Source: an uncultured bacterium
Lineage (GTDB): Bacteria > Bacillota_I > Bacilli_A > RF39 > UBA660
Length of the DNA: 64,000 bases
Direction of reading: 5' to 3'
NCBI GenBank assembly: GCA_905215145.1
Contig: CAJMOW010000003.1
Location: 1 to 64,000, forward strand
The first letter of the stretch is position 1, and every line of letters starts with the position of its first letter. A model generated the notes under the pieces. The model worked only from the letters and a program-made list of their open reading frames with translations. It had not been told where the DNA came from and did not search any database. Of the stretch, positions 1-64,000 are shown piece after piece. The translations under genes were made by a program, and so were the position numbers.

Positions 1-259
1 GGTATCCACTCATAATCCTCTGGTTCCTCATCAGAGTTATTGTGCCATCTTCATGTTTATGGACAAACTGAATAGTATCAGTAGCATCCACATACTTAGT
101 CTTTCCATTAACAAAACCAGCGCACATGCGAGCACGGTAGCGATGTGCTCCATTAAATCCATCATCGGGAATTACTTCAATTGTTTCTGTCTTACTAGGA
201 TACACTACTAAATCCTTAACAGGAACATACTTCTTTCTACTACTAATAATTCTTGCCAT
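1..259 (-). CDS. Hypothetical protein, truncated by window edge
   Basis: An open frame starts with ATG at 259 and runs off the left edge without a stop (86 codons visible). The visible part begins MARIISSRKKYVPVKDL and is a mixed, soluble-looking protein. A segment near residues 41-65 (HRYRARMCAGFVNG, then TIQFVHK) looks like a compact beta-rich phage domain. I do not recognise the family. It follows 265-477 after 5 nt, as expected for the same transcription unit. Confidence 0.7.
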   Translation of the reverse strand, partial: MARIISSRKKYVPVKDLVVYPSKTETIEVIPDDGFNGAHRYRARMCAGFVNGKTKYVDATDTIQFVHKHEDGTITLMRNQRIMSGY

Positions 260-264
260 AATAC

Positions 265-477
265 TTATTCTTTATAAATGTTAAATGTTTCACCTATTTC
301 ATTAAGAGTATCGCATAGATGTTCTACACATCTTATAAGTGCCTCTTTCTCCAATCCTTCTAGCCATTTAAGTCTAGTCTCTGGAGTACAATCTTCAATA
401 CAAGTAGGAATGGGTTTCTCCTCTCCTTCTAGTTTATCGAAGATAAATATACCACTAAGATTTCTCCGCAATTTCAT
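265..477 (-). CDS. Hypothetical small protein, 70 aa
   Basis: ATG start, overlapping the end of the upstream gene by 23 nt. Basic N-terminus (MKLRRNL), then a helical, glutamate-rich region with three cysteines (CIEDC, RCVEH). No family recognised. Tight packing between two minus-strand genes is the main support. Confidence 0.6.
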   Translation of the reverse strand: MKLRRNLSGIFIFDKLEGEEKPIPTCIEDCTPETRLKWLEGLEKEALIRCVEHLCDTLNEIGETFNIYKE

Positions 478-676
478 ACTTCATTTCAAACTCTATCGGT
501 GTATCATACCAAGTAATGTTTGGAGTTTCTACACCATTAAACAATTCACTTGTAGCGGAATATGCTTCTCCATCACAGTTCCACATTTCACTGTCAACAT
601 CTCTGTAAGGTGCTTTTGTATAAAAGTATCCTTCTCCGTCTCTGTCAACAGCATACCAGACTCTAATTGCCTTCAT
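455..676 (-). CDS. Hypothetical protein, 73 aa
   Basis: ATG start; overlaps the upstream phosphoesterase gene by 14 nt and the downstream gene by 23 nt, typical of this genome. Rich in aromatic and acidic residues (VWYAVDRDGEGYFYTKAPY). Looks like a small beta domain. Function unknown. Confidence 0.6.
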   Translation of the reverse strand: MKAIRVWYAVDRDGEGYFYTKAPYRDVDSEMWNCDGEAYSATSELFNGVETPNITWYDTPIEFEMKYEIAEKS

Positions 677-1253
677 TTACTTGTTTCTCAATTATATGTT
701 TTACTTGTATATATGACACAGGAATATAATTGTTATTATCAACTCCCACATCATATTGAGTTGGGAATAGATATTTTAATCTATCAGCATCAATTCCTGT
801 ACCATTTGGACCTGAATGCACATGCCCAAATAATTGCCATACAGCATCCACTGGTTTGCGGTATGTTCCACCATAACACAAGAAAGGATAGTGATTCAAG
901 TAAATACTACGATTCTCTATCCTTATTTGCATTTGTGGAACTACTGCCTCAAACTTATCCATGTAACCTTGACGTATGTTCTTGTGGTCGTGATTCCCGA
1001 GTATTAGGTATATTTTACCATTAAGTCGGGATAAAACCTTATTCCATACATCACTGCCACCCAAAGCAAAATCTCCCAAATGGAAGACTGTATCATCGTC
1101 AGTGACCACACTATTCCAGTTCTCCACCAACATATCATTCATATGATTAACGTCCCTAAATGGGCGCTTACACAGATTAATAATGTTAGCATGACCAAAA
1201 TGAGTATCAGACGTAAAGAAAGTATGCTCCGGGTCAAATTCAAACTGCTTCAT
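663..1253 (-). CDS. Calcineurin-like metallophosphoesterase
   Basis: 196 aa. The motifs of the metallophosphoesterase fold appear in order: DTHFGH (about residues 16-21), GDFA (about 60-63), GNHD (about 86-89), a lone His in YLNHYP, and GHVHS (about 143-147). These residues bind two metal ions and hydrolyse phosphomono- or diesters. The size and the DTHFGH start match single-domain phage and bacterial phosphoesterases. The substrate (nucleotide, RNA end or protein phosphate) cannot be read from sequence. The ATG at 1253 overlaps the stop of the upstream SEC-C gene by 4 nt, so the two are translationally coupled. Confidence 0.85.
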
Positions 1254-1582
1254 TTACCACAACAATATTTATACTTCTTACCACTGCCACATGGACACGT
1301 TTCATTCCTTCCAATCTTAGGAGCTTCACGTACATATGGAGTTCTACTTAGATATTTACTAATCATGTTTCTTAATTTAACCTCTTCCTCTGGGGATAGT
1401 TCCTTATCAAGGTCTAAGGCTGCTTTAGCTTCTTGCATTCTAAATGTGAATAAATATTTAACAAATAATATTAATCTACATATCCTATTAATCTGCATAT
1501 CGAAGATTCTTTGATCAGCTCTGTGCTGTTCACGTTTAGTTCTTCTGATATCAGTTCTAAACTTGTATACTCCCTGGATCAT
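1250..1582 (-). CDS. Small SEC-C zinc-motif protein
   Basis: 110 aa. The C-terminal 20 residues are a SEC-C motif ([18 protein letters not shown]). In SecA and many small proteins this CxCx8CC pattern binds zinc and mediates contact with a partner such as SecB, ribosomes or nucleic acid. The N-terminal part is basic and helical and is not recognised. The ATG at 1582 lies inside the end of thyX (26-nt overlap). Later in-frame ATGs, such as the one before QINRICRL, are possible alternative starts. Confidence 0.75.
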
Positions 1583-2492
1583 AAGTATTAATATAACCTG
1601 CTAATATCATCCTATCCCTCAGCTCAATTGCTAACTCTCTAGCTTGAGGATGAGCATCACGTGCACATCTTAAATTGAAGAATCCTGCCCACTGTTCATC
1701 AGTACCAGTCATTATTAATTCTGTCTTTAATGCTAAAGGTAGTACATTTCTAGCTTGTTGAGCAGGCTCACCCTCTGTCAACAATCCGAAATATGTACTT
1801 TCTGCCTCACACATAGCTTGTATCCATGCGGCTTCAGTTCGAGACAATCCTTCAGATATAGTTAAATCATAAGTATGACATAATTCTATATTATATGAAT
1901 TACCCTCGAACATATTCTTATACCAGCGCGGTATTATACAATTCAACTCCTTACCAAACTTAGCCTTAGAGTAATTACAATACCTAGTACTCTCTTGAGC
2001 AAAACTAAATACTCTATGTCTACAGAACTCTCTGGCAACTCCCATATCACATATAAACCTTACAGTGATACGTCTAACGTGATATTCTGTAGGTTCACAT
2101 AGATACTGCAAATCATCAAGCCAGCCATTCTGAAGTAGTACTCTATAGTTAGTAGTTATAGCTACAAATCCATCAGGAATTCTTGGAACAGGCTGTGCTT
2201 GTACAGCTTCTGAGTACTGGTTCTCATTATACTTACTCCAAAGTCTGTAAGCAACAGTGTTAGAATCATCGTTAGCTTTAAAGTCATATCTGAGATACAC
2301 AGTACCATGCTCTAGCATAGCAGTATGTCCTCTAGCTATAATGACATTATTAATAAACTTCTTAGCACTGTCTTCTGTTATCTTGTCTTCAGACTTATAA
2401 CAAGTCCTTGCACACAGTTCCATGTGTTTGAAGAGACCTTCAACACCTGGTTCCTGGTTAATAATTTCTACTTTCGGTTTGATTAGACGCAC
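1557..2492 (-). CDS. thyX: Flavin-dependent thymidylate synthase ThyX
   Basis: 311 aa. Carries the ThyX signature RHRxxSxxxxSxR as [13 protein letters not shown] at residues 158-170. ThyX methylates dUMP to dTMP using methylene-tetrahydrofolate, FAD and NADPH. It replaces ThyA in many phages and gut anaerobes and supplies dTTP for phage DNA synthesis. The start is GTG, overlapping the TAG stop of the preceding gene (TAGTG). The family is usually 210-260 aa, so this copy is longer, with extra sequence between the N-terminal fold and the motif. It complements the dUTPase at 15423-15953. Confidence 0.93.
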
Positions 2493-2911
2493 TAATAAAA
2501 TGTTACTTCTTTAGAACCAAATTCATCTAATTCTTTAATTGTTTCATCTTGTACTATATCATCTATAGGTTCTGGAGCATTTCTAGACCATATAGACTGT
2601 AGGTATTTGGGGTCTTTAAGATACCGAAGTCCACAAGGAGCAGTGTGGGGAAATTCCTTCCTCTTCTCCTCAACATCGGTATAAACCCTTTTATATACTT
2701 CCATTATGTCCCATTCTGAGTTGGTACTACCTTTCACAGTCATATCTGGAGCATAACTAGAAATATTCATATAACCATTATCAGCTGCAAATATGGTGGT
2801 AACTTCATCAACAATCTTATCACAAAAGATCCTAACGTCAGTAAGTACTACATACAGTCCACCATTCCTTAGCTTAACAACCATTGTATTCTCTAGATCA
2901 TTCAGAGTCAT
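2492..2911 (-). CDS. Hypothetical protein, 139 aa
   Basis: ATG start overlapping the CYTH gene by 14 nt; its TAG stop overlaps the thyX GTG. Mixed alpha/beta composition with an acidic C-terminus. Family not recognised. Placement between a CYTH phosphohydrolase and ThyX hints at nucleotide metabolism but is not evidence of it. Confidence 0.6.
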   Translation of the reverse strand: MTLNDLENTMVVKLRNGGLYVVLTDVRIFCDKIVDEVTTIFAADNGYMNISSYAPDMTVKGSTNSEWDIMEVYKRVYTDVEEKRKEFPHTAPCGLRYLKDPKYLQSIWSRNAPEPIDDIVQDETIKELDEFGSKEVTFY

Positions 2912-3368
2912 CGTCCCAATTCAAATAAGGATTAGATGCAAGGTTATAGTTATAATACCTTGTATCTTCTGTGACTTCGTCTCCAACAAAATCAGGCAAT
3001 TCTGGATTCAAAGTTGCCTGAGTTAATTCACACTCAGCAATTGTCAATCCTTCATTGTCTCCCAAGAACTCATCAATTTCCCATTTGTTACCTTTATGGT
3101 AAACTATATAACGTACTTTACGTATAACGTTCGGGCAAAGTTTTAACAATTCTAATGCCTCATACTTTGGAATTTCCTGCCGCCATTCAAACCTACTAAG
3201 AGTTCCCTTAGCTTTTATAAATAGCCAGCCTTTATTCTCCCTAATAGCTATTCTAGTCTCAGATAGAGGATTATCTCCAAGATATCCTTGAATTATTAAT
3301 CCTGCTCTTTGAGCTTGCATTTTATAGCTATTATTCTTTACTAAATACTTTCTTTCAATTTCTGTCAT
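2898..3368 (-). CDS. CYTH-domain phosphohydrolase
   Basis: 156 aa from the ATG at 3368 (an upstream TTG would overlap polA). The first residues, MTEIERKYLV, contain the ExExK signature of the CYTH/triphosphate tunnel metalloenzyme fold. Further conserved Arg/Lys/Glu residues follow (ETRIAIRE, RKVRYIVY, WEIDEF, AECEL), as in bacterial YgiF/NeuTTM-type tripolyphosphatases and thiamine triphosphatases. These enzymes cleave triphosphate groups in a metal-filled beta tunnel. In a phage it could act on triphosphates, polyphosphate or RNA 5' ends; the substrate is inference. Starts 2 nt after the polA stop. Confidence 0.85.
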   Translation of the reverse strand: MTEIERKYLVKNNSYKMQAQRAGLIIQGYLGDNPLSETRIAIRENKGWLFIKAKGTLSRFEWRQEIPKYEALELLKLCPNVIRKVRYIVYHKGNKWEIDEFLGDNEGLTIAECELTQATLNPELPDFVGDEVTEDTRYYNYNLASNPYLNWDDDSE

Positions 3369-3370
3369 AA

Positions 3371-3623
3371 TTAATGTACCCAATAGTCTTCAATAGATAT
3401 ATCCGCACCTAAATGTGCTCTAGTACAGAATGGCTCACCTCCACTTTCCATACACTTCACAAGTATCTTGCCTACCTCTTCAGCAATATTTTCAGGTGCT
3501 TCGACATTGTGCTCGTCATGAACAGGTACACAGTATCTAACTGTGAATAACAAATTGTTCTTCCTTAGCCAATTAAAGAATTTAATGGCAGATAATTTGA
3601 AACACATAGAACCAGCATGTTGT
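3371..3623 (-). CDS. polA: DNA polymerase PolA, exon 2 (C-terminal)
   Basis: Exon 2 of the split polymerase gene. It begins with the last base of an Ile codon (after the intron-ending G at 3624), giving the junction NYPI/QHAGS, a good match to the conserved PolA O2-helix sequence NYPIQG-T/H-AG. It carries motif C, VPVHDEHNVEAP, with the catalytic HDE. Joined to exon 1, the coding sequence is 2142 nt (713 aa) and stays in frame, which supports the splice sites. See exon 1 for function. Confidence 0.88.
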
Positions 3624-3653
3624 CATTCTGTTATCTTAGAGGCTCTTTATCCT

Positions 3654-4370
3654 CTAATTCTGTACCTGTTCGGTGCAGTTCGGACTATATCTTAATATGT
3701 TTTTACAAAACGTGTATAACTCCTCAAGAGACGCAGAGTTCTTCATAGCGTTAGCTTTCATACTGATGATTTGAATATTTCCCTTAACGTATCCTTTAGA
3801 ATTGTCAATTCTATCAATAGATGGAGAGTAATCATAGCATTCTTTAGTTCCAAAATGGAATGGAACTTCCAACAGCGGACATTTCTCTGGAATTACTATA
3901 TCAGACAGTTCCAAGTTAAATTCTAACCCCTTTCTGGCAGCACGATTTTTGGCACTGGTTAACATAGCTTGTTCTATGTTACGTTCTCTGGACGCCTTCT
4001 TCTGCTGCTGAATTTCTTCTCTATATTCTGGACATAGTTTAATTCTAAGCTTCCTGAAATAGTTCTTATCTTGTCCACCATTAATTAATGTATGCTCTTT
4101 ATAGCAATCACTACACATCCAATATCTACCAGTTTTACTTTTAGCATAAGTATCAAACTTATCTACTGGTAACTCTTGTTTACATACAGGACAGATTAGT
4201 GTACCTTCAGTAACTATAGGTGTTACTTTAACTCCGTCTCTTAGTCTTCTTAACTCCTTCCTACAAGTCTTACATGTATTATCATGTCCATCTTTCATAG
4301 ACGGGACTTTATAGAAGTTGTCTATAGATTGTTCTTTATTACAACGTTTGCAAATTTTAGTACTACACAT
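3654..4370 (-). CDS. Intron homing endonuclease (zinc-finger/His-Me)
   Basis: 238 aa, inside the polA group I intron. Two N-terminal zinc ribbons (CKRC...CKTC, CPVC...CSDC) precede a basic region. A C-terminal block follows (YSPSIDRIDNSKGY, GNIQIIS, KANAMKN) of the type seen in endonuclease VII/HNH-like phage nucleases. It should cut intron-less polA alleles to drive intron homing. A -7 element TATCTTTG at 4400-4407 lies 30 nt upstream, so it probably has its own promoter. The nuclease subclass is moderately certain; the homing role follows from its location. Confidence 0.82.
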   Translation of the reverse strand: MCSTKICKRCNKEQSIDNFYKVPSMKDGHDNTCKTCRKELRRLRDGVKVTPIVTEGTLICPVCKQELPVDKFDTYAKSKTGRYWMCSDCYKEHTLINGGQDKNYFRKLRIKLCPEYREEIQQQKKASRERNIEQAMLTSAKNRAARKGLEFNLELSDIVIPEKCPLLEVPFHFGTKECYDYSPSIDRIDNSKGYVKGNIQIISMKANAMKNSASLEELYTFCKNILRYSPNCTEQVQN

Positions 4371-4399
4371 AATACAATTTTTAATTATTAATTACCCTG

Positions 4400-4407
4400 C
4401 AAAGATA
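4400..4407 (-). promoter_or_regulatory. Bacteroidetes -7 box ahead of intron nuclease
   Basis: The minus strand reads TATCTTTG (consensus TAnnTTTG) 30 nt upstream of the nuclease ATG and inside the polA intron. At the expected 20-nt distance the -33 position reads TAT, not TTG, so the match is partial. Comparable boxes precede the three other intron nucleases. Confidence 0.5.
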
Positions 4408-4622
4408 ATTAATATTATGTGTAATACATAACATATTCTCCCTGTTCGTGGAACTTTACCTTCCTTACCATCTAAAGTAAGGAATCCGTGTTCTAGTCTC
4501 TACACACTTCTAAACATTACTGTTTAGGTTGGCTCGGTATTCCCATACAGTTAATCATCACGACTTGTGCTCCAGGGTTCACCGAATTAAGGGAGTTTTA
4601 CTCCGACACAACTTGTGAGTTC

Positions 4623-6511
4623 ATCGGATAGTTAATAGATTGTTTCATTGAATCAGATAACCTTCTCCTCAAATGCTGAGAGCTTGTTTTGTAATAATTA
4701 TCACCGTTAGATCCTAACATATATTTAGCTTCTGGAGAACCCAATTCGCTGTCTATCTTACAAAGATTATCCCAATCATATATGAATGCTTTATGTTTAG
4801 TAATAGGATTAAGAAGGATATATCCCTTATCTAGAACGTCTTCCCTCCTAAATTCCTGATATCTCTTTAATCCAGAGAAACCAGACATATAATTATCATA
4901 TACTTCTTGAGCCCTTCTCTTAGTAAGACCATAGTTCTTCATTAAAGTGTTCCAATCTCCTCCATAGTTGAAACAGAACTCATACCCTTTAGCAGCATCT
5001 CTAAGAGGTTTATATTTAGCCTTAACTTCAGATAATGGAGTATCATCAGGAATATCAGTGAATACTATTCTAGCAGTTAGACTATGTAAATCTCCACTTC
5101 CATTTACTAATTCGTCCAACATGGCCACATCATTAGCAATAGACGCCATTAAGAAGGATTCCTGTCCTTTATAATCACAACTGATCCATTTATATCCAGA
5201 ATCTGCTATAAAACAACTTCTAGTAAATGGATCATGTGGAAGATTCATTAGGGACGGGTTGGTTGCAGACAATCGACCAGTATCGGCTCCTAATTGGAAA
5301 TAATCTGGATGAATACGTCCACTAACTGGATTAATCTTATCTATAAACTTCTGCCCAAAAGTATCAACAAGTATTTTAGCCTTCTTATACTCTACATATA
5401 ATGGAACTATAGTACACTTATTGGCTTGTGGCTTAATAAGCTTTATATCAGCAGATTTCTTCTTAACTTTGGTCTTTGGGTCTATAGTAGTACAGTTAAG
5501 ACCTAGATGTTCAAATAAAGGCACTACTTGTTGGCTACTAGACCAGTTTACATTACATTTAGCACAAGTATCAAATCCAGAGAACAAATCTCCCTGTAGA
5601 TTACGTGTTACATATGGAAATGCTTTATCATACTCATAATGAATAAGTCCAGTTTGAGGATTCTGAACTCTCTTTACATTACTCATATTATTGTTAAGGG
5701 AATCAAATAGTTTAAACTCTTCCATAATGGGAACTTCTTCGGTAGATACTCTAATATATCCCTCAGTAGAAGATTTATGTTCTTCATAATAATCCTCTAC
5801 CCACTTATTAAGAGCAGCTTCTGCTTTATTAACTTCTTCTTTATCCCTAGACATCTTTTGCTTCCATTTGATTGGATCAAGTTTAGCTCCACAATATTCC
5901 ATATAAGCAATTACTGGAGTAAACTTCATTTCAAATTCAGCAGCCTTAGTTAATTCTTTCTTCTCTAGCTCTGCATCTTGCTTCTCTTTAATCTTAGTAA
6001 GATACATAACATCACCAGCAGCATATTGTACTACTGGTATTGTTAAACCTTGTGTGATAATTTGTCCTCGAACTGTTTTATCAATATCTATACCAAGATA
6101 GAAGTCAGCGGCAGCTTTTAAAGCAAGACTATGAAACTGAGGAGGATACCCTAGATAGAGTATCTTCTCAGCAATCATTCCATCCCATACATTATAAGGA
6201 ACTATTCTATGATGATATAGAAACCTTAAATCAAACGCAATATTCCAACCTAGAAATGTTTTAGTAGGATCTTCAAGCACACATCTAAGCTTTTCAATTG
6301 GAATGGTTACATTATCAATAACTATCTGATCCTCCCCTAAACCATATTGAGTACACAATAGCGGTTTTGTATATGGATCTAATCCCGCGGTCTCCGAATC
6401 GTACTCAATCCAACTATGAGGCATAATCATGTCTATAGCATCAGACAGAGACAGTTCTTTATAAGCATCAGTTTCAAATAGTGATTTCTGATTACTTACT
6501 AGATATATCAT
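4623..6511 (-). CDS. polA: DNA polymerase PolA, exon 1 (exonuclease and polymerase)
   Basis: Exon 1 supplies residues 1-629 plus two bases of codon 630. The N-terminal DnaQ-like 3'-5' proofreading domain starts with YDSETAGLD (D38, E40). The polymerase domain has motif A as ISCDYKGQE (catalytic Asp kept; the usual DYSQIE is altered) and motif B as RDAAKGYEFCFNYGG. Motif C is on exon 2. There is no 5'-3' exonuclease domain, as in T7-like and crAss-like PolA enzymes. This is the presumed replicative polymerase. The ATG at 6511 overlaps the upstream stop (ATGA). Reading on past the splice site gives only a short intron-encoded tail and a stop at 4598, so splicing is required for a working enzyme. 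Confidence 0.92.
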
Positions 6512-6732
6512 GAAACCTCTATGTCAATATTACTAATATCAACATCTCCTAAACTACTAAGTGCGGCTTGTATTCTACTCTTAATAGCTTCTACAGCTTC
6601 ATCCACATCTAGATGTCCATAATATTCATACCATGCTAATCCTTTAGCGTTAATATCAATCTTAAAGACTTTCTCTTCTATGTTATATGGAGCAAATGGA
6701 TCCAAATCTGCCCCTAAAGGTAAATTACTCAT
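6508..6732 (-). CDS. Hypothetical acidic protein, 74 aa
   Basis: ATG start, stop overlapping the polA start by 4 nt (ATGA coupling). Acidic, with a central helix (DEAVEAIKSRIQAALSS). No family recognised. Coupling to polA suggests co-expression with replication. Confidence 0.65.
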   Translation of the reverse strand: MSNLPLGADLDPFAPYNIEEKVFKIDINAKGLAWYEYYGHLDVDEAVEAIKSRIQAALSSLGDVDISNIDIEVS

Positions 6733-6790
6733 TAATTAATAATCATAAATTAATAATAAGTAATCTATTAACAGATCTCGTTACCGAGTC

Positions 6791-7414
6791 TTAATTTCCG
6801 GTATCAAAGTATAATAATGTGGGATGATCCTTTTGAATATCAATAGAATCTAAGTTCCTAATAGCAAGCTGTTGAGCAAACTGATTAGTATCAAATCCTA
6901 TTGTTATAAGATGGTATCCGTGGACTGTAGGAATAATATGCTTTACTTTTACGTCTTGAGAACCTCTACAATTATTAACTATGTTAATAATATTGTTGAG
7001 ATAATTTTCATTCTTACTGTCAACATCAACAATCCAAAGAGGTTTATAACCTCTAGCTCTAGTATGTCCACATGAAGAATCCCAAATCCTATATCCTTGA
7101 TAACAATTGCCTTCCTGAATTAATTTAGCATATTCTTGAATTGCAGTACAAGCAACTTGCTCAGCATTACGCTTATTCAAAGTTATATATGCTCTTGCAT
7201 GATTACTCTGACATAATTCTGTAATCTTTGCTCTTTTACGTTCTAGCTGCTCTCTGCTGAATATATAATAAGTCTTAACAGTTCTGTAGCCATTATTACC
7301 TGTGTCAGTTACACAACCGTCCTTCTTACGCTGGATAATTTGTAAGAAGTAGAATTCATTAGGGTCATTAAACTCTAATATATCTAATATCTGATCAAAA
7401 TTATCTACTATCAT
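6791..7414 (-). CDS. Possible small primase-polymerase (AEP-like)
   Basis: 207 aa. The middle reads PLWIVDVDSKN and later TVHGYHLIT, then PTLLYFD. This resembles the archaeo-eukaryotic primase pattern: hhhDhD metal motif, sxH/GxH nucleotide motif, then a hydrophobic-Asp strand. That is pattern recognition only; the spacing is shorter than in most PrimPols. It lies just upstream of polA and overlaps its upstream neighbour by 4 nt. If not a primase it is an unknown replication-linked protein. Confidence 0.55.
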   Translation of the reverse strand: MIVDNFDQILDILEFNDPNEFYFLQIIQRKKDGCVTDTGNNGYRTVKTYYIFSREQLERKRAKITELCQSNHARAYITLNKRNAEQVACTAIQEYAKLIQEGNCYQGYRIWDSSCGHTRARGYKPLWIVDVDSKNENYLNNIINIVNNCRGSQDVKVKHIIPTVHGYHLITIGFDTNQFAQQLAIRNLDSIDIQKDHPTLLYFDTGN

Positions 7415-7746
7415 CCTCTTGTTATTTTAAGTTTAGGTGTCCATACTTCTCCTAATGCTCCTTTGTTACATCCTAGACCTATCCACTTAATAGTTGGAAA
7501 GAAGTCAAATAAATAAGAGAATACACTAGCATTTACATTAGGAATTTCAAAATCATTCCAGTACAGCATTATATATTCATCCTCTATATAATAACCTCTG
7601 ACTGTATGTACAAACGGGTAACCAATCTCACTAAACCATTTAGCATGTGAGCAATCCATATGCTTACTAGTTGGAAACTTAACTAGTAGTGTGTCAGACT
7701 CCAAATAAAATGGTTTACGCTTCTTGTGAAATTCTTCTTCGCTCAT
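7411..7746 (-). CDS. Hypothetical protein, 111 aa
   Basis: ATG start, 4-nt overlap with 6791-7414, so the pair is translationally coupled. Rich in aromatic residues (YFFPTIKWIGLGC, WFSEIGYPFVHT). Family not recognised. The constant coupling suggests it may work with the primase-like protein. Confidence 0.6.
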   Translation of the reverse strand: MSEEEFHKKRKPFYLESDTLLVKFPTSKHMDCSHAKWFSEIGYPFVHTVRGYYIEDEYIMLYWNDFEIPNVNASVFSYLFDFFPTIKWIGLGCNKGALGEVWTPKLKITRG

Positions 7747-7930
7747 TATTATACTTATTTACTTCAATTAGTCTATCTGTAGTTACAAGGAGCAATCCAA
7801 TACTAAATGCCCATAAAGGAGCAGCTGGAACTATAAATAAAGTTATAAACCCAAGTACAGCTCCTAGTATTAGCCAAGGAACTCCCCATATAAATAGATT
7901 TAGTATGCTATTATTGTCAAAATCCGTCAT
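7715..7930 (-). CDS. Small membrane protein, 71 aa
   Basis: Two adjacent hydrophobic segments (about residues 11-35 and 38-48: FIWGVPWLILGAVLGFITLF and a following stretch) are followed by a basic C-terminus (NNERRRISQ). Predicted as a two-pass inner-membrane protein with a cytoplasmic tail. Function unknown. Overlaps the downstream gene by 32 nt. Confidence 0.6.
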   Translation of the reverse strand: MTDFDNNSILNLFIWGVPWLILGAVLGFITLFIVPAAPLWAFSIGLLLVTTDRLIEVNKYNNERRRISQEA

Positions 7931-7945
7931 ATTTCTTGTTTCATA

Positions 7946-8122
7946 TCAGTCACTTGGAATTACATCTAAATTTGTTAAATAGAACCCGTTATCATCTAGG
8001 TCTCTCTGTACGAAGTATCCGTTAACATCTACAGTCTCTCCCTTGAGAGTATGTATCATAACTTCCCTGTCTCGGTCATACCTTTGGAGAATTTCAATCA
8101 ACTGTCCTACTAATATTGCCAT
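7946..8122 (-). CDS. Hypothetical small protein, 58 aa
   Basis: ATG at 8122, TGA at 7946. It reads MAILVGQLIEILQRYDRDRE, then HTLKGETVDVNGYF and ends IPSD. It fills the gap between 7930 and 8110 and overlaps the upstream gene by 13 nt, which supports it as real. The fold looks like a small amphipathic helix plus beta strands. Function unknown. Confidence 0.55.
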   Translation of the reverse strand: MAILVGQLIEILQRYDRDREVMIHTLKGETVDVNGYFVQRDLDDNGFYLTNLDVIPSD

Positions 8123-8484
8123 TTGTCATAATATAAAGAGAACCTATATAATCTGTTTGCAGCCTCAACTGGAGTATGGCCATCCCATTCATCAGCTTTC
8201 CATCTTTCAGGAATGTTGAACAGATTCCACTCTTCAACTCTGTAATGGTTACTTACTTGACCAGTAGGAAGGTTAGCCATAACAATAAACCATCCTCCTC
8301 CAAAGCATAGTTCACCATCTGCATGTCTGTAAGATTTATGGACTTCATATCTTCCCCCTAAACCATTAAAGAATGCTGCATTATATAGCATTCTGTAATG
8401 ATAGAGTTCATCAAAGGTATGGAATCCGTCTGAAACCTCACCTTCAGGCAGGAACAAGTTCTTTAGTCTTTGTAACAGTTTCAT
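8110..8484 (-). CDS. Hypothetical protein, 124 aa
   Basis: ATG start; ends 2 nt before the polynucleotide kinase in the other direction of reading, so it directly follows that gene. Begins with a basic helix (MKLLQRLKNLFLPEG), then an aromatic-rich domain (YRMLYNAAFFNGLGGRY, CFGGGWFIVMANL). No family recognised. Confidence 0.6.
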   Translation of the reverse strand: MKLLQRLKNLFLPEGEVSDGFHTFDELYHYRMLYNAAFFNGLGGRYEVHKSYRHADGELCFGGGWFIVMANLPTGQVSNHYRVEEWNLFNIPERWKADEWDGHTPVEAANRLYRFSLYYDKWQY

Positions 8485-8485
8485 T

Positions 8486-9412
8486 TTAGAATTTACCTTC
8501 GTTTGGTTGTAAACAAATTAAGCCTTCATTTCTCCACATCTCTACACACTTACAATTGTCTTCAAGTACGAAAGGTATGTAGAATTTGCCTTTGATATTG
8601 TCCTCATACAGTTTCTTCTTACATATAGGACCAGCTACGAAGCTATTAGCGGGACGCATAAGAATCATATCTGGATGTAGGAAGTTATTCTCCAACCACT
8701 GTTCTGTAGCTTTACGAACTTCTGGGGTATCTTCCCTACCAGTTAGTATTATTAACTTGGCAGGATAATTATCACAGAAGTTTCTAATAAGTTCAAGAAT
8801 AGGAGTAATAGGCTCATCAGTAAGCATACCTTCAGCTGCACCTTCTCCATAGAACGGACGACCACTAGTATTCAGACACACAGTTGCATCCATATCTACT
8901 ATAATTGCTGCTGGTAGGTTAGTGTCTTGAACTAATGCTTTAGCCTTAGCAGCCATAATTTCCTCATGAATTATGAAGTCTCTATAGCGTCTCCAAGTCT
9001 GTCTAATAACTTTCTCACCTATAGGATGTTCTCTTTTAGCATCACGACGAACACACTCATCTACGGGAGTCCAGAAATCTTTGTATTCAATCTCATACTT
9101 CCAATCGTAGGTATAATTCTCGTTAAAGTCCTTAACCATCTTCTCTAACTCTGCACAAGTCTTAGGATTAAGGTTCATATTATCAACTATGATGTTATAA
9201 CCTTTCTCCATACTATAAGCTAGTACAGTGTTATAAGTTGCAGTGACAACATCCTCTCTACTAGGAACCCAGTAGTCTCCTAACATATTGCGAATATCAT
9301 CGTTGTTGAACCTAACTCTATGTTCTGGGTCTTCATGACACCACTGCTTAGCGAAACTAGTTTTGCCACTTCCCTGAATTCCTCTACAGATTACTAATAC
9401 TCTAGTTTCCAT
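8486..9412 (-). CDS. pseT: Polynucleotide 5'-kinase/3'-phosphatase
   Basis: 308 aa with the two-domain plan of T4 Pnkp. The N-terminal kinase has P-loop GIQGSGKTSF at residues 11-20. The C-terminal HAD phosphatase has DMDATV (D173, D175, T177) and later LTGRED. The enzyme phosphorylates 5'-OH ends and removes 3' or 2',3'-cyclic phosphates, giving ends that RNA ligase can seal. With the RNA ligase at 11296-12684 and the CCA enzyme at 9807-10568 it forms a tRNA-repair set. In T4 this pathway undoes host anticodon-nuclease cuts. The symbol follows the T4 homologue. Confidence 0.92.
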   Translation of the reverse strand: METRVLVICRGIQGSGKTSFAKQWCHEDPEHRVRFNNDDIRNMLGDYWVPSREDVVTATYNTVLAYSMEKGYNIIVDNMNLNPKTCAELEKMVKDFNENYTYDWKYEIEYKDFWTPVDECVRRDAKREHPIGEKVIRQTWRRYRDFIIHEEIMAAKAKALVQDTNLPAAIIVDMDATVCLNTSGRPFYGEGAAEGMLTDEPITPILELIRNFCDNYPAKLIILTGREDTPEVRKATEQWLENNFLHPDMILMRPANSFVAGPICKKKLYEDNIKGKFYIPFVLEDNCKCVEMWRNEGLICLQPNEGKF

Positions 9413-9810
9413 TAATCAATATTACATAAAACATCACTAAATCCGCTATAATCTAAGTCAGCTAAAATGTCTCGTATAAACGATATGTAATCTCTAGTAC
9501 TTTGTAAATCCCGTATATATTCCTTAGTGGATATCATCTCCTCTATAAGTTCCGAATTGCCATGACAGAATTTCTCGTACTCTACTCGCCTCGCTTCTGC
9601 TTTAGCAATGTCATCATCAAGGTCTCGAATTACTGATTCAACATCACTAACAGTGAGTTTAGTATACTTCTCTTCATTACCAGCATATGCTATACTAAGA
9701 TTATCAAAGAATCTTTGATACACCTCATTAGACCTACTGAATGATTGAAGTAGTAGCCTCTCCTCTGGATGTGCTTTAGGCACTAAATAAAATGATAAAT
9801 AACTACTCAT
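9412..9810 (-). CDS. Hypothetical coiled-coil protein, 132 aa
   Basis: ATG start; overlaps pseT by 1 nt and the CCA gene by 4 nt. A mostly helical central region (DLDDDIAKAEARRVEYEKF) suggests a coiled coil. It sits between two RNA-repair genes; a role there is inference only. Confidence 0.6.
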   Translation of the reverse strand: MSSYLSFYLVPKAHPEERLLLQSFSRSNEVYQRFFDNLSIAYAGNEEKYTKLTVSDVESVIRDLDDDIAKAEARRVEYEKFCHGNSELIEEMISTKEYIRDLQSTRDYISFIRDILADLDYSGFSDVLCNID

Positions 9811-10568
9811 TTCTCGTTAGTTGGCTTAAGCCATAAATTGGTTTTACTAAAGATGTAATCTCTCAGTTCAGTAAGTTCAGATAACCATCCCAATGCTAAA
9901 GATGAGTTACATTTAAAGCATTTTGTTAGTTCTTCCCTTATCCTCTCCTCTGATACTACTGGCATTTTATTGAAATAATCATAAGACTTCATAACTTGCC
10001 ACATATCTTGAGATACTAGCAACCTTTTAGTAATAGAGAATCTTATACCTCTAAGTATTCTTAGTGGGTCATCATCGAATGTTGTTATTGGGTCTAATGG
10101 GGTTACCAGCAGCCTCCTTGCTAAATGAGTCTTGCCATTAAAGTAGTCTATAATCTCTCCAGTATCAGGGTCTTTAGCCATAGCGTTGACAGTAAAATCT
10201 CTACGAGATAAATCATCATATAGATTACCTGGTTCTACAATGGGAATCCTAGTACCTGGGACATATCCTACTTCCTTCCTTGCCATCACAAAGTCTGCTA
10301 CACCTTGATACTTATATCCTTCTGGGAATTTAGCACGTATAGTGTAACATTCTGGAGTTACTAAGAAGATTTCGAACTTCTGTTCTTCCAAGTAGCTTTT
10401 TAATGCTTTAAACATTAGTTGAGCTGGACTAAGCTGAGCTTCACATGGGTGAATTTTACTATAGACTGCCTCTGTAGGCACAGCTACATAATCAACATCC
10501 TTATTAGTAAGACCTAATAGCTCATCGCGTATCTTACCACCAACTTCGTAGAATTTAAAATCTTCCAT
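9807..10568 (-). CDS. cca: CCA-adding enzyme / poly(A) polymerase family nucleotidyltransferase
   Basis: 253 aa from the ATG at 10568 (the longer TTG version adds 11 residues). Class II tRNA nucleotidyltransferase motifs: EVGGKIRD (residues 8-15), KDVDYV, RRDFTVNAMA, DYFNG and DDPLRILRGIRFS. Such enzymes add CCA to tRNA 3' ends without a template. None of the 14 tRNAs in this window encodes CCA, so the phage may mature or repair its own tRNAs. Shorter than cellular enzymes (about 400 aa): the C-terminal body and tail domains are reduced. Confidence 0.88.
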   Translation of the reverse strand: MEDFKFYEVGGKIRDELLGLTNKDVDYVAVPTEAVYSKIHPCEAQLSPAQLMFKALKSYLEEQKFEIFLVTPECYTIRAKFPEGYKYQGVADFVMARKEVGYVPGTRIPIVEPGNLYDDLSRRDFTVNAMAKDPDTGEIIDYFNGKTHLARRLLVTPLDPITTFDDDPLRILRGIRFSITKRLLVSQDMWQVMKSYDYFNKMPVVSEERIREELTKCFKCNSSLALGWLSELTELRDYIFSKTNLWLKPTNEK

Positions 10569-10620
10569 TTTAATAAAAATATTATTCTTCCATTTTATCA
10601 AATGACTGTATTAACCCTTC

Positions 10621-10998
10621 TTACCAGTCATAGACGCATCCTATTATTCTGTTCTTCTTAACGAATCCATACAATTGATCAATGGCTTCCTCATATGGAA
10701 AGAGTGGGCAGCATAGATTTTGGCCTTCCTCAAAGTTCTCAGGGACAGTATAGTCCATATAATTAACCTTAGAATATCGTTCAAAGTATTCATAGCTATC
10801 CAGATAGGGAGGAAGACTTACATAGCCATCAGTAGGCAATAAGTTATATGTGTCTAGAATTTCTAACGCCTGTTCTTTAGTAATAATTCCTGCATCAGCT
10901 TCCTCAAACAGTTTATCAGCTATTTCGCCTTTAAGCTGTCCTACTTCTGCTAGCTTACGGGTTAATAAACTTAGCTTACTAGATACTTCTTCCGTCAT
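10621..10998 (-). CDS. Hypothetical protein, 125 aa
   Basis: I take the ATG at 10998 (MTEEVSSKLSLLTRKLAEV), which overlaps the upstream gene by 20 nt. The ATG at 11070 would force a 92-nt overlap. N-terminal helix, then an acidic, proline/tyrosine-rich region ending in VYDW. No family recognised. Confidence 0.6.
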   Translation of the reverse strand: MTEEVSSKLSLLTRKLAEVGQLKGEIADKLFEEADAGIITKEQALEILDTYNLLPTDGYVSLPPYLDSYEYFERYSKVNYMDYTVPENFEEGQNLCCPLFPYEEAIDQLYGFVKKNRIIGCVYDW

Positions 10999-11296
10999 AT
11001 ATAAGTGGATATTTGTTAAACTCCTCATCAGTACCTTCAAATGGAGTGATATTATAGTTATAATATTCATCCCAATCTATGCTATTTAGTACTTTAAGGA
11101 CATCTTCGTCTGTCATATACTCGTAATCATATCCTTCTGCTGTTACTATAAATTCATCGTCAACTATGCTGACGGCTAATTCGTAAGCATAATCATCAGC
11201 GGCTTTAGACATGTTATCATCATACATAGAAGGTGCATAAGCGACCACAAATTCATTCTTGCAGTCGTTTATGCACTCAATTAAATATCTATTCAT
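10979..11296 (-). CDS. Hypothetical acidic protein, 105 aa
   Basis: ATG overlaps the RNA ligase stop by 1 nt. Very acidic and tyrosine-rich (DYEYMTDEDVLKVLNSIDWD). Such small acidic phage proteins often act as inhibitors or DNA mimics, but nothing here proves that. Confidence 0.6.
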   Translation of the reverse strand: MNRYLIECINDCKNEFVVAYAPSMYDDNMSKAADDYAYELAVSIVDDEFIVTAEGYDYEYMTDEDVLKVLNSIDWDEYYNYNITPFEGTDEEFNKYPLIYDGRSI

Positions 11297-12684
11297 TACT
11301 GGTCTGCTTCTATATCAATTTCTCCTTTATCTAATGACTTAGACTCCTCTCCTAAGAATCTAAAGCATTTAAGTTTGTAAGCTTCAGATAAACCATTCTC
11401 AATGCGAATCACTATACCTTCATGTGGTACATCATTGTGACATGTAGGTGAAAGTTCTTCCATGTAGAACCTTTTATCATTAGCTAGCTTTTGGATAAAA
11501 TTCTCATTCCAATGCTCAGTCTCATCAAGCTCCGGATATAAATCCTTAGCATATCCGTAATATAACTGTTCTACCGGAGTAAGTCCTTTATCTTTACACC
11601 ACTGTTGTACTTGTCTAGCAGAGAATTCAAATACCACACCATCTGGGTTTGTATAAGTAATACGGTAAATTTGGATACCGAAATTCTTACCATATTCATA
11701 CGGTGTAGTCTGAGTAGTAGGATCCCATATAGGTCTCTCATAACCATAGTCATAAGCTTTACCATTCATTGCTTGAATAGCCTGACCTGTAGGCAGCCAT
11801 CCTATGATTTCATAATAAAGAGTAAGTCCTTTAGTAAGATACGGAGACAATTTAGAATGAGCTTCACCCCAAATATCACAACCATAATATCCTGCACTTG
11901 CTTCTTTATTGTAATACTGATTTTTAACTACCTTTCTAGAAGACCATAAGTAGTCATACTTAGTGTCTGGAACATCTGTGAACCAGCTAGCCACCTTGTC
12001 TTTCCATCTTAATGGTCTTTTACATAGTACATCGGCAGAAATACCTGATGTTCCATGTACTTTGGAAGTAATACTAATAATATCATTAGGTTTAATAACC
12101 CAAGGACATTTCTTAATAAGAACAGTATCATAATGAAATCTAAACTGATTCTCTACTAATTTACTAATGCCTTTAGGCTGCTTAGCTTGCCTAGAAGAAT
12201 TTCCAGAAGTTTTAGGAGGATTCACTACATACTTCTTACAAAGTATATGTTTATCCAAACTATCAAATTCTGTTCCTTCTTTCAAATTGGTAACTACTTC
12301 ATGAGATTCTCCTATAAAATCCAGCCATTTATATAACGAATCTATAGGCATTATAAATCCCTCTGAAGGAACTCCCTGCAACTTAATAGGCTTTACCCTA
12401 CCATTATCCTCAAAGAAACCTGGAGAAGCTTCCTTGTTAGCATTGAATTCATTGTGTCTAAATAGATTATTAGCTGCCAAATATTTATTAGCAATCTGAC
12501 ATCCTACAGGGAAATATATATATTGCCCTGGTTGAGTATCCTTAGATACGGATATCATATAACCATCTACATGAACACATTTCATCCTTTCACATTTAGG
12601 ATTAGGGTGTGGTGTGAAATCTTTTACTTGAATTATCTTAGCTGCATAATTAACATTAAACTTAGAAGATTGATTTATACGCAT
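11296..12684 (-). CDS. RNA ligase (DRB0094/Rnl5-like)
   Basis: 462 aa. The nucleotidyltransferase lysine lies in SKVHGTSG (K208), the KxHGxS form of motif I. Further covalent-transferase motifs follow: YYEIIGW (motif III-like), HEGIVIRIE (motif IV) and EAYKLKC (motif V). About 190 residues precede the lysine and resemble the N-terminal module of the DRB0094 family. It should seal 3'-OH/5'-phosphate RNA ends, the ends produced by the phage kinase/phosphatase. The long ORF, ATG start and motif order make this solid; the subfamily is less certain. Confidence 0.9.
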   Translation of the reverse strand: MRINQSSKFNVNYAAKIIQVKDFTPHPNPKCERMKCVHVDGYMISVSKDTQPGQYIYFPVGCQIANKYLAANNLFRHNEFNANKEASPGFFEDNGRVKPIKLQGVPSEGFIMPIDSLYKWLDFIGESHEVVTNLKEGTEFDSLDKHILCKKYVVNPPKTSGNSSRQAKQPKGISKLVENQFRFHYDTVLIKKCPWVIKPNDIISITSKVHGTSGISADVLCKRPLRWKDKVASWFTDVPDTKYDYLWSSRKVVKNQYYNKEASAGYYGCDIWGEAHSKLSPYLTKGLTLYYEIIGWLPTGQAIQAMNGKAYDYGYERPIWDPTTQTTPYEYGKNFGIQIYRITYTNPDGVVFEFSARQVQQWCKDKGLTPVEQLYYGYAKDLYPELDETEHWNENFIQKLANDKRFYMEELSPTCHNDVPHEGIVIRIENGLSEAYKLKCFRFLGEESKSLDKGEIDIEADQ

Positions 12685-12719
12685 GTATTACGGATAATTT
12701 CCGTCTGTAAATAGATAAT

Positions 12720-12920
12720 CTATACAAGTGTCCAATCAGTACGCTCTACAGCATCAGGGAACCACTTAGTTACCTTGTAATACTGATTAGAGTTAGGCTT
12801 TGGATAACATACTATACTGCCCTTAAGCATAGTATACCTTCTACCAGAAGGATTAGTAACTGTCTCACCTATACGCATCATAGATAATGCTTCTCCAAAG
12901 TCAAATACTTGTTTCTCCAT
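12720..12920 (-). CDS. Hypothetical small protein, 66 aa
   Basis: ATG start. Compact, basic-aromatic sequence (SMMRIGETVTNPSGRRYTML) that resembles small phage beta-barrel or SH3-like proteins of the DUF2829 type, a match I would not rely on. Sits alone between the RNA ligase and an unknown gene. Confidence 0.55.
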   Translation of the reverse strand: MEKQVFDFGEALSMMRIGETVTNPSGRRYTMLKGSIVCYPKPNSNQYYKVTKWFPDAVERTDWTLV

Positions 12921-12932
12921 AATCTTAAAAAT

Positions 12933-13235
12933 TTATTTGGTTTTACAATTAGCTTCTAAATAATCATAGAGTTCATCTATGTTCTTTAGAATCTCATTAC
13001 CTTGCTCGTCTGTAGCAACTATATGTGGATTTTCTGATTTCTCATACACCCACCATTGAATCCAGTCCATACCTTCTTCGTTATAATACTCAGACAGAAG
13101 TAACATTGCTAAATCCTCAGCATTGGTTACTAGTGGACTTTCCATTATATCAATGCCCATATTGTAAAGCTTTCTCATTTGCTCTACAATATTAGTAAGA
13201 GAGTGAATTGCATGTAGGAATGTAGTCTTTACCAT
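12933..13235 (-). CDS. Hypothetical protein, 100 aa
   Basis: ATG overlaps the upstream stop by 7 nt. Helical N-terminus, acidic middle with WIQWWVYEKSENPH. No family recognised. Confidence 0.6.
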   Translation of the reverse strand: MVKTTFLHAIHSLTNIVEQMRKLYNMGIDIMESPLVTNAEDLAMLLLSEYYNEEGMDWIQWWVYEKSENPHIVATDEQGNEILKNIDELYDYLEANCKTK

Positions 13236-13426
13236 ACTATTTTATCGAAGTTATCGCTCATAGTTTGAATTGTAGCCGAATCATAGTGTTTTAATAAAGC
13301 AAGATAATAATCAAATATAGATTGGTACAAATCATCCTTTTCAGCATCAGTAAGGGAGTTGCCAGCAAGGGACACCATTAAATCAGCTATATTAGAGCTT
13401 AATAATACAGATGTTTTATTTATCAT
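13229..13426 (-). CDS. Hypothetical small helical protein, 65 aa
   Basis: ATG start overlapping its upstream neighbour by 11 nt. Predicted mainly alpha-helical (NIADLMVSLAGNSLTDAEKD). Function unknown. Confidence 0.55.
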   Translation of the reverse strand: MINKTSVLLSSNIADLMVSLAGNSLTDAEKDDLYQSIFDYYLALLKHYDSATIQTMSDNFDKIVW

Positions 13427-13670
13427 CTAACGTTACAAATAAAGTAGCCAGTATGTCCAGTATCTTTTTATCACTCATATCATTGATAGTTAGTAATGTT
13501 TCTCGAATTGAGAACACATCATTATCTGGGCGATAATGAGTTCTCATAACTCTAATGACATCATCTACATCTCTGATTAAAGTATCTTCATCATAAGCTA
13601 TATCATCCCTGTATTTAAAGAACTGAATTTTGGGCTTACCTTCCCTTCTATATGCTACTATATAATTCAT
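13416..13670 (-). CDS. Hypothetical protein, 84 aa
   Basis: ATG overlaps the metalloprotease stop by 4 nt. Short, charged sequence with a central acidic helix (YDEDTLIRDVDDVIRVMRT). Not recognised. Confidence 0.6.
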   Translation of the reverse strand: MNYIVAYRREGKPKIQFFKYRDDIAYDEDTLIRDVDDVIRVMRTHYRPDNDVFSIRETLLTINDMSDKKILDILATLFVTLDDK

Positions 13671-13975
13671 TCTCGTGTAAGTTCAAATTCACGCATAAAG
13701 TTAGCAAATACTTGTGCCAACGATTCATCTTGTTTGTTGTTATAGTAATAATTGAATGCATGAAACACTTCATGCCAGAAAGAATTCTTAATCTGTTCTT
13801 CAGTCAGATTAATTACCTTTCCATCATCAGTCTTCATGCATTCTGCTACCTTTATTTCTAATGTTAGATTACAATGAGAACCAAAGGTATCACCATCATC
13901 TATAAAATCGCACAAAGTGACTTTATACCAATGATTGGCTATTCTAACCTTACTAGGGATGTCATATTTATTCAT
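13667..13975 (-). CDS. Small zinc metallopeptidase-like protein (HExxH)
   Basis: 102 aa. Contains SFWHEVFHAFNYY, an HExxH zinc site at residues 68-72 followed by a helix. This is the plan of ImmA/IrrE- or SprT-like minimal metallopeptidases. A third ligand (Glu/His) further on would be needed; E85 (NKQDESLAQ) is a candidate. Phage copies may cleave a host repressor or regulate phage proteins. The fold is likely; catalysis is unproven. Coupled by an 8-nt overlap to the DNA ligase gene. Confidence 0.7.
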   Translation of the reverse strand: MNKYDIPSKVRIANHWYKVTLCDFIDDGDTFGSHCNLTLEIKVAECMKTDDGKVINLTEEQIKNSFWHEVFHAFNYYYNNKQDESLAQVFANFMREFELTRE

Positions 13976-15170
13976 AATCCCTAATACATTTTAGAACTGG
14001 CTGTAGAGGACAACCTTCATCGCTAAGATAGAAGTACTTCACAGTAGCCATCTTACCAATAATTTCATCCATTCTGTCAAGATATTCCCATTTTAACTCA
14101 CGAGGACCCATAGGTTTGGCTTCAAACTCTTTACCCTCTTTAGTTTTACATACAAATACCATGTCTTCGGGACGTAATCCTTCACTATAACCAACAATTT
14201 CAAATTCTGCGTCCTTATACATTTTGACTTTAATCATAGCATTAGTTCTTCCTCCAAAGTTATATACCTTAGAAGGATCACGAATAACTATTCCCTCAAA
14301 GCCTTCACCTACATACTTGTCATGTAGTTTCTGTATATTAGCCCAACCAACAACTGTTTCTTGAGGAACTATTTGGAACTTCAATTCTCCATCATCCCAT
14401 TCTCTTTCTGGATTGAAACCTAAATTCAATTCATCAGTAATGTCATGAAGAATATCTAGTCGTTCCTCAAATGTTTTGGTACTATCCATTACATCATAAA
14501 TATAATATTCAAGCCAATCCATTCCAGCTGTATCTTTCTCCAATCTTGCCGCACCACTGATCTGCTGTAGAGATTTACCATGTTTATATAGTTCACCATC
14601 TAATACAATATCAGGATGCTCTTCAAAGAATTGAATAAGTTTTGGATTATGACGCATGAAGGAAGTTGAAGCATCGTAATTACCACCTCCTCTAGAGGCA
14701 GTTCTTACTTCCCCATCCTTCCAATAGAAGGAGCATCTAACTCCATCTATCTTTCTGCTACCGTACCAATATTTGATTTTATCAAACACACTAGTAGCAA
14801 CTTTGTCAGCTTGTTTAGCTAACATATGCTTCTTAAATCCATTTGAATCAGTAACACCATTACCTAAGTGTTCCTCAACAAATGCCTCAACTGCTACAGC
14901 ATTATTAATTTTAATTGAAGATGGTAGCAGTTTATACCCTTTATCTGTGTATTTCTTTAAATGAGAGTTATACTCTAATCGAGCCTGTTCAGATACGGTT
15001 CTTTTAACCTTACCTTTATAAATCCATATCTCTGGCTGTACAGTTACTTTACCACCATATTGATATGTCTTTCTTCTAATAACAAACCCATGTTGAGCAT
15101 CATCCCATTCGTAACTAATCTCAACTACTCTAGTTTTACCCTTGTTGTCTTTAGTTACTAATATGTCCAT
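13968..15170 (-). CDS. lig: ATP-dependent DNA ligase
   Basis: 400 aa. Motif I SRKIDGVRC gives adenylated Lys140. Motif III-like DGELYKHG, motif IV EGFEGIVIR and motif V MIKVKMY follow, then a C-terminal OB domain (EFEIVGYSEGL through YFYLSDEGCP). The first 130 residues form an extra N-terminal domain (IRRKTYQYGG, WIYKGKVK). Seals nicks in double-stranded DNA during replication. ATP-dependent ligases of this type are standard in crAss-like phages. Confidence 0.92.
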   Translation of the reverse strand: MDILVTKDNKGKTRVVEISYEWDDAQHGFVIRRKTYQYGGKVTVQPEIWIYKGKVKRTVSEQARLEYNSHLKKYTDKGYKLLPSSIKINNAVAVEAFVEEHLGNGVTDSNGFKKHMLAKQADKVATSVFDKIKYWYGSRKIDGVRCSFYWKDGEVRTASRGGGNYDASTSFMRHNPKLIQFFEEHPDIVLDGELYKHGKSLQQISGAARLEKDTAGMDWLEYYIYDVMDSTKTFEERLDILHDITDELNLGFNPEREWDDGELKFQIVPQETVVGWANIQKLHDKYVGEGFEGIVIRDPSKVYNFGGRTNAMIKVKMYKDAEFEIVGYSEGLRPEDMVFVCKTKEGKEFEAKPMGPRELKWEYLDRMDEIIGKMATVKYFYLSDEGCPLQPVLKCIRDYE

Positions 15171-15192
15171 ATTAATTTACACTCTTATGCAA

Positions 15193-15405
15193 TTAATCAA
15201 GATCGTCAATAGTTACAGATTCATTACAATCTTTAATGAGCGAGTTTACTAATTCAGCACGCTCTGTAGTTAACTTCTTAGCTATCTCCTCTGCTTCCTC
15301 CGCCTTTGCACGATATTCAAATTGCATCGCATAGGCTTTTTGGATTTCTACGCCTAATTCCGTAATCTGCTTACTTCTAGTTATTACTTCTTCTGAGTTT
15401 AACAT
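15193..15405 (-). CDS. Small coiled-coil protein, 70 aa
   Basis: ATG start. Almost wholly helical with heptad-like spacing (ITELGVEIQKAYAMQFEY, then AKKLTTERAELVNSL). Likely a short coiled coil that may dimerise. No family recognised. Confidence 0.55.
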   Translation of the reverse strand: MLNSEEVITRSKQITELGVEIQKAYAMQFEYRAKAEEAEEIAKKLTTERAELVNSLIKDCNESVTIDDLD

Positions 15406-15422
15406 ATAAATTTAAACAATAA

Positions 15423-15953
15423 TTAATTAGTTCCAGTGTGTCCAAATCCACCTTTACGATCTGTTTCATTTAATCTGGCTACCTCTTCCCATTCAACCTT
15501 AGCAGCCCAGCCGAAGACTAACTGTGCAATGCGTTCCTTGTCTTCAATCCATACTGCTTCATGCCCATTATTGATAAGAATGACATGTATTTCATCTCTA
15601 AAATCTGCATCTACAGTGCCAGGCGTGTTAAGTACAGTAATTCCTTTTTTCAGAGCTAGTCCACTCCTAGGTCTTACTTGACATTCTGCCACAAATCCAT
15701 CTGTAGGCTCTGGAAGAGCAATTCTCAGTCCAGTCGGAATAAGTGCTCTAGCTCCTGGATCCAATCTTAGCATAGTTACTTTATTACCGTCCATTTTAGG
15801 TGATGCGAATACGACCTCGCAGTCACCAAAGGCTTTAATAGGATTATCAACTGTCACTCTACTAAAGTCTGCACGCACATCCATGCCTGCTGACATGGGA
15901 GTTTCATACCGAGGAAGTTTGTTGTTGGATAAATTAATTACTTGTACTTTCAT
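15423..15953 (-). CDS. dut: dUTPase
   Basis: 176 aa, the size of trimeric dUTP pyrophosphatases. All five motifs are recognisable: AGMDVRAD (1), [11 protein letters not shown] (2), [10 protein letters not shown] (3), RIAQLVF (4) and [11 protein letters not shown] (5). It hydrolyses dUTP to dUMP, keeping uracil out of DNA and feeding ThyX. Motif 5 reads GGFGHTG in place of GGFGSTG, a conservative change. Confidence 0.95.
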
Positions 15954-16455
15954 TGAGTGTAAACGAATAAATTGAATTCTTAGTTTTAAATATCTTTTTA
16001 TTCCAATCTATAGACATTATATTGGAAGTAGTATACCACCTATCAGTGTTATCAAGGACTAATGGTAGACCTTCTGTAAAGGCAGGAGTTGTACCTGATT
16101 CTGTAAACCCTACCTTTTGTCTAGCATTATTAATTCCCTCAATCTTAGTGATAGTCATATATCCTTTTTTAGCATGTTCTAAAGAGTACTCTTTGAACCA
16201 TTTGATAATAACTTCAAATTTACATTCATCAGCTTCGGTATAAAATGCCTTTACTAATAAATCATTATCATAGACTGCTAGGAATGGATTCTCTCTGGCA
16301 CTACAACTCCCTTTAATCTTAAATGCCTTCTTACGCTCCTTGTAATGGTTTATATCGAAGGTTTCTAAATTGAAGCAATACCCAGCCATTTCTGTTAATT
16401 GATCTCTCAACTTAGTGGAAGACTGGCTATCATAAACATATTTAAACGTTAGCAT
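15934..16455 (-). CDS. Hypothetical protein, 173 aa
   Basis: ATG overlaps the next upstream stop by 7 nt; its own 3' end overlaps dut by 20 nt. Mixed alpha/beta sequence with a conserved-looking [13 protein letters not shown] and an [10 protein letters not shown] strand. Family not recognised. Confidence 0.6.
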
Positions 16456-16865
16456 TCAACTATATAATATTTAGGAAATATAATTCCATCTATTTCTAGT
16501 TCTACTTCCTGAACAGTATCAAACACATCAAATATACTGTCATAGTAAGCATCAGCCATCTCTTTACATGTCACTACAGATGGTTGATTAGACTGACCCT
16601 CCATTGTTTGTTTAAGTGAGTCTCTATAGTTGTTAACTACTCTATTAGCATCGCCATCATCTAGAATAAGAATAACTTTACCGTTAATTCTGTATTCATA
16701 AATGCCATTCCATATACTTTCTTCTTCGGAACATGTATTTAGAAATGGTTCTAACTCTGCTTCAGTGGCAGTATTGAGTCCTAAATGATAAGCAGTCATA
16801 TATAACTGCCCTGGATTTTCAAATCCCTTTAATCTTGCTAATTTAATAAAATCTGTGTAGTGCAT
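16449..16865 (-). CDS. Hypothetical protein, 138 aa
   Basis: ATG start. Contains KVILILDDGDANRVVNNYRD, a hydrophobic strand followed by acidic residues, suggestive of a Rossmann-like fold but too weak to assign. Starts 5 nt after the SF1 helicase stop. Confidence 0.6.
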   Translation of the reverse strand: MHYTDFIKLARLKGFENPGQLYMTAYHLGLNTATEAELEPFLNTCSEEESIWNGIYEYRINGKVILILDDGDANRVVNNYRDSLKQTMEGQSNQPSVVTCKEMADAYYDSIFDVFDTVQEVELEIDGIIFPKYYIVEC

Positions 16866-16870
16866 AGTAA

Positions 16871-18235
16871 TTAACTTAATATATAAGCATTAGTTTTGGT
16901 TCTTGATAAAGATACATATTGAAGCTGTCTAAGTTCATTAATATCTCTATCCAACTTTAGATTACCCATGTCTACGAACACATTGTTATAGGAACTCCCT
17001 TGACTTCTGTGTGCAGTTATGGCATAACCATAGTCGAACGTCTGTGGCTTAATAACTCTATTATCAAATAACAGAGGAACTGGAGTAGCAAACGATTTTA
17101 CCATATCGAAATATATACCCCATAAATACTTAGATTTAGTCCTATTACTCCACTTTTTAGCTTGTATTGCATCAAGCCTTACAGATTCTATCTTCTGAGC
17201 AAGTGTATGTAAATAGTCAGGATTTATATTATCTGGGTCTATTATGAATACGTTCATTAATCTCTTATCAACGCTATCATATAGGCCCAGCTCGAACCCC
17301 GAAAGTCTCATAAAATGAGGAATGTTTCTAGAGGTTCTGCGTATGTTAATAATAATATAGTCAGAAGAATTAAAGAACATGTCGCCATCGTATTCAAAGT
17401 TCTCACACCCAGTTAGAAACTCTGATTTATGATATGGCTCATTGTCTGTAAATAATAATCTTCTGACACAATCATTAAAACCTTTTACGCGCTTATTAGT
17501 ATATGCTATAAGTTTAGTATGGTTTACATTATTGTGTGTCATACCATACTTAATTTCTGGTAAGGCATCTAGCATAAACTCTTTAGCATTATTATAGCAA
17601 AAGAGAGAACCCTTCTCTCCGATTCGTGTTTCAAATCTAGCTATAGGATTCTCTCTTAATGTTAATAATATGGGTGCTAGGGCAGTGTCTTCATCTTGTC
17701 TGAATATCTTAGTAAGACGTATTACATTCTCATGTTCGAACACCTTACTAAGACCTCCATTATTCACGGGAGCTATTTGGGCAATGTCCCCTATAAACAG
17801 AATCTTACACTGATAAAATTCACAATAGTCTACAAGTAGATCGTAAAGTTCATCACTAACCATAGAGGCTTCATCTATGATAATTAATCCCTTATTAGGA
17901 ATGTTACCCATACCTTCAGAATAGAACTTCAAATCCTTGTAGTCTAAGTTAAATATATCTAGCTTGGGAGATAATGCTAATAGTTTATGTAATGTAGTAG
18001 CTGTATAGCCTGTAGCCATCTCTAGGACTGCTTTAGCTTTGTGAGTAGGAGCACACAACTTAAAGAATTCTGTTCCTTTGGTACTATCTAAATACTGTAC
18101 GAACTCATTCATAACTGCTGTTTTACCTACTCCAGCATACCCAGTAAGAACTAATATTCTTTCCGGACTATCTAAGAATTTAATCATCTTATCAATAGCA
18201 TACAACTGCTCATCTGACCAAGCTATCTTGTTCAT
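16871..18235 (-). CDS. SF1 helicase (RecD/Dda-like)
   Basis: 454 aa. Helicase motifs in order: I TGYAGVGKT (residues 31-39), Ia CAPTHKA, II IIDEASMV (DEAS), III GDIAQIAPV, V GYAITAHRSQGSSY, VI YVSLSRTK. The Q/T-rich pattern is that of the 5'-3' SF1B family (RecD2, T4 Dda), which in phages helps replication-fork restart and protein displacement. A conserved gene of crAss-like replication blocks. Confidence 0.92.
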   Translation of the reverse strand: MNKIAWSDEQLYAIDKMIKFLDSPERILVLTGYAGVGKTAVMNEFVQYLDSTKGTEFFKLCAPTHKAKAVLEMATGYTATTLHKLLALSPKLDIFNLDYKDLKFYSEGMGNIPNKGLIIIDEASMVSDELYDLLVDYCEFYQCKILFIGDIAQIAPVNNGGLSKVFEHENVIRLTKIFRQDEDTALAPILLTLRENPIARFETRIGEKGSLFCYNNAKEFMLDALPEIKYGMTHNNVNHTKLIAYTNKRVKGFNDCVRRLLFTDNEPYHKSEFLTGCENFEYDGDMFFNSSDYIIINIRRTSRNIPHFMRLSGFELGLYDSVDKRLMNVFIIDPDNINPDYLHTLAQKIESVRLDAIQAKKWSNRTKSKYLWGIYFDMVKSFATPVPLLFDNRVIKPQTFDYGYAITAHRSQGSSYNNVFVDMGNLKLDRDINELRQLQYVSLSRTKTNAYILS

Positions 18236-18237
18236 AA

Positions 18238-18813
18238 CTATTTATCCCAAAATTTATAAGTTATGTTTGTTAACTTATACTCTCCATCCTCAACTATAAC
18301 CTTATAGAGCCTTTGGTTAGTGTTTGGATTATTAAGCGGTCCACATTCTTCAATGTAAGGGCCGAGCTTAACATAATTAAAGTTCTTCAGTTCAATTTCC
18401 TCTGCCAAAGTAGCTCTACCACTATACCACCCAATCTTTATGTTAAGCGGTACTGTTTCTTGCCATTGCATCTCAGTTTCAGCTGGAATTGTTACCTTAG
18501 GAAACTTTACCTCTTTATGAATAGTAAAGGAATCTACTATCTTAGTAGTAGTTAATGCCCTTACTAAACTAGCATAGTGATTAATGAGTTTAGGGTCATT
18601 ATCGCCACCCATAAAACAGATAGCAGTAATACCTTTATTCTCATTAATGAGTTTCTCTATCCTAGTAATTGTTAGAGGTTCTCCAATATCCTCTGCCAAG
18701 TAAGAGCTATGACAGCCCTTACAATGGCAGGGACAATTGGATATATTAATGGCAAGAGTGGTTTCATCAGGAATTTCCCTGAATACTATATCATATCCTA
18801 CATATTTAAGCAT
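18238..18813 (-). CDS. nrdG: Anaerobic ribonucleotide reductase activase NrdG
   Basis: 191 aa from the ATG at 18813, which overlaps the nrdD stop by 8 nt; a GTG at 18870 would overlap by 65 nt. Radical-SAM cluster motif CPCHCKGC (Cx3Cx2C) near residues 27-34, and later CFMGGDN. NrdG uses S-adenosylmethionine to place the glycyl radical on NrdD. Its position directly after nrdD is the normal partner arrangement. The gene requires anaerobic conditions, consistent with a gut host. Confidence 0.92.
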   Translation of the reverse strand: MLKYVGYDIVFREIPDETTLAINISNCPCHCKGCHSSYLAEDIGEPLTITRIEKLINENKGITAICFMGGDNDPKLINHYASLVRALTTTKIVDSFTIHKEVKFPKVTIPAETEMQWQETVPLNIKIGWYSGRATLAEEIELKNFNYVKLGPYIEECGPLNNPNTNQRLYKVIVEDGEYKLTNITYKFWDK

Positions 18814-19093
18814 GTGCGTAGAATCTTCTGCTAGCTTCTTCTTGTCTTGCTTGACTGAAGTTGCTAACACGTTTTAAATAACCGATAACTCTAGTAGCAT
18901 AATCAATGTTCTTACTACCACACTTAGGACATTCTTTGAGATATCTCTTGTCAATATGTCCACAATCATTACAAATAGTATTTGGAATATTGAATGTGAA
19001 ATAGTTAGTACCATTGACAGCTGCCACTTTCAACAAGTTACGATACTGTTCCTTACTAAGATGTTCATCTAGATTCATGTGGAGGGCGCTACC
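18806..19093 (-). CDS. nrdD: Class III ribonucleotide reductase NrdD, exon 4
   Basis: C-terminal exon. It starts at G19093, completing the junction LDG/GSALHMNLDEHLS. It carries the zinc site CNDCGH and CPKCGS and the glycyl-radical motif RVIGYL. The four exons (1034+580+165+288 nt) add up to 2067 nt, an exact 688-codon frame plus stop, which supports the deduced splice sites. See exon 1 for function. Confidence 0.9.
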   Translation of the reverse strand, partial: GSALHMNLDEHLSKEQYRNLLKVAAVNGTNYFTFNIPNTICNDCGHIDKRYLKECPKCGSKNIDYATRVIGYLKRVSNFSQARQEEASRRFYAHA

Positions 19094-19184
19094 CGTGTTT
19101 ATCTAATGTTTCCATTAGCACTGACTATATCTTAACGGAAGTACTTCCGCAATATCCATTTCAAGCAGCGTACCAATAGCTGCC

Positions 19185-19967
19185 TTACTCCTCCGATCCG
19201 AGGATAGTCGATACAGGATTATAATTATCAATGTTTATCTCCTGACCATTAAGTAGCCAGGCAGATTTAACTTTACTGTAGATTGGAAGATGTTTATATG
19301 AATTAGCAATTAAACCTCTAAAGCTATCTTTAGATTTACTTCTGCTACCATACTTCTCATATGTTTCTGTTAAGGTATGATTAGTATAATACTTACGTAT
19401 CTCTAAGACTTCTTCGTCAGAGTATATTGCATTACCATTCAAACTTCCTGGATTACTCTTTTGAGAACTATGATGTACTTTATTAGATTCAGTATAAACT
19501 TCCGGCATAACAGATTGCCAAGTAATTCCTTCCCAAATCTTCTGAAATGCTGAGTAGGAGATTCTATCCTTAAACATCTCCCAACATTCCTTACATCTCA
19601 AGTCTCCATAAGAGTAAATCTCTCGAATTTGAATTACATCTTCCACTTTAAGTTTAGCTCTAGGGTTTCCGTCTAACTGGTTAGATTCACCTCCCCCAGT
19701 AATATTATATCCTTTATCAGGATTCCTGGAATCAAAGGTCTTTATATAGTACCTCTCTAATTCCCCAAGCTTCTTAAAGTCGTCAGTATTATCTATCTCT
19801 TCTATAGTAAAGTTCTCAAGACCGTATTTACGCATAGACCTATATAAGTGTCTATCACACACTCTACTGTCTCTTATGTGACCTCTCCATCTTGCTTCTA
19901 GTGTAACTGTAGTTAAACCTATATACACCTTGCCGTTAATACTGTTAGTAATTTTATAGATGATCAT
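19185..19967 (-). CDS. GIY-YIG intron homing endonuclease
   Basis: 260 aa inside nrdD intron 3. N-terminal GIY-YIG nuclease: YKITNSINGKVYIGLT (Y-x10-YIG), RWRGHIRDS with the catalytic Arg, and the later Glu/Asn region FTIEEIDNTD and GYNITGGG. The C-terminal part is a repeated DNA-binding region (YSDEEVLEIRKYY). It should cut the intron-less nrdD allele and drive homing. ATG at 19967; a good promoter lies just upstream (19985-20015). Confidence 0.9.
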   Translation of the reverse strand: MIIYKITNSINGKVYIGLTTVTLEARWRGHIRDSRVCDRHLYRSMRKYGLENFTIEEIDNTDDFKKLGELERYYIKTFDSRNPDKGYNITGGGESNQLDGNPRAKLKVEDVIQIREIYSYGDLRCKECWEMFKDRISYSAFQKIWEGITWQSVMPEVYTESNKVHHSSQKSNPGSLNGNAIYSDEEVLEIRKYYTNHTLTETYEKYGSRSKSKDSFRGLIANSYKHLPIYSKVKSAWLLNGQEINIDNYNPVSTILGSEE

Positions 19968-19984
19968 TATATTAATAATTTCTA

Positions 19985-20015
19985 CAAATTTACTAATTTA
20001 AATGGAGATGTGCAA
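19985..20015 (-). promoter_or_regulatory. Bacteroidetes-type promoter for GIY-YIG gene
   Basis: Minus strand reads TTG, a 20-nt spacer, then TAAATTTG, matching TTG-N19/21-TAnnTTTG. It lies within nrdD intron 3, 18 nt before the ATG, so the nuclease can be made independently of nrdD transcription. Confidence 0.7.
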
Positions 20016-20150
20016 CTCATACATCATAATTAATTTCCCACGGGATTACCATACATCTAGTCTCACGACTCAAGCTTCAGGCTTCCCCGTTAGCATAGTT
20101 AATTACTATACCCGTCTGGTTAAACGCAAAGATATAACAGGCGATTGTTC

Positions 20151-20315
20151 ACCATCAAGATACTTGATATAATCTTTACCATGTAGTTTAAATTTATCAA
20201 GTATAGTCAAGGAAGTATCTTCTACAGCATAGAAGTAACTATTATAGCAATCTCTTGGTACAAAGTAACCTGCCTTCCTGTCCCACATAGCATGTTTAAC
20301 TCCCAGGTTTTCAGC
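20151..20315 (-). CDS. nrdD: Class III ribonucleotide reductase NrdD, exon 3
   Basis: 55 codons. Begins GCT GAA AAC CTG after the intron-ending G at 20316, giving the junction CEFVP/AENLGVKHAMWDRK. Continues KAGYFVPRDCYNSYFY and ends at YLDG. The sequence matches the phage T4-type NrdD core closely as I recall it. An exon this short between two introns is unusual for a phage gene. Confidence 0.88.
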
Positions 20316-20322
20316 CCTTCTG

Positions 20323-21021
20323 TTACGCCTGCTCCCCAGCTTTGGAGCAGTGACCTAATAAATGATATAAGTCCTTGTTAGGACCATAATCACCACACAA
20401 TTCAAATTCTTTGGTAAGACGAGCTATAATAGCTTCCTGTTCAGTATCAAAGTAACCTAGATGCATTCCTTTATAGTTATGCATAATTCTCGCTGCCCAT
20501 TTACCATTCTTGAGCTGAGAAACTCCGATTACCTTGCTACCCTTACGAATGTTCTTCATATTATCCTTATGTTCACACACTCTGAGATTTTGTATCCTAT
20601 TATCAAGTTTATCACCATTAATGTGGTCTACAACTTTCTTAATTGAATACTCCTCTTCATGCACTCCCATTAAGTACCTATGAAGTAGTATCTTCTTACC
20701 ATTTATACTAATTGCAGCATACCAAGTATCTCCACCCTGTTTGCGGATGTAAATCTTAAACTGCTTTAGTTCTCCCACCTTATCTAAATCAACCTTGATT
20801 CTAGCTGTCTCATTACCCTCTTTGTCATAAGTTATACATTCAGCGTAATCATCATGTAGTATGTACTCGTTGGGGTCATAGATTGTCCTTTCGGTAATCT
20901 TACCTTTATGATACATCTGCATGTAGTGTTTCTTACAATAAGGTGTTCCTTTGAATCTTGCGAATGCATCAGCATCACAAGCCGTGCATTTAGTTCCTTC
21001 TAGTGTATTAGTTCTCTTCAT
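20323..21021 (-). CDS. HNH homing endonuclease with AP2 domain
   Basis: 232 aa from the ATG at 21021. An upstream ATG at 21102 is open, but a strong promoter (21052-21083) lies between the two, so the shorter form is preferred. N-terminal zinc-like region (CTACDADAF, CKKHYMQMY). HNH core VVDHINGDKLDNRIQNLR followed by N. C-terminal AP2-type DNA-binding domain (GVSQLKNGKWAARI, GYFDTEQEAI). Homing role inferred from location in nrdD intron 2. Confidence 0.9.
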   Translation of the reverse strand: MKRTNTLEGTKCTACDADAFARFKGTPYCKKHYMQMYHKGKITERTIYDPNEYILHDDYAECITYDKEGNETARIKVDLDKVGELKQFKIYIRKQGGDTWYAAISINGKKILLHRYLMGVHEEEYSIKKVVDHINGDKLDNRIQNLRVCEHKDNMKNIRKGSKVIGVSQLKNGKWAARIMHNYKGMHLGYFDTEQEAIIARLTKEFELCGDYGPNKDLYHLLGHCSKAGEQA

Positions 21022-21051
21022 ACTTGTACTCGTTTTAATTAAAGTTGTGTA

Positions 21052-21083
21052 CAAAGATACGTAATTTCCACCAGTAAAACAAA
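21052..21083 (-). promoter_or_regulatory. Bacteroidetes-type promoter for HNH/AP2 gene
   Basis: Minus strand TTTG, exactly 20 nt, then TATCTTT and G: a full match to the Bacteroidetes sigma consensus TTTG-N19/21-TAnnTTTG. It is internal to nrdD intron 2 and 31 nt before the preferred ATG, which argues for that start. Confidence 0.75.
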
Positions 21084-21275
21084 GTATTAGGCGGGAAATC
21101 ACTTCAGATTTCCTCTACATGTCACCATGTAGTGCAGACTATCGCACACCCTCATTGCTGAGAGTCCCATTCGTTTAGTCGTTCAGGCTGCCATTACGCT
21201 TGCCCCTTGTTGCCTACGATTCTCACGTAGTGGTTCCAAGTCAATTAGATTGGGTTTAACGTGCCCACAAGTTTT

Positions 21276-21855
21276 AGGCACAAACTCACAGTTAAACATC
21301 AACTCCTTAGTTCTAGCTTTACGATTTTCATCGCTAATAGTTTTAAGGATAGATTGCATAAATTCTCTGTAAGTAGGATTGTCATTAACTGGAATTCCTA
21401 AGAACTCAGCAGCTTCGATAACTCCATTAACACCTACAGTCAAATACTGTTTCTTCATATGAATGAATCCAGCAGAATAGACAGTTAGTAAACCATCATT
21501 TAAATAGTCTTTGAGTAATTCATTATATGCAGTTTGATATTTATGAACTTTCTGAACGTTTTCACGTAAATACTCAATCATATCGTATCCGTTATTAACT
21601 GCATCTTGAACTAATCTATTAATATTTAAAGTCATTACAGATTTGCTACCAGTAGCAATACCACCAGCTCCAAGAGAATAACTAAATTGATTATCAGTTA
21701 CTTCATTGCGAAGTCTACAACAACTTGACAGACTATCTGCTGAATCAGACATATAAGTAAAGAATGAGTGTCCCTTACTATACATCTCTGCTGTAAAGTC
21801 TGCCCATTCTTTATCTACTACATCCTCTCCATCAGTAAGAAGTGCTACAGTTTCC
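21276..21855 (-). CDS. nrdD: Class III ribonucleotide reductase NrdD, exon 2
   Basis: 580 nt, starting with G that completes the Val codon split by intron 1 (FPV/ETVALLTDGE) and ending at CEFVP. Contains SSCCRLRNE, the active-site cysteine region where the thiyl radical forms on the reductase barrel. Reading through into intron 2 reaches a stop at 21183, so splicing is needed. Confidence 0.9.
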
Positions 21856-22711
21856 CACATATGTTCCATATAGTTCGCTACACTATATGCGTTCTCTTAT
21901 GAACTGCTGTATGTCACCATACAGGTCAGACTATATCACAATCCTATTAGGATTCTCCCCATTTCCACTGTCAATAGCTTACAGTGTACTCTCTTTCGAG
22001 ATAGTCGTTGAACTTTCATTACAGAACTCAAATGTATATCCATGATACAACCTATTAGCATTGATAGCTTTATGTAACCCTTCCACACAAGATGGCTTAC
22101 CTATAAGGCGTACTGCTTCACTCATAGATTTATATATAGTATCATTCTCTATACATCTGACTGCCTTTGGAGCAGTCTTCCCCTTCATAGACTTACCAAG
22201 TACATCTACAGAGTGTCTTTCATTCTCTGACTGTGTGCACCATTCTAGGTTCTCTACACAGTTATTAGAACGATTGCCATCTATATGATTAACGTAAGGT
22301 TTGTTGTCAGGATTTGGTATGTACGTCTCAGCTACAAGCCTATGACACATATATCTTTTCTTAACACCTTCTTTCATTAACACAATCCTACTGTAACCAT
22401 CTTGCATAACCTCTACTTTAAGTGATTTGCCAGGATAATTACGAGTTCCAGATTGCTTATACTTGATAATTCTATCTTTACTTCTAAAGTTACCTAAAGT
22501 ACTTACTTCAAAGTACCCTTCATAGTTAGGGATTTCTTTCCAAATTTCTTCCATAATGCTTAGCTGCTGATTGTCTTAATACTAATTATCTAGTGCAAAG
22601 ATAATGTAATTTACTTACATTTCCTAACTTTCTACCATTAATTAATGTTAAGATGTCCCAGCAATTAGAGGAGTTGTTCGAGATAGATTACTCTATCAAG
22701 CTGCGAAATTC
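21856..22711 (-). ncRNA. Group I intron 1 of nrdD (856 nt)
   Basis: Runs from G22711 to G21856. P1 is visible as exon CTGT paired with intron CGCAG across the cut, with U.G at the splice site. The P7 strand GATATAGTCTGACC lies near 21923-21938. Host frame closes at FPV/ETVALL, where all NrdD proteins continue as FPVxT. Carries an HNH gene upstream of the core. Confidence 0.87.
21979..22554 (-). CDS. NUMOD4-HNH homing endonuclease
   Basis: 191 aa in nrdD intron 1. NUMOD4 domain at the N-terminus (EIWKEIPNYEGYFEVSTLG), HNH core VNHIDGNRSNNCVENLEWCT near residues 88-107, and a C-terminal NUMOD1-like helix-turn-helix (KSMSEAVRLIGKPSCVEGLH). Classic group I intron endonuclease of phages. A -7 box TATCTTTG at 22596-22603 precedes it, but with a poor -33 element. 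Confidence 0.92.
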   Translation of the reverse strand: MEEIWKEIPNYEGYFEVSTLGNFRSKDRIIKYKQSGTRNYPGKSLKVEVMQDGYSRIVLMKEGVKKRYMCHRLVAETYIPNPDNKPYVNHIDGNRSNNCVENLEWCTQSENERHSVDVLGKSMKGKTAPKAVRCIENDTIYKSMSEAVRLIGKPSCVEGLHKAINANRLYHGYTFEFCNESSTTISKESTL

Positions 22712-23745
22712 ACAGGGAACGTTAATATGCACTTAGTCCTCTCCTCGTTAAACCAAGTCATAAACTTCTTCTGTAACCAGTTCAAAGAATCCCATATGGG
22801 CTTAGTTCCATCGGGGAATACAAACTCACCAAATAAACCTTCAAAGTAATTCTTATCAAAATAACTGATATTCCAGAATACTGATTGGAAGTTACGAGCA
22901 GCTGCTGGTTGATTGATTGAATATACAATCTGTTGGAACTTCTGTTCAATAGTCTTATCAATATTTCTATGTTTATCAACCATCTCTTCTGGACGTTTCC
23001 AATAATCATCACCCCATTCTTTACGAGCGAAATAATCGAAATACATTAGGAACTCACCAGTAGCTACTGCTCCAGCGAATTGCGAGCTGATAGCAAATAC
23101 CAGATTAACAAACATACCGCAGAAGGAGTCCAGATTCTTAGGCTTGGCAGACAAACCTCCAATTGGCTGTAGCCCTTCAAGTAGGAACGGATACATAGTG
23201 ATAGCCACGCAGTAGGGCATAATTGATGTTTCATCATGCTTGTAAAGTTCATGAGATTCCAGTTGTCTAATATACTCCTTAGCTAAATCTTCACCATATA
23301 ACTGCCTAATTTTATCTGTAAGGATTGCTCTATTAACTTTAATTACATCACCCTTAAACAACTCTCCATTTAAAGTTACTATATTCTTCTCAGTAACATT
23401 GGCATTAGCATCATATTTACTACCTGTAGCAGCATTAGATGCTTTGGCATAATCCTTAATAAACTGCTTCTTCCCAGCTAATGCTCTAAGTTCAGCTTGT
23501 TTATGTCGATACAAAATGAATGCTTTAGCGACATCATAGTAATCACAAGCCATCAAAGCCTTTTCAATTTGATCTTGAAGCTCTTCTACTGATACTATGT
23601 TGTTAATATACAATTCATCTTTAATATCATCCAAAATATCGGAATCAATTGGTTCGTTAACAGCATTGAACGCCTTAGTAATAGCCGCGTCAATCTTATT
23701 AATATCGAAAGGTTCTACTCTCTTATTTCTTTTAATTACTAACAT
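22712..23745 (-). CDS. nrdD: Class III ribonucleotide reductase NrdD, exon 1
   Basis: Exon 1 of a four-exon nrdD (688 aa when spliced). Starts with an ATP-cone regulatory domain (VIKRNKRVEPFDINKI) and ends at LTFPV. The enzyme reduces ribonucleoside triphosphates to deoxynucleotides using a glycyl radical (exon 4) and formate. It works only without oxygen and needs NrdG. Placement beside nrdG and the nucleotide genes supports a role in dNTP supply during infection. Without splicing this ORF would stop at 22696. Confidence 0.93.
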
Positions 23746-23750
23746 TCAAT

Positions 23751-24530
23751 TTAGAAGTTTAATATGTTTCTTAGTAATAGAGTCTTCTCTGCTCTATTCA
23801 TCAAATCTTTGCCCTTGTCATTACTAATTAACTGAGTAAATGCATTATACACAGTAAACATATCCACCTCATTACCCTCTCCTATATAATAGCTAGAATC
23901 AGGGTCTTCAAACATAGAACCATAAGCCTTAACAACAAGGTCTGTTCCTATCTTTACGTCTCCATACCCACCATTATAGGTCATAGATATAGCGTTTCTA
24001 ACCCATCTACCTAGATTAGAGTCTATATTACTTGGAGTTCCTTCCCATGTAGTATTATGTAAGGTGTCCAACATCAATTTAATATCACTGGTTTGTGATA
24101 AAAGGTGTTCAACAGCTTTATAATTGATGGGCTTCTCAGACTCTAAGTTCTGAACTTGTAAGAACTCTGGGTCAAAGACACATAAGTTTGTACATGCTCT
24201 ATTAAGAGCACCTCTATAAATCTTAGCTACTGGTTTACGGACGTCTAATCCATATACCATACCAATAACTTCATCGTGATTATCTATTCTGCAATTCTCT
24301 GGCATTACAGCTTGAATAAGTACACGATTATAAGTGATATCATCTGCATTAACCTCTCCATCTGCTGTTCTAGTAACTTGCTTAGGAAGTTCTGCTTCCA
24401 CTATAAAGTTACTAGTAAACTTATACATTCTTTCTAGAAAGGGTTCTACATAAGCAGCCGTAGGGAAGTAATTACGCTTCCCTATTCTGGTTGCTTTACC
24501 ATTTAACAGTTGATCAATCGTCAGTTGCAT
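23751..24530 (-). CDS. Conserved phage protein, 259 aa
   Basis: ATG start overlapping the upstream stop by 1 nt. Resembles the DUF932-like phage proteins in its overall pattern (an N-terminal domain, then ALNRACTNLCVFDPEF and a helical C-terminus), but I am not certain. Sits directly before nrdD with a 5-nt gap. Function unknown. Confidence 0.65.
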   Translation of the reverse strand: MQLTIDQLLNGKATRIGKRNYFPTAAYVEPFLERMYKFTSNFIVEAELPKQVTRTADGEVNADDITYNRVLIQAVMPENCRIDNHDEVIGMVYGLDVRKPVAKIYRGALNRACTNLCVFDPEFLQVQNLESEKPINYKAVEHLLSQTSDIKLMLDTLHNTTWEGTPSNIDSNLGRWVRNAISMTYNGGYGDVKIGTDLVVKAYGSMFEDPDSSYYIGEGNEVDMFTVYNAFTQLISNDKGKDLMNRAEKTLLLRNILNF

Positions 24531-25183
24531 TATACACAGTACAATATCGGCTTTGGTAATTCTAGTAATCTAGCAGCATAATATACAGCTCTTAATGGAT
24601 TTGCACCATTACCGTCAATAGGCATAGTGTTAGAACTAAAATAACCAACACCATACCTTTTGGCAATATTGTACAACCTCACTAATAACTCAGTAGATTG
24701 GCCCTTTGTTGGATCAATTTCATTTGACAAGAGCTGATTTAGCAAATACTTCAGAGCTTCTCTGCAAGTAGCTCTGGTGTCACCACCGCTAAATGTATGA
24801 CTGTCTATCACAATTGTTCGCACAGTGACTCCACAGAATGCACCCTCAGCATACTTTACTTCACCACTCATCATTTCAATAGGAGTTCCCACCAATCCCT
24901 GTACAGGATGGACAGGTTTCTCTACATCTCTGTCATTAATGGTTATCTTACTAGAATCTAGTTGCTTTGAGGCTTTAGAAATCATACTATCTTTAACAAT
25001 AGTAGGAAAATCATCTATGTTAGTTTGGCCAGTTACTCTAAATCCAACAGCTGGCAAATTACTCATAAGATTATCCTCGGCTCGTTGAAAGTCTAGTTTA
25101 CTTTGTTCTAACGCCTTAAAAGCATTTACATAGTCATCACAATTAGCTCTAAGAGCTATTACATCATCAATAGTTAAAGTCAT
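24530..25183 (-). CDS. Hypothetical protein, 217 aa
   Basis: ATG start, 1-nt overlap with the next gene. Helical N-terminus with a possible coiled coil (FKALEQSKLDFQRAEDNLM). The middle has GGDTRATCREALKYLLNQL. No family recognised. The coupling suggests that it and 23751-24530 act together. Confidence 0.62.
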   Translation of the reverse strand: MTLTIDDVIALRANCDDYVNAFKALEQSKLDFQRAEDNLMSNLPAVGFRVTGQTNIDDFPTIVKDSMISKASKQLDSSKITINDRDVEKPVHPVQGLVGTPIEMMSGEVKYAEGAFCGVTVRTIVIDSHTFSGGDTRATCREALKYLLNQLLSNEIDPTKGQSTELLVRLYNIAKRYGVGYFSSNTMPIDGNGANPLRAVYYAARLLELPKPILYCV

Positions 25184-25191
25184 TGTTTACA

Positions 25192-26757
25192 TTATTGTAA
25201 GATAATTCGTCCATCTAATCTATTACCAGCTTCGTCGACAATAGAATAGTCACAGCTCCAACATGTATTACCGAAGTTCTTGTGTATCCACTCAGAACTT
25301 CCAAATAATGAGCCTACAGACTTATAAGTAAATCTTCTACCATAGGTAGTAGCGGACTGATGCAAGTCTCCTTTTACAAAGACTACATTACCGGAGATTC
25401 CCCTATTATCTAGATACTCATTAATAAAATTCTCAGTCTTTACATCTAAGGTTAGCGGTAAATTCTTGAACATATCCTTGTTATCTTTACCATGACACAT
25501 TACATAAGTAACGTCACCAAGTTTGAACTCTCCGATAAATTTATCAAATACTTGACACTTAATATCGAACTGTTCAAGTATAGCAGCCAATGCTATATTA
25601 GCAGCATATCCAAAATCACCGTCATGGTTGGATTCCCCAACGCAGTAATAATATAAATTGGAATGCTTAATCTCTTCCTGTATAGACTTAATAAAACTAG
25701 TCATTAGTTTTATATAAGTATGCAGTTGTTCCTTATTGCTCATATTTTGAGCTAGGTCATGTCCACCTCTAGTAGTCTGACCATTATATCCATCTAGAGA
25801 GTCTCCAAGATTACAGATAACAATATTCTCAAATCCTCCACCTATATGATAGGCTTCTGTATATACTCTTTTAAGAATCATATCAAATCTTCTCTTCATC
25901 TCTTCCTCATTATAAGGATTTTGATAAATAGATTGTGGAGATACAGCTGCTCCAGTATGAATATCAGATAGCCAAATGATTAAGTCTTTACCATTGGTTA
26001 TCATAGGTGCTTTGCCCCAATCATACAAATTATTAATGTCTAAACCTTCTAGAATATGTTTACCATCTTCAATCTTAGACTTTAATTCTGCATTCTCTAA
26101 TGCATATTTCTTTAATAAGGATTCATTCTGTTTTATCCTTTGAGCTTCTATGCCTCTAAGAAAGTCATTCTCCTTCTCTCTTAGTTGCATAACTTGAAGC
26201 TGTTCAGGAGTATTCTCCTCTATGATATGAGGAGCAAACGGAGCTGAAGCCTTAGTAATATTAAATACTCTCAGAATCTTCTTGAAATCTTCCAATGAAT
26301 ATTCTGGGAAGCTACGGCTAACTTCTCTTTGCGTGATAGAAGAGCCATAATATGAATACAATCTATAAATCATATTCATTTCATCACGTGTAAGTCTTCC
26401 GGCTAAAGGAGCTTTATCACGCAAAGGCACAGTAAATTCATAGGCAATAATCCTACCTTCTGTGTCTCTTATATACTGAATGGTTCCAGTACTAGTCTTT
26501 TCAGAGGTCTTCTTAGCCTTGGATTTAGTAGTTCCAACATAACCTCGTTCTTTAATCTGTTTAAACAAATCCATGACAGTAGAATACTGTTCATTAGATA
26601 CCTTGTTAGCCTCATAGTCAAACTCCAGTTGCTTACGCTTATTGCAGAAATAATTCTGAGGAAGACCTGTCTTCTCAGCATAAGCATTCATACTAACATT
26701 ATCTTTAATTACGTTATGTAAGTGACTGATCAATTTGACTAGAGTTTCGTTTCTCAT
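25192..26757 (-). CDS. Metallophosphoesterase with N-terminal helical region
   Basis: 521 aa. The C-terminal half has phosphoesterase motifs: IIWLSDIHTG, CNLGDSLDGYNG, GESNHDGDF, MCHGKDN and KGDLHQS. The order and GDS/ESNHD forms resemble Mre11/SbcD-type and phage DNA-processing phosphoesterases. The first 240 residues include a helix-turn-helix-like stretch (SITQREVSRSFPEYSLEDF) and a coiled coil (QLREKENDFLRGIEAQRIK). This suggests a DNA-binding nuclease. Substrate is inference. Followed by a noncoding gap holding a terminator for the next upstream gene. Confidence 0.8.
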   Translation of the reverse strand: MRNETLVKLISHLHNVIKDNVSMNAYAEKTGLPQNYFCNKRKQLEFDYEANKVSNEQYSTVMDLFKQIKERGYVGTTKSKAKKTSEKTSTGTIQYIRDTEGRIIAYEFTVPLRDKAPLAGRLTRDEMNMIYRLYSYYGSSITQREVSRSFPEYSLEDFKKILRVFNITKASAPFAPHIIEENTPEQLQVMQLREKENDFLRGIEAQRIKQNESLLKKYALENAELKSKIEDGKHILEGLDINNLYDWGKAPMITNGKDLIIWLSDIHTGAAVSPQSIYQNPYNEEEMKRRFDMILKRVYTEAYHIGGGFENIVICNLGDSLDGYNGQTTRGGHDLAQNMSNKEQLHTYIKLMTSFIKSIQEEIKHSNLYYYCVGESNHDGDFGYAANIALAAILEQFDIKCQVFDKFIGEFKLGDVTYVMCHGKDNKDMFKNLPLTLDVKTENFINEYLDNRGISGNVVFVKGDLHQSATTYGRRFTYKSVGSLFGSSEWIHKNFGNTCWSCDYSIVDEAGNRLDGRIILQ

Positions 26758-26837
26758 ATTACTGATGTAAATTAGATAGCCTTTCGGCCTTAATATAAAA
26801 TTTCTAATCTCTTTGCTACTAAGTATCTATAAAGAAT

Positions 26838-26874
26838 AAGGGGACTACCTTATTAAACATAAGATAATCCCCTT
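26838..26874 (-). terminator. Rho-independent-like terminator
   Basis: Minus strand hairpin: AAGGGGA, then CTTAT, loop GTTTA, ATAAG, then TCCCCTT, followed by ATTCTTT. The arms pair over 7 plus 5 bp with a small internal mismatch. It lies 29 nt after the stop of 26903-27439 and would separate that gene from the phosphoesterase downstream. Confidence 0.75.
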
Positions 26875-26902
26875 GATATTTAAGGTCAATAGAAGTTATA
26901 AC

Positions 26903-27439
26903 TTATCCTTCAACCCCAAAGCAGATATATGTACCCATCTTAGCTGACTTAGACGGAGTGTACTTAACTTCAAAAGCGCCATCCTCACCTTCAACTACTG
27001 CCTTAATATACTTGCAATATACGTCACCAGTGTAGTCTTTCTTAGTGTACAGCTCCTTAGCTACTTCTTTAGCCTTAGTCTTAGTCTCGAAATTGATAAA
27101 CAGTACTTCACCAGTTGCAGGATTAATACCTTGATAACCAGTCTTATACTTTCTCTTACCCTTCTCATTCTTAATGTCAATCATAGTGTACGGACGCTCG
27201 CGAGTGTCAGCAGAACCTGCCTCAAACGTAATGGAACATCCAACACCAGCAGCCATCTTAGTATGTTTAGTAAGATATTCAGCGCAGAATTCCTTCAATG
27301 CTTTGTCAGTGATGGGCTTACCAGCAGCTTTCCATGCCTGAGTAGCATCACGAATTACTTGGAATGGGGCTTGTGCAACTGCTTCTTGTTTAGTGTAACC
27401 TTTAACTTCTACTTTCTTAAAATTTACTTGATTAGTCAT
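26903..27439 (-). CDS. Abundant-looking hypothetical protein, monocistronic
   Basis: 178 aa from the ATG at 27439 (MTNQVNFKKVEVKGYTKQE); a longer form from 27460 adds seven residues. Basic, lysine-rich, with threonine-rich beta stretches (FINFETKTKAKEVAKELYTKK). It has two tandem consensus promoters upstream and its own terminator, an arrangement for strong independent expression. Family unknown. Candidates are a DNA-binding or host-takeover protein. Confidence 0.72.
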   Translation of the reverse strand: MTNQVNFKKVEVKGYTKQEAVAQAPFQVIRDATQAWKAAGKPITDKALKEFCAEYLTKHTKMAAGVGCSITFEAGSADTRERPYTMIDIKNEKGKRKYKTGYQGINPATGEVLFINFETKTKAKEVAKELYTKKDYTGDVYCKYIKAVVEGEDGAFEVKYTPSKSAKMGTYICFGVEG

Positions 27440-27496
27440 AATTAATTGAGTTTTAAACATTATTCCATTGAGTGTAATCTCTTTGTTATTGTATTA

Positions 27497-27527
27497 CAAA
27501 GGTACTGCTTTAATATTGGATTACCAA
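27497..27527 (-). promoter_or_regulatory. Bacteroidetes promoter, proximal copy
   Basis: Minus strand TTG, 20-nt spacer, TACCTTTG. A clean match to TTG-N20-TAnnTTTG, 58 nt before the ATG of 26903-27439. Confidence 0.8.
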
Positions 27528-27596
27528 GCAATACTGATGTAAAATAATCTTAATGTTGTATTCTCAATCTGACCTCTTCTTTCAGGGAGGATGCTG

Positions 27597-27627
27597 CAAA
27601 GGTACTACTTTATCTCCAATTGGACAA
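27597..27627 (-). promoter_or_regulatory. Bacteroidetes promoter, distal copy
   Basis: Same elements as the proximal copy (TTG, 20 nt, TACCTTTG), placed exactly 100 bp further upstream. Two identical -7 boxes at this spacing are unlikely by chance. Confidence 0.8.
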
Positions 27628-27659
27628 GTAATGACTAATAAATAATACGATAAATTATT

Positions 27660-27881
27660 TTAACTATTATCATTAGGTGGAAAGCAAAATGTATTATTGC
27701 ACATTCCACGCCATGTAGCTTCACTCTCTTCATAGAATTTATCTATTATGCCATTCTCATCATTAGCGATTATCCCAGTAGCCCATAACAGTTGATTAAA
27801 TCTCATGTCTGGATACTTGTCTATTAAATCGGATAGCTTACTAAGAATAGCTTTGTTGTTTACATATCTAGTGTTATTCAT
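27660..27881 (-). CDS. Hypothetical small protein, 73 aa
   Basis: ATG start. Helical (NNKAILSKLSDLIDKYPD) then CNNTFCFPPND. Not recognised. Its stop lies just upstream of the tandem promoters. Confidence 0.6.
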   Translation of the reverse strand: MNNTRYVNNKAILSKLSDLIDKYPDMRFNQLLWATGIIANDENGIIDKFYEESEATWRGMCNNTFCFPPNDNS

Positions 27882-27886
27882 ACACT

Positions 27887-28279
27887 TTAAAATGGTAAAT
27901 CTGGAGTTAAATCTTCCCAGGGTAATTCTTTATCGAGAATCTCATTGATTTTATCAACCATTTCCTTAGAAGACTTCATATCGAATGTAAGGAACTCTGT
28001 AGTATTTCTCATAAAATCGTCACAAATAACTGCAAGACCTTTAAGAATCCTTTCAGAGTTATGAGACTCTTTACCCTTACGAACTTTCTGAATTACTTGC
28101 CAAGTAGTAGCATTAGGAGTCTTATTTCTGGCTTGCTTAGTAAGGAAGCATATTAGTGAGATTAAGGCAAACTTAGTTCCTATATCACAAGCTAAACACC
28201 CCAAACTGAAGTAATCCTTATAATACTCCCTTAAGTCATTCAGAGTTGGTTCATAGTATTCCATCAGCATCGTATCCAT
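27887..28279 (-). CDS. Hypothetical protein, 130 aa
   Basis: ATG at 28279, with further ATGs at codons 4 and 6; overlaps the nuclease gene by 29 nt at this start. Helical protein with a central hydrophobic stretch (GTKFALISLICFLTKQA) and an acidic tail (PWEDLTPDLPF). Function unknown; conserved position next to the nuclease suggests a partner. Confidence 0.62.
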   Translation of the reverse strand: MDTMLMEYYEPTLNDLREYYKDYFSLGCLACDIGTKFALISLICFLTKQARNKTPNATTWQVIQKVRKGKESHNSERILKGLAVICDDFMRNTTEFLTFDMKSSKEMVDKINEILDKELPWEDLTPDLPF

Positions 28280-29288
28280 ACAATTCGTAGTATGCTACCA
28301 TACGTAACAACTTAGTAAACTCTAAGAATCCTTCTTTCATATGGCCATTAGTAACTGGGTATACTCCAGACCTGAAATCAGGAACTGTAGATACTACCAG
28401 CATATTAGCCTTTAAAGAAGGTTTGACCTTATATGTGTTCTCAATATACAGTTTAAGCATCCACATATACATAGCCATTTGTCTAGCATAATGATACTTA
28501 TCAAAACTCTCGCCAAACTTAGTAAGATAATGCCCACTTGTCTTTAAGTCATTGAGTGTTAACTCATCGCTATCAGGACAGTATGTGAAATTATCAAGTT
28601 TAGCTTTAAGCTTTAGTACCTTATTCTTGCCACCATGTTCTACCAACACAGACATTAATAAGGCTGCTTCATTAGCTATAACAGGTTCTGCAAATAAACC
28701 TTCTGGTTTTAGTAATGACTGTATTTGCTTATTGCATTCAACTGATGTGAGACATTCTCGTAGCTTGTCTCTAGACTTGGGATCTAAATAAATAGGAACC
28801 TTATCGGCAACATATTTACTTCCCCATTCATAGGCTGTACGCTGAGCATAGTAGTCTTCGCATTTAACACGTAGAGCTTCCATCTTATCAGCATCCATTT
28901 TACCCTTATAATAGCTAATTTTATTTGATGCTGCTATAATTTCGTCAGCAGTAACAACATGATTAGCTACAAATGTAGGATATAATTCATCCGCCATGAA
29001 TCCAGCTTTAGCTGTAGGCCTATTAACTGTTTCTACAAGAATAAATGATTCTGGTTGCAGTATTAATTCATGCACTGCTGAACCAAAATACAGTGAGTCA
29101 GAATACCTAGAGTCCGCTTCTAAACCAGCTTTATACAAAGCAGGACTTCCACCCTGCTCTGGATTTATTAGCTTCAATCTAGAGTTACTGATGTAATCAG
29201 AATAAGCATCCCCGAAGTATTCTTCATCACTTATGTCTAAATATTCTATGGTTTCAATTAGTGGTGTTATTTTAATTTCCTCAAGCAT
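28251..29288 (-). CDS. PD-(D/E)XK exonuclease (RecB/Cas4-like)
   Basis: 345 aa. N-terminal DISDEEYFGDAYSDYISNSR, a typical opening of phage PD-(D/E)XK_12 nucleases. Active-site core: KLKAKLDNFTY...LNDLKTSGHY, giving D...D-x-K. The family degrades double-stranded DNA ends for recombination or packaging. Position between the nucleotidase and primase fits a replication/recombination role. Exact end polarity is not predictable here. Confidence 0.82.
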   Translation of the reverse strand: MLEEIKITPLIETIEYLDISDEEYFGDAYSDYISNSRLKLINPEQGGSPALYKAGLEADSRYSDSLYFGSAVHELILQPESFILVETVNRPTAKAGFMADELYPTFVANHVVTADEIIAASNKISYYKGKMDADKMEALRVKCEDYYAQRTAYEWGSKYVADKVPIYLDPKSRDKLRECLTSVECNKQIQSLLKPEGLFAEPVIANEAALLMSVLVEHGGKNKVLKLKAKLDNFTYCPDSDELTLNDLKTSGHYLTKFGESFDKYHYARQMAMYMWMLKLYIENTYKVKPSLKANMLVVSTVPDFRSGVYPVTNGHMKEGFLEFTKLLRMVAYYELYGYDADGIL

Positions 29289-29784
29289 ATTGCTTCATAA
29301 ATAGATAAGCATCGATTATCTCAGTTCTATTTAGTGAGAATACCTTGAACATAGGGAAGTCAACAGTTCTGTCTGTATGATACAGTAGTGCTGGCACCCC
29401 AGAACGTTGACATTTGATTACATTACTTAAAGAATCATCAATAAAGACATCCACTTTACCTTTAATCATATCAGCTTTGTTACCATGCTGGTATACCATT
29501 TGATAAATTGGTCTGTCAGGAAATCCATTCCTCCTGAGCCATTCTCTAGTCCATGCCTTATTATTGACTCTCTTAGTACAATACAGCTCTGGAATAAAGT
29601 CAGGTCTATTAATAACTGGGAGATTTAACCAGAAATCTCTCTCCTTACTAAGGATCTGTTGTACATTCCTAGTAATTATATGGTCTTTAAGCATGTGAGG
29701 ATTATTAGCTGTATCAAAACGCTCACAATAAGCATCCCAAAACCCAGCCAAACAATCATCTATATCTAATCCTATTCTGAACAT
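29281..29784 (-). CDS. 5'(3')-deoxyribonucleotidase-like HAD phosphatase
   Basis: 167 aa. Begins IGLDIDDCLAGFWDAY with the HAD nucleophile pattern DxDD. Later VDVFIDDSLSN supplies motif IV. The size and placement match 5' nucleotidases of the NT5C family found in phages, which dephosphorylate deoxynucleoside monophosphates and help balance dNTP pools. Substrate inferred. Confidence 0.82.
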   Translation of the reverse strand: MFRIGLDIDDCLAGFWDAYCERFDTANNPHMLKDHIITRNVQQILSKERDFWLNLPVINRPDFIPELYCTKRVNNKAWTREWLRRNGFPDRPIYQMVYQHGNKADMIKGKVDVFIDDSLSNVIKCQRSGVPALLYHTDRTVDFPMFKVFSLNRTEIIDAYLFMKQYA

Positions 29785-29806
29785 TCAATAGCATCTTGTT
29801 ATGATT

Positions 29807-30028
29807 CTAGAATTCTTCTATATCATAGATGTCACCAATAATTATCTCTCTGTCTCTTGACATGATTACCCCTAGTTCTTCATAATCTCCAGGTAGATCA
29901 ATATCATAATCTTCAACGAACAAGTTTATGAACTTGTCTTCAGCTTCTGTGAAGCTTCTAGCTCTCACTTTCTCTAACCACAAGTCTCCATTATTAAGAC
30001 CATAACATGGTAGAATGTAAGTACTCAT
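29807..30028 (-). CDS. Hypothetical acidic protein, 73 aa
   Basis: ATG start. Acidic, with a conserved-looking pattern (MSTYILPCYGLNNGDLWLE and ARSFTEAEDKF) typical of small phage adapter domains. Function unknown. Confidence 0.6.
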   Translation of the reverse strand: MSTYILPCYGLNNGDLWLEKVRARSFTEAEDKFINLFVEDYDIDLPGDYEELGVIMSRDREIIIGDIYDIEEF

Positions 30029-30032
30029 TTAT

Positions 30033-30131
30033 TTAGTTTAAAATTTTAAGGCAATATAGAACTTCATAAGACAAATCAAAGCCGTAGGTAAGTCTTACTT
30101 CAGTTAAAGTGTCTTCATAAATTTCAACCAT
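30033..30131 (-). CDS. Possible micro-protein, 32 aa
   Basis: ATG at 30131, TAA at 30033: MVEIYEDTLTEVRLTYGF, then DLSYEVLYCLKILN. It fills most of the gap between 30028 and 30138 on the coding strand. Short enough to be chance; listed because the gaps here are otherwise minimal. Confidence 0.35.
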   Translation of the reverse strand: MVEIYEDTLTEVRLTYGFDLSYEVLYCLKILN

Positions 30132-30137
30132 CTCTTA

Positions 30138-30527
30138 CTAAGACTTCTTAATAAGTTCGTAAAAGAAATCTTTACTCATCATAACGTATTCTCCATCAGA
30201 GCCCATATTCACACCTTTATCAACTTGTTTATTCCAGACTATTACTAATGGTCTGTCTTTACGTCCACAAGTTTTGATGATTTCAGCAATAGATGGAGTA
30301 TTCTTAGTACATTTGCATTGAACATAACAAGGTAATTTGTCCTCGGTTTCTGCAATATCAATCTTAGCATCATCCAAATTCTTAGATTCACTACGAGACG
30401 ATTTCAATCCTTTATAACCGAGTTCAATTAATTCCTTAATAATTTTAAGTTCATAATTATTACCCTTACGTTTAGCATAAGCACCGTTACGTTTCTTCTT
30501 TGGTTTTACTTCTTCAGTACCTTCCAT
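30138..30527 (-). CDS. Hjc-like/VRR-type PD-(D/E)XK nuclease
   Basis: 129 aa. After a basic N-terminus (KPKKKRNGAYAKRKG) comes NNYELKIIKEL, then KIDIAETEDKLPCYVQCKC: the E...D...QxK layout of Holliday-junction resolvases and VRR_NUC enzymes. Probably resolves branched DNA during replication. Overlaps the primase start by 22 nt. Confidence 0.75.
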   Translation of the reverse strand: MEGTEEVKPKKKRNGAYAKRKGNNYELKIIKELIELGYKGLKSSRSESKNLDDAKIDIAETEDKLPCYVQCKCTKNTPSIAEIIKTCGRKDRPLVIVWNKQVDKGVNMGSDGEYVMMSKDFFYELIKKS

Positions 30528-31507
30528 GCTTCGTTAATTAAGTTAAGTGTTGCATCTCTACCATATTTAGCATGAAAGTCGGATATATCCTTAGCTCCAT
30601 AGGATCTAGGAATCCATAGGCATTCTACTCCAAATTGCTTCCTTATCCGATTCATATTATGAATTCCAGCTAAGTCATTGTCATAGAACACTACTATCTT
30701 CTTAAATCTCTTGCTGAGTTTCTCAAACTGAGATTCAGTTATGAATAGATTCTCAGAATTAGGAGCTATTGCAGTAATCCCTAAAGAATATAAGCACATT
30801 ACATCCTTCATACTTTTAGTAATTACTAACAGATTACCTTCTGCTGGGAGTTGATGAGCTCCTTGCAACATGATAGCCTTCCAATTAGAAAGGAATCTTG
30901 TAGTTCCTTTGTCCCTAAATGGAAAGTATATACGCCATAACTCAATGCCTTTGTCGTTTTTACCTCGATAATAGCCGAATATGGGGTTCTGAGAACCAGT
31001 AGTAGCATAATAATTCCCATTCAGGAATACAGTTTTACATGAGTACACTCTAAATTTCTTTAGAATATCCTTAGTAATTCCATATCTATGCCACCATTCC
31101 AGCTCTTTATCAGTGAATTCCTGTATTTCAGCCCGTATAACAGCAGGTCCCTTGTCTTTAAACTCAGTACTACTAATTACTGGCTTACTACCTTTAGGCA
31201 ACGTCTTGTGTTTGATATAACCAAAATCATTAGCAACGATTTGTAAAGCCTTATAATAAGAGCAGCTATACTTATACATTACTACACTGATAAAATTGCC
31301 ATAAAATTGTCCACTGAAATCATTGAAGATGATATCCCCAGACGCATTCCTATAAAAGGAACACGTAGGAGAGTTATCATTTCTCAACGGAGATTTAAAC
31401 AGTCCCTTCTTTACTGGGATACCAAGATAATACTCAAGATATGTCTCCTGAGATTGCCTTTCAAGTAAATACTTCTTAGTAATTTTAGGTTCATACTCTA
31501 ATACCAT
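30506..31507 (-). CDS. DnaG-family primase
   Basis: 333 aa. N-terminal domain resembling the CHC2 zinc-binding region in spacing (FKSPLRNDNSPTCSFYRN, DFSGQFYGNFISVV) but without its cysteines, as in many phage primases. C-terminal TOPRIM domain with LLVITKSMKDVMCL and VVFYDNDLAG (DxD). In the first TOPRIM motif the expected Glu is Lys, an oddity worth checking. Synthesises RNA primers for the DnaB-like helicase encoded nearby. Confidence 0.85.
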   Translation of the reverse strand: MVLEYEPKITKKYLLERQSQETYLEYYLGIPVKKGLFKSPLRNDNSPTCSFYRNASGDIIFNDFSGQFYGNFISVVMYKYSCSYYKALQIVANDFGYIKHKTLPKGSKPVISSTEFKDKGPAVIRAEIQEFTDKELEWWHRYGITKDILKKFRVYSCKTVFLNGNYYATTGSQNPIFGYYRGKNDKGIELWRIYFPFRDKGTTRFLSNWKAIMLQGAHQLPAEGNLLVITKSMKDVMCLYSLGITAIAPNSENLFITESQFEKLSKRFKKIVVFYDNDLAGIHNMNRIRKQFGVECLWIPRSYGAKDISDFHAKYGRDATLNLINEAWKVLKK

Positions 31508-31554
31508 ATTGATTCGATACTTAATGTTAGAACCTTAAAGTTACTAATTATTTC

Positions 31555-32238
31555 TTATACATCAAAGTCAAGGTCTGAATTAGCTGATGCAGCGTCTCCT
31601 GCTACCCCAAAATCATCAGAACTTGTTCCCGGCATATCTGTAGGACCGTTACTCTTCTGTTTATTCATCTGATTAGTTTCGTAATCAGAGAAGAAGACCT
31701 TATCACCCAACCAGTTATTAGAGATATAAGCATCACCTGCTTTACTAATATTAACGAAGTATGGCAAACAAGGTTCACCCTTCTTATTAGCAATCAGTTT
31801 CAGTTTAGTCTGCTTATTAACAGCGTCCTTGGTAATCTCAATAAAAGTCTTAGCTAGCTTCTCAAATTCATCGGGAAGCGCAAAGGTCATAGATTTAAAC
31901 TTCTCATATTTCTTAGGAGATAGTTGTTCTCCAACATGAGCTAACATAAACTTAAACTTCTCCAAATTAGACGGATTCTCACGTTCTACCCCACCATTAG
32001 AGGTTACTGGTCTCACATCATCACCTTCTTTAGGACAGAATATAGTCTCTTCATATACTCCATTCTCATTCTCAAACGAAATCTTCATGGTCTTCCAAGT
32101 AGTACTTGGGTCTTTCTTACCAGCGAATTCGCTATAAGTTACACCCTTAAAGAGTACAGTATGGATTTCCCAAGGTTTCAGTCTAGGTTTGATTGATGAT
32201 GTACCGTTAGTGTTGGATAAGTTGAAATTCATTGACAT
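31555..32238 (-). CDS. Single-stranded DNA-binding-like protein
   Basis: 227 aa (second in-frame ATG at 32232). Central beta-rich region (HTVLFKGVTYSEFAG, WKTMKISFENENGVYEET) and an acidic C-terminal tail ending SNSDLDFDV. Acidic tips of this kind recruit replication partners in SSB proteins. Position just upstream of the primase in transcription order supports the call. No clear OB signature, so this is inference from composition and context. Confidence 0.65.
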   Translation of the reverse strand: MSMNFNLSNTNGTSSIKPRLKPWEIHTVLFKGVTYSEFAGKKDPSTTWKTMKISFENENGVYEETIFCPKEGDDVRPVTSNGGVERENPSNLEKFKFMLAHVGEQLSPKKYEKFKSMTFALPDEFEKLAKTFIEITKDAVNKQTKLKLIANKKGEPCLPYFVNISKAGDAYISNNWLGDKVFFSDYETNQMNKQKSNGPTDMPGTSSDDFGVAGDAASANSDLDFDV

Positions 32239-32253
32239 AGTTCTAATAGAATA

Positions 32254-32808
32254 TTAAAGTTCGAAAGTTAATGGGTCAATCTCTTTAGCTGACTCATCTT
32301 CAATCTCTGTGTCTAGTGGCAAATCTACATTGTCAAAATCTTCCTTAACTTCTATGTTATCTACTTCAGGTTCTATAGGTCTGTCAGCATTACCAACTAA
32401 TACAAACAAATCATCATAGCCCTTCATTTTAGTTACTGTAAATGTATCTCCATACTGTCTTAATAACTCATTGGATTTACCTCTACAGCTTACAGATAGA
32501 CCTTTAGTAAGCTTATTACCACCTTTGGTACCAAAAGCTTCATCAGTACCAATAATTGGGAATGTTACTCCTTCAATCTTCTGGTAATTAATACTAATTC
32601 TATCTCCCCAGGCAGCACCTATCATAGCAGCAGCTGCCTTATTAAGTATATACTTATTGGAATCTAATGTTACTTGAGGTTCCGCTGTATCTTCAACCTC
32701 TACCGCAACCTTCTTGGTAGGTTCCTCCTTGACTATCTCCTGCTTCAGAGATTTATATTCTCCAGTAGCAGGATCAAAGTCTAGGGTTAATAGCATTTTA
32801 ACTATCAT
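32254..32808 (-). CDS. Conserved replication-block protein, 184 aa
   Basis: ATG at 32808 (or codon 5). Middle has NKLTKGLSVSCRGKSNELL and GDTFTVTKMKGYDDLF; both ends are acidic. Seems a beta-rich core with disordered flanks. Function unknown, but it is sandwiched between the ATPase and the SSB-like gene with a 4-nt overlap. Confidence 0.65.
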   Translation of the reverse strand: MIVKMLLTLDFDPATGEYKSLKQEIVKEEPTKKVAVEVEDTAEPQVTLDSNKYILNKAAAAMIGAAWGDRISINYQKIEGVTFPIIGTDEAFGTKGGNKLTKGLSVSCRGKSNELLRQYGDTFTVTKMKGYDDLFVLVGNADRPIEPEVDNIEVKEDFDNVDLPLDTEIEDESAKEIDPLTFEL

Positions 32809-33497
32809 TCTCCTAATTCAAACTTATTAATTGTATCAATAACCATCTTCATATTAGGTTCGATATATAAGTCAGAGAAACATCCAGCAGTACTTCTACA
32901 AGTATCAGGACCTAAGGATTTAGTTCTGAATTTATACGTAACTTCCTCATCATTAACTATCTTCTCCGCATAGAGCAAATAATTAAACAGTCCATCAATA
33001 TTAACACTTCTGTCCAACATCTTACCGGTGGTGAAGAGTTTGTATTTAGGATCATAATCGTTACCATCATTCACAATATGTGATATGAAGATTACGATTA
33101 AATCGTCTCGAAGAGTCATTGCCTTAAGAATTAAGTCATAATAATGCTTTGCAAAGTCAATATGCTTATCATATCCTTTCTCGGCACTTCTAGACATTAC
33201 TTCTTGAGAGAGAAGATAATTACTATCATCAATAGCTAAGACTTTAATCTCCGGCAGTTTAACATTAACTACGTTCATAATATTCATTACCTTAGCAAAT
33301 TCATTACTAAAATACCAGTTACCAACGTAATTCTTGTCCTTATCCTGAGTTAACTTCTTATAATTCTTTCTAAATCCTGGAATAGATAATTGTTTTGGAG
33401 TACAACTAATAATAAACGTTTCTTTAGGATTCAGATATTGCAGCGAACTAGACTTACCACTACCTGAAAATCCTCCAAGTCCTATAATTTGGCTCAT
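32805..33497 (-). CDS. RecA-like P-loop ATPase (Sak4-like)
   Basis: 230 aa. Walker A GGFSGSGKSS (residues 8-17), Walker B VLAIDDSN, and IVIFISHIV as a sensor strand. Size and plan match the phage nucleotide-binding/Sak4 ATPases that assist single-strand annealing recombination with an SSB. The neighbouring SSB-like gene fits that pairing. Confidence 0.85.
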   Translation of the reverse strand: MSQIIGLGGFSGSGKSSSLQYLNPKETFIISCTPKQLSIPGFRKNYKKLTQDKDKNYVGNWYFSNEFAKVMNIMNVVNVKLPEIKVLAIDDSNYLLSQEVMSRSAEKGYDKHIDFAKHYYDLILKAMTLRDDLIVIFISHIVNDGNDYDPKYKLFTTGKMLDRSVNIDGLFNYLLYAEKIVNDEEVTYKFRTKSLGPDTCRSTAGCFSDLYIEPNMKMVIDTINKFELGE

Positions 33498-33501
33498 TAA
33501 G

Positions 33502-34584
33502 TTATAATGTTATGGTTACGCGTAAATCATCTCGTTTAGCTTTAGCTTCATCTTCTGGAAAGTCGATGATAGTCCAATCTGGATGTTTATACCTCTCATA
33601 GTCATTGATTTCAGATGGAATAGGTAATTCTTTAAAGATACCACATCTACCATAAAATCCTGTACCAATAGCTATGTCAGACGAACCAAATCTATTCTTA
33701 AGAACCAGTAATGACCTGAATCCATCCTTTAGTTCCTTTATGTCATATCCTCTATAAGAAGACAATTTGTTCCTAAATGGATTATACAATACTAATACAA
33801 CATTAGCATCCTCACTAGGAGAACCACTTTCCTTCAAATCGGACAAATCTGGCTCCTGTAACCCTTGCTTTAGTCTTTCAGAATTATTAGAATTTCTATT
33901 AAACTGCATAATATTAATTGGAGATACTTTACATTTATTTCTAAATGATACCCCATATGCAGAAATAGTATCAATCTCTTCTTTCTTACTACGACCTGGT
34001 AATGGTCTTACTAAGCCCAAATGGTCAGTAATTATAGCTATGATCTGATTAGGATTATTAAGTACATAAGTGTCTTCATCAACAAAGGTTCCAAACTTCT
34101 TCAAGTCTGCTATAACCATTTCTTTATACTTCTCTGAATTTAAAGTTCCATCATGTATTATAAGTCTGTCTTCTATTGATTCCAGCCATGGAATACATTC
34201 CTGAACTAAATCATAATCCTCATCAGATAATGTCACCCCCTTACCTCTAGAAAGCAATTCTTTAAAAGATATCTGTTTACCATAAGTCTCATAAATGTGA
34301 ATAGAAAGCAGTTTAGCTAATAATTGCTCTGCACTCATTTCTAATGAGAATATAATAAACTGTAAATCTCTATCTTGACTTGTATCAAGAAGTGCTTTAT
34401 AAATAAAAGAGTGAAGTACTAAACTGGTTTTACCATTACCAGTTCCTGCTGCTACTAAGTAATATGTTTCTTGAGTTAATCCATCAATAATCTGTTCTAA
34501 TTTGGGCAGACCTAGTGATAATCCTTGATTGTCACCTCTTCTACCTCTTTCGATTAGATTTAACAAGCTACTAGTATGTGTCAT
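33502..34584 (-). CDS. dnaB: DnaB-like replicative helicase
   Basis: 360 aa, the C-terminal RecA-like motor only. GLSLGLPKLEQII opens the domain; Walker A AAGTGNGKTS (residues 45-54); Walker B-like IIAIITDHLG; then LSDLKESGSPSEDANVVLVL, typical DnaB motif 3/4; and RFGSSD near the end. Unwinds the fork 5'-3' as a ring. The primase-interacting N-terminal domain is missing or reduced. Confidence 0.9.
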   Translation of the reverse strand: MTHTSSLLNLIERGRRGDNQGLSLGLPKLEQIIDGLTQETYYLVAAGTGNGKTSLVLHSFIYKALLDTSQDRDLQFIIFSLEMSAEQLLAKLLSIHIYETYGKQISFKELLSRGKGVTLSDEDYDLVQECIPWLESIEDRLIIHDGTLNSEKYKEMVIADLKKFGTFVDEDTYVLNNPNQIIAIITDHLGLVRPLPGRSKKEEIDTISAYGVSFRNKCKVSPINIMQFNRNSNNSERLKQGLQEPDLSDLKESGSPSEDANVVLVLYNPFRNKLSSYRGYDIKELKDGFRSLLVLKNRFGSSDIAIGTGFYGRCGIFKELPIPSEINDYERYKHPDWTIIDFPEDEAKAKRDDLRVTITL

Positions 34585-35204
34585 AATTCTGTTATAGTAT
34601 CAAATACCATTTCATCAAAGTGACCTTCCTTAAATGCTTTAATGGATTCCCAAGATTTGGATATAATGAAATCAGCTATATTCTTATTAAGCAGATTACA
34701 TTTATTCTTCTTAGCCCAGTCGATTAACTCTAGTACTTCTTTATGCTTATCTTTACTCCATCCGATATTCTTACCATATCGGAAGAACATTTCATCTTCA
34801 GTAAAGAATCGTTTGGCGAAATTCCGCATATCATATTCTTTACCGTTAATAATACCTATTGGAGGATAAGCATCCCATAATTCTTGACCCAGTTCTCCTG
34901 AGTACTTTCTGTAATTTCTCATGAAATTCTCATTAAAGATTACAGTTTCGGGGTCAAACTTCTGACCCGCTTCAGGGACTTTATACTTCTTAGTAATAAT
35001 TCCCTTAGTTTGAAGACTCAGTAAGATAGTCCTCAATCCAGTTCTAGTAATAGGCAATCCAAGATATTTAGTAAGGAATTCTCCATGACCTTCTTCTGGT
35101 TGCGCTATAAATAATAACTCAATCATTAACAACTCCTCAGCAGTAAGTCTATACTGCTCCATCATTAACAATTGATTGTCCAAAGACGTCTTTAATTTAT
35201 CCAA
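34581..35204 (-). CDS. Winged-helix replication protein, 207 aa
   Basis: The longest frame starts at TTG 35204; an ATG at 35165 would shorten it by 13 residues. LTAEELLMIELLFIA through LGLPITRTGLRTILLSLQ and GIITKKY reads like a winged-helix domain. It overlaps the DnaB-like gene by 4 nt, so it may be a helicase loader or origin-binding protein. That role is inferred from context. Confidence 0.65.
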   Translation of the reverse strand: MDKLKTSLDNQLLMMEQYRLTAEELLMIELLFIAQPEEGHGEFLTKYLGLPITRTGLRTILLSLQTKGIITKKYKVPEAGQKFDPETVIFNENFMRNYRKYSGELGQELWDAYPPIGIINGKEYDMRNFAKRFFTEDEMFFRYGKNIGWSKDKHKEVLELIDWAKKNKCNLLNKNIADFIISKSWESIKAFKEGHFDEMVFDTITEL

Positions 35205-35255
35205 GCTAATGATTAATAAGTTAGTAACTTACCAATCTATTATGCTGCAATAGTG

Positions 35256-35477
35256 TTATTCTGATTTCTCAGTGTCCTCAATTACATAAGCATCCTCAGC
35301 TACTTCAAATGGAGATAAGAAATCCTCAATGAGTTCTTCCTGTCTTTTAGCCATAGCCTTAGAATCATATACTTTACCATTAAAGGTAAATTCTCCCTTC
35401 CTATTTATGCCATTAGTAGCAACAGCATCAAATACAGAAGTAAGAGTAAATAGTTCAACTATACGTTCAACTGTCAT
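35256..35477 (-). CDS. Hypothetical protein, 73 aa
   Basis: ATG start just after a strong promoter (35500-35530). Begins MTVERIVELFTLTSVFDA, with an acidic C-terminus. First gene of the promoter-proximal replication unit that runs toward 27660. Function unknown. Confidence 0.62.
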   Translation of the reverse strand: MTVERIVELFTLTSVFDAVATNGINRKGEFTFNGKVYDSKAMAKRQEELIEDFLSPFEVAEDAYVIEDTEKSE

Positions 35478-35499
35478 TTCAAATTCTCGATATGAGTTA

Positions 35500-35530
35500 C
35501 AAAGATAATCAAATCTATTTATACTACCAA
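35500..35530 (-). promoter_or_regulatory. Bacteroidetes promoter of the replication operon
   Basis: Minus strand TTG, exactly 20 nt, TATCTTTG. It lies 23 nt before the ATG of 35256-35477 and would drive the wHTH, DnaB, ATPase, SSB-like and primase genes. Confidence 0.8.
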
Positions 35531-35536
35531 CTGAAT

Positions 35537-35737
35537 CTACCTAAATTTGAGGCTTCTCATAAGGCTTGGTACATCTAACATCTTATTCCCTATAGAAGCA
35601 GAGACAATGCAAATGCTAGCCTTAGAATGTCTTTCTAATAGGTGTAACAGACCAAATATGTCTACATTCGCAGTAGTATCTGGCAAAGGTAACACAACTT
35701 CTTGGTCTATTACGTCATAATAGTTCACGGTATACAT
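35537..35737 (-). CDS. Hypothetical protein, 66 aa
   Basis: ATG overlaps the SF2 helicase stop by 1 nt. Ends SLMRSLKFR. Contains LLHLLERHSKASICIVSA. Not recognised; coupled to the helicase. Confidence 0.6.
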   Translation of the reverse strand: MYTVNYYDVIDQEVVLPLPDTTANVDIFGLLHLLERHSKASICIVSASIGNKMLDVPSLMRSLKFR

Positions 35738-37011
35738 CAGAATCTAAATATCATTTTAGTTTCTTTGTTCTTCTTAGGAGTAAATTCTCTTCCTTCTAAG
35801 ACATCTAGCAGATTAGAGCTGTCTATGGTTATGAAATCTTTACCACTAGTACTTTTACGAAACCATTCTTCTTCAACAGTTCCTTTAATTACAAAGGTAA
35901 ATACTTCTGCCACTTTGTTCTCCGCCTTCCTAATAACTCTGCCAATTCTTTGCGTCTTAGTAGTAGGACTAGAATCAAATCCAAGAATAACAGCTACAGA
36001 CAATCCCGGAATGTCAGCACCTTCGTCCAACATTTTAGAGGTATTAAGTACTCCCACTTTAGCTTCCTTGAATTCCTCCAAGGTCATACGCCCTTTCTTC
36101 TTAGTTTCCTTACTAGATAACACTTTACCATATCCAATCTTCTCCGCGACCTTAATTGTCTTACTAAACGTAATACATTTCTTGTCTTGACGGTGCTTCA
36201 ATATTAAATCAGTAAGTTCTATCTTCTTAGGATGGTTATATATAAACTGCTTCCTTCCTTGCAGGGCTCTGTTAAACCCCATTGCATGTATTAGAATCTG
36301 TTTATTAATAGCCTTAAATTCGTCAGGCTTATTAGCATAATCAGGACACATTCTCTTAGCTAATTCAATGCGTTTCTGCCATTTAGAAGCACATGCCATA
36401 GCTAAGGTAAAATCATGGTTAAAGAAAGAGAAATGATCGTAAAACTCTCTATTTAATTCTAGATACTTGCTTAGATCATCTACTTCTATTAAGACTTTGT
36501 ACTCCCTATAAGGAGACAACCAGCCTCTGGCAGTAGCTTCACTAACATCTACTCTATCGACTACAGGACAATACTTCTTGATGTAACTGTCTTTACCATC
36601 AAGCCTTTCCATAGTTGCTGTTAAGCCTAGAATTATTTTATACTTAACTACTTCGAACACCTTTCCAAATAAATCGGAGGCATATTTATGACACTCATCA
36701 AGTATTAATAGATCACAATTCCATTCCTTTCTTACTACAGTATTAATGATAAGCACCTGATAAACTTTAGGTACTTTTTGCTCAGCTAAATCTGCTAACC
36801 ATTGTCTTTGCAAAGCATCTGTAGGTACTACTATTATAACACTCTTTCCAGGATTCTTAGCCAAGAATCTCTTCATACACATAATGGCAGTTCTAGTCTT
36901 ACCGAAACCGGTACAATAGACTAGACTTCCACATAATCTGTTATTAACCCATCGTTGAACACCTAAAGCTTGACGTTCACTTCTGGTAATATTTCCAAAT
37001 AAGTCTGCCAT
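35737..37011 (-). CDS. SF2 helicase (XPB/UvsW-like)
   Basis: 424 aa. Motif I YCTGFGKTR (residues 32-40), motif Ia VVPTDAL, motif II LLILDECHK (DECH), motif III GLTATM, motif V-like NTSKMLDEGADIPG and motif VI QRIGRVIRK. The family remodels stalled forks and branched DNA; T4 UvsW is the phage example. Typical conserved gene of crAss-like replication blocks, where it is often labelled SNF2-like. Confidence 0.92.
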   Translation of the reverse strand: MADLFGNITRSERQALGVQRWVNNRLCGSLVYCTGFGKTRTAIMCMKRFLAKNPGKSVIIVVPTDALQRQWLADLAEQKVPKVYQVLIINTVVRKEWNCDLLILDECHKYASDLFGKVFEVVKYKIILGLTATMERLDGKDSYIKKYCPVVDRVDVSEATARGWLSPYREYKVLIEVDDLSKYLELNREFYDHFSFFNHDFTLAMACASKWQKRIELAKRMCPDYANKPDEFKAINKQILIHAMGFNRALQGRKQFIYNHPKKIELTDLILKHRQDKKCITFSKTIKVAEKIGYGKVLSSKETKKKGRMTLEEFKEAKVGVLNTSKMLDEGADIPGLSVAVILGFDSSPTTKTQRIGRVIRKAENKVAEVFTFVIKGTVEEEWFRKSTSGKDFITIDSSNLLDVLEGREFTPKKNKETKMIFRF

Positions 37012-37162
37012 TTGTTATGTAAAGAGCTATTACACCTTAAATTAAATCATCTATCCCTTAAGTCTTGTGATATGACTATAATGAAATTAAATTAAGTAAT
37101 GCATAGCTATTACATAATAATCTGGATTAATAACTGTCAACCAATTACAATTCAGATATAAT

Positions 37163-37990
37163 TTACAGAGTAAATCCTTTAGCATCACATACCATTTTAA
37201 TTTGTTCCTTACGAGTTTCCCATTGAGAGATGTGGAACTTAACTTCTTCAGCCAAAGAATAGAGTATTCTATTTCTGAGAACCTTAAGTTGGTCTGTAGT
37301 TAACTCTGTATATTTCTTACTCTTCAGATTAACCATAGCTCTTAATTGAGTATAATTCAATCCTTTGGGAGTAATATAGATGGGAGCGGTAGGTTTAAGA
37401 CCTAATCTCTCTCTAGCCACTACAAGCTTGTCTCTCAGCTGACCATCAGAGTCTTTCTCTACCAAGTCCTTGCTCTCTTGAGCAGTAAACCAGAGACCTT
37501 GCTTGAGAATGAATGTGAGTGTAATATGTTGCTTGTTGAACTTTCCCAGTCTGTCCAAACAACCTTCACGAACAAGTTCAGTAGGAATATCTTTGAATTC
37601 CTCCGGACAATTATTCATGGTTCCGTCAATCGGATAATCCTTAGGGTCTATAGCATCCTTATTAATGTCTAGGAAAGATACTAGGGCCTCTAAGAATTTA
37701 AATCTAGGCAGATGTTGCTCTTGCTCTAGCCATCTTAAGAATAGCTCAGCATTACAACGCTGCTTCTGGTCATTAATAATGTCCAATAAAACATAACGAC
37801 CAGGATACTCCTTGCTAGTATTGTGAAGCATAGATTCACAATGGGCGTAGAAACTACGAAGTTCTTCCTCAGTACAATCAACCAAACGCTTCTCCTCTTG
37901 TACTAATTCTCCATTAACTTCTTGTTTACGACCCTTCCATACGAAGGAGTTAATATTATTCATAGCAGCTGCCAATTTCTCTTTAAACAT
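37163..37990 (-). CDS. Conserved hypothetical protein, 275 aa
   Basis: ATG start. Charged, largely helical protein (ECTEEELRSFYAHCES-like region; AQESKDLVEKDSDGQLRD). No catalytic motif seen. Followed by a 151-nt AT-rich gap with only weak inverted repeats. Confidence 0.65.
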   Translation of the reverse strand: MFKEKLAAAMNNINSFVWKGRKQEVNGELVQEEKRLVDCTEEELRSFYAHCESMLHNTSKEYPGRYVLLDIINDQKQRCNAELFLRWLEQEQHLPRFKFLEALVSFLDINKDAIDPKDYPIDGTMNNCPEEFKDIPTELVREGCLDRLGKFNKQHITLTFILKQGLWFTAQESKDLVEKDSDGQLRDKLVVARERLGLKPTAPIYITPKGLNYTQLRAMVNLKSKKYTELTTDQLKVLRNRILYSLAEEVKFHISQWETRKEQIKMVCDAKGFTL

Positions 37991-38048
37991 ACAGATATAT
38001 CATATTAATTTGATGTAATGGTCTAATCTCTTTAATTTAGATAATCTT

Positions 38049-38351
38049 TTACAGTATAATCTCACCTTCTGGTGGCTTCTCGTAAATAAAAGTCTCAAAA
38101 TAAAAGTCAGTATTCTTATAAGGAACTTGAATATTATTCTCAGAATCGTACCAAGTATCCTTACCAGCTACTACTTCCCTATATTTTAAGAATCCGATGT
38201 CCCCAACTACTAGGAATGGACTATCCCAATTGGGACATCGCGTACACGCTTTATATGCACCAGTTTTTAAGTCTTCAAACACATATTGAATATAGCCACC
38301 TACGTTCTCTTGTGCAGCTACAAGCCGCACACGTAAGGTCTCTATTATCAT
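38049..38351 (-). CDS. Hypothetical protein, 100 aa
   Basis: ATG overlaps the upstream stop by 4 nt. Beta-rich, with CTRCPNWDSPFLVVGDIGF. Resembles phage proteins of unknown function that carry a small barrel. Not assigned. Confidence 0.6.
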   Translation of the reverse strand: MIIETLRVRLVAAQENVGGYIQYVFEDLKTGAYKACTRCPNWDSPFLVVGDIGFLKYREVVAGKDTWYDSENNIQVPYKNTDFYFETFIYEKPPEGEIIL

Positions 38352-38569
38352 AGATATCTTGAGCCTACACGCATATCTTCAGGAATGTTATCTTCTTCAA
38401 ATGGAACTGCTTTCCATTCTAGATCGTCTGGATTCCATCCAAATGCTTCTGCATCTGCGTGGGCAATATCTCTACCTCTATCTAGAGCTTCTTGTTGTGT
38501 TTCGAATTCTTCTGTTTCTTGATAGGTAATATTACCCTTCAACCCTGCATAAATGTTGTACTCAGTCAT
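38348..38569 (-). CDS. Hypothetical protein, 73 aa
   Basis: ATG overlaps the next upstream stop by 4 nt. Pattern TQQEALDRGRDIAHADAEAF and DDLEWKAVP is common in small phage proteins with a mixed alpha/beta fold. Function unknown. Confidence 0.6.
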   Translation of the reverse strand: MTEYNIYAGLKGNITYQETEEFETQQEALDRGRDIAHADAEAFGWNPDDLEWKAVPFEEDNIPEDMRVGSRYL

Positions 38570-38760
38570 TCTTCTGATTCGTTAGTGTTAATTTTACCAT
38601 CTTTATAAGTTACGCAACCGTATTTAGCGAAGTCACATACACTCTTCTCAATACCTTTGAAACAGGGATATTTAGCACATTCTTTACAGGTGCGCTCAGG
38701 ATACTTGTATTTAACTCCATCTCTGTCTTTGTCACAGTCTTCGGATTGCTTCTTAGCCAT
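38566..38760 (-). CDS. Cysteine-rich small protein, 64 aa
   Basis: Six cysteines in CKECAKYPCFKG, CDFAKYGC form a likely metal or zinc site (RTCKECAKYPC). Basic N-terminus. Possibly nucleic-acid or protein binding; unassigned. Confidence 0.6.
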   Translation of the reverse strand: MAKKQSEDCDKDRDGVKYKYPERTCKECAKYPCFKGIEKSVCDFAKYGCVTYKDGKINTNESEE

Positions 38761-38790
38761 GCGCCTCTGAGTTAGTTGTGTCTTAGTAAA

Positions 38791-39204
38791 TTACTTGAAT
38801 AATAAGGCCATTATTACTCCTACAGTAACTACTCCTAGACTTGTTGATAAAGTGGTTAATCTTTTATTCTTCTTAGTTATTTTACGTAACTGCTCTTGCT
38901 GTGTTTGAATAGCTGTATCTTGCAACTTAATGTGCATGTTAGCTCTTTCCAGTTGAAGTTTACGTAGACTATCAGCTTTAGCCAAGTTTGCAGTTAGTAA
39001 GGCATAAGAATCTACTTGCTTTATAAGTTCTACCTTTTCAAGTTTTAACTTCTTATGCTCCAGGAATATAAGATTAGTCGACTTTAGCTGTTTAGGAGTT
39101 ATAACTATTAATGAGTCATTTACCAACTTCGGATAGATATTCTGTGAAGAACACCACATCGTTGGCAATAGACTGATTAGTAATATTAATAAACTCCTTC
39201 TCAT
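38791..39204 (-). CDS. Spanin-like membrane protein (outer component)
   Basis: 137 aa. N-terminal signal-like segment (SLLILLISLLPTMWCSSQ), long helical coiled-coil region (KLKLEKVELIKQVDSYALLT), and C-terminal transmembrane helix (GVVTVGVIMALLFK). Overlaps the next upstream gene by 89 nt in another frame, as Rz/Rz1 gene pairs do. Suggests a role in outer-membrane disruption at lysis. Architecture-based inference; no sequence family recognised. Confidence 0.55.
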   Translation of the reverse strand: MRRSLLILLISLLPTMWCSSQNIYPKLVNDSLIVITPKQLKSTNLIFLEHKKLKLEKVELIKQVDSYALLTANLAKADSLRKLQLERANMHIKLQDTAIQTQQEQLRKITKKNKRLTTLSTSLGVVTVGVIMALLFK

Positions 39205-39424
39205 ATGTATACTTTATAGTATCTATTTTACCGTTACTAGTAGCGATAACACTAAGAATACTATCATTAGTATTTGCTAAATCTCTTATTTCCTTATTAA
39301 GCGAATCAATAGTCATTTCATATTTGTTGGTATCTGGCATTACTACAGGATCTTCCTTTAGTAATAAACCAACTACAACTATTATAATGGCTATAGTAGC
39401 TCCTATTATAAATGGTTTACTCAT
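39116..39424 (-). CDS. Spanin-like inner-membrane protein
   Basis: 102 aa. Single N-terminal transmembrane helix (IIGATIAIIIVVVGLLL) then a periplasmic helical region (YEMTIDSLNKEIRDLANTN). This is the i-spanin plan. It lies just upstream of, and overlaps, the candidate outer component. Could instead be an unrelated membrane-anchored coiled coil. Confidence 0.55.
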   Translation of the reverse strand: MSKPFIIGATIAIIIVVVGLLLKEDPVVMPDTNKYEMTIDSLNKEIRDLANTNDSILSVIATSNGKIDTIKYTYEKEFINITNQSIANDVVFFTEYLSEVGK

Positions 39425-39942
39425 TGCAGATAGTAATGATTATACAAATCTACAATATCATTCACTTTCTCTGGTGAGGCTGTGAGCAATGTGTCTAAAC
39501 ATTCTCTTTCCTTGTCATTCAGATTAAGTTCAACTTCTACCATTCGGGAATCTAATTCATATACCTCTTTTGCTGTATTATAACCAGCAATATACTTCCC
39601 TGGGCATTGTTTAAAGAATGCAACTTCTTGATCTAAGAGTGCATTTACCACACCACGATTGATTAAACCTGGATCTGTACTGTAGAAAGCATGTTTGTTT
39701 CCTTTGCGAGCTTTACCTAAGGCAATTGTTTTACCTACTTCCTCGTTAAACTCATCTTCCGGGTTACATATCGCAACCCCTATTGATAGTTTCTTTACAC
39801 CATCACAATGAACTGCATCAGAATCACTATAATCAGTAATAACAGCATCTACTTCTTGTGATACTGCTGCCATAATGAATTTACGTTCAATGTTTGCGTA
39901 ATCAGTAAAGGAATCAATTCTATATTCTACTCTCTCTTTCAT
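39421..39942 (-). CDS. Hypothetical protein, 173 aa
   Basis: ATG start. Contains KKLSIGVAICNPEDEFNEEV, followed by GKTIALGKARKG: a stretch seen in many phage proteins that I cannot name, with a GKxxALGKA helix. C-terminus helical. Possibly nucleic-acid binding. Confidence 0.6.
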   Translation of the reverse strand: MKERVEYRIDSFTDYANIERKFIMAAVSQEVDAVITDYSDSDAVHCDGVKKLSIGVAICNPEDEFNEEVGKTIALGKARKGNKHAFYSTDPGLINRGVVNALLDQEVAFFKQCPGKYIAGYNTAKEVYELDSRMVEVELNLNDKERECLDTLLTASPEKVNDIVDLYNHYYLQ

Positions 39943-40005
39943 AAGATTAACTTTATAAGATAATAAGTCTTATCTCTTTAGATGGTCTAATCTTCTATTT
40001 AGATA

Positions 40006-40647
40006 TTATTTCCTACCTAAACCATTATAGAAGTCAAGTATGGCATTCTCTTTACGAAGCCATGTAGCTTGTTCTCTAGCCATATCAAGAATAGTTCTAC
40101 TAATGGACTCTTCTTCTACTTGTTCTTTAACTAGCATACCAGTATCTTCATCATCTCCGTTTAGCCACTGGAATGTAGCCCAATCTCCTTCTTTCTGAGC
40201 CTGGTCTACAATCTTGTTGATACTCATAGTAGTCTCAATTTCCCTGTCTACCGTAGCAGCAAAAGGCATGATTCTATCTACGATATCTACTTTAATAGGA
40301 GGAACTGGGGGATACTGGAACAAGGCATCATTCTCGGTTAGATATTCAAATATCCACGAATGATGTAGGTACTCTTCTTTAGCTCTACCTCTCCAGTAGA
40401 TGCCAAGTTTAGGAAGTCCTTCTACTTCAAAGTAATTAGCGAATGTCATATACAAAGCATGATTAGCTAGTTCAGCAGACATCTGCTTTACTAACATTTC
40501 AATCATTACCGACGATAAAGGACATTTACGTCTTGTAGTATCAATAACTCTCTCAGTATATTTCATAGTAGGTTCTGCACCCACTGTTTGAACTCCATCA
40601 CTTGTTACTTCTTGTATTGGATTTCCGTCTTTGTCTAGCTTTCTCAC
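40006..40647 (-). CDS. Ferritin-like protein
   Basis: 213 aa with a GTG start (an ATG at 40566 would drop 27 residues but keep the ferritin fold). Strong resemblance to bacterial ferritin: MSAELANHALYMTFANYFEV, RAKEEYLHHSWIFEYL and VKEQVEEE, placing the ferroxidase residues Glu (AELAN, EE), His (LHHS) and Glu (EQVEEE). Ferritins oxidise and store iron in 24-mers. A phage copy could bind iron, protect DNA from oxidative damage or detoxify iron in the host. The extra N-terminal stretch is unlike cellular ferritins. Confidence 0.82.
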   Translation of the reverse strand: MRKLDKDGNPIQEVTSDGVQTVGAEPTMKYTERVIDTTRRKCPLSSVMIEMLVKQMSAELANHALYMTFANYFEVEGLPKLGIYWRGRAKEEYLHHSWIFEYLTENDALFQYPPVPPIKVDIVDRIMPFAATVDREIETTMSINKIVDQAQKEGDWATFQWLNGDDEDTGMLVKEQVEEESISRTILDMAREQATWLRKENAILDFYNGLGRK

Positions 40648-40918
40648 TGTTAAATACTTTAAAGTTATTATTTCGCAAATAATCTAATGGTGCTCCTATC
40701 CAAGTAATGTACTTAGCACAGGTAATCTCTTTATCCATCTTGATGAACTGCGACTCCTTAACTTTTAAAGGTTTATCAGAAGAGAAGAATTTGGTACCTA
40801 CACATTCTGCCCCATCCTTTCTAATAAGATATAATTGCACTTCATATAGAAAGGTGGGATATTCTGTTAGTTTAACGTCCCCAGAATGGTAGATTGTCTG
40901 GGCTGTACGTTTTACCAT
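40598..40918 (-). CDS. Hypothetical protein, 106 aa
   Basis: ATG start, overlaps the next upstream gene by 47 nt and the ferritin gene by 50 nt. Basic C-terminus (EKARQRRKSNTRSNK), possibly nucleic-acid binding. Not recognised. Confidence 0.6.
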   Translation of the reverse strand: MVKRTAQTIYHSGDVKLTEYPTFLYEVQLYLIRKDGAECVGTKFFSSDKPLKVKESQFIKMDKEITCAKYITWIGAPLDYLRNNNFKVFNSEKARQRRKSNTRSNK

Positions 40919-41336
40919 TCCAGGAATACTTTAGTACTTCCGATTTGGGCGTCTTATACTTCCCTAAAATATAAGGAATGTCAGACTGGATACACTTATG
41001 ACTAAACGTAGTCTTAGGTATAGGTTTCTTGGTCTTCGGGTTAAGCTTACCTGTAGTAAAATTACCACCCTTTACATAGACTACCAAAGTTCCAGGTATG
41101 TCTATGATTTTAACCGGCTCAGACCAATTGTAATTAGGAGCAGGAACTCTTCTAAATTTCTTCCACAGCTTACGCTCCTTTGGAGTTTTAGTCCAAACAT
41201 TAGGGTCGCGAGGTTTAACACTAGGCTGTCTCAGATGCTCAGCTACTAGGAAAGCATCATCATTCCAGTCTCTAATTCTAAGTCTCTTAACTCTGTCCTC
41301 TGGACTTTCTTTCTCCTTAAAAGTCTTCTTCTCCAT
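40872..41336 (-). CDS. Basic hypothetical protein, 154 aa
   Basis: Very basic (KKFRRVPAPNYNWSE, LNPKTKKPIPKTTF). Contains a beta stretch (DIPGTLVVYVKGGNFTTG). Could bind nucleic acid. Unassigned. Confidence 0.6.
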   Translation of the reverse strand: MEKKTFKEKESPEDRVKRLRIRDWNDDAFLVAEHLRQPSVKPRDPNVWTKTPKERKLWKKFRRVPAPNYNWSEPVKIIDIPGTLVVYVKGGNFTTGKLNPKTKKPIPKTTFSHKCIQSDIPYILGKYKTPKSEVLKYSWNGKTYSPDNLPFWGR

Positions 41337-41360
41337 TTTACTGATAAGATTAAATGTTAA

Positions 41361-41528
41361 TTACTTCGTATGAATAGTACCACAAGTATTACACTTATAG
41401 ATACCTTTCTCATAATCATACAGCGTGTGATTAGTAAGTCTACCACACCTAGTACAATTCATAACTTTTACAGATTCATATACTCTCCTTGACCTTTTCT
41501 TGGGAGTCACCCCTACAGTTGAAGTCAT
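41361..41528 (-). CDS. Small zinc-ribbon protein, 55 aa
   Basis: ATG at 41528, TAA at 41361. Basic start (TPKKRSRRVYESVKV) and two cysteine pairs, NCTRCGR and KCNTCGT, spaced as in a zinc ribbon. Fills the gap between 41336 and 41531. Likely a nucleic-acid or protein adaptor. Confidence 0.65.
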   Translation of the reverse strand: MTSTVGVTPKKRSRRVYESVKVMNCTRCGRLTNHTLYDYEKGIYKCNTCGTIHTK

Positions 41529-41530
41529 AG

Positions 41531-41803
41531 TTAAATACCTTTAGTCAGTTCTTCTAATCTCTGTATTGCTTCTCTATAATCTGCAATATAAGTTGCCAAA
41601 GACATGGATTCTGGATGTTTCATTTCAACACGATAATTGGCAATAATCTTAAGACATGTAAGCAACGGCACCCCATACGCTGCTATCTTTAATTCTTGCC
41701 GTTCTCCTTCCTTGGATTTGACAGTTCTTAGCACTGACAAATCCCAGAAGTGTGAACTATCACCTACAGATTCCATTCTGAAATCAGCTTCTTCTATTAC
41801 CAT
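41531..41803 (-). CDS. Hypothetical protein, 90 aa
   Basis: ATG at 41803 preferred to the TTG one codon before. Ends with a helical region (IADYREAIQRLEELTKG). Unassigned. Confidence 0.6.
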   Translation of the reverse strand: MVIEEADFRMESVGDSSHFWDLSVLRTVKSKEGERQELKIAAYGVPLLTCLKIIANYRVEMKHPESMSLATYIADYREAIQRLEELTKGI

Positions 41804-41828
41804 CAACTTTGTAATGTTAATTTATAAA

Positions 41829-42044
41829 TTAGTTAATCTCCATTTCCTTGAGTATCTTATGGATTAGCCAAATAAATACAAACGGTGATATGAATGGACA
41901 CAGAGACATAGTATAAAACTCATCACTTAGAGATTCATAAAAGGTATCTGGGTCTTCACAGTGACTATTTATTAAGTAATCAGCCAATGTAGACAATAGG
42001 AAAGATACTCCATACATTACCAATGCTATAATTACGACTGTCAT
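41829..42044 (-). CDS. Small two-pass membrane protein, 71 aa
   Basis: Hydrophobic segments at residues 2-26 (VVIIALVMYGVSFLLSTLAD) and 48-63 (SLCPFISPFVFIWLIHK). Predicted two-helix inner-membrane protein. Its ATG overlaps the upstream stop by 4 nt. Confidence 0.6.
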   Translation of the reverse strand: MTVVIIALVMYGVSFLLSTLADYLINSHCEDPDTFYESLSDEFYTMSLCPFISPFVFIWLIHKILKEMEIN

Positions 42045-42508
42045 TTCTCTCTGTTTAATATATTACAGAGTCTCTGTAAGTCTGCTATAATGGGGACTAA
42101 CGTACCAGCGCCTTTAACAAGGGCTGCTCTCTGGTCGGCTATTCTACTAGCGTATTCTAATTTAACCGCATTAACAGAATCATCATAACCCTTCTTCATA
42201 GAAGCTCTATTAGCTAGAAAGGTCGGAATGGTAATATATAAATGTAATAATGCATCCAGAGTTTTAGTGAGTTCCTTATAAGTCATAGCTTTAGTAACTC
42301 TGTCATATACAAATATATATGTGTCAACTCCATCTGGTATTATATTTACATATTTATCAGTCTCCGTACCCTTTCTCCCTACATGGTCAGAGATTCTTAT
42401 TACAGGCGGAAATCCTTCAATAGTAAAATATTCTGAGGTTCCTACATAATCAGTAGAAGTAAATCCCTTCCTCCTCAGCCATGCTCTTAGCTTGCTCACC
42501 CCTCTCAT
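42041..42508 (-). CDS. Hypothetical protein, 155 aa
   Basis: ATG start, overlapping the upstream gene by 59 nt. Basic N-terminus, beta-rich middle (FPPVIRISDHVGRKG), helical end. Function unknown. Confidence 0.6.
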   Translation of the reverse strand: MRGVSKLRAWLRRKGFTSTDYVGTSEYFTIEGFPPVIRISDHVGRKGTETDKYVNIIPDGVDTYIFVYDRVTKAMTYKELTKTLDALLHLYITIPTFLANRASMKKGYDDSVNAVKLEYASRIADQRAALVKGAGTLVPIIADLQRLCNILNREK

Positions 42509-42731
42509 CTTGTTTATTATTCTTCAATGTCTTCAGAAATACCTGAGCACCAGTTAATGGACAACAATATAACTTACATTCGTTGTGCTCACCTCTAAAG
42601 TAGCAATGTTTACACGAAGTATTAGAATTAACTGGTTCAGCTATTTCAAAGTAACTACCGTCCACCTCAATGATGTCTCCTGTACTTAAAACAGGTGATA
42701 TATAACCATCAACAAATTTAAATGTAATCAT
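42450..42731 (-). CDS. Cysteine-rich protein, 93 aa
   Basis: ATG at 42731 (the TTG at 42758 falls inside the leader's T-run). Cysteines CKHCYFRGEHNECKLYCC suggest a metal site. It directly follows the structured leader 42732-43015, which may control it. Confidence 0.62.
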   Translation of the reverse strand: MITFKFVDGYISPVLSTGDIIEVDGSYFEIAEPVNSNTSCKHCYFRGEHNECKLYCCPLTGAQVFLKTLKNNKQDERGEQAKSMAEEEGIYFY

Positions 42732-43015
42732 AATTAGATTCAAAAAAATAAGGGTCAAACTCAGACAGCTATATAGGTTAGACCTTACCTCTGTTAAAGA
42801 TAAAGCATAATCTAAATAAACTAATCTAAATCTGACCCAATACGGCAGTACAAGTATGCACTACTCGATAAATGCCGCTAATCGGCTAGGTTTCATCGCA
42901 CATAATTGCGATAATAGCAATATTTATTACTAGGTGTACTACATATTAGTAGTGGGAAGGAGACTAAACCCCCCCCCTCATAGCAATTGGCTGGTAAATA
43001 CCATGACCTGCTATG
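42732..43015 (-). ncRNA. Structured leader RNA or ncRNA with terminator-like end
   Basis: 284 nt without a convincing ORF. On the minus strand there is a series of hairpins: CATAGCA/TGCTATG enclosing TGGTA/TACCA; ACTAC/GTAGT; TTGC/GCAA; GCCG/CGGC; GCGGCA/TGCCGT. A run of nine Gs lies at 42969-42977. At the 3' end GGGTCA pairs with TGACCC just before TTATTTTTTT, then the ATG of 42450-42731. This looks like an attenuated leader (riboswitch- or protein-controlled) or a free RNA ending in a terminator. Confidence 0.6.
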
Positions 43016-43369
43016 TTATTCGAAATAATCAGGAAATTTGTTTCGGAAGGAATCATCAATTTTAAGTCCATCCAAATCCTCACAAACCGCCAGTTCCTCC
43101 AGAAGTGCGTCCTCTGAATCGTCCACTGCACCATTATCGGAGTTAATCAATTCAATAAGAAGGTTTGCTTTCTGGGAAGTTAAATCAGTACCAATCCAGC
43201 TGACTATAACTTCTACAAAGAAATCATCGAACTCAAGAGAAGTACCTACATCAGAGGCAGCAATCTCATTCTTCTTATCGAATAACTCTTTGATAACATC
43301 ATCACTGATAGGTTCTTTAAATTTATCCCTAAGTACAGTGACCAATTGTGATTGTTCTTTAGAGTTCAT
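43016..43369 (-). CDS. Hypothetical acidic protein, 117 aa
   Basis: ATG start. Helical and acidic (NGAVDDSEDALLEELAVCED). Family unknown. Its 3' end borders the structured leader. Confidence 0.6.
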   Translation of the reverse strand: MNSKEQSQLVTVLRDKFKEPISDDVIKELFDKKNEIAASDVGTSLEFDDFFVEVIVSWIGTDLTSQKANLLIELINSDNGAVDDSEDALLEELAVCEDLDGLKIDDSFRNKFPDYFE

Positions 43370-43397
43370 ATGCGTATATGATAATTACAAATGCTAG

Positions 43398-43540
43398 CAA
43401 CAGCTAACACGCACTTCGTAAGAAGTTATTACTAATACGTAATGATATAATTCAATAGTATTGAATTTCACGGCATTCGTAATGCCTAAAGTAGATATAT
43501 CCTCTCATATACATCCACTAGTTATATTAGAATAAAGAAT
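43398..43540 (-). other. Noncoding gap with short hairpins
   Basis: 143 nt with no good ORF. Minus strand holds GGCATTACGAATGCC, TTCAATACTATTGAA and CTTCTTACGAAG hairpins and TAGC/GCTA. May be a small RNA or leader for 43016-43369. No promoter consensus seen. Confidence 0.4.
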
Positions 43541-43864
43541 TTACCTCTTCCAGGATATAAACAAGTAATTACCTACCAATCCGGGATAACCTTCCTTATT
43601 AATTACTTTTACAAAGAATTGCTTCTCTTCGTAATATTTAAGAATGTCATCAATAGATTTTAGTTCGTCATCATTTAAATCCATTACTAGACTAAAGTAA
43701 TTATTCTCACTTTTAGCCTTAATAAAGCTGTCAGTAGTACTAATGAACCTCTTAAGTATAATTTCTTGAGTTACTACTTCATTGTACGTTGCAACCGAAT
43801 ATGCTTCCTCCGCATTCATTGAACTTCCTTCTAACAGTTTGCTGAAATCAAATAACTTTCTCAT
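43541..43864 (-). CDS. Hypothetical protein, 107 aa
   Basis: ATG start, 28 nt after the tRNA-Arg(CCT). Helical protein with VVTQEIILKRFISTTDSF. Not recognised. Confidence 0.6.
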   Translation of the reverse strand: MRKLFDFSKLLEGSSMNAEEAYSVATYNEVVTQEIILKRFISTTDSFIKAKSENNYFSLVMDLNDDELKSIDDILKYYEEKQFFVKVINKEGYPGLVGNYLFISWKR

Positions 43865-43892
43865 AATCTAATTAATTTAAGCCTCCTTTTAG

Positions 43893-43966
43893 TGACTTGA
43901 GTGGGACTCTAACCCACAACCTGCTCCTTAGGACGGAGATGCTCTATACTATTGAGCTCTCAAGCC
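43893..43966 (-). tRNA. tRNA-Arg(CCT)
   Basis: 74 nt. Acceptor GGCTTGA/TCAAGTC (one G.U), D-arm GCTC/GAGC, anticodon loop GTCCTAA (CCT), T-stem GTGGG/CCCAC, discriminator A. No encoded CCA. Reads the AGG codon. One mismatch at the top of the anticodon stem. Confidence 0.88.
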
Positions 43967-43973
43967 TTGACGG

Positions 43974-44318
43974 TTACATACTAATAGATCCGGTATGTTT
44001 ACCTCTTACTTTAACAGAGTTAGCAGTAATATCTCCCTCTACATCACCACCTACTTCGATGCTGTTAGCTTCTATACTACCTCCTACATTACCTTTAACT
44101 TTGACACTATTACCATGTACAGTAAGAGCGTTTCCATCAATGTCACATGTATTACAGTTAAGCTCCTTTACATTACCAGTAAAACTGATATGTACACTAT
44201 CATTATTGACTTCAGATATTAATTTACCATTCACATAAATTCTATTCTTTATTTGTGACAGGGTAATATCATCTTCATCAATATCAAACGATTCATTGTC
44301 AATAAACAGTTTATTCAT
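43974..44318 (-). CDS. Bactofilin-like polymer-forming protein
   Basis: 114 aa from the ATG at 44318, which overlaps the upstream gene by 8 nt. From about residue 45 it is a repeat of short beta-helix coils, each like GNSVKVKGNVGG, SIEVGGDVEGDI or SVKVRGKHTGSI. This is the right-handed beta-helix pattern of bactofilins (DUF583), which polymerise into filaments. Phage versions may form a scaffold. Function inferred. Confidence 0.7.
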   Translation of the reverse strand: MNKLFIDNESFDIDEDDITLSQIKNRIYVNGKLISEVNNDSVHISFTGNVKELNCNTCDIDGNALTVHGNSVKVKGNVGGSIEANSIEVGGDVEGDITANSVKVRGKHTGSISM

Positions 44319-44619
44319 GATTCTTCTTATCCAGTTCATAGTACTTAATAAGTTTATCAAATGCTTTAACTCTAGCATTATGTCCTTCCTCACTATCAGG
44401 GGTCCACCAATAAGCTTTACCATACCTGTCTTTAGGAGCATTTAGAAACTTCCTGTTAAATTCTGGAATCATGGTAATTATATCACGTTGGCTATAAATA
44501 GTGATTCCACGTTCGGTTCCTGCCATAGCGTGTTCTATACAGAAACACATTCCCCAGTATTCAGGGTGGGTTACAAATAATTCTTTAGCTTTTTTAAGAA
44601 CACTTACAACATCTGTCAT
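44311..44619 (-). CDS. Hypothetical protein, 102 aa
   Basis: ATG overlaps the upstream stop (ATGA). Aromatic and cysteine-containing (YWGMCFCIEHAMAGTERG), with KAYWWTPDSEEGHNARVKAF. Seen as a small phage domain; family not named. Confidence 0.62.
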   Translation of the reverse strand: MTDVVSVLKKAKELFVTHPEYWGMCFCIEHAMAGTERGITIYSQRDIITMIPEFNRKFLNAPKDRYGKAYWWTPDSEEGHNARVKAFDKLIKYYELDKKNHE

Positions 44620-44780
44620 TTCACTTTAGATTTAGTTAGTTGGCCAATCATTTGATTTCTAAAGCCCTCAACTTGATGGGGACATATATTAGTAATCCAT
44701 TCTTTAAAATATCTATGATATTTAGTGTGATTACTTTTATAGAACTCTCTTTCCAACCAGTTATACAATTCTCTTTCCAT
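44616..44780 (-). CDS. Hypothetical small protein, 54 aa
   Basis: ATG at 44780, TGA overlapping the next ATG (ATGA). Reads MERELYNWLEREFYKSNHTK, then YHRYFKEWITNICPHQ. Pattern of a small helical domain. The coupling to 44311-44619 supports it as real. Confidence 0.6.
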   Translation of the reverse strand: MERELYNWLEREFYKSNHTKYHRYFKEWITNICPHQVEGFRNQMIGQLTKSKVK

Positions 44781-44794
44781 ATTTATTAAATTAG

Positions 44795-44866
44795 TAGTCT
44801 TATTCAGAATCGAACTGAAACCTCCATATCCGTAGTATGGTATTCTATCCGTTAAACTATAAGACT
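44795..44866 (-). tRNA. tRNA-Arg(ACG)
   Basis: 72 nt. Acceptor AGTCTTA/TAAGACT, D-arm GTTT/GAAT, anticodon stem CCATA/TATGG with loop CTACGGA (ACG), T-arm TTCAG/CTGAA with TTCGATT, discriminator A. No encoded CCA. Reads CGN after A34-to-I editing. Only 4 nt separate its 5' end from the rRNA-like RNA at 44871-45094. Confidence 0.9.
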
Positions 44867-44870
44867 AAAG

Positions 44871-45094
44871 AATAGAGGGTGTGCTGTTACGCCAAATGCT
44901 CTGACTGAGTTTCACTCTTATCTCGTTTACCTTCCTCCGTCTATATAGGCAGTTTCAACATGAGTATTCTAAACGACATTATTACATTCTTGATTCGAGG
45001 CTATCAGTAAGGATGCTGCCTAATTATACTTCAATAGAAACCTACTCGCAACTCTTTAAATGATGGCCGCTTTTAAGCCTACATCCCCTCTATT
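44871..45094 (-). ncRNA. 23S rRNA GTPase-centre mimic RNA, tRNA-tethered
   Basis: 224 nt with no ORF. A perfect 9-bp terminal helix (AATAGAGGG with CCCTCTATT) closes it, in the position of rRNA helix 42. Just inside, 45053-45085 reads GATGTAGGCTTAAAAGCGGC then CATCATTTAAAGA. This matches the helix 43 stem-loop and linker of bacterial 23S rRNA (E. coli 1055-1088; three differences by my hand alignment from memory). At the other end, 44881-44893 reads GGCGTAACAGCAC, the helix 44 loop (E. coli 1091-1104). Equivalents of A1067 and A1095, the L11/thiostrepton/EF-G contacts, are kept. A 159-nt insertion lies between, with its own helices (TAGGCAG/CTGCCTA, GAGT/ACTC). The 3' end is 4 nt before tRNA-Arg(ACG), so RNase P would free it. 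Function (L11 or factor decoy, stringent-response block, specialised ribosome) is inference. Confidence 0.85.
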
Positions 45095-45098
45095 ATAA

Positions 45099-45359
45099 TT
45101 ATTCTATACCATAGTACATTAAGTACAATACTTGCTGCCTTAAACCGTATCTACGTGTAACAACATTGGCATTAAACCTTCCAGTTATGGCTACATTAAT
45201 GCTTCTCTTCAATTTGTCGGCAGTAAATGATTTACCAGTAGTACCAATTAGTCCATTAGGTTCATCAGCGCAAATAAAATCTACAGCTTCAAATAACTGT
45301 TCTTTGGTCTCTGCACTATTTACCTTTTGCCACTTCTCTAATTCTCTCTCAGAATTCAT
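45099..45359 (-). CDS. Hypothetical protein, 86 aa
   Basis: ATG start. Contains ICADEPNGLIGTTGKSFTA and FNANVVTRRYGLRQQVLYL. It ends 4 nt before the rRNA-like RNA. Family unknown. Confidence 0.6.
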   Translation of the reverse strand: MNSERELEKWQKVNSAETKEQLFEAVDFICADEPNGLIGTTGKSFTADKLKRSINVAITGRFNANVVTRRYGLRQQVLYLMYYGIE

Positions 45360-45362
45360 AAC

Positions 45363-45737
45363 TCAAGACAATGCTTCAAGCTCTTTAGCCAATTCTTCAT
45401 AAGATTTACTCTCAAGCTCTGCATCCTGTTTCTTAGCCATGAGATCAAGAATCTTTTGACGCTTAGCTTTCTTCTCAGCAGCTACAATGCGTTCTTCCTG
45501 TTCCTGTAACTTAACGTCAATAATGTGTTTTACAATATTGAATTTCAGTTCAAGTTCAGTGGTGTCTTTAGTACGAATCTTAATGAAACTTTCGGTTTGT
45601 GATTCCTTTAGCCTCTTATTAAGATTAATAGCAATAGGATCAAGTTGTTCCAGAGATAAATCCCACAAATCTTCAACAGATAATACTCCACGATTAGTGG
45701 AATAACGTAATTTTATTCTTGATGCTTTCTCAAACAT
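45363..45737 (-). CDS. Coiled-coil protein, 124 aa
   Basis: Helical from about residue 35 (LNKRLKESQTESFIKIRT) with a long basic/acidic coiled coil (EERIVAAEKKAKRQKILD). Next to a large zinc-finger protein of unknown role. Likely a structural adapter. Confidence 0.62.
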   Translation of the reverse strand: MFEKASRIKLRYSTNRGVLSVEDLWDLSLEQLDPIAINLNKRLKESQTESFIKIRTKDTTELELKFNIVKHIIDVKLQEQEERIVAAEKKAKRQKILDLMAKKQDAELESKSYEELAKELEALS

Positions 45738-45749
45738 AACACTTTCATT

Positions 45750-47762
45750 TTAAAAGTTAACTTTAATGGTTCTTGTAAAGCTGCCAGTAACTTTACAGAT
45801 AACACTATTGCGGATGGTAGATGAGAATCCTAAACCACTCAACTGATTATCAGAATAAGGAGCCTTCATCTTATTAGCTAACATCTCAAACGTCTTACGA
45901 TCCTGAGATAGTTCACTCCTAAGATATTCGTTAAAGAATCCTCTTACTGGAGATGGATTCTTGCACCCATCTAAGATAAAGAAATAGTGTTTATTGCCTA
46001 CTTCTGCACCGTTCCAATAATTTGGAGACAGAGTGAGTAACGATACCTTATGGAATTTGTTAGTAGACAAGTTCCACGTCTCTTTATCACTTGAATTACT
46101 CGGAAGGACATCATGTATGACAATTCCCTTGGCCTTAGAATACTCAAATCTGGCTACTGTCACTTTATCACGACCTCGAAGATCTGTTGTGTAGGTATAC
46201 TCACGTACTTCTCCGTTACATTCAATTTCAACAGTAAATCCAACATCGTGATAATCTCTTTTGCAGAAATTGTGTACATATACGGTATACATACCTTCCA
46301 TACGCGGTTCATCCTCCCAGATAACGTTCTCTACTGGTTTACGAGAATGTATACCACCAGCATTCATGTCAACATCTAGCACCCCACCAGAAGCTCCAGT
46401 TCTATGTGAATAATAGATTTCACTACCCCGAGGTTGTATGATATGGATGTCTAAATCATCACCATTATACCATGCAAGAGAACACCTTAGATATCCATTC
46501 ACCTTACCTCCAGCAGCCTGCACCTTATCCTTAATAGAAGAATCTGCAAGGTCTCCATTGTATGTCCAAGCGAAATTGTTTGGCCATTTAAATAGATTCT
46601 TTGCATCTTTATTAGATGGAGCTGTTAGAGTCATAAGGTTGTTTATATGTCTACTTTCTAATAGAACTTCTATACTGGTAGCATTGGGAACAACATCCTT
46701 AATAAAGTCCTCAATTGATATTTCAGCAACAGTACCTAATTTCTTAGGATTAACTGGAATATCTTCCGCTAAATCTTGGAATACACTATTCCCAAGCATT
46801 GACTTCTTAGCATTTCTATCAGCAAAGATTACATCATTAACTGTAATGTCAGTAATTTCTGCATGTCGCCTTGGAAGTGCATCCATTAGCCCTAGTTCAA
46901 TAACCCTAGCTTCAGCAGCTTGAATCATCTTCTTAGTAGCTATTGTCTTAGGTCTTTGATAATTAGCAGGAGCTACTATTCTCTCGTAAGCTCTTACACT
47001 TTCATCAAGTTCACGTCCATTGGAGATGTCTACAAGCAAAGTGCCTATAGCAGTATTCCTAATACGTCCTACATATCCAACTTTAGCAGATTCAACCCAG
47101 CAGAAATTATCACGTTCCTCGCGGGGTACTACTTCATATTTCTTCTTAAGTGCAACAAATGCCTCTAGATCGGATTTATACTGGTCTCCACGATACAAAG
47201 AACCTTGCGAAATCAAATCCAGAACAATGTCAAAAGCATCCATGGATAACTCATCCAAAGCCCGCTTCAATACTGTTTTATTGGTACGAAGTGCTCCTCT
47301 TACTGCTTCTTCAGAATCAGATACTGCACAAAGTAAATGATTAGGAAGCTTGTAAAATAAATGATTCCATGTATGTACGTGTCTCGTAGGAGTTTCTATC
47401 CACACATTGTTCTTATCTGTACCCAGTTTAACCACCTTACTAACAAATACGTCACATACTGGTTTAGATTTAACAAGTTGGGCTAAGTTTCTGGCTACTG
47501 TAGCATAAGGTTCATCTAACACTAAGAAATCCCAAATACTTACTAACTTGTTATTAACTATTGCAACTACATTGCCATAAGGTTTGATAAATTGACGACA
47601 GCAATTACATGTATGTGATTGTCTCTCGTCTTCTGGATAAGAATCTATGTAACAATCCCACAGCTCATCCTTATTAACATTAGTTAAATACAATCTATCA
47701 GCATTATTAGCTAAGGCATCAAATTGCTTATAAACTGCTCGTTTAAAATCAATAAATTCCAC
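45750..47762 (-). CDS. Large multidomain protein with YfaP-like C-terminal domain
   Basis: 670 aa, GTG start. N-terminal zinc-like motif (HTCNCCRQF) near residues 51-57. Helical middle. From about residue 425 a beta-sandwich reads RCSLAWYNGDDLDIHIIQP, LDVDMNAGG, NVIWEDEP and GMYTVYVHNF. This pattern (W..GDDLDLHV..P, LD-D-N, PEN-I-W) is typical of YfaP/DUF2135 domains that accompany VWA and AAA+ proteins. A VWA and an AAA+ protein are encoded nearby (57081-58001, 54058-55497). Overall function unknown. Confidence 0.72.
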   Translation of the reverse strand: MEFIDFKRAVYKQFDALANNADRLYLTNVNKDELWDCYIDSYPEDERQSHTCNCCRQFIKPYGNVVAIVNNKLVSIWDFLVLDEPYATVARNLAQLVKSKPVCDVFVSKVVKLGTDKNNVWIETPTRHVHTWNHLFYKLPNHLLCAVSDSEEAVRGALRTNKTVLKRALDELSMDAFDIVLDLISQGSLYRGDQYKSDLEAFVALKKKYEVVPREERDNFCWVESAKVGYVGRIRNTAIGTLLVDISNGRELDESVRAYERIVAPANYQRPKTIATKKMIQAAEARVIELGLMDALPRRHAEITDITVNDVIFADRNAKKSMLGNSVFQDLAEDIPVNPKKLGTVAEISIEDFIKDVVPNATSIEVLLESRHINNLMTLTAPSNKDAKNLFKWPNNFAWTYNGDLADSSIKDKVQAAGGKVNGYLRCSLAWYNGDDLDIHIIQPRGSEIYYSHRTGASGGVLDVDMNAGGIHSRKPVENVIWEDEPRMEGMYTVYVHNFCKRDYHDVGFTVEIECNGEVREYTYTTDLRGRDKVTVARFEYSKAKGIVIHDVLPSNSSDKETWNLSTNKFHKVSLLTLSPNYWNGAEVGNKHYFFILDGCKNPSPVRGFFNEYLRSELSQDRKTFEMLANKMKAPYSDNQLSGLGFSSTIRNSVICKVTGSFTRTIKVNF

Positions 47763-47774
47763 GATAATTAAATT

Positions 47775-48596
47775 TTATAAAGGTTTTACATTATCAAAGA
47801 TAGCATCACTGGCTTCTTCTCCCCATTTAGAATAGATAACAACACCTATTGGGGTCACTTGGAATACAAACGGATCAATACTTCGTGGTATTACTCTTAT
47901 CTCAGTTTCAGTAAAAGATACCAGTTGTTGCATATCGTCTACTGGTGCAGCTATAAATAAGTCTGTAGATTTACAGGCAGTATGAGACATAGTTACTCCC
48001 TCAGTTCTTCCATTCCAATACTTGGCAAATGGATACGCTAGAAGTTCTTTCTTGTGGTATTGTAAGAATATTAGACCTTCGGGAACAGGCTCTTCACGAT
48101 AAAAGTTATAGTGAGAGTATGGATTTGAAGTACTACTCCTTCTGACATTGACTTTTACGTTAGTAATAAGAGCATTATCACGATTAGAGTATTTATTATC
48201 CGTTAACGAGTCTAGTGTAGTCTTAGTAGCCAAGATTTCATCCAGATTATCTTCTGGTATATCACCTTTATAATACGATAGTGGCCCGGATACCAATCCA
48301 TACTTAACATTCAGATTAATAAAATCTTCCTCTTTGAGTATAATGCATCCAGGGAAGTTCTGCGAGAAGAAGTTATAGCATTTAAAAGTCTCTAAGTTAT
48401 TCATATACTTCTCAGCATCTGTAATAACTGAAGAGTGATCAAATCCTAGTAACTTAGCTTTCTCAGCTTTCTCAATTGCAACATGATTCATCTCTAAGCT
48501 TCTGGTTTGTTGCAACCAGTTTAAGCTAGCTAATATATAAGCTTGATGAATCTCTAGAGCTCCTATTTGGGGTCTAGTACCAATTTGTGTGTCCAT
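47775..48596 (-). CDS. Paralogous phage protein, copy 1
   Basis: 273 aa. Shares with 52254-53057 the blocks YGLVSGPLSYYKGDIPEDN, DLFIAAPVDDM and DPFVFQVTPIGVVIYSKWG. The two genes are clearly paralogues after duplication. Mixed alpha/beta, no catalytic motif recognised. The C-terminal block looks like a WxxEA(S/T)D-IFD module. Function unknown. Confidence 0.68.
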   Translation of the reverse strand: MDTQIGTRPQIGALEIHQAYILASLNWLQQTRSLEMNHVAIEKAEKAKLLGFDHSSVITDAEKYMNNLETFKCYNFFSQNFPGCIILKEEDFINLNVKYGLVSGPLSYYKGDIPEDNLDEILATKTTLDSLTDNKYSNRDNALITNVKVNVRRSSTSNPYSHYNFYREEPVPEGLIFLQYHKKELLAYPFAKYWNGRTEGVTMSHTACKSTDLFIAAPVDDMQQLVSFTETEIRVIPRSIDPFVFQVTPIGVVIYSKWGEEASDAIFDNVKPL

Positions 48597-48601
48597 AATC
48601 T

Positions 48602-48718
48602 TTATGCTTTCTTTTTAATAGAACCTGGTCTTGTAGTAGCCCTTTTGAATGTATCAGACTGCTTATCCCACCATGCTTGACGGTCTCTAAGACGTTGTTG
48701 TTTCTTCTTGTATTTCAT
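48602..48718 (-). CDS. Basic mini-protein, 38 aa
   Basis: ATG at 48718, TAA at 48602. MKYKKKQQRLRDRQAWWDKQ, then SDTFKRATTRPGSIKKKA. Strongly basic, with AWWDKQ and TRPGS elements that I associate with tiny proteins of Bacteroides phages. Overlaps the RNase H stop by 32 nt. Likely binds nucleic acid. Confidence 0.55.
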   Translation of the reverse strand: MKYKKKQQRLRDRQAWWDKQSDTFKRATTRPGSIKKKA

Positions 48719-49127
48719 ACATATTTAAGTTTAATTCATTGCTAGCATTATAAGCAAGCTTATCAGCTTTCTCATTATACTCAGAACCATTATGTCCTTT
48801 GACCCATCTCACGTCTATAAGCTTATGACGTTCAATAGCCCTATCAAGTCTAGCCCATAAGTCAGTATTAGCTTTCCTTTTCCAGTTCTTAGTAAGAGTA
48901 CCTACTATATACATGGAATCAGTAACTATAATGACTTCTGAGCTAGTTTTAATGGATTCTAATGCGACTATAACTGCCATTAGTTCCATTCTTTGATTAG
49001 TACTATTTACATACATTTTACTGTAGGAGAATACTTCCTTTCCATCTTCCACGATAACGAATCCTATTCCACCTTGATTTCTAGCAGGAGAGTATGCTCC
49101 ATCAGTAAATATTGTATACTTATGCAT
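48687..49127 (-). CDS. rnhA: Ribonuclease HI
   Basis: 146 aa from the ATG at 49127 (longer TTG form rejected). Active-site residues: TDGAYSP (D9), MELMAV (Glu), TDSMY (Asp) and EYNEKAD (Asp), with RWVKGHNGSEYN preceding it. Cleaves the RNA strand of RNA/DNA hybrids, removing primers in phage replication. Ends with an acidic/threonine tail. Confidence 0.93.
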   Translation of the reverse strand: MHKYTIFTDGAYSPARNQGGIGFVIVEDGKEVFSYSKMYVNSTNQRMELMAVIVALESIKTSSEVIIVTDSMYIVGTLTKNWKRKANTDLWARLDRAIERHKLIDVRWVKGHNGSEYNEKADKLAYNASNELNLNMYEIQEETTTS

Positions 49128-49572
49128 CAGCTGTAGGATCTTCAACAAAATCTTCGTCGGAATCTGTTTCAGCTTCTGTTGCTTTGTGAAGTAAATGTAA
49201 TGTCCACATTCCTAATACGAATGCAACATACAGTTCATCCTCAGGCTCTTCATATGTAAGCTGATCTAATACAGCATTACATACTTCCATCAATGAGAAA
49301 TCATCCTTAGACATTTCTTCATCAGATATCTTAGTCATATCATTTACATAAGGTCTAACTTTCTGTATAGCCATATCAAATGACTTAGATAGTCGCAAAC
49401 CCTTATCACCAGCATCTATAGCTGCATGAAGAGGTTCTTGTAACTCATCTCTAAGATATCCTAATGCAAAGGCTCTAGTTATGTCTCCTTTAGCTAAATC
49501 TAAGAAAGACTCAGCATTAAGAAACTCGTCTAATTCAAATTCGATGTCTTTAATGTCTATTAATTTACCCAT
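49120..49572 (-). CDS. Acidic helical protein, 150 aa
   Basis: ATG at 49572 chosen; a frame from 49698 would overlap 49577-49819 heavily. Very acidic C-terminus (ATEAETDSDEDFVEDPTADA). Helical core with ELQEPLHAAIDAGDKGLRL. Possibly a regulator or DNA mimic; unassigned. Confidence 0.62.
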   Translation of the reverse strand: MGKLIDIKDIEFELDEFLNAESFLDLAKGDITRAFALGYLRDELQEPLHAAIDAGDKGLRLSKSFDMAIQKVRPYVNDMTKISDEEMSKDDFSLMEVCNAVLDQLTYEEPEDELYVAFVLGMWTLHLLHKATEAETDSDEDFVEDPTADA

Positions 49573-49576
49573 TTGA

Positions 49577-49819
49577 TTATTGAAGTAAACTTCCAATCTT
49601 ATCGGCCATGGAAGTTGCTTTATTAGAGACTTCGCTAAGATTAGCTGTCTCAGTTTGTAATAAAATAATCTCTTGTTCTTTAGCTGCTTTCTCATCATCT
49701 GCTCTTTTAGCTACATCACGTAACTTATTAACAGTAGACTGAAATGCATCAATAATCTTGGAAGATTCTTCTGCCAGAGAAGAACTAGTAATCTTATTTA
49801 CTTTCTTACCTATTATCAT
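49577..49819 (-). CDS. Small coiled-coil protein, 80 aa
   Basis: Almost wholly helical with heptads (STVNKLRDVAKRADDEKAAK, then EQEIILLQTETANL). ATG at 49819, 33 nt after the tRNA-like sequence. Function unknown. Confidence 0.6.
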   Translation of the reverse strand: MIIGKKVNKITSSSLAEESSKIIDAFQSTVNKLRDVAKRADDEKAAKEQEIILLQTETANLSEVSNKATSMADKIGSLLQ

Positions 49820-49851
49820 AAGAGTTATTTAGTTACAAGACTTAAGGGATG

Positions 49852-49922
49852 TCGCCATCAGAGGATTCGAACCCCTGCCACTACATGTACTGTGGACCCG
49901 ATCAAAACGATTGTTAATGGCG
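49852..49922 (-). tRNA. Degenerate or atypical tRNA-like sequence
   Basis: 71 nt. Has a 7-bp acceptor (CGCCATT/GATGGCG), canonical T-arm (AGGGG, TTCGAAT, CCTCT) and discriminator A. The D-arm is only 3 bp, and the anticodon arm (CCAC...GTGG) has an oversized loop, so no anticodon can be assigned. It may be a decayed tRNA or a tRNA-like 3' end of the RNA at 49923-50060. Confidence 0.55.
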
Positions 49923-50060
49923 TTGGAGCAGTGATTAAGACTTATGTCCCTAAAGAGGTATGCTGCAACCACCCCACTCCTTGTACTTCGGAGCACATCT
50001 TATTCCATATGCTAGACTCTGCTTTAGTCTTCATCGCCAGAGTTAATTATAATCCAGTCT
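49923..50060 (-). ncRNA. Structured noncoding RNA 5' of tRNA-like sequence
   Basis: 138 nt between a small zinc protein and the tRNA-like 5' end. Hairpins: AGACT/AGTCT; CTCC/GGAG around GAAGTACAA; GGT/ACC around TGCAGCAT. No ORF. Same arrangement as the other tRNA-abutting RNAs, but no long closing helix found. Confidence 0.5.
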
Positions 50061-50234
50061 CTAGCCTGGTTTCATTTTCACTTGCTTAAACTTACCACAC
50101 TTAGTGCATACCAAAAGGTATACATGGGAATAAGGAATTTCTTCATCATTCATGTATACATTCATGTGCTTTAATTCCTTCCAATTATGCCGACACGTTA
50201 GTTTCAGTATCCAATTCTTTAATAGCTCTTTCAT
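50061..50234 (-). CDS. Small zinc-binding-like protein, 57 aa
   Basis: ATG at 50234, TAG at 50061. MKELLKNWILKLTCRHNWKE, then YSHVYLLVCTKCGKFKQVKM. The CTKCGK pair with CRHNW upstream could form a C-H-C-C zinc site. Common layout for tiny phage proteins. Confidence 0.62.
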   Translation of the reverse strand: MKELLKNWILKLTCRHNWKELKHMNVYMNDEEIPYSHVYLLVCTKCGKFKQVKMKPG

Positions 50235-50235
50235 A

Positions 50236-50520
50236 TTACAATATTTTAGTCACTTTGCCAAACACGGATTTAGTCCATCCATTAATCTTACCATGATTGT
50301 TGCCTATAAGGACTCCTCTATCTCCCTTAGCTTTGACTAAGTGAGTATAGTATCTACCTTTGACTTTACAAAAGACAATATCTCCCACTTCTACTTTATC
50401 TAGGGTTACTGGACTTAAGACATGCTTTTGTCCCGATTTGATTAGAGGAGTCATGGAATTTCCCTTCTCTGAAGTTACGAAGGAGTTTCCTTCTGCCAAC
50501 ATCTTTACCTTGTATAGCAT
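50236..50520 (-). CDS. S24/S26 peptidase-like protein
   Basis: 94 aa (codon 7 is also ATG). Contains GNSMTPLIKSGQ, the serine-containing strand of LexA/signal-peptidase folds, then VEVGDIVFCKVKGRYYTHLV and IGNNHGKINGW. The general-base Lys is not obvious; His in YTHLV occupies that region, as in some Ser-His S26 proteases and their phage relatives. May be an active protease or a fold relative. Overlaps the upstream gene by 125 nt in another frame, unusually long. Confidence 0.7.
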   Translation of the reverse strand: MLYKVKMLAEGNSFVTSEKGNSMTPLIKSGQKHVLSPVTLDKVEVGDIVFCKVKGRYYTHLVKAKGDRGVLIGNNHGKINGWTKSVFGKVTKIL

Positions 50521-50893
50521 TAGCCATTAATTGCATTTCGTAAATAAAGTTTAATCTCTGTTCCATTCTAGAACCGTTAGTTATTCTCTCAAACATAGAT
50601 AAATGTCCTCCATTGCCACATAAACAATATTCCATTAAAGTGTCATATCGTTGTTTCTTAGCCTCTAGCTCGGCTTCTGGAATGGGATATCTCTTAAGTT
50701 CAAGACCTCTATATAAATCAACAAGTTCGCCCAATGTAGATGACAGTTTTAATAATGCCATTACATTGGGCGCACGATGCCTTTCACATTTATTGACGTA
50801 TTCCTCTAAAGCTAAATCCCAGTCACCGAATACATATTTGACTTGTGACAATTCAATTTCAGTAACCTTTCTTAGAAATTCATAAATCTTCAT
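50396..50893 (-). CDS. Hypothetical protein, 165 aa
   Basis: ATG start, overlapping the next upstream gene by 14 nt. Helical, with YVFGDWDLALEEYVNKCERH. The last 40 residues lie in the overlap with the S24-like gene and are low-complexity basic, so the true end may be shared. Function unknown. Confidence 0.6.
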   Translation of the reverse strand: MKIYEFLRKVTEIELSQVKYVFGDWDLALEEYVNKCERHRAPNVMALLKLSSTLGELVDLYRGLELKRYPIPEAELEAKKQRYDTLMEYCLCGNGGHLSMFERITNGSRMEQRLNFIYEMQLMANAIQGKDVGRRKLLRNFREGKFHDSSNQIGTKACLKSSNPR

Positions 50894-51038
50894 TATTAAC
50901 TGCTTTAGACGTTACTACCTTATTTTCAGTCCTTTCTTTAGTCTTGATAGCAGACTTACAAGCCTTCTTTCTCATTACTAACGGACAATCACAATACCCT
51001 GCTGGATTATACCAACAACAATAATCACACTGATGCAT
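50880..51038 (-). CDS. Cysteine-rich small protein, 52 aa
   Basis: ATG at 51038; a longer frame would start inside the tRNA-Leu. MHQCDYCCWYNPAGYCDCPL has five cysteines, then a basic tail (VMRKKACKSAIKTKERTE). A metal-binding mini-protein. Confidence 0.6.
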   Translation of the reverse strand: MHQCDYCCWYNPAGYCDCPLVMRKKACKSAIKTKERTENKVVTSKAVNNEDL

Positions 51039-51056
51039 ACAACATAATTTTAATTG

Positions 51057-51142
51057 TAGCCAGAACGGGAGTCGAACCCGCACGAGCATTTCTGCCCACC
51101 AGATTTTAAGTCTGATGCGTCTACCAGTTCCGCCATCTGGCC
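51057..51142 (-). tRNA. tRNA-Leu(TAA)
   Basis: 86 nt with long variable arm. Acceptor GGCCAGA/TCTGGCT (one G.U), D-loop TGGCGGAACTGGTAGACGC, anticodon loop CTTAAAA (TAA), T-arm GCGGGTTCGACTCCCGT, discriminator A. No CCA. Reads UUA. Confidence 0.93.
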
Positions 51143-51149
51143 ATCCTTG

Positions 51150-51308
51150 TTACACAATACATGCAAGAAGTAACATTATTGTAGTTACTATTGATATGGA
51201 GAACATCACTTTAGTAAATTTATCATTGACATTCCATATCATTCCTAGAGCTGCACTTCCTAAGGACATTGCAGCTAGAGTTACCAACACATACTTTAAA
51301 ACCATCAT
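51150..51308 (-). CDS. Small two-helix membrane protein, 52 aa
   Basis: ATG at 51308, TAA at 51150. Two hydrophobic segments: VLVTLAAMSLGSAALGMIW and FSISIVTTIMLLLACIV. Lies between genes, with start overlapping the previous stop. Possibly a holin-like or antiholin peptide; inference only. Confidence 0.6.
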   Translation of the reverse strand: MMVLKYVLVTLAAMSLGSAALGMIWNVNDKFTKVMFSISIVTTIMLLLACIV

Positions 51309-51373
51309 ATTTCACACTGCTCTTCATTTAATCTATCAATCCAATTGATTAATAGACGATACAACCATTTCAT
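51305..51373 (-). CDS. Candidate leader peptide, 22 aa
   Basis: ATG at 51373; TGA overlaps the next ATG. MKWLYRLLINWIDRLNEEQC then EI. Amphipathic, and coupled to the membrane protein downstream. Could be a leader peptide or chance. Confidence 0.35.
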   Translation of the reverse strand: MKWLYRLLINWIDRLNEEQCEI

Positions 51374-51639
51374 TTCCTTAATACTTTCTTTGCATATTCA
51401 CCATAGGAACCATGTCTCTTCATAAACGGAGTTAGAAACCTATAATCGAATTTATAATCACATACATCATAATCGTTCACAATCTCCCTACTAGAAGAAA
51501 TCTCATAGTCTAGGATATCTTTAAGTGTTAGAATATCTCTAGTCTGTTGCCTTTGGTGTCTCTTAACCCTTCGGTTATACCAATTGCGTTTAACTTTAGG
51601 TCCTTTAACAATAGGAATTTTACGTCTACTTCTAGTCAT
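51370..51639 (-). CDS. Basic hypothetical protein, 89 aa
   Basis: Strongly basic N-terminus (MTRSRRKIPIVKGPKVKRNW, then YNRRVKRHQRQQTRD), as in RNA- or ribosome-binding proteins. Overlaps the L7/L12-like gene by 8 nt, so the two are co-translated. RNA binding is suggested, not shown. Confidence 0.62.
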   Translation of the reverse strand: MTRSRRKIPIVKGPKVKRNWYNRRVKRHQRQQTRDILTLKDILDYEISSSREIVNDYDVCDYKFDYRFLTPFMKRHGSYGEYAKKVLRK

Positions 51640-52033
51640 TTAATACATAATCACAATAAGTATCAACAAAATCTTTGGCTTCTTTCAAACCGCATTTGGT
51701 AGACTCCTTTACATGCTTAACTGCTTGTAGTTTGGTACCCCTCTGCACAAGCTGCTTCATCTTAAAAAAGTCTTCACATGACAAATCAATTGTATTATTC
51801 CAACGCTTCTTGTATGCAAGCATTGCATCATTATACTCTTGAGGATGTTCTGTCCAAGTGATTTGCTGGTCCAGGATAACTGTACAAGTTCCATCAAGTA
51901 TATCATACTCTCTGGATTCTACAGTAAATTTGCCAGCTTCTAGCACCACTGTGTCTGTAGGGAATGGAATCATCTCTGATGAGATTGATACTTCCTCTAT
52001 TGTCTTATCGTCTTTTACAAACTTTACGTACAT
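51632..52033 (-). CDS. Protein with ribosomal L7/L12 C-terminal-like segment
   Basis: 133 aa. Residues 101-125 read KLQAVKHVKESTKCGLKEAK then DFVDT. L7/L12 has KxxVIKxVRxxTGLGLKEAKDLV at the same element; by my alignment about half the positions are identical, including GLKEAKD and V. In L7/L12 this helix-turn-helix surface binds EF-Tu, EF-G, IF2 and RF3. The N-terminal 100 residues are unrelated. L7/L12-CTD-like modules also occur in other small proteins, so factor binding is a prediction. It lies 7 kb from the GTPase-centre RNA. Confidence 0.72.
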   Translation of the reverse strand: MYVKFVKDDKTIEEVSISSEMIPFPTDTVVLEAGKFTVESREYDILDGTCTVILDQQITWTEHPQEYNDAMLAYKKRWNNTIDLSCEDFFKMKQLVQRGTKLQAVKHVKESTKCGLKEAKDFVDTYCDYVLND

Positions 52034-52058
52034 AATCTTTAAGTATTAATTAGTAATG

Positions 52059-52132
52059 TGGCGAGAAGGTGACTCGAACACCCAACCTTGATATTATGAG
52101 TATCACGCTCTAACCAGTTGAGCTATCTCGCC
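52059..52132 (-). tRNA. tRNA with CAT anticodon (Met or Ile2)
   Basis: 74 nt. Acceptor GGCGAGA/TCTCGCC, D-arm GCTC/GAGC, anticodon stem TGATA/TATCA, loop CTCATAA (CAT), T-arm GGGTG, TTCGAGT, CACCT, discriminator A. Lacks the three G:C pairs of an initiator. Elongator Met or tilS-modified Ile2 cannot be told apart here. No CCA. Confidence 0.9.
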
Positions 52133-52136
52133 ATTA

Positions 52137-52242
52137 ATAAGAACATAAAGCTCGTCGTGTTTACATCGTCACCAATGTAACCTTAATACCTCCCGTTTGC
52201 TTCACTGCCGGCTAGTTTGGCTTTGTCTCCTTATGTTCTTAT
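52137..52242 (-). ncRNA. Closed structured RNA abutting tRNA(CAT)
   Basis: 106 nt. Perfect 12-bp terminal helix (ATAAGAACATAA with TTATGTTCTTAT) followed by 4 nt and then the tRNA. Inside, a hairpin TTACAT/ATGTAA and a GC-rich stretch (CTAGCCGGCAGTGAAGC) well above local GC. No ORF. Same architecture as 44871-45094. Identity unknown. Confidence 0.72.
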
Positions 52243-52253
52243 GGATTTATAAG

Positions 52254-53057
52254 TTAACGATATTTATCGAATATGCTATCCGTAGCTTCAGTATCCCACA
52301 TAGTAGCAATAATTGCTCCTATTTCATTTGCCTTAAAGACAATTGGATCCTCAAGCTGACGTTTTCTAGCCTCTTCTTTACCTGAATACATTCTGATAGT
52401 TATATTATCTGTCATAGTATCATAGGGAGCTGCTATACACCAGTCACTGTCATTTAAGGTAAGTGGACTGAAGCTTACACTGTCCTCAACTTCTGGGTGT
52501 CCTATAGCACGCATATATTGCCATCCAGAAGAGATATCGTCCACTACAAACGGGAATCTTGAGAAGTATTCAACGATTTCATTTACTATACTCTTTGGCA
52601 TATCGGAATCTATATCTATTCTAGGAACCCATTGCATGTTATTAATATTCCTTATTTTACGCAATTCCTCTCCGGCCTTTACAATAGCTTCAATGTTCTC
52701 TTCAGGGATAACTCCCTTATAAGTTGAAATGGGACCACAAGCTAAGTTGTACTTCTTCAATACTTTAAAGAAATCATCATAAGGAACTATCATACAAGAG
52801 GGACTAACTTTCTTGATTCTGTCAATAAGAGAGGCAATTTCATCTCTAGATTTACTAGAACCTTTAGCAGTTAATAGAGTACGAAGTACTTCAGCATTCT
52901 TAGTTCTACCTAATCCATTAGCTTCCAGCTTAGCAATCTGAGCTTTAATATCTTCTGTCTTATCGACATTCTGCCCTTCCAAGTATTTCTTACAATACTC
53001 CATAGAAGCAACTACTAGGGCATTACGTAGAGCTTCTGCATTCAAATTATTTACCAT
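52254..53057 (-). CDS. Paralogous phage protein, copy 2
   Basis: 267 aa. Matches 47775-48596 in YNLACGPISTYKGVIPEEN, DWCIAAPYDTM and DPIVFKANEIGAIIATMWD. An internal helical region (KAQIAKLEANGLGRTKNAEV) differs from the other copy. Duplication in a phage suggests two specialised roles. Function unknown. Confidence 0.68.
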   Translation of the reverse strand: MVNNLNAEALRNALVVASMEYCKKYLEGQNVDKTEDIKAQIAKLEANGLGRTKNAEVLRTLLTAKGSSKSRDEIASLIDRIKKVSPSCMIVPYDDFFKVLKKYNLACGPISTYKGVIPEENIEAIVKAGEELRKIRNINNMQWVPRIDIDSDMPKSIVNEIVEYFSRFPFVVDDISSGWQYMRAIGHPEVEDSVSFSPLTLNDSDWCIAAPYDTMTDNITIRMYSGKEEARKRQLEDPIVFKANEIGAIIATMWDTEATDSIFDKYR

Positions 53058-53520
53058 TGTTATGACTTATTATACTAGTTATATAACGCACACTATACAC
53101 TATGAACGAACAGCCACTACTTCCAGTTACTAAGAGTAAGAGTACACATATAAGCTGATTGTGCCAAGGTCCGTACTCGGTTCTAGATATATTAAAATAG
53201 AATGTATTCTTAACACCATTAACAATAGCCCTATTCCAGGTTGGAGTGTCTACGGCTAGCTTAAATGTGTTATTAAACCCTTCAGCTTGTAATACAAGTT
53301 TATTTACCTTCTTAGTAGTAGAATTACCATCTTGTGTAATAGTTTCATCCTCTACTATTCTGTCTATGACTTTGCATTTAACTCTGTGGTCAACATTCAT
53401 ATCATGCCAGAACTGAGTAGTATATACTTTAATACATAAACATAGTATTAACAAAGCTACTATTGCAATCCTTCCTGAAACCTTTTCAATTTCAGGTCTT
53501 AAGTCAATTATTGTTGGCAT
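53047..53520 (-). CDS. Two-TM membrane protein, 157 aa
   Basis: ATG start. Hydrophobic helix at about 17-34 (GRIAIVALLILCLCIKVY) and another near 123-146 (LICVLLLLVTGSSGCSFIVY), with a loop of about 90 residues, probably periplasmic (TWNRAIVNGVKNTFYFNIS). Function unknown. Confidence 0.62.
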   Translation of the reverse strand: MPTIIDLRPEIEKVSGRIAIVALLILCLCIKVYTTQFWHDMNVDHRVKCKVIDRIVEDETITQDGNSTTKKVNKLVLQAEGFNNTFKLAVDTPTWNRAIVNGVKNTFYFNISRTEYGPWHNQLICVLLLLVTGSSGCSFIVYSVRYITSIISHNNGK

Positions 53521-53671
53521 CTTTTACACTTAATAATTGCGTTGCTGTATTCAGTCCTAATTCATATGCTTCAGCAATCAATACCACTGCATCGGCTAAT
53601 GTAAGCTTGTTATTATTTGCTTCAGCAAACTCACCTGCTTCTTCAAAGATTTCTTTCAAATTATCTGCCAT
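53504..53671 (-). CDS. Small helical protein, 55 aa
   Basis: ATG at 53671, TGA at 53504. MADNLKEIFEEAGEFAEANN, then LTLADAVVLIAEAYELGLNT. Very helical and acidic. Overlaps the downstream start by 17 nt. Function unknown. Confidence 0.6.
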   Translation of the reverse strand: MADNLKEIFEEAGEFAEANNNKLTLADAVVLIAEAYELGLNTATQLLSVKDANNN

Positions 53672-53702
53672 AATTAAATAAGTTTTAAAGTTACTACTCT
53701 AG

Positions 53703-53783
53703 TAGGGTAGGAGAGACTCGAACTCTCACACCCGAAGGCATCAGTGCCTAAAACTGACGTGTCTACCATTCCACCACTACCCC
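53703..53783 (-). tRNA. tRNA-Leu(TAG)
   Basis: 81 nt with a medium variable arm. Acceptor GGGGTAG/CTACCCT, D-loop GTGGTGGAATGGTAGACA, anticodon stem TCAGT/ACTGA, loop TTTAGGC (TAG), T-arm GAGAG, TTCGAGT, CTCTC, discriminator A. No CCA. Confidence 0.92.
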
Positions 53784-53784
53784 A

Positions 53785-53997
53785 TTACCGTTTTAATAAT
53801 TTAATGAACTCATCTTCATTCCCCTTGTAGTATTGCTGAAGATATGCTATATATACAGCTTCATTCTTAACTATTTGAGGGAATTTATTCTCAAACTCAA
53901 TTACTCTTTCTTCTCCAACTATGCTAACATGAAAGTCTCTAGCATCATTACTAGGACTGCATAGCAACATAAATAAAATAACTATTAGATACTTCAT
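53785..53997 (-). CDS. Exported small protein, 70 aa
   Basis: ATG at 53997 (a GTG at 54027 lies within the terminator). Signal peptide or signal anchor (KYLIVILFMLLCSPSNDARD), then a soluble acidic/helical region. Likely periplasmic or lipoprotein-like. Function unknown. Confidence 0.6.
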   Translation of the reverse strand: MKYLIVILFMLLCSPSNDARDFHVSIVGEERVIEFENKFPQIVKNEAVYIAYLQQYYKGNEDEFIKLLKR

Positions 53998-54008
53998 TAT
54001 AAATAAAA

Positions 54009-54035
54009 GAAAGAGGAGTGTTGCCACTCCCTTTC
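54009..54035 (-). terminator. Rho-independent-like terminator
   Basis: Minus strand GAAAGGGAGTG, loop GCAA, CACTCCTCTTTC (one bulged T), then TTTTATTT. It lies 22 nt after the stop of the AAA+ gene, so the AAA+/membrane-system transcript probably ends here. Confidence 0.85.
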
Positions 54036-54057
54036 TAGTTTTAACCCAAAGTCAGTG

Positions 54058-55497
54058 TTAATCTTTAAAGTCGTTACGACTATATTCGAAATAAGTTTCA
54101 CACATCTTTAAAGTCGTTTCAATCTTATCGGCTCCAAGCAATCCTATTAACCCAGCGGCTAATTTATCAGCAGGAGTTTCGATAACAGCTTTCTTAGAAG
54201 CAAGACCAACTTGACGTTGATAGGATTCAACACTGGTTTTAATATGGAACGACGTTACATGGGTCTCTTCAGTAAAGATAAGCTTAGACTTAGTAGATTC
54301 TACAATTTCAGCCATAAATGCCGGAGCAATCTGTGCTTTAGCAATGTAGTTACATACATCTGACAAGTCGTCGTCTACGCTATAACCTTCAGCTTCGGAG
54401 AATGTTTCACGAATAAACCTTTCAGCTGTTTCAGCATCAAGACAATCCATAGTAATCACAGAACCAATTCTTTTACCTCTTAAGAAGGTAGGTTCAATCA
54501 GCTCAATATGATTAGTAGTAAATAAAGTGATTACGTTCATATCTTTGGTATCGCCACCATCCAAAGTATTCAGAATATCCTGCATTGCAGAATCTCTGTT
54601 ACCTCTAGTTACCTGGTCAATATCCTCTACAAAGACAATAACACCATGACCTGAACGGTCTACCACTTTACACATACGGAGAGTTTCAGCTAACAGAGAA
54701 GGGTCTTTTAGATATACGAATGACCATCCGTTGTTTACCGCATCTTTGGCCAGTTTAAATGCCAGTAGGGTCTTACCAGTACCATATTTACCTTCCAGTA
54801 AGCAGCCATACTTCAAAGGAATACCCTTTGCAATACATTTCTCTGGGTACAAGATTCTTGAACGAAGCGGTTGCAGCTCAAATTCTGTCTTCTTTGACAG
54901 AACCATAAACTGCTTATCGATACCGGCTAGAGTCATAATCTTCGGTTCACTCAGATTGGTAATTTCAAGTGCCTGGTTCTTATAGATAGATTCAGTTGCG
55001 AGCAATTCTTTAGTTCTTTCAACAATATCATCAATAAGAGATTGGTACTTGAATTGGCACTGACCTTTAACCAATAGTAAATGACGGTCGTTGTCATAGT
55101 TAATATTGATTTCAGAATCCTCACCAAGTTCTTCCAAAGAGATTTTACCAAAAGGTACTTTAGTACGAGAGCCATCAGCTAAGATAACATCTACGGTGTC
55201 AATATTACTGTTGCCGGAAGGACTCTTATCCTCCTTACTAACAGCAGAACCAAACACTTCATTGATAGCTCTATTCAGCTGATACACGCCATCTGGTTTC
55301 CAACATAGGAGTGTGTACTTGAATGATGCCATCTTCTTAGACTGCTTGATTTCGCCTTCAATGAAGCCCAGAACGTCTGCATACTTCATATTACTTTGGC
55401 ACACTTCGATGATTCTCTGTTTCTGAGATTCCTCGTACTTGTTAACTCTAGCTGCTATAGCAGCGGTGGTTCCTTGCGGAATAATGTTCTTCGCCAT
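54058..55497 (-). CDS. AAA+ ATPase
   Basis: 479 aa. AAA+ module in the C-terminal half: Walker A GKYGTGKT (236-243), Walker B VIVFVEDIDQ (about 283-292), sensor-1 FTTNHIE, and an arginine-finger candidate in LRGKRIGSV. The N-terminal 200 residues are a separate domain, perhaps substrate-recognising. Resembles bacterial and phage AAA+ remodellers found near VWA proteins. Presumed to extract or remodel a target protein. Target unknown. Own terminator follows. Confidence 0.85.
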   Translation of the reverse strand: MAKNIIPQGTTAAIAARVNKYEESQKQRIIEVCQSNMKYADVLGFIEGEIKQSKKMASFKYTLLCWKPDGVYQLNRAINEVFGSAVSKEDKSPSGNSNIDTVDVILADGSRTKVPFGKISLEELGEDSEININYDNDRHLLLVKGQCQFKYQSLIDDIVERTKELLATESIYKNQALEITNLSEPKIMTLAGIDKQFMVLSKKTEFELQPLRSRILYPEKCIAKGIPLKYGCLLEGKYGTGKTLLAFKLAKDAVNNGWSFVYLKDPSLLAETLRMCKVVDRSGHGVIVFVEDIDQVTRGNRDSAMQDILNTLDGGDTKDMNVITLFTTNHIELIEPTFLRGKRIGSVITMDCLDAETAERFIRETFSEAEGYSVDDDLSDVCNYIAKAQIAPAFMAEIVESTKSKLIFTEETHVTSFHIKTSVESYQRQVGLASKKAVIETPADKLAAGLIGLLGADKIETTLKMCETYFEYSRNDFKD

Positions 55498-55763
55498 TAC
55501 TTGTTAGGTTTATTAATCTTATTTACTTCCTTAATAATTGCCTCGCAATTCTCTCTGGTTGTAGTTAAACAACCTAATTGAATAATTGAACCATCTTGAG
55601 TGATGGTAAGATTCTTATCATCAATTGTGGTTCTACATTCACTTCCCCTAATAATACTTTTAATCAATGGGTAGGGTAATGCAGTATTCTTACAGAATAT
55701 TACATTCTTGCCTTCCACATAAATGACATCGTAGCCGTCAATGCTACCTACTACCTTCCTCAT
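55497..55763 (-). CDS. Hypothetical protein, 88 aa
   Basis: ATG start; stop shares one base with the AAA+ start. Beta-rich, resembling small sensor domains (MRKVVGSIDGYDVIYVEGKN). Coupled to the AAA+ gene, so a probable partner or substrate adaptor. Confidence 0.62.
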   Translation of the reverse strand: MRKVVGSIDGYDVIYVEGKNVIFCKNTALPYPLIKSIIRGSECRTTIDDKNLTITQDGSIIQLGCLTTTRENCEAIIKEVNKINKPNK

Positions 55764-55787
55764 AAAAGATTCTTATCATCAATTGTG

Positions 55788-55861
55788 TGGGCCCAGCCAG
55801 ACTTGAACTGACAACCTCAACATTATGAGTGTTTTGCTCTAACCAATTGAGCTATGAGCCC
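55788..55861 (-). tRNA. tRNA with CAT anticodon (Met or Ile2), second copy
   Basis: 74 nt. Acceptor GGGCTCA/TGGGCCC (one T.G), D-arm GCTC/GAGC, anticodon AACA/TGTT with loop CTCATAA (CAT), T-arm TTCAAGT, discriminator A. One of the two CAT tRNAs may be Ile2, since phages often carry both. Not initiator-like. No CCA. Confidence 0.9.
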
Positions 55862-55943
55862 TTAATTCTTTAAGACTAACACAATTAATAGTAAGGTCTT
55901 ATTAATAACAAACTCATTAACATATTAAAATCATAATTAGTAG

Positions 55944-56014
55944 TTGGACCACCAGGATTCGAACCTGGACAAACAGAACCAAAACCTGTTGTGCTGCCGT
56001 TACACCATAGTCCA
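55944..56014 (-). tRNA. tRNA-Gln(TTG)
   Basis: 71 nt. Acceptor TGGACTA/TGGTCCA (one T.G), D-loop with TGTAACGGCA, anticodon stem ACAGG/TCTGT, loop TTTTGGT (TTG), T-arm CCAGG, TTCGAAT, CCTGG, discriminator A. No CCA. Confidence 0.93.
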
Positions 56015-56029
56015 ATTACTAAGGGAATA

Positions 56030-57076
56030 CTATGACTCCCTTACATACTCTTCATAAATATACAGTTCAAAGTTAGGTCTTATAAACATATCTTTGTCTG
56101 TAGCTTCGTCCCAATGAGTAACTATAACCTTCTTGCGAACGTTATGGCTAAACATAGAATCAATATTGAGACTATGCCTAAACAAAACTGGATCAAACTC
56201 TATAGCCCGGAAAGATTTCTGAAAGTCGTTAAATTGGTTGTTGGGGTCTACAACAGGTCTAACTGGCTTATCAGAAGGAAACGGACCGTTACCATGACGC
56301 GTTATGTATGGTCTAGTAACGTAATTAACCGTAACGGTGTCATTACATCCAATTTGTTTTAGTATTCGATGAGCATTCTGTGATGTTGTATTAGATGGAG
56401 TGCAATGGGGCATTATTCCGAATCTTTGGTCTAATAATATACCTTGAGAACCTTCAAAGATAAGATTGTCGTAATCTTCCCATATAGCTTCTAAGGTACT
56501 TACTTGGACAGTGTTGAAATATGCATTCACAGTTCTGCACCAATTATCCAAGTCAATTGATGGATATACACTATTCATGTGATAATAGTTGTCTGCTATT
56601 GCATTAACTTTCTCCCTAAGAATATGTATATTCAAGCAATCTATAACCATAAGATTATACCCCGACTTCACTCGGTCTAAACACGTTTTAAAACCAGTCC
56701 CTACAGTACCATGACGTAGATTTACTACGTCACTTACTTGGGAATAGACGTCGAATGGTACTATGACTTGACATAATGGATTATAAATAATTTTAGGAGT
56801 AATACCTAATTTCTTTAAATCCATTGCTTCAAGTGTAGAGGTTACTGGGTCTACAGTACAGTATTCAGACCAATATGTAGGCACTCCTAGCAAGGTTCCA
56901 CTTCCAAAGTTACTAAATGTGTGCATAAGGTCTCCGTATTTAACAGTATGGCCAACTTGATGTCCACCACTAAACCTTATTACAAGTGAGTTCTCTGGAT
57001 TCTTAGCACATATATTATGTACCGTCTGTCCCTTACCTTCATCGCCCATAAATGAGCCTAACACTATACTAATCAT
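56030..57076 (-). CDS. Adenylosuccinate synthetase homologue (PurA/PurZ-like)
   Basis: 348 aa from the ATG at 57076; an upstream ATG would overlap the VWA gene by over 100 nt. N-terminal SFMGDEGKG carries the P-loop with D12, the catalytic Asp of PurA; PurZ of known Z-genome phages has Ser here. RPYITRHGNGPFPSD and FQKSFRAIEFD replace the PurA aspartate-binding loop TTGRPRR. The length (348 against about 430 in PurA) is that of PurZ and archaeal forms. It should join aspartate to IMP or (d)GMP using a nucleotide triphosphate. Whether it helps make 2-aminoadenine DNA or adenine is open. No DatZ or MazZ was found in this window. Confidence 0.82.
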   Translation of the reverse strand: MISIVLGSFMGDEGKGQTVHNICAKNPENSLVIRFSGGHQVGHTVKYGDLMHTFSNFGSGTLLGVPTYWSEYCTVDPVTSTLEAMDLKKLGITPKIIYNPLCQVIVPFDVYSQVSDVVNLRHGTVGTGFKTCLDRVKSGYNLMVIDCLNIHILREKVNAIADNYYHMNSVYPSIDLDNWCRTVNAYFNTVQVSTLEAIWEDYDNLIFEGSQGILLDQRFGIMPHCTPSNTTSQNAHRILKQIGCNDTVTVNYVTRPYITRHGNGPFPSDKPVRPVVDPNNQFNDFQKSFRAIEFDPVLFRHSLNIDSMFSHNVRKKVIVTHWDEATDKDMFIRPNFELYIYEEYVRES

Positions 57077-57080
57077 GATT

Positions 57081-58001
57081 TTAATAGAAATTTTGTTTGT
57101 CTTCGGTAGTTGTACTACTAGAAGCATCACTAGGAGTTTCTGCATACACAGGCTCCTCGTAATTGTCTTTAATTGCTTTAGCAATTACTTTATCCACTTC
57201 ATCAGATTTGCACATTAGTACATTCTGTCCAAGTAGATTCTTCCAAGATTCAGCCACCCTTGTGCCATAACTGGCATTAGTAATGTGAATGTGGAATACA
57301 TGGTACTGCTCTTGTGCTTTCCGAATTGCTTCATTAGCACTAATAGAACCAGCACCTTTTTGATACCCTAGAATTTCAGTTAAACTATCACCTGGGATTC
57401 CCTGTAGATTAGGTTCATCACCAATAGTGAACAAGAATCCTTTAGTGTGTCTTTTGAACCAAGAATCGGTTTCAGTGTGATATCCTGCAACTATGTGAGC
57501 TAATAAATAGCTCTCACCTGCATTACCACCACCTCCACCTTCTATTACTAAGGACTCTAATGAATTTAGAATCTTTTCAGTATCAGATTCAAACTGTCCA
57601 ACCTGAATAGGATATCTATCGTATTCGTGGTCTCCAACTGCCATAAACAACAATTGAGGATCACGTACTCCCATTTGCATGACAGAATCCATAATCTTAG
57701 GTAAATGGTTCTTAATCATTTCATAAGGAGTATCCATCATTGAACCAGTAACATCCAGTGCAATGATTATCGGAGTAGAGTATGGATGTTCTTGGGAGTC
57801 ACGACACTCACGAACTCCAACATTGACCATTTCAGCTTTAATTTGAGTATTAAAGCTACGTGCATTTACATTAAATGACGCTGCTGTATTACTAGCATCT
57901 ACTGAAATGTTCTTAAAGAGCTGGTCACGCGATGCTTTAGCATATCCTCTATCATCAGATAAAGTGCTATAAGCAATACTACTGTAAACACCACTTCCCA
58001 T
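57081..58001 (-). CDS. Von Willebrand factor A domain protein
   Basis: 306 aa. MIDAS metal site DVTGSMM (D83, T85, S87) and ALDV strand, then GDHEYDRYPIQ and VIEGGGGGNAG. A VWA domain binds Mg2+ and a ligand protein. Acidic/serine tail (SDASSSTTTEDKQNFY). Such domains pair with AAA+ ATPases in chaperone or remodelling complexes; an AAA+ gene lies downstream. Role in the phage unknown. Confidence 0.85.
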   Translation of the reverse strand: MGSGVYSSIAYSTLSDDRGYAKASRDQLFKNISVDASNTAASFNVNARSFNTQIKAEMVNVGVRECRDSQEHPYSTPIIIALDVTGSMMDTPYEMIKNHLPKIMDSVMQMGVRDPQLLFMAVGDHEYDRYPIQVGQFESDTEKILNSLESLVIEGGGGGNAGESYLLAHIVAGYHTETDSWFKRHTKGFLFTIGDEPNLQGIPGDSLTEILGYQKGAGSISANEAIRKAQEQYHVFHIHITNASYGTRVAESWKNLLGQNVLMCKSDEVDKVIAKAIKDNYEEPVYAETPSDASSSTTTEDKQNFY

Positions 58002-58003
58002 AA

Positions 58004-58384
58004 TTAATTATCTAATGGGTTAGTAATGTCTCCTTTTACATCATCCAAATTAATGGATTCTGTTGCATCAGCAGGAAATTCTTCTTCGTCTACCTGCATG
58101 GCTAGAGCAAGTTCAATCTTTGCAACACGTAACTTACGTGCTAATTCATGTCTTGTTCTCACCCATTCAGCCGGATTCAGATTCTCTCCCGGATTCAAAG
58201 AGTCTCTTGATTTAACGGCAAGATCATTATGCTTATTGATTTCTCCCTGAATACGGAGTACTTTCAACTTGCAGTCCTGAACGAATCTGTCTTCTTCAAT
58301 TTTAGTCAATTCATACAGATTCTGTGCTCTTGCATCAAGTACACTCTGACCACTCTTACTCAATTTCTCTTTAAAACTGCTCAT
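58004..58384 (-). CDS. Helical protein, 126 aa
   Basis: ATG start; ends 2 nt before the VWA start. Long helix (LYELTKIEEDRFVQDCKLKV, then AEWVRTRHELARKLRVAKIE) and acidic end. Part of the same operon as VWA and AAA+. Possibly a structural adaptor. Confidence 0.65.
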   Translation of the reverse strand: MSSFKEKLSKSGQSVLDARAQNLYELTKIEEDRFVQDCKLKVLRIQGEINKHNDLAVKSRDSLNPGENLNPAEWVRTRHELARKLRVAKIELALAMQVDEEEFPADATESINLDDVKGDITNPLDN

Positions 58385-58465
58385 TTACATTTCACATTAA
58401 CATGTTAACTTCATAAGCATCTCTGTGTGTTAAAATAATCTAATAATAGCCTAAGACTATCATCG

Positions 58466-58538
58466 AGCCTCCTACCGGAATCGAACCGATAACCTATCGC
58501 TTACAAAACGATTGCTCTGCCAGTTGAGCTAAGGAGGC
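58466..58538 (-). tRNA. tRNA-Thr(TGT)
   Basis: 73 nt. Acceptor GCCTCCT/AGGAGGC, D-arm GCTC/GAGC, anticodon stem ATCGT/GCGAT, loop TTTGTAA (TGT), T-arm TATCGGTTCGATTCCGGTA, discriminator T. No CCA. Confidence 0.93.
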
Positions 58539-58544
58539 AATTTC

Positions 58545-58583
58545 AGAAGACTTTGATATAAAACTATACTGCTGTAGTCTTCT
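58545..58583 (-). other. tRNA-linked hairpin (AGAAGACT/AGTCTTCT)
   Basis: 8-bp inverted repeat just 5' of tRNA-Thr. A near-identical hairpin (AGAAGAC/GTCTTCT) precedes tRNA-Ser, and both are followed by a CTG(A/T)AATT run before the tRNA. Likely a processing or leader hairpin. Confidence 0.55.
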
Positions 58584-58601
58584 TATGCAAATCAAAGATT
58601 G

Positions 58602-58673
58602 CGGTGCATACGGGAATCGAACCCGTACCCCAAGATAGACAGTCTAGTATCCTAACCTTTAGACCAATGCACC
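58602..58673 (-). tRNA. tRNA-Asp(GTC)
   Basis: 72 nt. Acceptor GGTGCAT/ATGCACC, discriminator G (typical for Asp), anticodon loop CTGTCTA (GTC) with one mismatch in its stem, T-arm ACGGG, TTCGATT, CCCGT. No CCA. Confidence 0.9.
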
Positions 58674-58844
58674 ATAGAGCTAGCTTACCTACACTTAACT
58701 TCCGTTCCCGGACACAGGATTCAACTTCCGTTCCTAAGTGTATTGTCTCTTCCCGCCAGCTGAGGTATTCCCAATGTTATTGATAGGTGTCCATCTCTTC
58801 AAATAACTTGGTATGCCAATGAGACAAGCATAAATCATTAATAG
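58674..58844 (-). ncRNA. Structured RNA between tRNA-Glu and tRNA-Asp
   Basis: 171 nt without ORF. Hairpin 1: TTGTCTC/GAGACAA with inner GTTATT/AATAAC and GAT/ATC. Hairpin 2: TACACTTA/TAAGTGTA. A 12-nt direct repeat GGAACGGAAGTT occurs twice in it. GCTT/AAGC closes the whole. Its 3' side runs to the tRNA-Asp 5' end. Confidence 0.62.
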
Positions 58845-58917
58845 TATTCCCAACGGGGCTCGAACCCGTATTTCCACCGTGAAAGGGTGCTTACCTAACC
58901 AGTTAGTAGATGGGAAT
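58845..58917 (-). tRNA. tRNA-Glu(TTC)
   Basis: 73 nt. Acceptor ATTCCCA/TGGGAAT, D-arm TACT/GGTA, anticodon loop CTTTCAC (TTC), T-arm ACGGG, TTCGAGC, CCCGT, discriminator A. No CCA. Confidence 0.92.
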
Positions 58918-58925
58918 ATAAGAGT

Positions 58926-59118
58926 CATGAATAGGAGGTATAAGCATAGTCTAAAACTAACTCAAAGGCTAAGACCAGCTGCATGAGCAAAGACAAAGAT
59001 AACGACCTTTAAAGGATTCGTTTTATGCAGCTGTCAGTACATTTTATAAGTTAATATGCCAAGATCTGTGGAACAGATCTTAAAATTGCTATAAACTTTT
59101 ATACCTTTCCTATTCATG
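58926..59118 (-). ncRNA. Closed structured RNA abutting tRNA-Glu
   Basis: 193 nt. Terminal helix CATGAATAGG/CCTATTCATG plus AGGTATAA/TTATACCT, an 18-bp helix with a 2-nt bulge, 8 nt before tRNA-Glu. Inside lie a perfect 9-bp hairpin (AAGATCTGT/ACAGATCTT, 59061-59081) and a 9-bp helix CAGCTGCAT/ATGCAGCTG (58976-59033) around AACGA/TCGTT and CCTTTAAAGG. The TATCTTTG within it (58994-59001) looks like a -7 box but has no -33 element. No ORF. Confidence 0.72.
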
Positions 59119-59154
59119 TAAAGAGAGATTAGAATCTAAAGCGATTCAGGTTCT

Positions 59155-60042
59155 CTACACCTCAGTAGTGAGAGCTTTCAGCTTCTCATATGTTTTAGCA
59201 AGAGCTTCTGGAATAACAATCTTAAGAGCGGCAATCTTACTACGCTCTTCAATTTGCCAAGTTCTGAACTCAGTTCCTTTGGCTTGCATTGTCATACTAT
59301 AGACTTCACTTGCATCCTTATACTTGCGTTCAAGTTCTAGATTGTGTTCCTCAACAAGCTTCTTGATTCTGTATTTGTACTTATTTAATGCTCCTTCAAC
59401 ATTTCTATGTTTCTGTTGTAGTTGCATATAACAATCCTCTACTAAATCAGAGCTAATTGATGGTACGAAATGATACATCATTGCATTGACACCTTCTCCT
59501 ACCAGCTTATTAGGCTGTACCATACGTTTCATCATATCAGTACGCGCCATAGAAAACGGTTTGTCTGGATGGATAAACTTACCTAGAGTAGCTGCTTCAG
59601 CTTCTAAGTTATAATATTCCATTCTTTCTGCAATAGAGAATGTAGCAATGGCATCCTTCTCATTCCACATAATACCTCTTTCAGGAACTTCGGGCATTTC
59701 GGAAAGATTCTCAAGGTAATCACATAGATCAGCATTATCAATGAGGCTTAGTTCCTCATCCTTAGCCTTAATAGCTTCACGCATCCAAGCACAGAAAGTA
59801 TTCATTTCAGCGATTTCTTTAAGAAGTTCTGGTACAGAAGACAGGTATTGTTCGTTTCTACCTTCAGTTAAAATGGCAGCTTCACCTCCATTTAACAATC
59901 TTACAGTACTTGTAATAAATCCCACACCCTCTAAGGCTCTGCGATTAGATTCCATACATTCTTTAGCCAAATTAGCTAAATGATTAGCGGAAGTAGAAGT
60001 AATTCCCTTCTCGCCAAAGAATACACGATTAATTTCCTTCAT
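59155..60042 (-). CDS. Helical protein near VWA/flotillin system, 295 aa
   Basis: ATG start. Largely helical; coiled coil at about residues 225-270 (MQLQQKHRNVEGALNKYKYR). Central acidic stretch (DNADLCDYLENLSEMPEVPE). Unknown family, but operon position links it with flotillin and VWA genes. Confidence 0.65.
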   Translation of the reverse strand: MKEINRVFFGEKGITSTSANHLANLAKECMESNRRALEGVGFITSTVRLLNGGEAAILTEGRNEQYLSSVPELLKEIAEMNTFCAWMREAIKAKDEELSLIDNADLCDYLENLSEMPEVPERGIMWNEKDAIATFSIAERMEYYNLEAEAATLGKFIHPDKPFSMARTDMMKRMVQPNKLVGEGVNAMMYHFVPSISSDLVEDCYMQLQQKHRNVEGALNKYKYRIKKLVEEHNLELERKYKDASEVYSMTMQAKGTEFRTWQIEERSKIAALKIVIPEALAKTYEKLKALTTEV

Positions 60043-60066
60043 ATAAATCCTTATTAATTAAGTTAG

Positions 60067-60139
60067 TACCGGGTACGGGATTTGAACCCGTGTTACATGT
60101 GTGAGAGACATGCGTCCTATCCAATTAGACGAACCCGAC
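60067..60139 (-). tRNA. tRNA-Glu(CTC)
   Basis: 73 nt. Acceptor GTCGGGT/ACCCGGT (two wobbles), D-arm GTCT/GGAC, anticodon stem CATGT/ACATG, loop CTCTCAC (CTC), T-arm ACGGG, TTCAAAT, CCCGT, discriminator A. No CCA. With Glu(TTC) it covers both Glu codons. Confidence 0.9.
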
Positions 60140-60144
60140 ATCCG

Positions 60145-60432
60145 TTATGCCTTCCAGAAAGTGAATTCTGCATCACTTCCTCTTCCTACGTACTTTACTC
60201 CGAATCCATTGGCTCTATAAATAGGTTCTACGTCCAGCCAATGATTCTTAATAGCTTCTTCCTCTGTTATATTATCAGATGCTATATAGGCAATCACATC
60301 TGATTGTTTAAACGCGGAAGCCAGACCATTCCAATTCTTAACTATTAAAGTATTAAAAGCTAAGATAACCGCATCGGGTATAGACTTAAAGTCTCTACTC
60401 ATCAATTCCCTTGAATTTAACACTTTCACCAT
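60145..60432 (-). CDS. Hypothetical protein, 95 aa
   Basis: ATG start. Mixed fold with DVIAYIASDNITEEEAIKNHW and GVKYVGRGSDAEFTFWK. Family unknown. Lies between tRNA-Glu(CTC) and tRNA-Ser. Confidence 0.62.
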   Translation of the reverse strand: MVKVLNSRELMSRDFKSIPDAVILAFNTLIVKNWNGLASAFKQSDVIAYIASDNITEEEAIKNHWLDVEPIYRANGFGVKYVGRGSDAEFTFWKA

Positions 60433-60482
60433 AATTTTAGTAATTAGGTTAATAATAATTTCACAACTCTTATTAATCAGCG

Positions 60483-60570
60483 CGGAGGCAGCTGGATTCG
60501 AACCAGCGGAACCCTTTCAGAGCTCGGCACGTTAGCAATGTGCTGGTATAGACCACTCACCCATACCTCC
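60483..60570 (-). tRNA. tRNA-Ser(GCT)
   Basis: 88 nt with long variable arm. Acceptor GGAGGTA/TGCCTCC, anticodon stem GCAC/GTGC with loop TTGCTAA (GCT), T-arm CTGG, TTCGAAT, CCAG, discriminator G, as expected for Ser. No CCA. Confidence 0.93.
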
Positions 60571-60576
60571 AATTAC

Positions 60577-60617
60577 AGAAGACCTTGCTGTATCATTATT
60601 AATGCTGTTCGTCTTCT
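60577..60617 (-). other. tRNA-linked hairpin (AGAAGAC/GTCTTCT)
   Basis: 7-bp inverted repeat 5' of tRNA-Ser, with ACAGCA in the loop, matching the hairpin 5' of tRNA-Thr. It lies between the flotillin stop and the tRNA. Confidence 0.55.
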
Positions 60618-60634
60618 TAAGCTGTAAAAGATTG

Positions 60635-62623
60635 TTACTTCACAGCTTCAAAGTTGTCTTCGGTTGGATTATCCTTTTTATCCTCGACAAACATTTCTTT
60701 AAATGTCTTCTTAAAAGGAATACTCTTAAGAAGTTCAAATGCTGGGTTGAGATTCTCAGCTGTTTTAGCCATGAAACTACCAGCAGTATTTTCATTACCA
60801 TAAACAGTCACTTGTCCAAGATGGATATGTTCATACATCTCTGCGGATGCTTCAGCAATACCTTTAAGCTGATCCACTGTCTTGTATTGAACAATCATTT
60901 GTGGAGTCATACCACATTCAATCATCTTCTCTACTGCCTTTGCAGGAGCCATTTCAACAGCAGTAATCTTGTCTGCCTCTGCCATCAAAGATGCTCTCTT
61001 ACCTTCAGCCTCTGCAAGCAACTTTCTCTTAGTACCTTCAGCTTCAGCTTCAAGTTGCATCTGAGTTGCATTTGCCTTAGCTTCTGCCTCCTTAAGAATT
61101 TCAGCAGCTTTAGCTTCTGCCTTAAGAATAGCTTCTTGCTTTACAGCTTCAGCATCAATAATGGCTTTCTCCTTAGCTTTATTAGCAGGCACAATTACCG
61201 TTGCATTTAATTCAGCTTCTTTAGCTTTGGCTTCAGCTTCTTTAATTTCTGCAATCTTCTCTTGCTCGGTTCTAGCAATAGTAGTTTCTGCATCTACTTT
61301 AGAAATACCTGCAACCTTATCGGCATCAGCAGCAGCCTTTGCAGCTTCTCCTTTAGCCTTAGACACTTCAATTGTAGCCATATGCTCGGCTACTCCAGCC
61401 TGCTTATTAGCTTCAGCTGTCTTCTTACGAGCTTCAGACTCATATTCAGCAGTCCTAGCCTCCTTCTCTTGAACAGCTTTAATTGTCTCAGCCTCCTGAT
61501 TCTGTTGAGCAGCAGCAATACGAATTTGCTTAGCTGATTCAGCTTCTTGTTCTTTAGCAGCTGCTTCCGCTTTAGATTTAGCCATATTAGCTTTAGCTTG
61601 TGCATCCCATTCAGTCTGTTGAGAAATTGCAATAGACTCCTGCTCTGCTACCTTAGAAAGCTTCTCAGCGTTAGCTTTAGCTACTCCTACTTCCTGCTCT
61701 TTCTGTTGATCTGCAATAGCAATACGTTGTTCCTTCTGCTGCTCTGACAGTTTAACTTCCTGCTCCTTAGTAGTTTCGGCTAATCTAATTGCTTTATCCT
61801 TATTAGTTTCAGCAATAGTAGTCTCTTGATCCTTGAGAGTAATAGCAATGGCTACTTTCTGGTCTCTAGTAGTTTCAGCTACTTTAGTCTCCCTTTCCTT
61901 AGTAGTAAGGGCAATTTGAATTGCTCCTTTCTTCTCTTCTTCAGCAATAGCAGCTTCTGCCTGTGCTCTAGCCTTAGTAGTTTCTTTCTGACCCAAATTC
62001 TCAATATAATTAGCAGCATCTCTGATGTCACTAATATTGATATTAATCAGATACAAACCCAATTTGTTTAATTCAGTATTAATATTGTCTCTAGCTTGAG
62101 TTAAGAACTTATCTCTATTAGAATTAAGTTCCTCAATTTCCATAGAAGCTACAATAAGCCTCATTTGGCCATATACAATGTCTGAAATCAAACTCTCTTT
62201 ATCTGTATCATCAACGCCAAGTAATCTATTAGCAGCATTCTGCATAATTAATGGGTCTTGGCTGATTGCTACAGTGACTGTAGTAGGAACAGTAACACGA
62301 ATATTCTGCGCTGATAATGCATCCTTGAGAGTTAAATTCAACTGAATAGGACGCATTGACATTACTTCATATCCCTGAATGATAGGCCATACAAATGCAG
62401 CTCCACCGTGATAAACTCTAGCAGTTTTGATTTCTACTTCCCTACTAACTTGGTTCCCTTTGGCATCAAGTTCATTTACCTTCTCTTTGTGAGAACCAGT
62501 TTTACCATAAACTACTAATAGTTCATCAGATTTACATTTACGATAACGAGATAAAATCCCAATGATAGTAATAATTGCTATTAATACAATTACTCCTACG
62601 ATAATTAATGTTGTCATTTCCAT
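60635..62623 (-). CDS. Flotillin-like SPFH protein
   Basis: 662 aa. N-terminal transmembrane helix (TLIIVGVIVLIAIITIIGI), then an SPFH/band 7 domain to about residue 210 (MSMRPIQLNLTLKDALSAQ, IRVTVPTTVTVAISQDP, ISDIRDAANYIENLGQ). A very long coiled coil follows, built from repeats rich in EAKAKEAE and AE..KK (about 215-560), and a conserved tail (MIECGMTPQMIVQYKTVDQ). Flotillins organise membrane microdomains. The NfeD gene directly upstream matches the bacterial YuaF-FloT pairing. Function in a phage (envelope scaffold, DNA or protein export, host membrane takeover) is inference. Confidence 0.92.
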   Translation of the reverse strand: MEMTTLIIVGVIVLIAIITIIGILSRYRKCKSDELLVVYGKTGSHKEKVNELDAKGNQVSREVEIKTARVYHGGAAFVWPIIQGYEVMSMRPIQLNLTLKDALSAQNIRVTVPTTVTVAISQDPLIMQNAANRLLGVDDTDKESLISDIVYGQMRLIVASMEIEELNSNRDKFLTQARDNINTELNKLGLYLININISDIRDAANYIENLGQKETTKARAQAEAAIAEEEKKGAIQIALTTKERETKVAETTRDQKVAIAITLKDQETTIAETNKDKAIRLAETTKEQEVKLSEQQKEQRIAIADQQKEQEVGVAKANAEKLSKVAEQESIAISQQTEWDAQAKANMAKSKAEAAAKEQEAESAKQIRIAAAQQNQEAETIKAVQEKEARTAEYESEARKKTAEANKQAGVAEHMATIEVSKAKGEAAKAAADADKVAGISKVDAETTIARTEQEKIAEIKEAEAKAKEAELNATVIVPANKAKEKAIIDAEAVKQEAILKAEAKAAEILKEAEAKANATQMQLEAEAEGTKRKLLAEAEGKRASLMAEADKITAVEMAPAKAVEKMIECGMTPQMIVQYKTVDQLKGIAEASAEMYEHIHLGQVTVYGNENTAGSFMAKTAENLNPAFELLKSIPFKKTFKEMFVEDKKDNPTEDNFEAVK

Positions 62624-62634
62624 CTTATGAGTCT

Positions 62635-63153
62635 TTAATCTATGTACAATGTGTTATCCATAACCTCACGAATTGTAACCACTTGATTAACCGCATATGA
62701 AGTACCTGAAATAGAAACGAGTTCTACTTCTCTAGATGCTCCACTTATATTTATAAAAGCTAAATAGCGTTTATCATCTAAGCGAACATATATTCTAGCT
62801 GGTCTTCCTGCTAAGTATACAAGAGGTTCGTCGGTTGGAAAGTTCTGTAATTTCATACAGAATTTATATAAATGATACAGCATAAACACAAATACAAGAC
62901 CTATAAAGAATCCTATTAACCAATCAACCCAGGTTATCTCGTAACCTAGTAGTTGTTTAATAGAAGTCCATCCTCCAAATCCCATCAGGAAGTGAATAAG
63001 ACCTTTAAATGAAACAACATCACCAATGTCGAAATCGGCATCTCCATCGAAGTCCACATCAACATCAAGTTCACCTGCAACCCATGATATTATGAATTGC
63101 AAGATAAAGATACCATAGGCAACGCCACCTATGATATAATACACATCACTCAT
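62635..63153 (-). CDS. NfeD-like membrane protein, flotillin partner
   Basis: 172 aa. N-terminal TM helix (YIIGGVAYGIFILQFIISWV), a central hydrophobic pair (WLIGFFIGLVFVFMLYHLYK) and a C-terminal OB-like domain (PLVYLAGRPARIYVRL, ISGASREVELVSISG). This is the short NfeD (YuaF) plan, which lies next to flotillin in bacterial operons and binds it. ATG at 63153; ends 11 nt before flotillin. Confidence 0.88.
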   Translation of the reverse strand: MSDVYYIIGGVAYGIFILQFIISWVAGELDVDVDFDGDADFDIGDVVSFKGLIHFLMGFGGWTSIKQLLGYEITWVDWLIGFFIGLVFVFMLYHLYKFCMKLQNFPTDEPLVYLAGRPARIYVRLDDKRYLAFINISGASREVELVSISGTSYAVNQVVTIREVMDNTLYID

Positions 63154-63185
63154 CTTGTTAATAATTTAATCTTGTTAATAAATAG

Positions 63186-63260
63186 TGGGACAGGATGGAG
63201 TCGAACCATCATCTCTGGATTTTCAGTCCAGCGCGAACTGACCACCTGCGCTACTGTCCC
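63186..63260 (-). tRNA. tRNA-Phe(GAA)
   Basis: 75 nt. Acceptor GGGACAG/CTGTCCC, D-loop GCGCAGGTGGTCAG, anticodon stem CTGGA/TCCAG, loop CTGAAAA (GAA), T-arm GATGG, TTCGACT, CCATC, discriminator A. No CCA. Confidence 0.95.
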
Positions 63261-63462
63261 ATACTGCCTACACATACGTCTTCACTGGATTTTATGCTTT
63301 ATTACGCCAGTTGCTTTGGACAACCCAAATCCTTCAGTGCTGTACAATCTTAAAGGCGCCATACAGACTGCCATCGCACCTACTCCCATTACCGTGTCAC
63401 GCAACGTATCCACATCCACCTCTAGGACTTTCACCTAGACCACATCCTCGGCATTATAGTAT
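63261..63462 (-). ncRNA. Structured RNA abutting tRNA-Phe
   Basis: 202 nt, GC-richer than its surroundings. Terminal helix ATACT/AGTAT plus GCC/GGC touches the tRNA-Phe 5' end directly. Inside: TCTAGG/CCTAGA; GGTGC/GCGCC; CACT-GGATT with AATCC-AGTG (9 bp, 3-nt bulge) around TTGG/CCAA. A GTG-started 49-codon frame crosses it, but its codon use is unlike neighbouring genes, so RNA is preferred. Confidence 0.62.
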
Positions 63463-63536
63463 CTTAGTGAATAATAAACAATGAAACAAACTGGAAATTA
63501 ATTTTAAAGTTAATATTATGTCTATAAGATACTAAG

Positions 63537-63611
63537 GGTGTTATGTCAGAATCGAACTGACGACCTCTTGAACCACAATCAAGCGCTCTAACCAACTGAG
63601 CTAATAACACC
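63537..63611 (-). tRNA. tRNA-His(GTG)
   Basis: 75 nt including G-1 (63611) that pairs with C73, the tRNA-His identity element. Acceptor GTGTTAT/ATAACAC, anticodon stem CTTGA/TCAAG, loop TTGTGGT (GTG), T-arm GTCAG, TTCGATT, CTGAC. No CCA. Confidence 0.95.
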
Positions 63612-63619
63612 ATATATAG

Positions 63620-63991
63620 TTACTCATTCTCGTAACCTTCGCGCACTGCATTTGCAAATACTTGTTTACACATCTCGTATTCTAGAATGGCTAGTGCTAA
63701 GTCTTCTCCTACGTCTTCTACAAACTTGTCTCGGTTATCAGTCTCGTCAAGTTCGTTTAATACCGCTATCAAGTATTCTAGTAGTTCAAGACATCTATTG
63801 TAACTTTCCCCAACTTTATTAATAATGGCTATCCTATCATTGCTTCTCTTATAGTACTTATGGGTTGAATAATTACAGTATAACACTACTAATGCACATA
63901 TAAGTGTAGTAGTAGTGAATGCTTCATTTATATAACATAAGATACTGTGAGTTACAGTAGCAATTAATACAACTGTATTAGCATAAAACAT
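63620..63991 (-). CDS. Membrane-anchored hypothetical protein, 123 aa
   Basis: ATG start. Two hydrophobic stretches at about residues 4-20 and 26-43 (VVLIATVTHSILCYI, TTTTLICALVVLYCNYS), then a cytoplasmic helical, acidic C-terminal half (NELDETDNRDKFVEDVGED). Its stop lies 9 nt before tRNA-His. Function unknown. Confidence 0.62.
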   Translation of the reverse strand: MFYANTVVLIATVTHSILCYINEAFTTTTLICALVVLYCNYSTHKYYKRSNDRIAIINKVGESYNRCLELLEYLIAVLNELDETDNRDKFVEDVGEDLALAILEYEMCKQVFANAVREGYENE

Positions 63992-64000
63992 CCAATTTAA

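Follow-up and report, generated by a model that had tools for sequence, protein, structure and literature searches.

Does the noncoding strand beside a tRNA gene in the window (the whole 64,000-nt stretch of DNA that was analyzed) encode a copy of the GTPase-associated center (GAC) of 23S rRNA in the form of a free phage RNA, as the original prediction proposed, and what could such an RNA be used for? Both GAC modules were found on the minus strand of the window in the order that they have in 23S rRNA. E. coli 23S position 1055 corresponds to window position 45086, 1090 to 45051, 1091 to 44892, and 1104 to 44879. The parts of the predicted RNA and its neighbors are listed below.

44871..45094, minus strand: whole predicted GAC-mimic RNA, 224 nt (LSU model, alignment, intergenic site, and family evidence)
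45086..45094, minus strand: 5' strand of the closing helix, replacing upper helix 42 (nine perfect pairs with 44871-44879)
45051..45086, minus strand: equivalent of 23S 1055-1090, comprising helix 43, its loop, and the linker, UUUAAAGAGU (31/34 agreement at 1055-1088; LSU model match)
44897..45050, minus strand: insert of 154 nt between 1090 and 1091 (alignment; the base stem covaries in the family)
44893..44896, minus strand: UUUG linker preceding 1091 (UUUG or UUUA in nearly all family members)
44879..44892, minus strand: equivalent of 23S 1091-1104, comprising the helix 44 hairpin GCGUAACAGC plus ACAC (12/14 agreement)
44871..44879, minus strand: 3' strand of the closing helix (perfect pairing with 45086-45094)
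44794..44866, minus strand: tRNA-Arg (ACG), 4 nt downstream of the RNA (ARAGORN and Rfam tRNA)
45099..45359, minus strand: upstream ORF of 86 aa without a Pfam match, whose stop codon lies 4 nt before the RNA

Alignment with an E. coli-type 23S rRNA (L058) reproduced the agreement at 43 of 48 positions that had previously been counted by hand (31/34 at 1055-1088 plus 12/14 at 1091-1104). The perfect 9-bp flanking helix and the spacing of 4 nt to a tRNA also proved to be correct, the tRNA being recognized as tRNA-Arg by both ARAGORN and Rfam, and the strand is indeed noncoding in that no ORF of at least 60 aa overlaps the RNA in the window. One element of the layout has to be revised. The insertion, which was thought to comprise 159 nt and to replace the helix 43/44 junction, actually consists of 154 nt plus UUUG between 1090 and 1091, with positions 1087-1090 kept and the junction intact. 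It begins with UGCGAG and ends with AGAGCA, which can pair as a short base stem. Adenines are present in the window RNA at positions 1061, 1067, and 1095.

The helix 43 pattern, with three mismatches allowed, occurs at one place in the window and in none of 100 shuffles, and the 36-nt pattern has two mismatches at the element compared to ten at the next best place in the window; a chance match was thus ruled out. The Rfam LSU model (RF02541) matched positions 45028-45099 on the minus strand with an E-value of 0.0072, so that the expected hit was obtained only in part, for the 5' half of the RNA, and its score of 16.4 bits is below the gathering score of 50 bits and does not reach the cut-off for bacterial 23S rRNA. 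No LSU match at the gathering score, and hence no other 23S domain around the GAC, was found in the window, and the ORF and the tRNA lie 4 nt away on either side. An intron in a 23S gene was rejected for this reason. A coding region was also rejected, given the lack of an overlapping ORF of at least 60 aa and the covarying stems described below. GOLLD, ROOL, and other Rfam families were discarded because nothing matched over the RNA in the window or in 17 loci (in the 17 loci scanned, no family at its cut-off covered the GAC RNA), and kinship with the T4 rnaC/rnaD RNAs was discarded because the modules are absent from them.

As had been anticipated, related phages contain a conserved family of such RNAs. 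Scanning of IMG/VR with the helix 43 and linker pattern yielded 69 stretches, several of which represent the same phage repeated. The 3' module, with at most three mismatches, is present downstream in 67 of these 69 stretches (51 listed members and 16 more); of the remaining two, L058 is a real 23S rRNA and L033 ends too early to judge. A second IMG/VR scan, using the 3' module alone, resulted in at least 120 stretches. Among the matches listed, 100 stretches brought in by the 3' motif alone contain 101 places of this motif, and helix 43 (at most five substitutions, at most 450 nt upstream) was detected at 71 of them, compared to 0/101 when the upstream DNA was shuffled. The other 30 places are explained by chance, by inserts of greater length, or by helices that diverge further, and some of them were later accepted as members. 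Linker variants were found with UCUAAG in 45 stretches and with UAUAAU in 18. With at most four substitutions in the 5' module, at most two in the 3' module, and at least four closing pairs taken to define membership, the family comprises 162 members in 162 sources. Ten of the 162, which have an aberrant or shifted linker, were excluded from the alignment, and the resulting 152 rows were reduced to 115 divergent members by shared 8-mers; this filter demanded A1088 and U1090, so constancy at these two positions of the alignment is no result. Real 23S rRNA in phage records was recognized and set aside (L058, L071, L188, and L189). One of these, the record of Paenibacillus phage Pd_22F (L071, MZ092003.1, at about position 83976), has a real bacterial 23S inside it and is likely to represent host DNA or a chimeric record.

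A blastn search of a phage collection with helix 43 queries returned 48 and 47 records, some of which are short, unverified, or bacterial with real 23S. Both modules are present in all 13 named phages compared (GAP32, CBB, 4_4572, pf16, XaC1, BF, XacN1, Milchi, Astolliot, UNO-G1W1, pEa_SNUABM_12, XbC2, and Kaldavass). A closing helix is apparent on visual inspection of their flanks and contains one or two mismatches in some of these phages (e.g., GAP32, BF, 4_4572, and XaC1). The seven mismatches that CBB shows by rigid comparison look like the result of a one-base deletion. When a bacterial collection of 84,980 species was searched with a strict pattern, four matches were obtained, namely one family member (L175, in a MAG), two real 23S rRNAs, and one copy in Nostoc (L174); by this strict pattern, family members are rare in bacterial genomes. 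For the window RNA itself, blastn of the window region against the named phages gave no match, no relative with the same insert was found, and the single IMG/VR relative (L327, 43%) of a neighboring 670-aa protein has no GAC RNA within 14 kb.

Covariation among the 115 members recovers the GAC structure. In a blind calculation of mutual information, for which no structure was supplied, the top 17 pairs are all GAC, closing-helix, or insert-base pairs: 1058/1080, pairs of 1047-1055 with 1104-1112, 1082/1086, four insert-base pairs, 1064/1074, and 1057/1081. The ten best pairs, including 1058/1080 and 1082/1086, reach 0.90-1.55 bits, compared to a maximum of 0.21 in 20 column shuffles, and 1064/1074 (0.22 bits) and 1057/1081 (0.20 bits) are at the level of the shuffles. 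The tertiary pair 1082/1086 is UA in 58 members, CG in 39, and AU in 13. Comparison of paired fractions with shuffled partners gave 97% versus 59% for the closing helix, 99% versus 79% for lower helix 43, 96% versus 58% for 1082/1086, and 96% versus 61% for the insert stem; these shuffles leave shared descent in, yet the pairs switch among many types in divergent phages. For upper helix 43 (99% versus 96%) and helix 44 (99.6% versus 99%), covariation is weak because the sequences hardly vary. After partners were slid by one to three columns, the highest pairing was 48% for the closing helix, 82% for lower helix 43, 88% for 1082/1086, and 84% for the insert stem. Even without selection for the closing helix, 144 members average 6.8 of 8 pairs versus 3.7 with permuted partners, and the closing helix differs in sequence among phages with its pairing kept. 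The helix 43 and helix 44 sequences of the GAC domain are therefore accompanied by compensatory changes in its stems, as had been looked for, and the large family together with these changes, including those at 1082/1086, lends strong support to the idea of a phage RNA that is a copy of the 23S GAC.

The pattern of conserved nucleotides was counted on members fetched via the opposite module. Positions 1059, 1060, 1071, 1072, 1079, and 1085 are invariant in 49/49 members fetched by the 3' motif, and positions 1092-1094, 1098, and 1099 in 60/60 members fetched by helix 43, although the independence of these counts is soft since membership limits substitutions. GAGU is present at the linker (including A1088 and U1090) in 147 of the 162 members. 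We take the conserved nucleotides to be the tertiary core known from GAC crystal structures, i.e., 1060/1088, 1071 and 1072 with the helix 44 pairs, and 1082/1086. The loop tips are looser than in real 23S rRNA: positions 1067-1070 are kept in 34-39 of 49 members versus 39-42 of 43 23S sequences, A1067 in 35/49 versus 39/43 (a small contrast), A1095 in 54/60 versus 43/43, and A1096 in 37/60 versus 43/43, the reference being 43 of 45 distinct 23S sequences from few phyla obtained with a conserved query, which underestimates 23S variation (5 of 85 loci fitted too poorly for this comparison). The equivalents of A1067 and A1095 that had been singled out are thus present in the window but not strictly kept in the family (99/115 and 103/115, respectively, in the whole alignment). 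Position 1101 is A in 113/115 members and U in 41/43 real 23S sequences, and A1061 is found in 29/115 members. Loop tips looser than in 23S together with a kept core would fit selection on folding and L11 binding better than selection on factor contacts. Conservation of the core is no proof of L11 binding, as plain folding would need the same core.

Energy-based folding is the main result against the GAC-fold reading of the window RNA. Its folding energy is unremarkable (z of -1.35). The free minimum-energy structure contains the closing helix and lacks helix 43, and pair probabilities are 0.999 for the closing helix, 0.006 for helix 43, and 0.01 for the helix 44 hairpin, so that on this point the calculation went against the original prediction. 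Forcing helix 43 costs 5.4 kcal/mol, and a stricter forcing of the full GAC structure costs 17.4 kcal/mol. Among 104 other members with inserts of up to 300 nt, 97 have a mean pair probability of at least 0.5 in the closing helix, compared to 48 in helix 43 and 34 in the helix 44 hairpin; the energy models behind all of these values omit tertiary contacts, Mg, and L11. The support for GAC mimicry is comparative.

The insert has a constant position in the family, between 1090 and 1091 in the 5' strand of helix 44, and its length varies from 23 to 441 nt (median 131). A sub-family of 25 among the 115 members shares a 3' domain of CACCCC, a hairpin, and GGUAAGG, with paired elements of its own. 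The UGC start and GCA end of the window insert are the same in L007, L008, L056, and XacN1. The insert may stabilize the RNA or provide it with a further binding site that is specific to the phage.

With respect to genomic surroundings, a tRNA is present in the examined stretch for 81 of the 115 members and absent for 34. With distances counted from a point 12 nt outside the modules, 63 members have a tRNA at 300 nt or less, the nearest one always being on the same strand (63/63), 45 have one on the same strand at 15 nt or less, and 52 have none within 300 nt; random positions in the same stretches have a tRNA within 300 nt in 787/2300 cases. In the window, minus-strand tRNA genes are dispersed in a gene array over about 20 kb (43893-63610). 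Their count is 13 by ARAGORN and 13 by Rfam, with 14 places combined, each method missing one. No L11 gene was detected in 20 phage records (10 named phages and 10 IMG/VR contigs, the latter possibly fragments), and an L12-like domain was detected in two of the 20, as fragments in UNO-G1W1 (96300-96383, plus strand) and G189:C1:240996-241076 (minus strand). Genes for tmRNA are present on two of the viral stretches that carry GAC RNAs (L014:4045-4349, minus strand; L099:8864-9133, plus strand). Companion rRNA mimics were also sought in the stretches of the 162 sources with nine short 16S/23S motifs. Seven of the nine gave no match, and the sarcin-ricin loop was absent at up to one mismatch. At the same tolerance, an 11-nt A-loop motif had 20 matches and the 13-nt 16S end had three, which we took for chance rather than for companion mimics.

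How might such an RNA act? In our best explanation, the window RNA is the phage's own copy of the GAC helices 43 and 44 and serves as a decoy that keeps L11 off ribosomes, a possible reading that we adopt tentatively and would place somewhat short of probable. On the evidence of sequence comparison, the phage RNA should fold like the GAC and is a predicted L11 binder. Among the uses suggested originally, L11 binding is the best supported because the core required for folding of the isolated 58-nt GAC is kept; there is less support for binding to translation factors or thiopeptides, given that the loop tips (1067-1070, 1095, and 1096) vary more than in the sampled 23S. The RNA is predicted to be a separate molecule cut from a transcript shared with tRNAs, and its 3' end in the window would likely be set by RNase P as it cleaves at the 5' end of the tRNA. 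It would then adopt the isolated 58-nt GAC fold, bind host L11, and be abundant enough that part of the ribosomes run short of this protein. L11 is about as abundant as ribosomes, and a decoy must therefore be very abundant itself. A shortage of L11 would weaken the L11-dependent activation of RelA (the stringent response) and might move factor use towards phage translation; RelA function has been described as partly L11-dependent (PMC7873864). In vitro, L11 is reported to bind the isolated 58-nt GAC carrying U1061A (PMC10161774). In the absence of Mg, the affinity of the GAC for L11 is reported to be negligible (PMC8373061). L11 binding would be expected because the phage RNAs keep the nucleotides of the GAC fold, A1061 being natural in the window. 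For ROOL, a phage RNA of tRNA islands, an abundance equal to that of 16S rRNA is reported from at least one strain, and GOLLD is reported to be bound by ribosomes in pull-downs (PMC12286853), which makes a high copy number of the GAC RNA conceivable. A simple decoy gives no role to a long and variable insert. A broader proposal, which we regard as doubtful, is that a class of trans-acting phage RNAs copies a ribosomal domain to take away a ribosomal protein; here the GAC copy would strip or withhold L11, turn off the RelA alarm, and have the stalk remade for phage translation, with the insert adding a second function.

The main rival to the decoy is an L11-anchored scaffold, in which the GAC would dock L11 (or thereby the L10-L12 stalk or the ribosome) and the insert would be the working part, e.g., a guide, a protein platform, or a delivery structure. 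Insertion at a single site with a covarying base stem and the existence of insert sub-families, such as the 25/115 members described above, favor this idea, as does the consideration that a pure decoy would have no need of an insert, and bL12-domain proteins are reported to be phage-encoded as well (PMC6375957). We nevertheless consider it rather unlikely, as the inserts differ in both length and sequence and the shortest, at 23 nt, leaves little room for a cargo. It is also conceivable that the RNA belongs to the tRNA transcript as a spacer with a stable structure, which would protect precursors or keep them apart and would aid their processing, resembling the GAC only for the sake of a compact fold. 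Tight same-strand packing with tRNAs, which in the window leaves 4 nt on either side of the RNA, before tRNA-Arg and after the upstream ORF, agrees with such a role, but the 34/115 members without a tRNA in the examined stretch, the 52/115 without one within 300 nt, and the retention of exact GAC core nucleotides that a spacer would not need make it unlikely.

The relaxation of the loop tips relative to the sampled 23S weighs against two further explanations. The GAC of the ribosome is the docking surface for EF-G, EF-Tu, IF2, and RelA, and the RNA could accordingly lure the translation factors or RelA directly, without L11; this appears very improbable, also because the factor site has a second half, the sarcin-ricin loop, which is missing from the stretches of the 162 sources at up to one mismatch. 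Thiopeptides contact A1067 and A1095, and the RNA could be a decoy substrate for drugs of this kind or for GAC-attacking enzymes such as a Tre23-like ADP-ribosyltransferase. Helix 44 of 23S rRNA is reported as a genuine target of the Tre23 toxin (PMC8636562), but the positions touched by such agents are the more variable ones, and we judge this use to be quite improbable. Finally, a functionless captured 23S fragment or an assembly artefact has a practically negligible probability. Genuine 23S does occur in some phage records (the four that were set aside), but the compensatory changes, private closing helices, and constant insertion site in 115 divergent members, as well as the presence of both modules in 13 named phages, contradict this explanation, which the covariation refutes as a general account. 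Contamination by 23S rRNA or a misassembled rRNA gene was likewise ruled out by the private closing helices and the compensatory changes.

The RNA was also compared with known systems. It shares with the GAC of 23S rRNA (E. coli 1051-1108, the L11-binding domain) helices 43 and 44, the loop and linker sequences, the core nucleotides, and the covarying 1082/1086 pair, but it is free of the remaining 23S rRNA, has a variable closing helix of its own and an insert at 1090/1091, carries A1101 instead of U, has looser loop tips, and is located in phage genomes. GOLLD and ROOL are likewise structured phage or prophage RNAs beside tRNAs, described as being without known function (PMC12286853), whereas only one of 17 GAC loci (L001) has a GOLLD match, which adjoins and does not overlap the GAC RNA; the terms 23S and GTPase do not occur in the main text of that paper. 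In L001, the GOLLD RNA (1582-2047, plus strand) encloses a tRNA, and the GAC RNA follows about 110 nt later on the same strand. Ribosomal-protein leaders, such as the uL1 site before rplK-rplA, also copy a protein-binding site of 23S rRNA (PMC10931766), but they act in cis on ribosomal-protein mRNAs, whereas the window RNA precedes tRNA-Arg and the L11 gene is found in 0/20 phage records. The T4 species 1 and 2 RNAs (rnaC and rnaD), which according to annotation are also small stable phage RNAs at a tRNA cluster, have no helix 43/44 module, their best encoding-strand matches showing 13 mismatches to the 36-nt pattern and six to the 18-nt pattern. Phage-encoded bL12 and bS21 are similarly phage genes directed at the stalk region or the make-up of the ribosome (PMC6375957), but they are proteins rather than RNA, and no word beginning with L11 occurs in the main text of that paper. 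In agreement with the original prediction, searches of open PMC full texts for phage RNAs, mimics of rRNA, and tRNA clusters brought up no title or beginning of an abstract in which a phage copy of the GAC is described, and it is also missing from passages of further papers; subscription papers are mostly outside this literature, and an earlier description is possible.

RNAs that copy rRNA are known from self-regulating ribosomal-protein mRNAs. If the explanation is true, a free phage RNA copying a tertiary rRNA domain across divergent phages would represent a new viral action on the ribosome, a role would be revealed for at least a portion of the small RNAs in phage tRNA clusters that lack an explanation, and the countering of the stringent response by phages through L11 would become directly testable. 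Testing should be easy, since the binding of L11 to the isolated GAC has been studied for a long time.

Several minor observations were made on individual loci. Among 12 named phages (CBB excluded), nothing is annotated over the RNA in nine, and a small hypothetical ORF is annotated in Milchi (L182:1228-1359, minus strand), UNO-G1W1 (L184:1267-1374, minus strand), and Kaldavass (L187:1231-1323, plus strand); these three ORFs are probably no genes. One phage contig with a GAC RNA carries an exact copy of the 13-nt 16S rRNA end (GGATCACCTCCTT, L003:9908-9920, plus strand) with no 16S helix 45 around it, which is probably due to chance. Insertless, free-standing GAC-like copies with a GUGUAAYAAC variant of helix 44 were observed in two cyanobacterial genomes (2/292 by pattern), namely at about 865-920 on the minus strand of L174 in Nostoc (G001:C574:32865-32920) and at about 1501-1545 of L310 (G112:C88). 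These copies might be related to the phage RNA in a minimal form, or be degenerate pieces of 23S rRNA. The L310 copy lies within a 3-kb stretch that also contains genes for tRNA-Gly, tRNA-Ala, tRNA-His, and tRNA-Ser.
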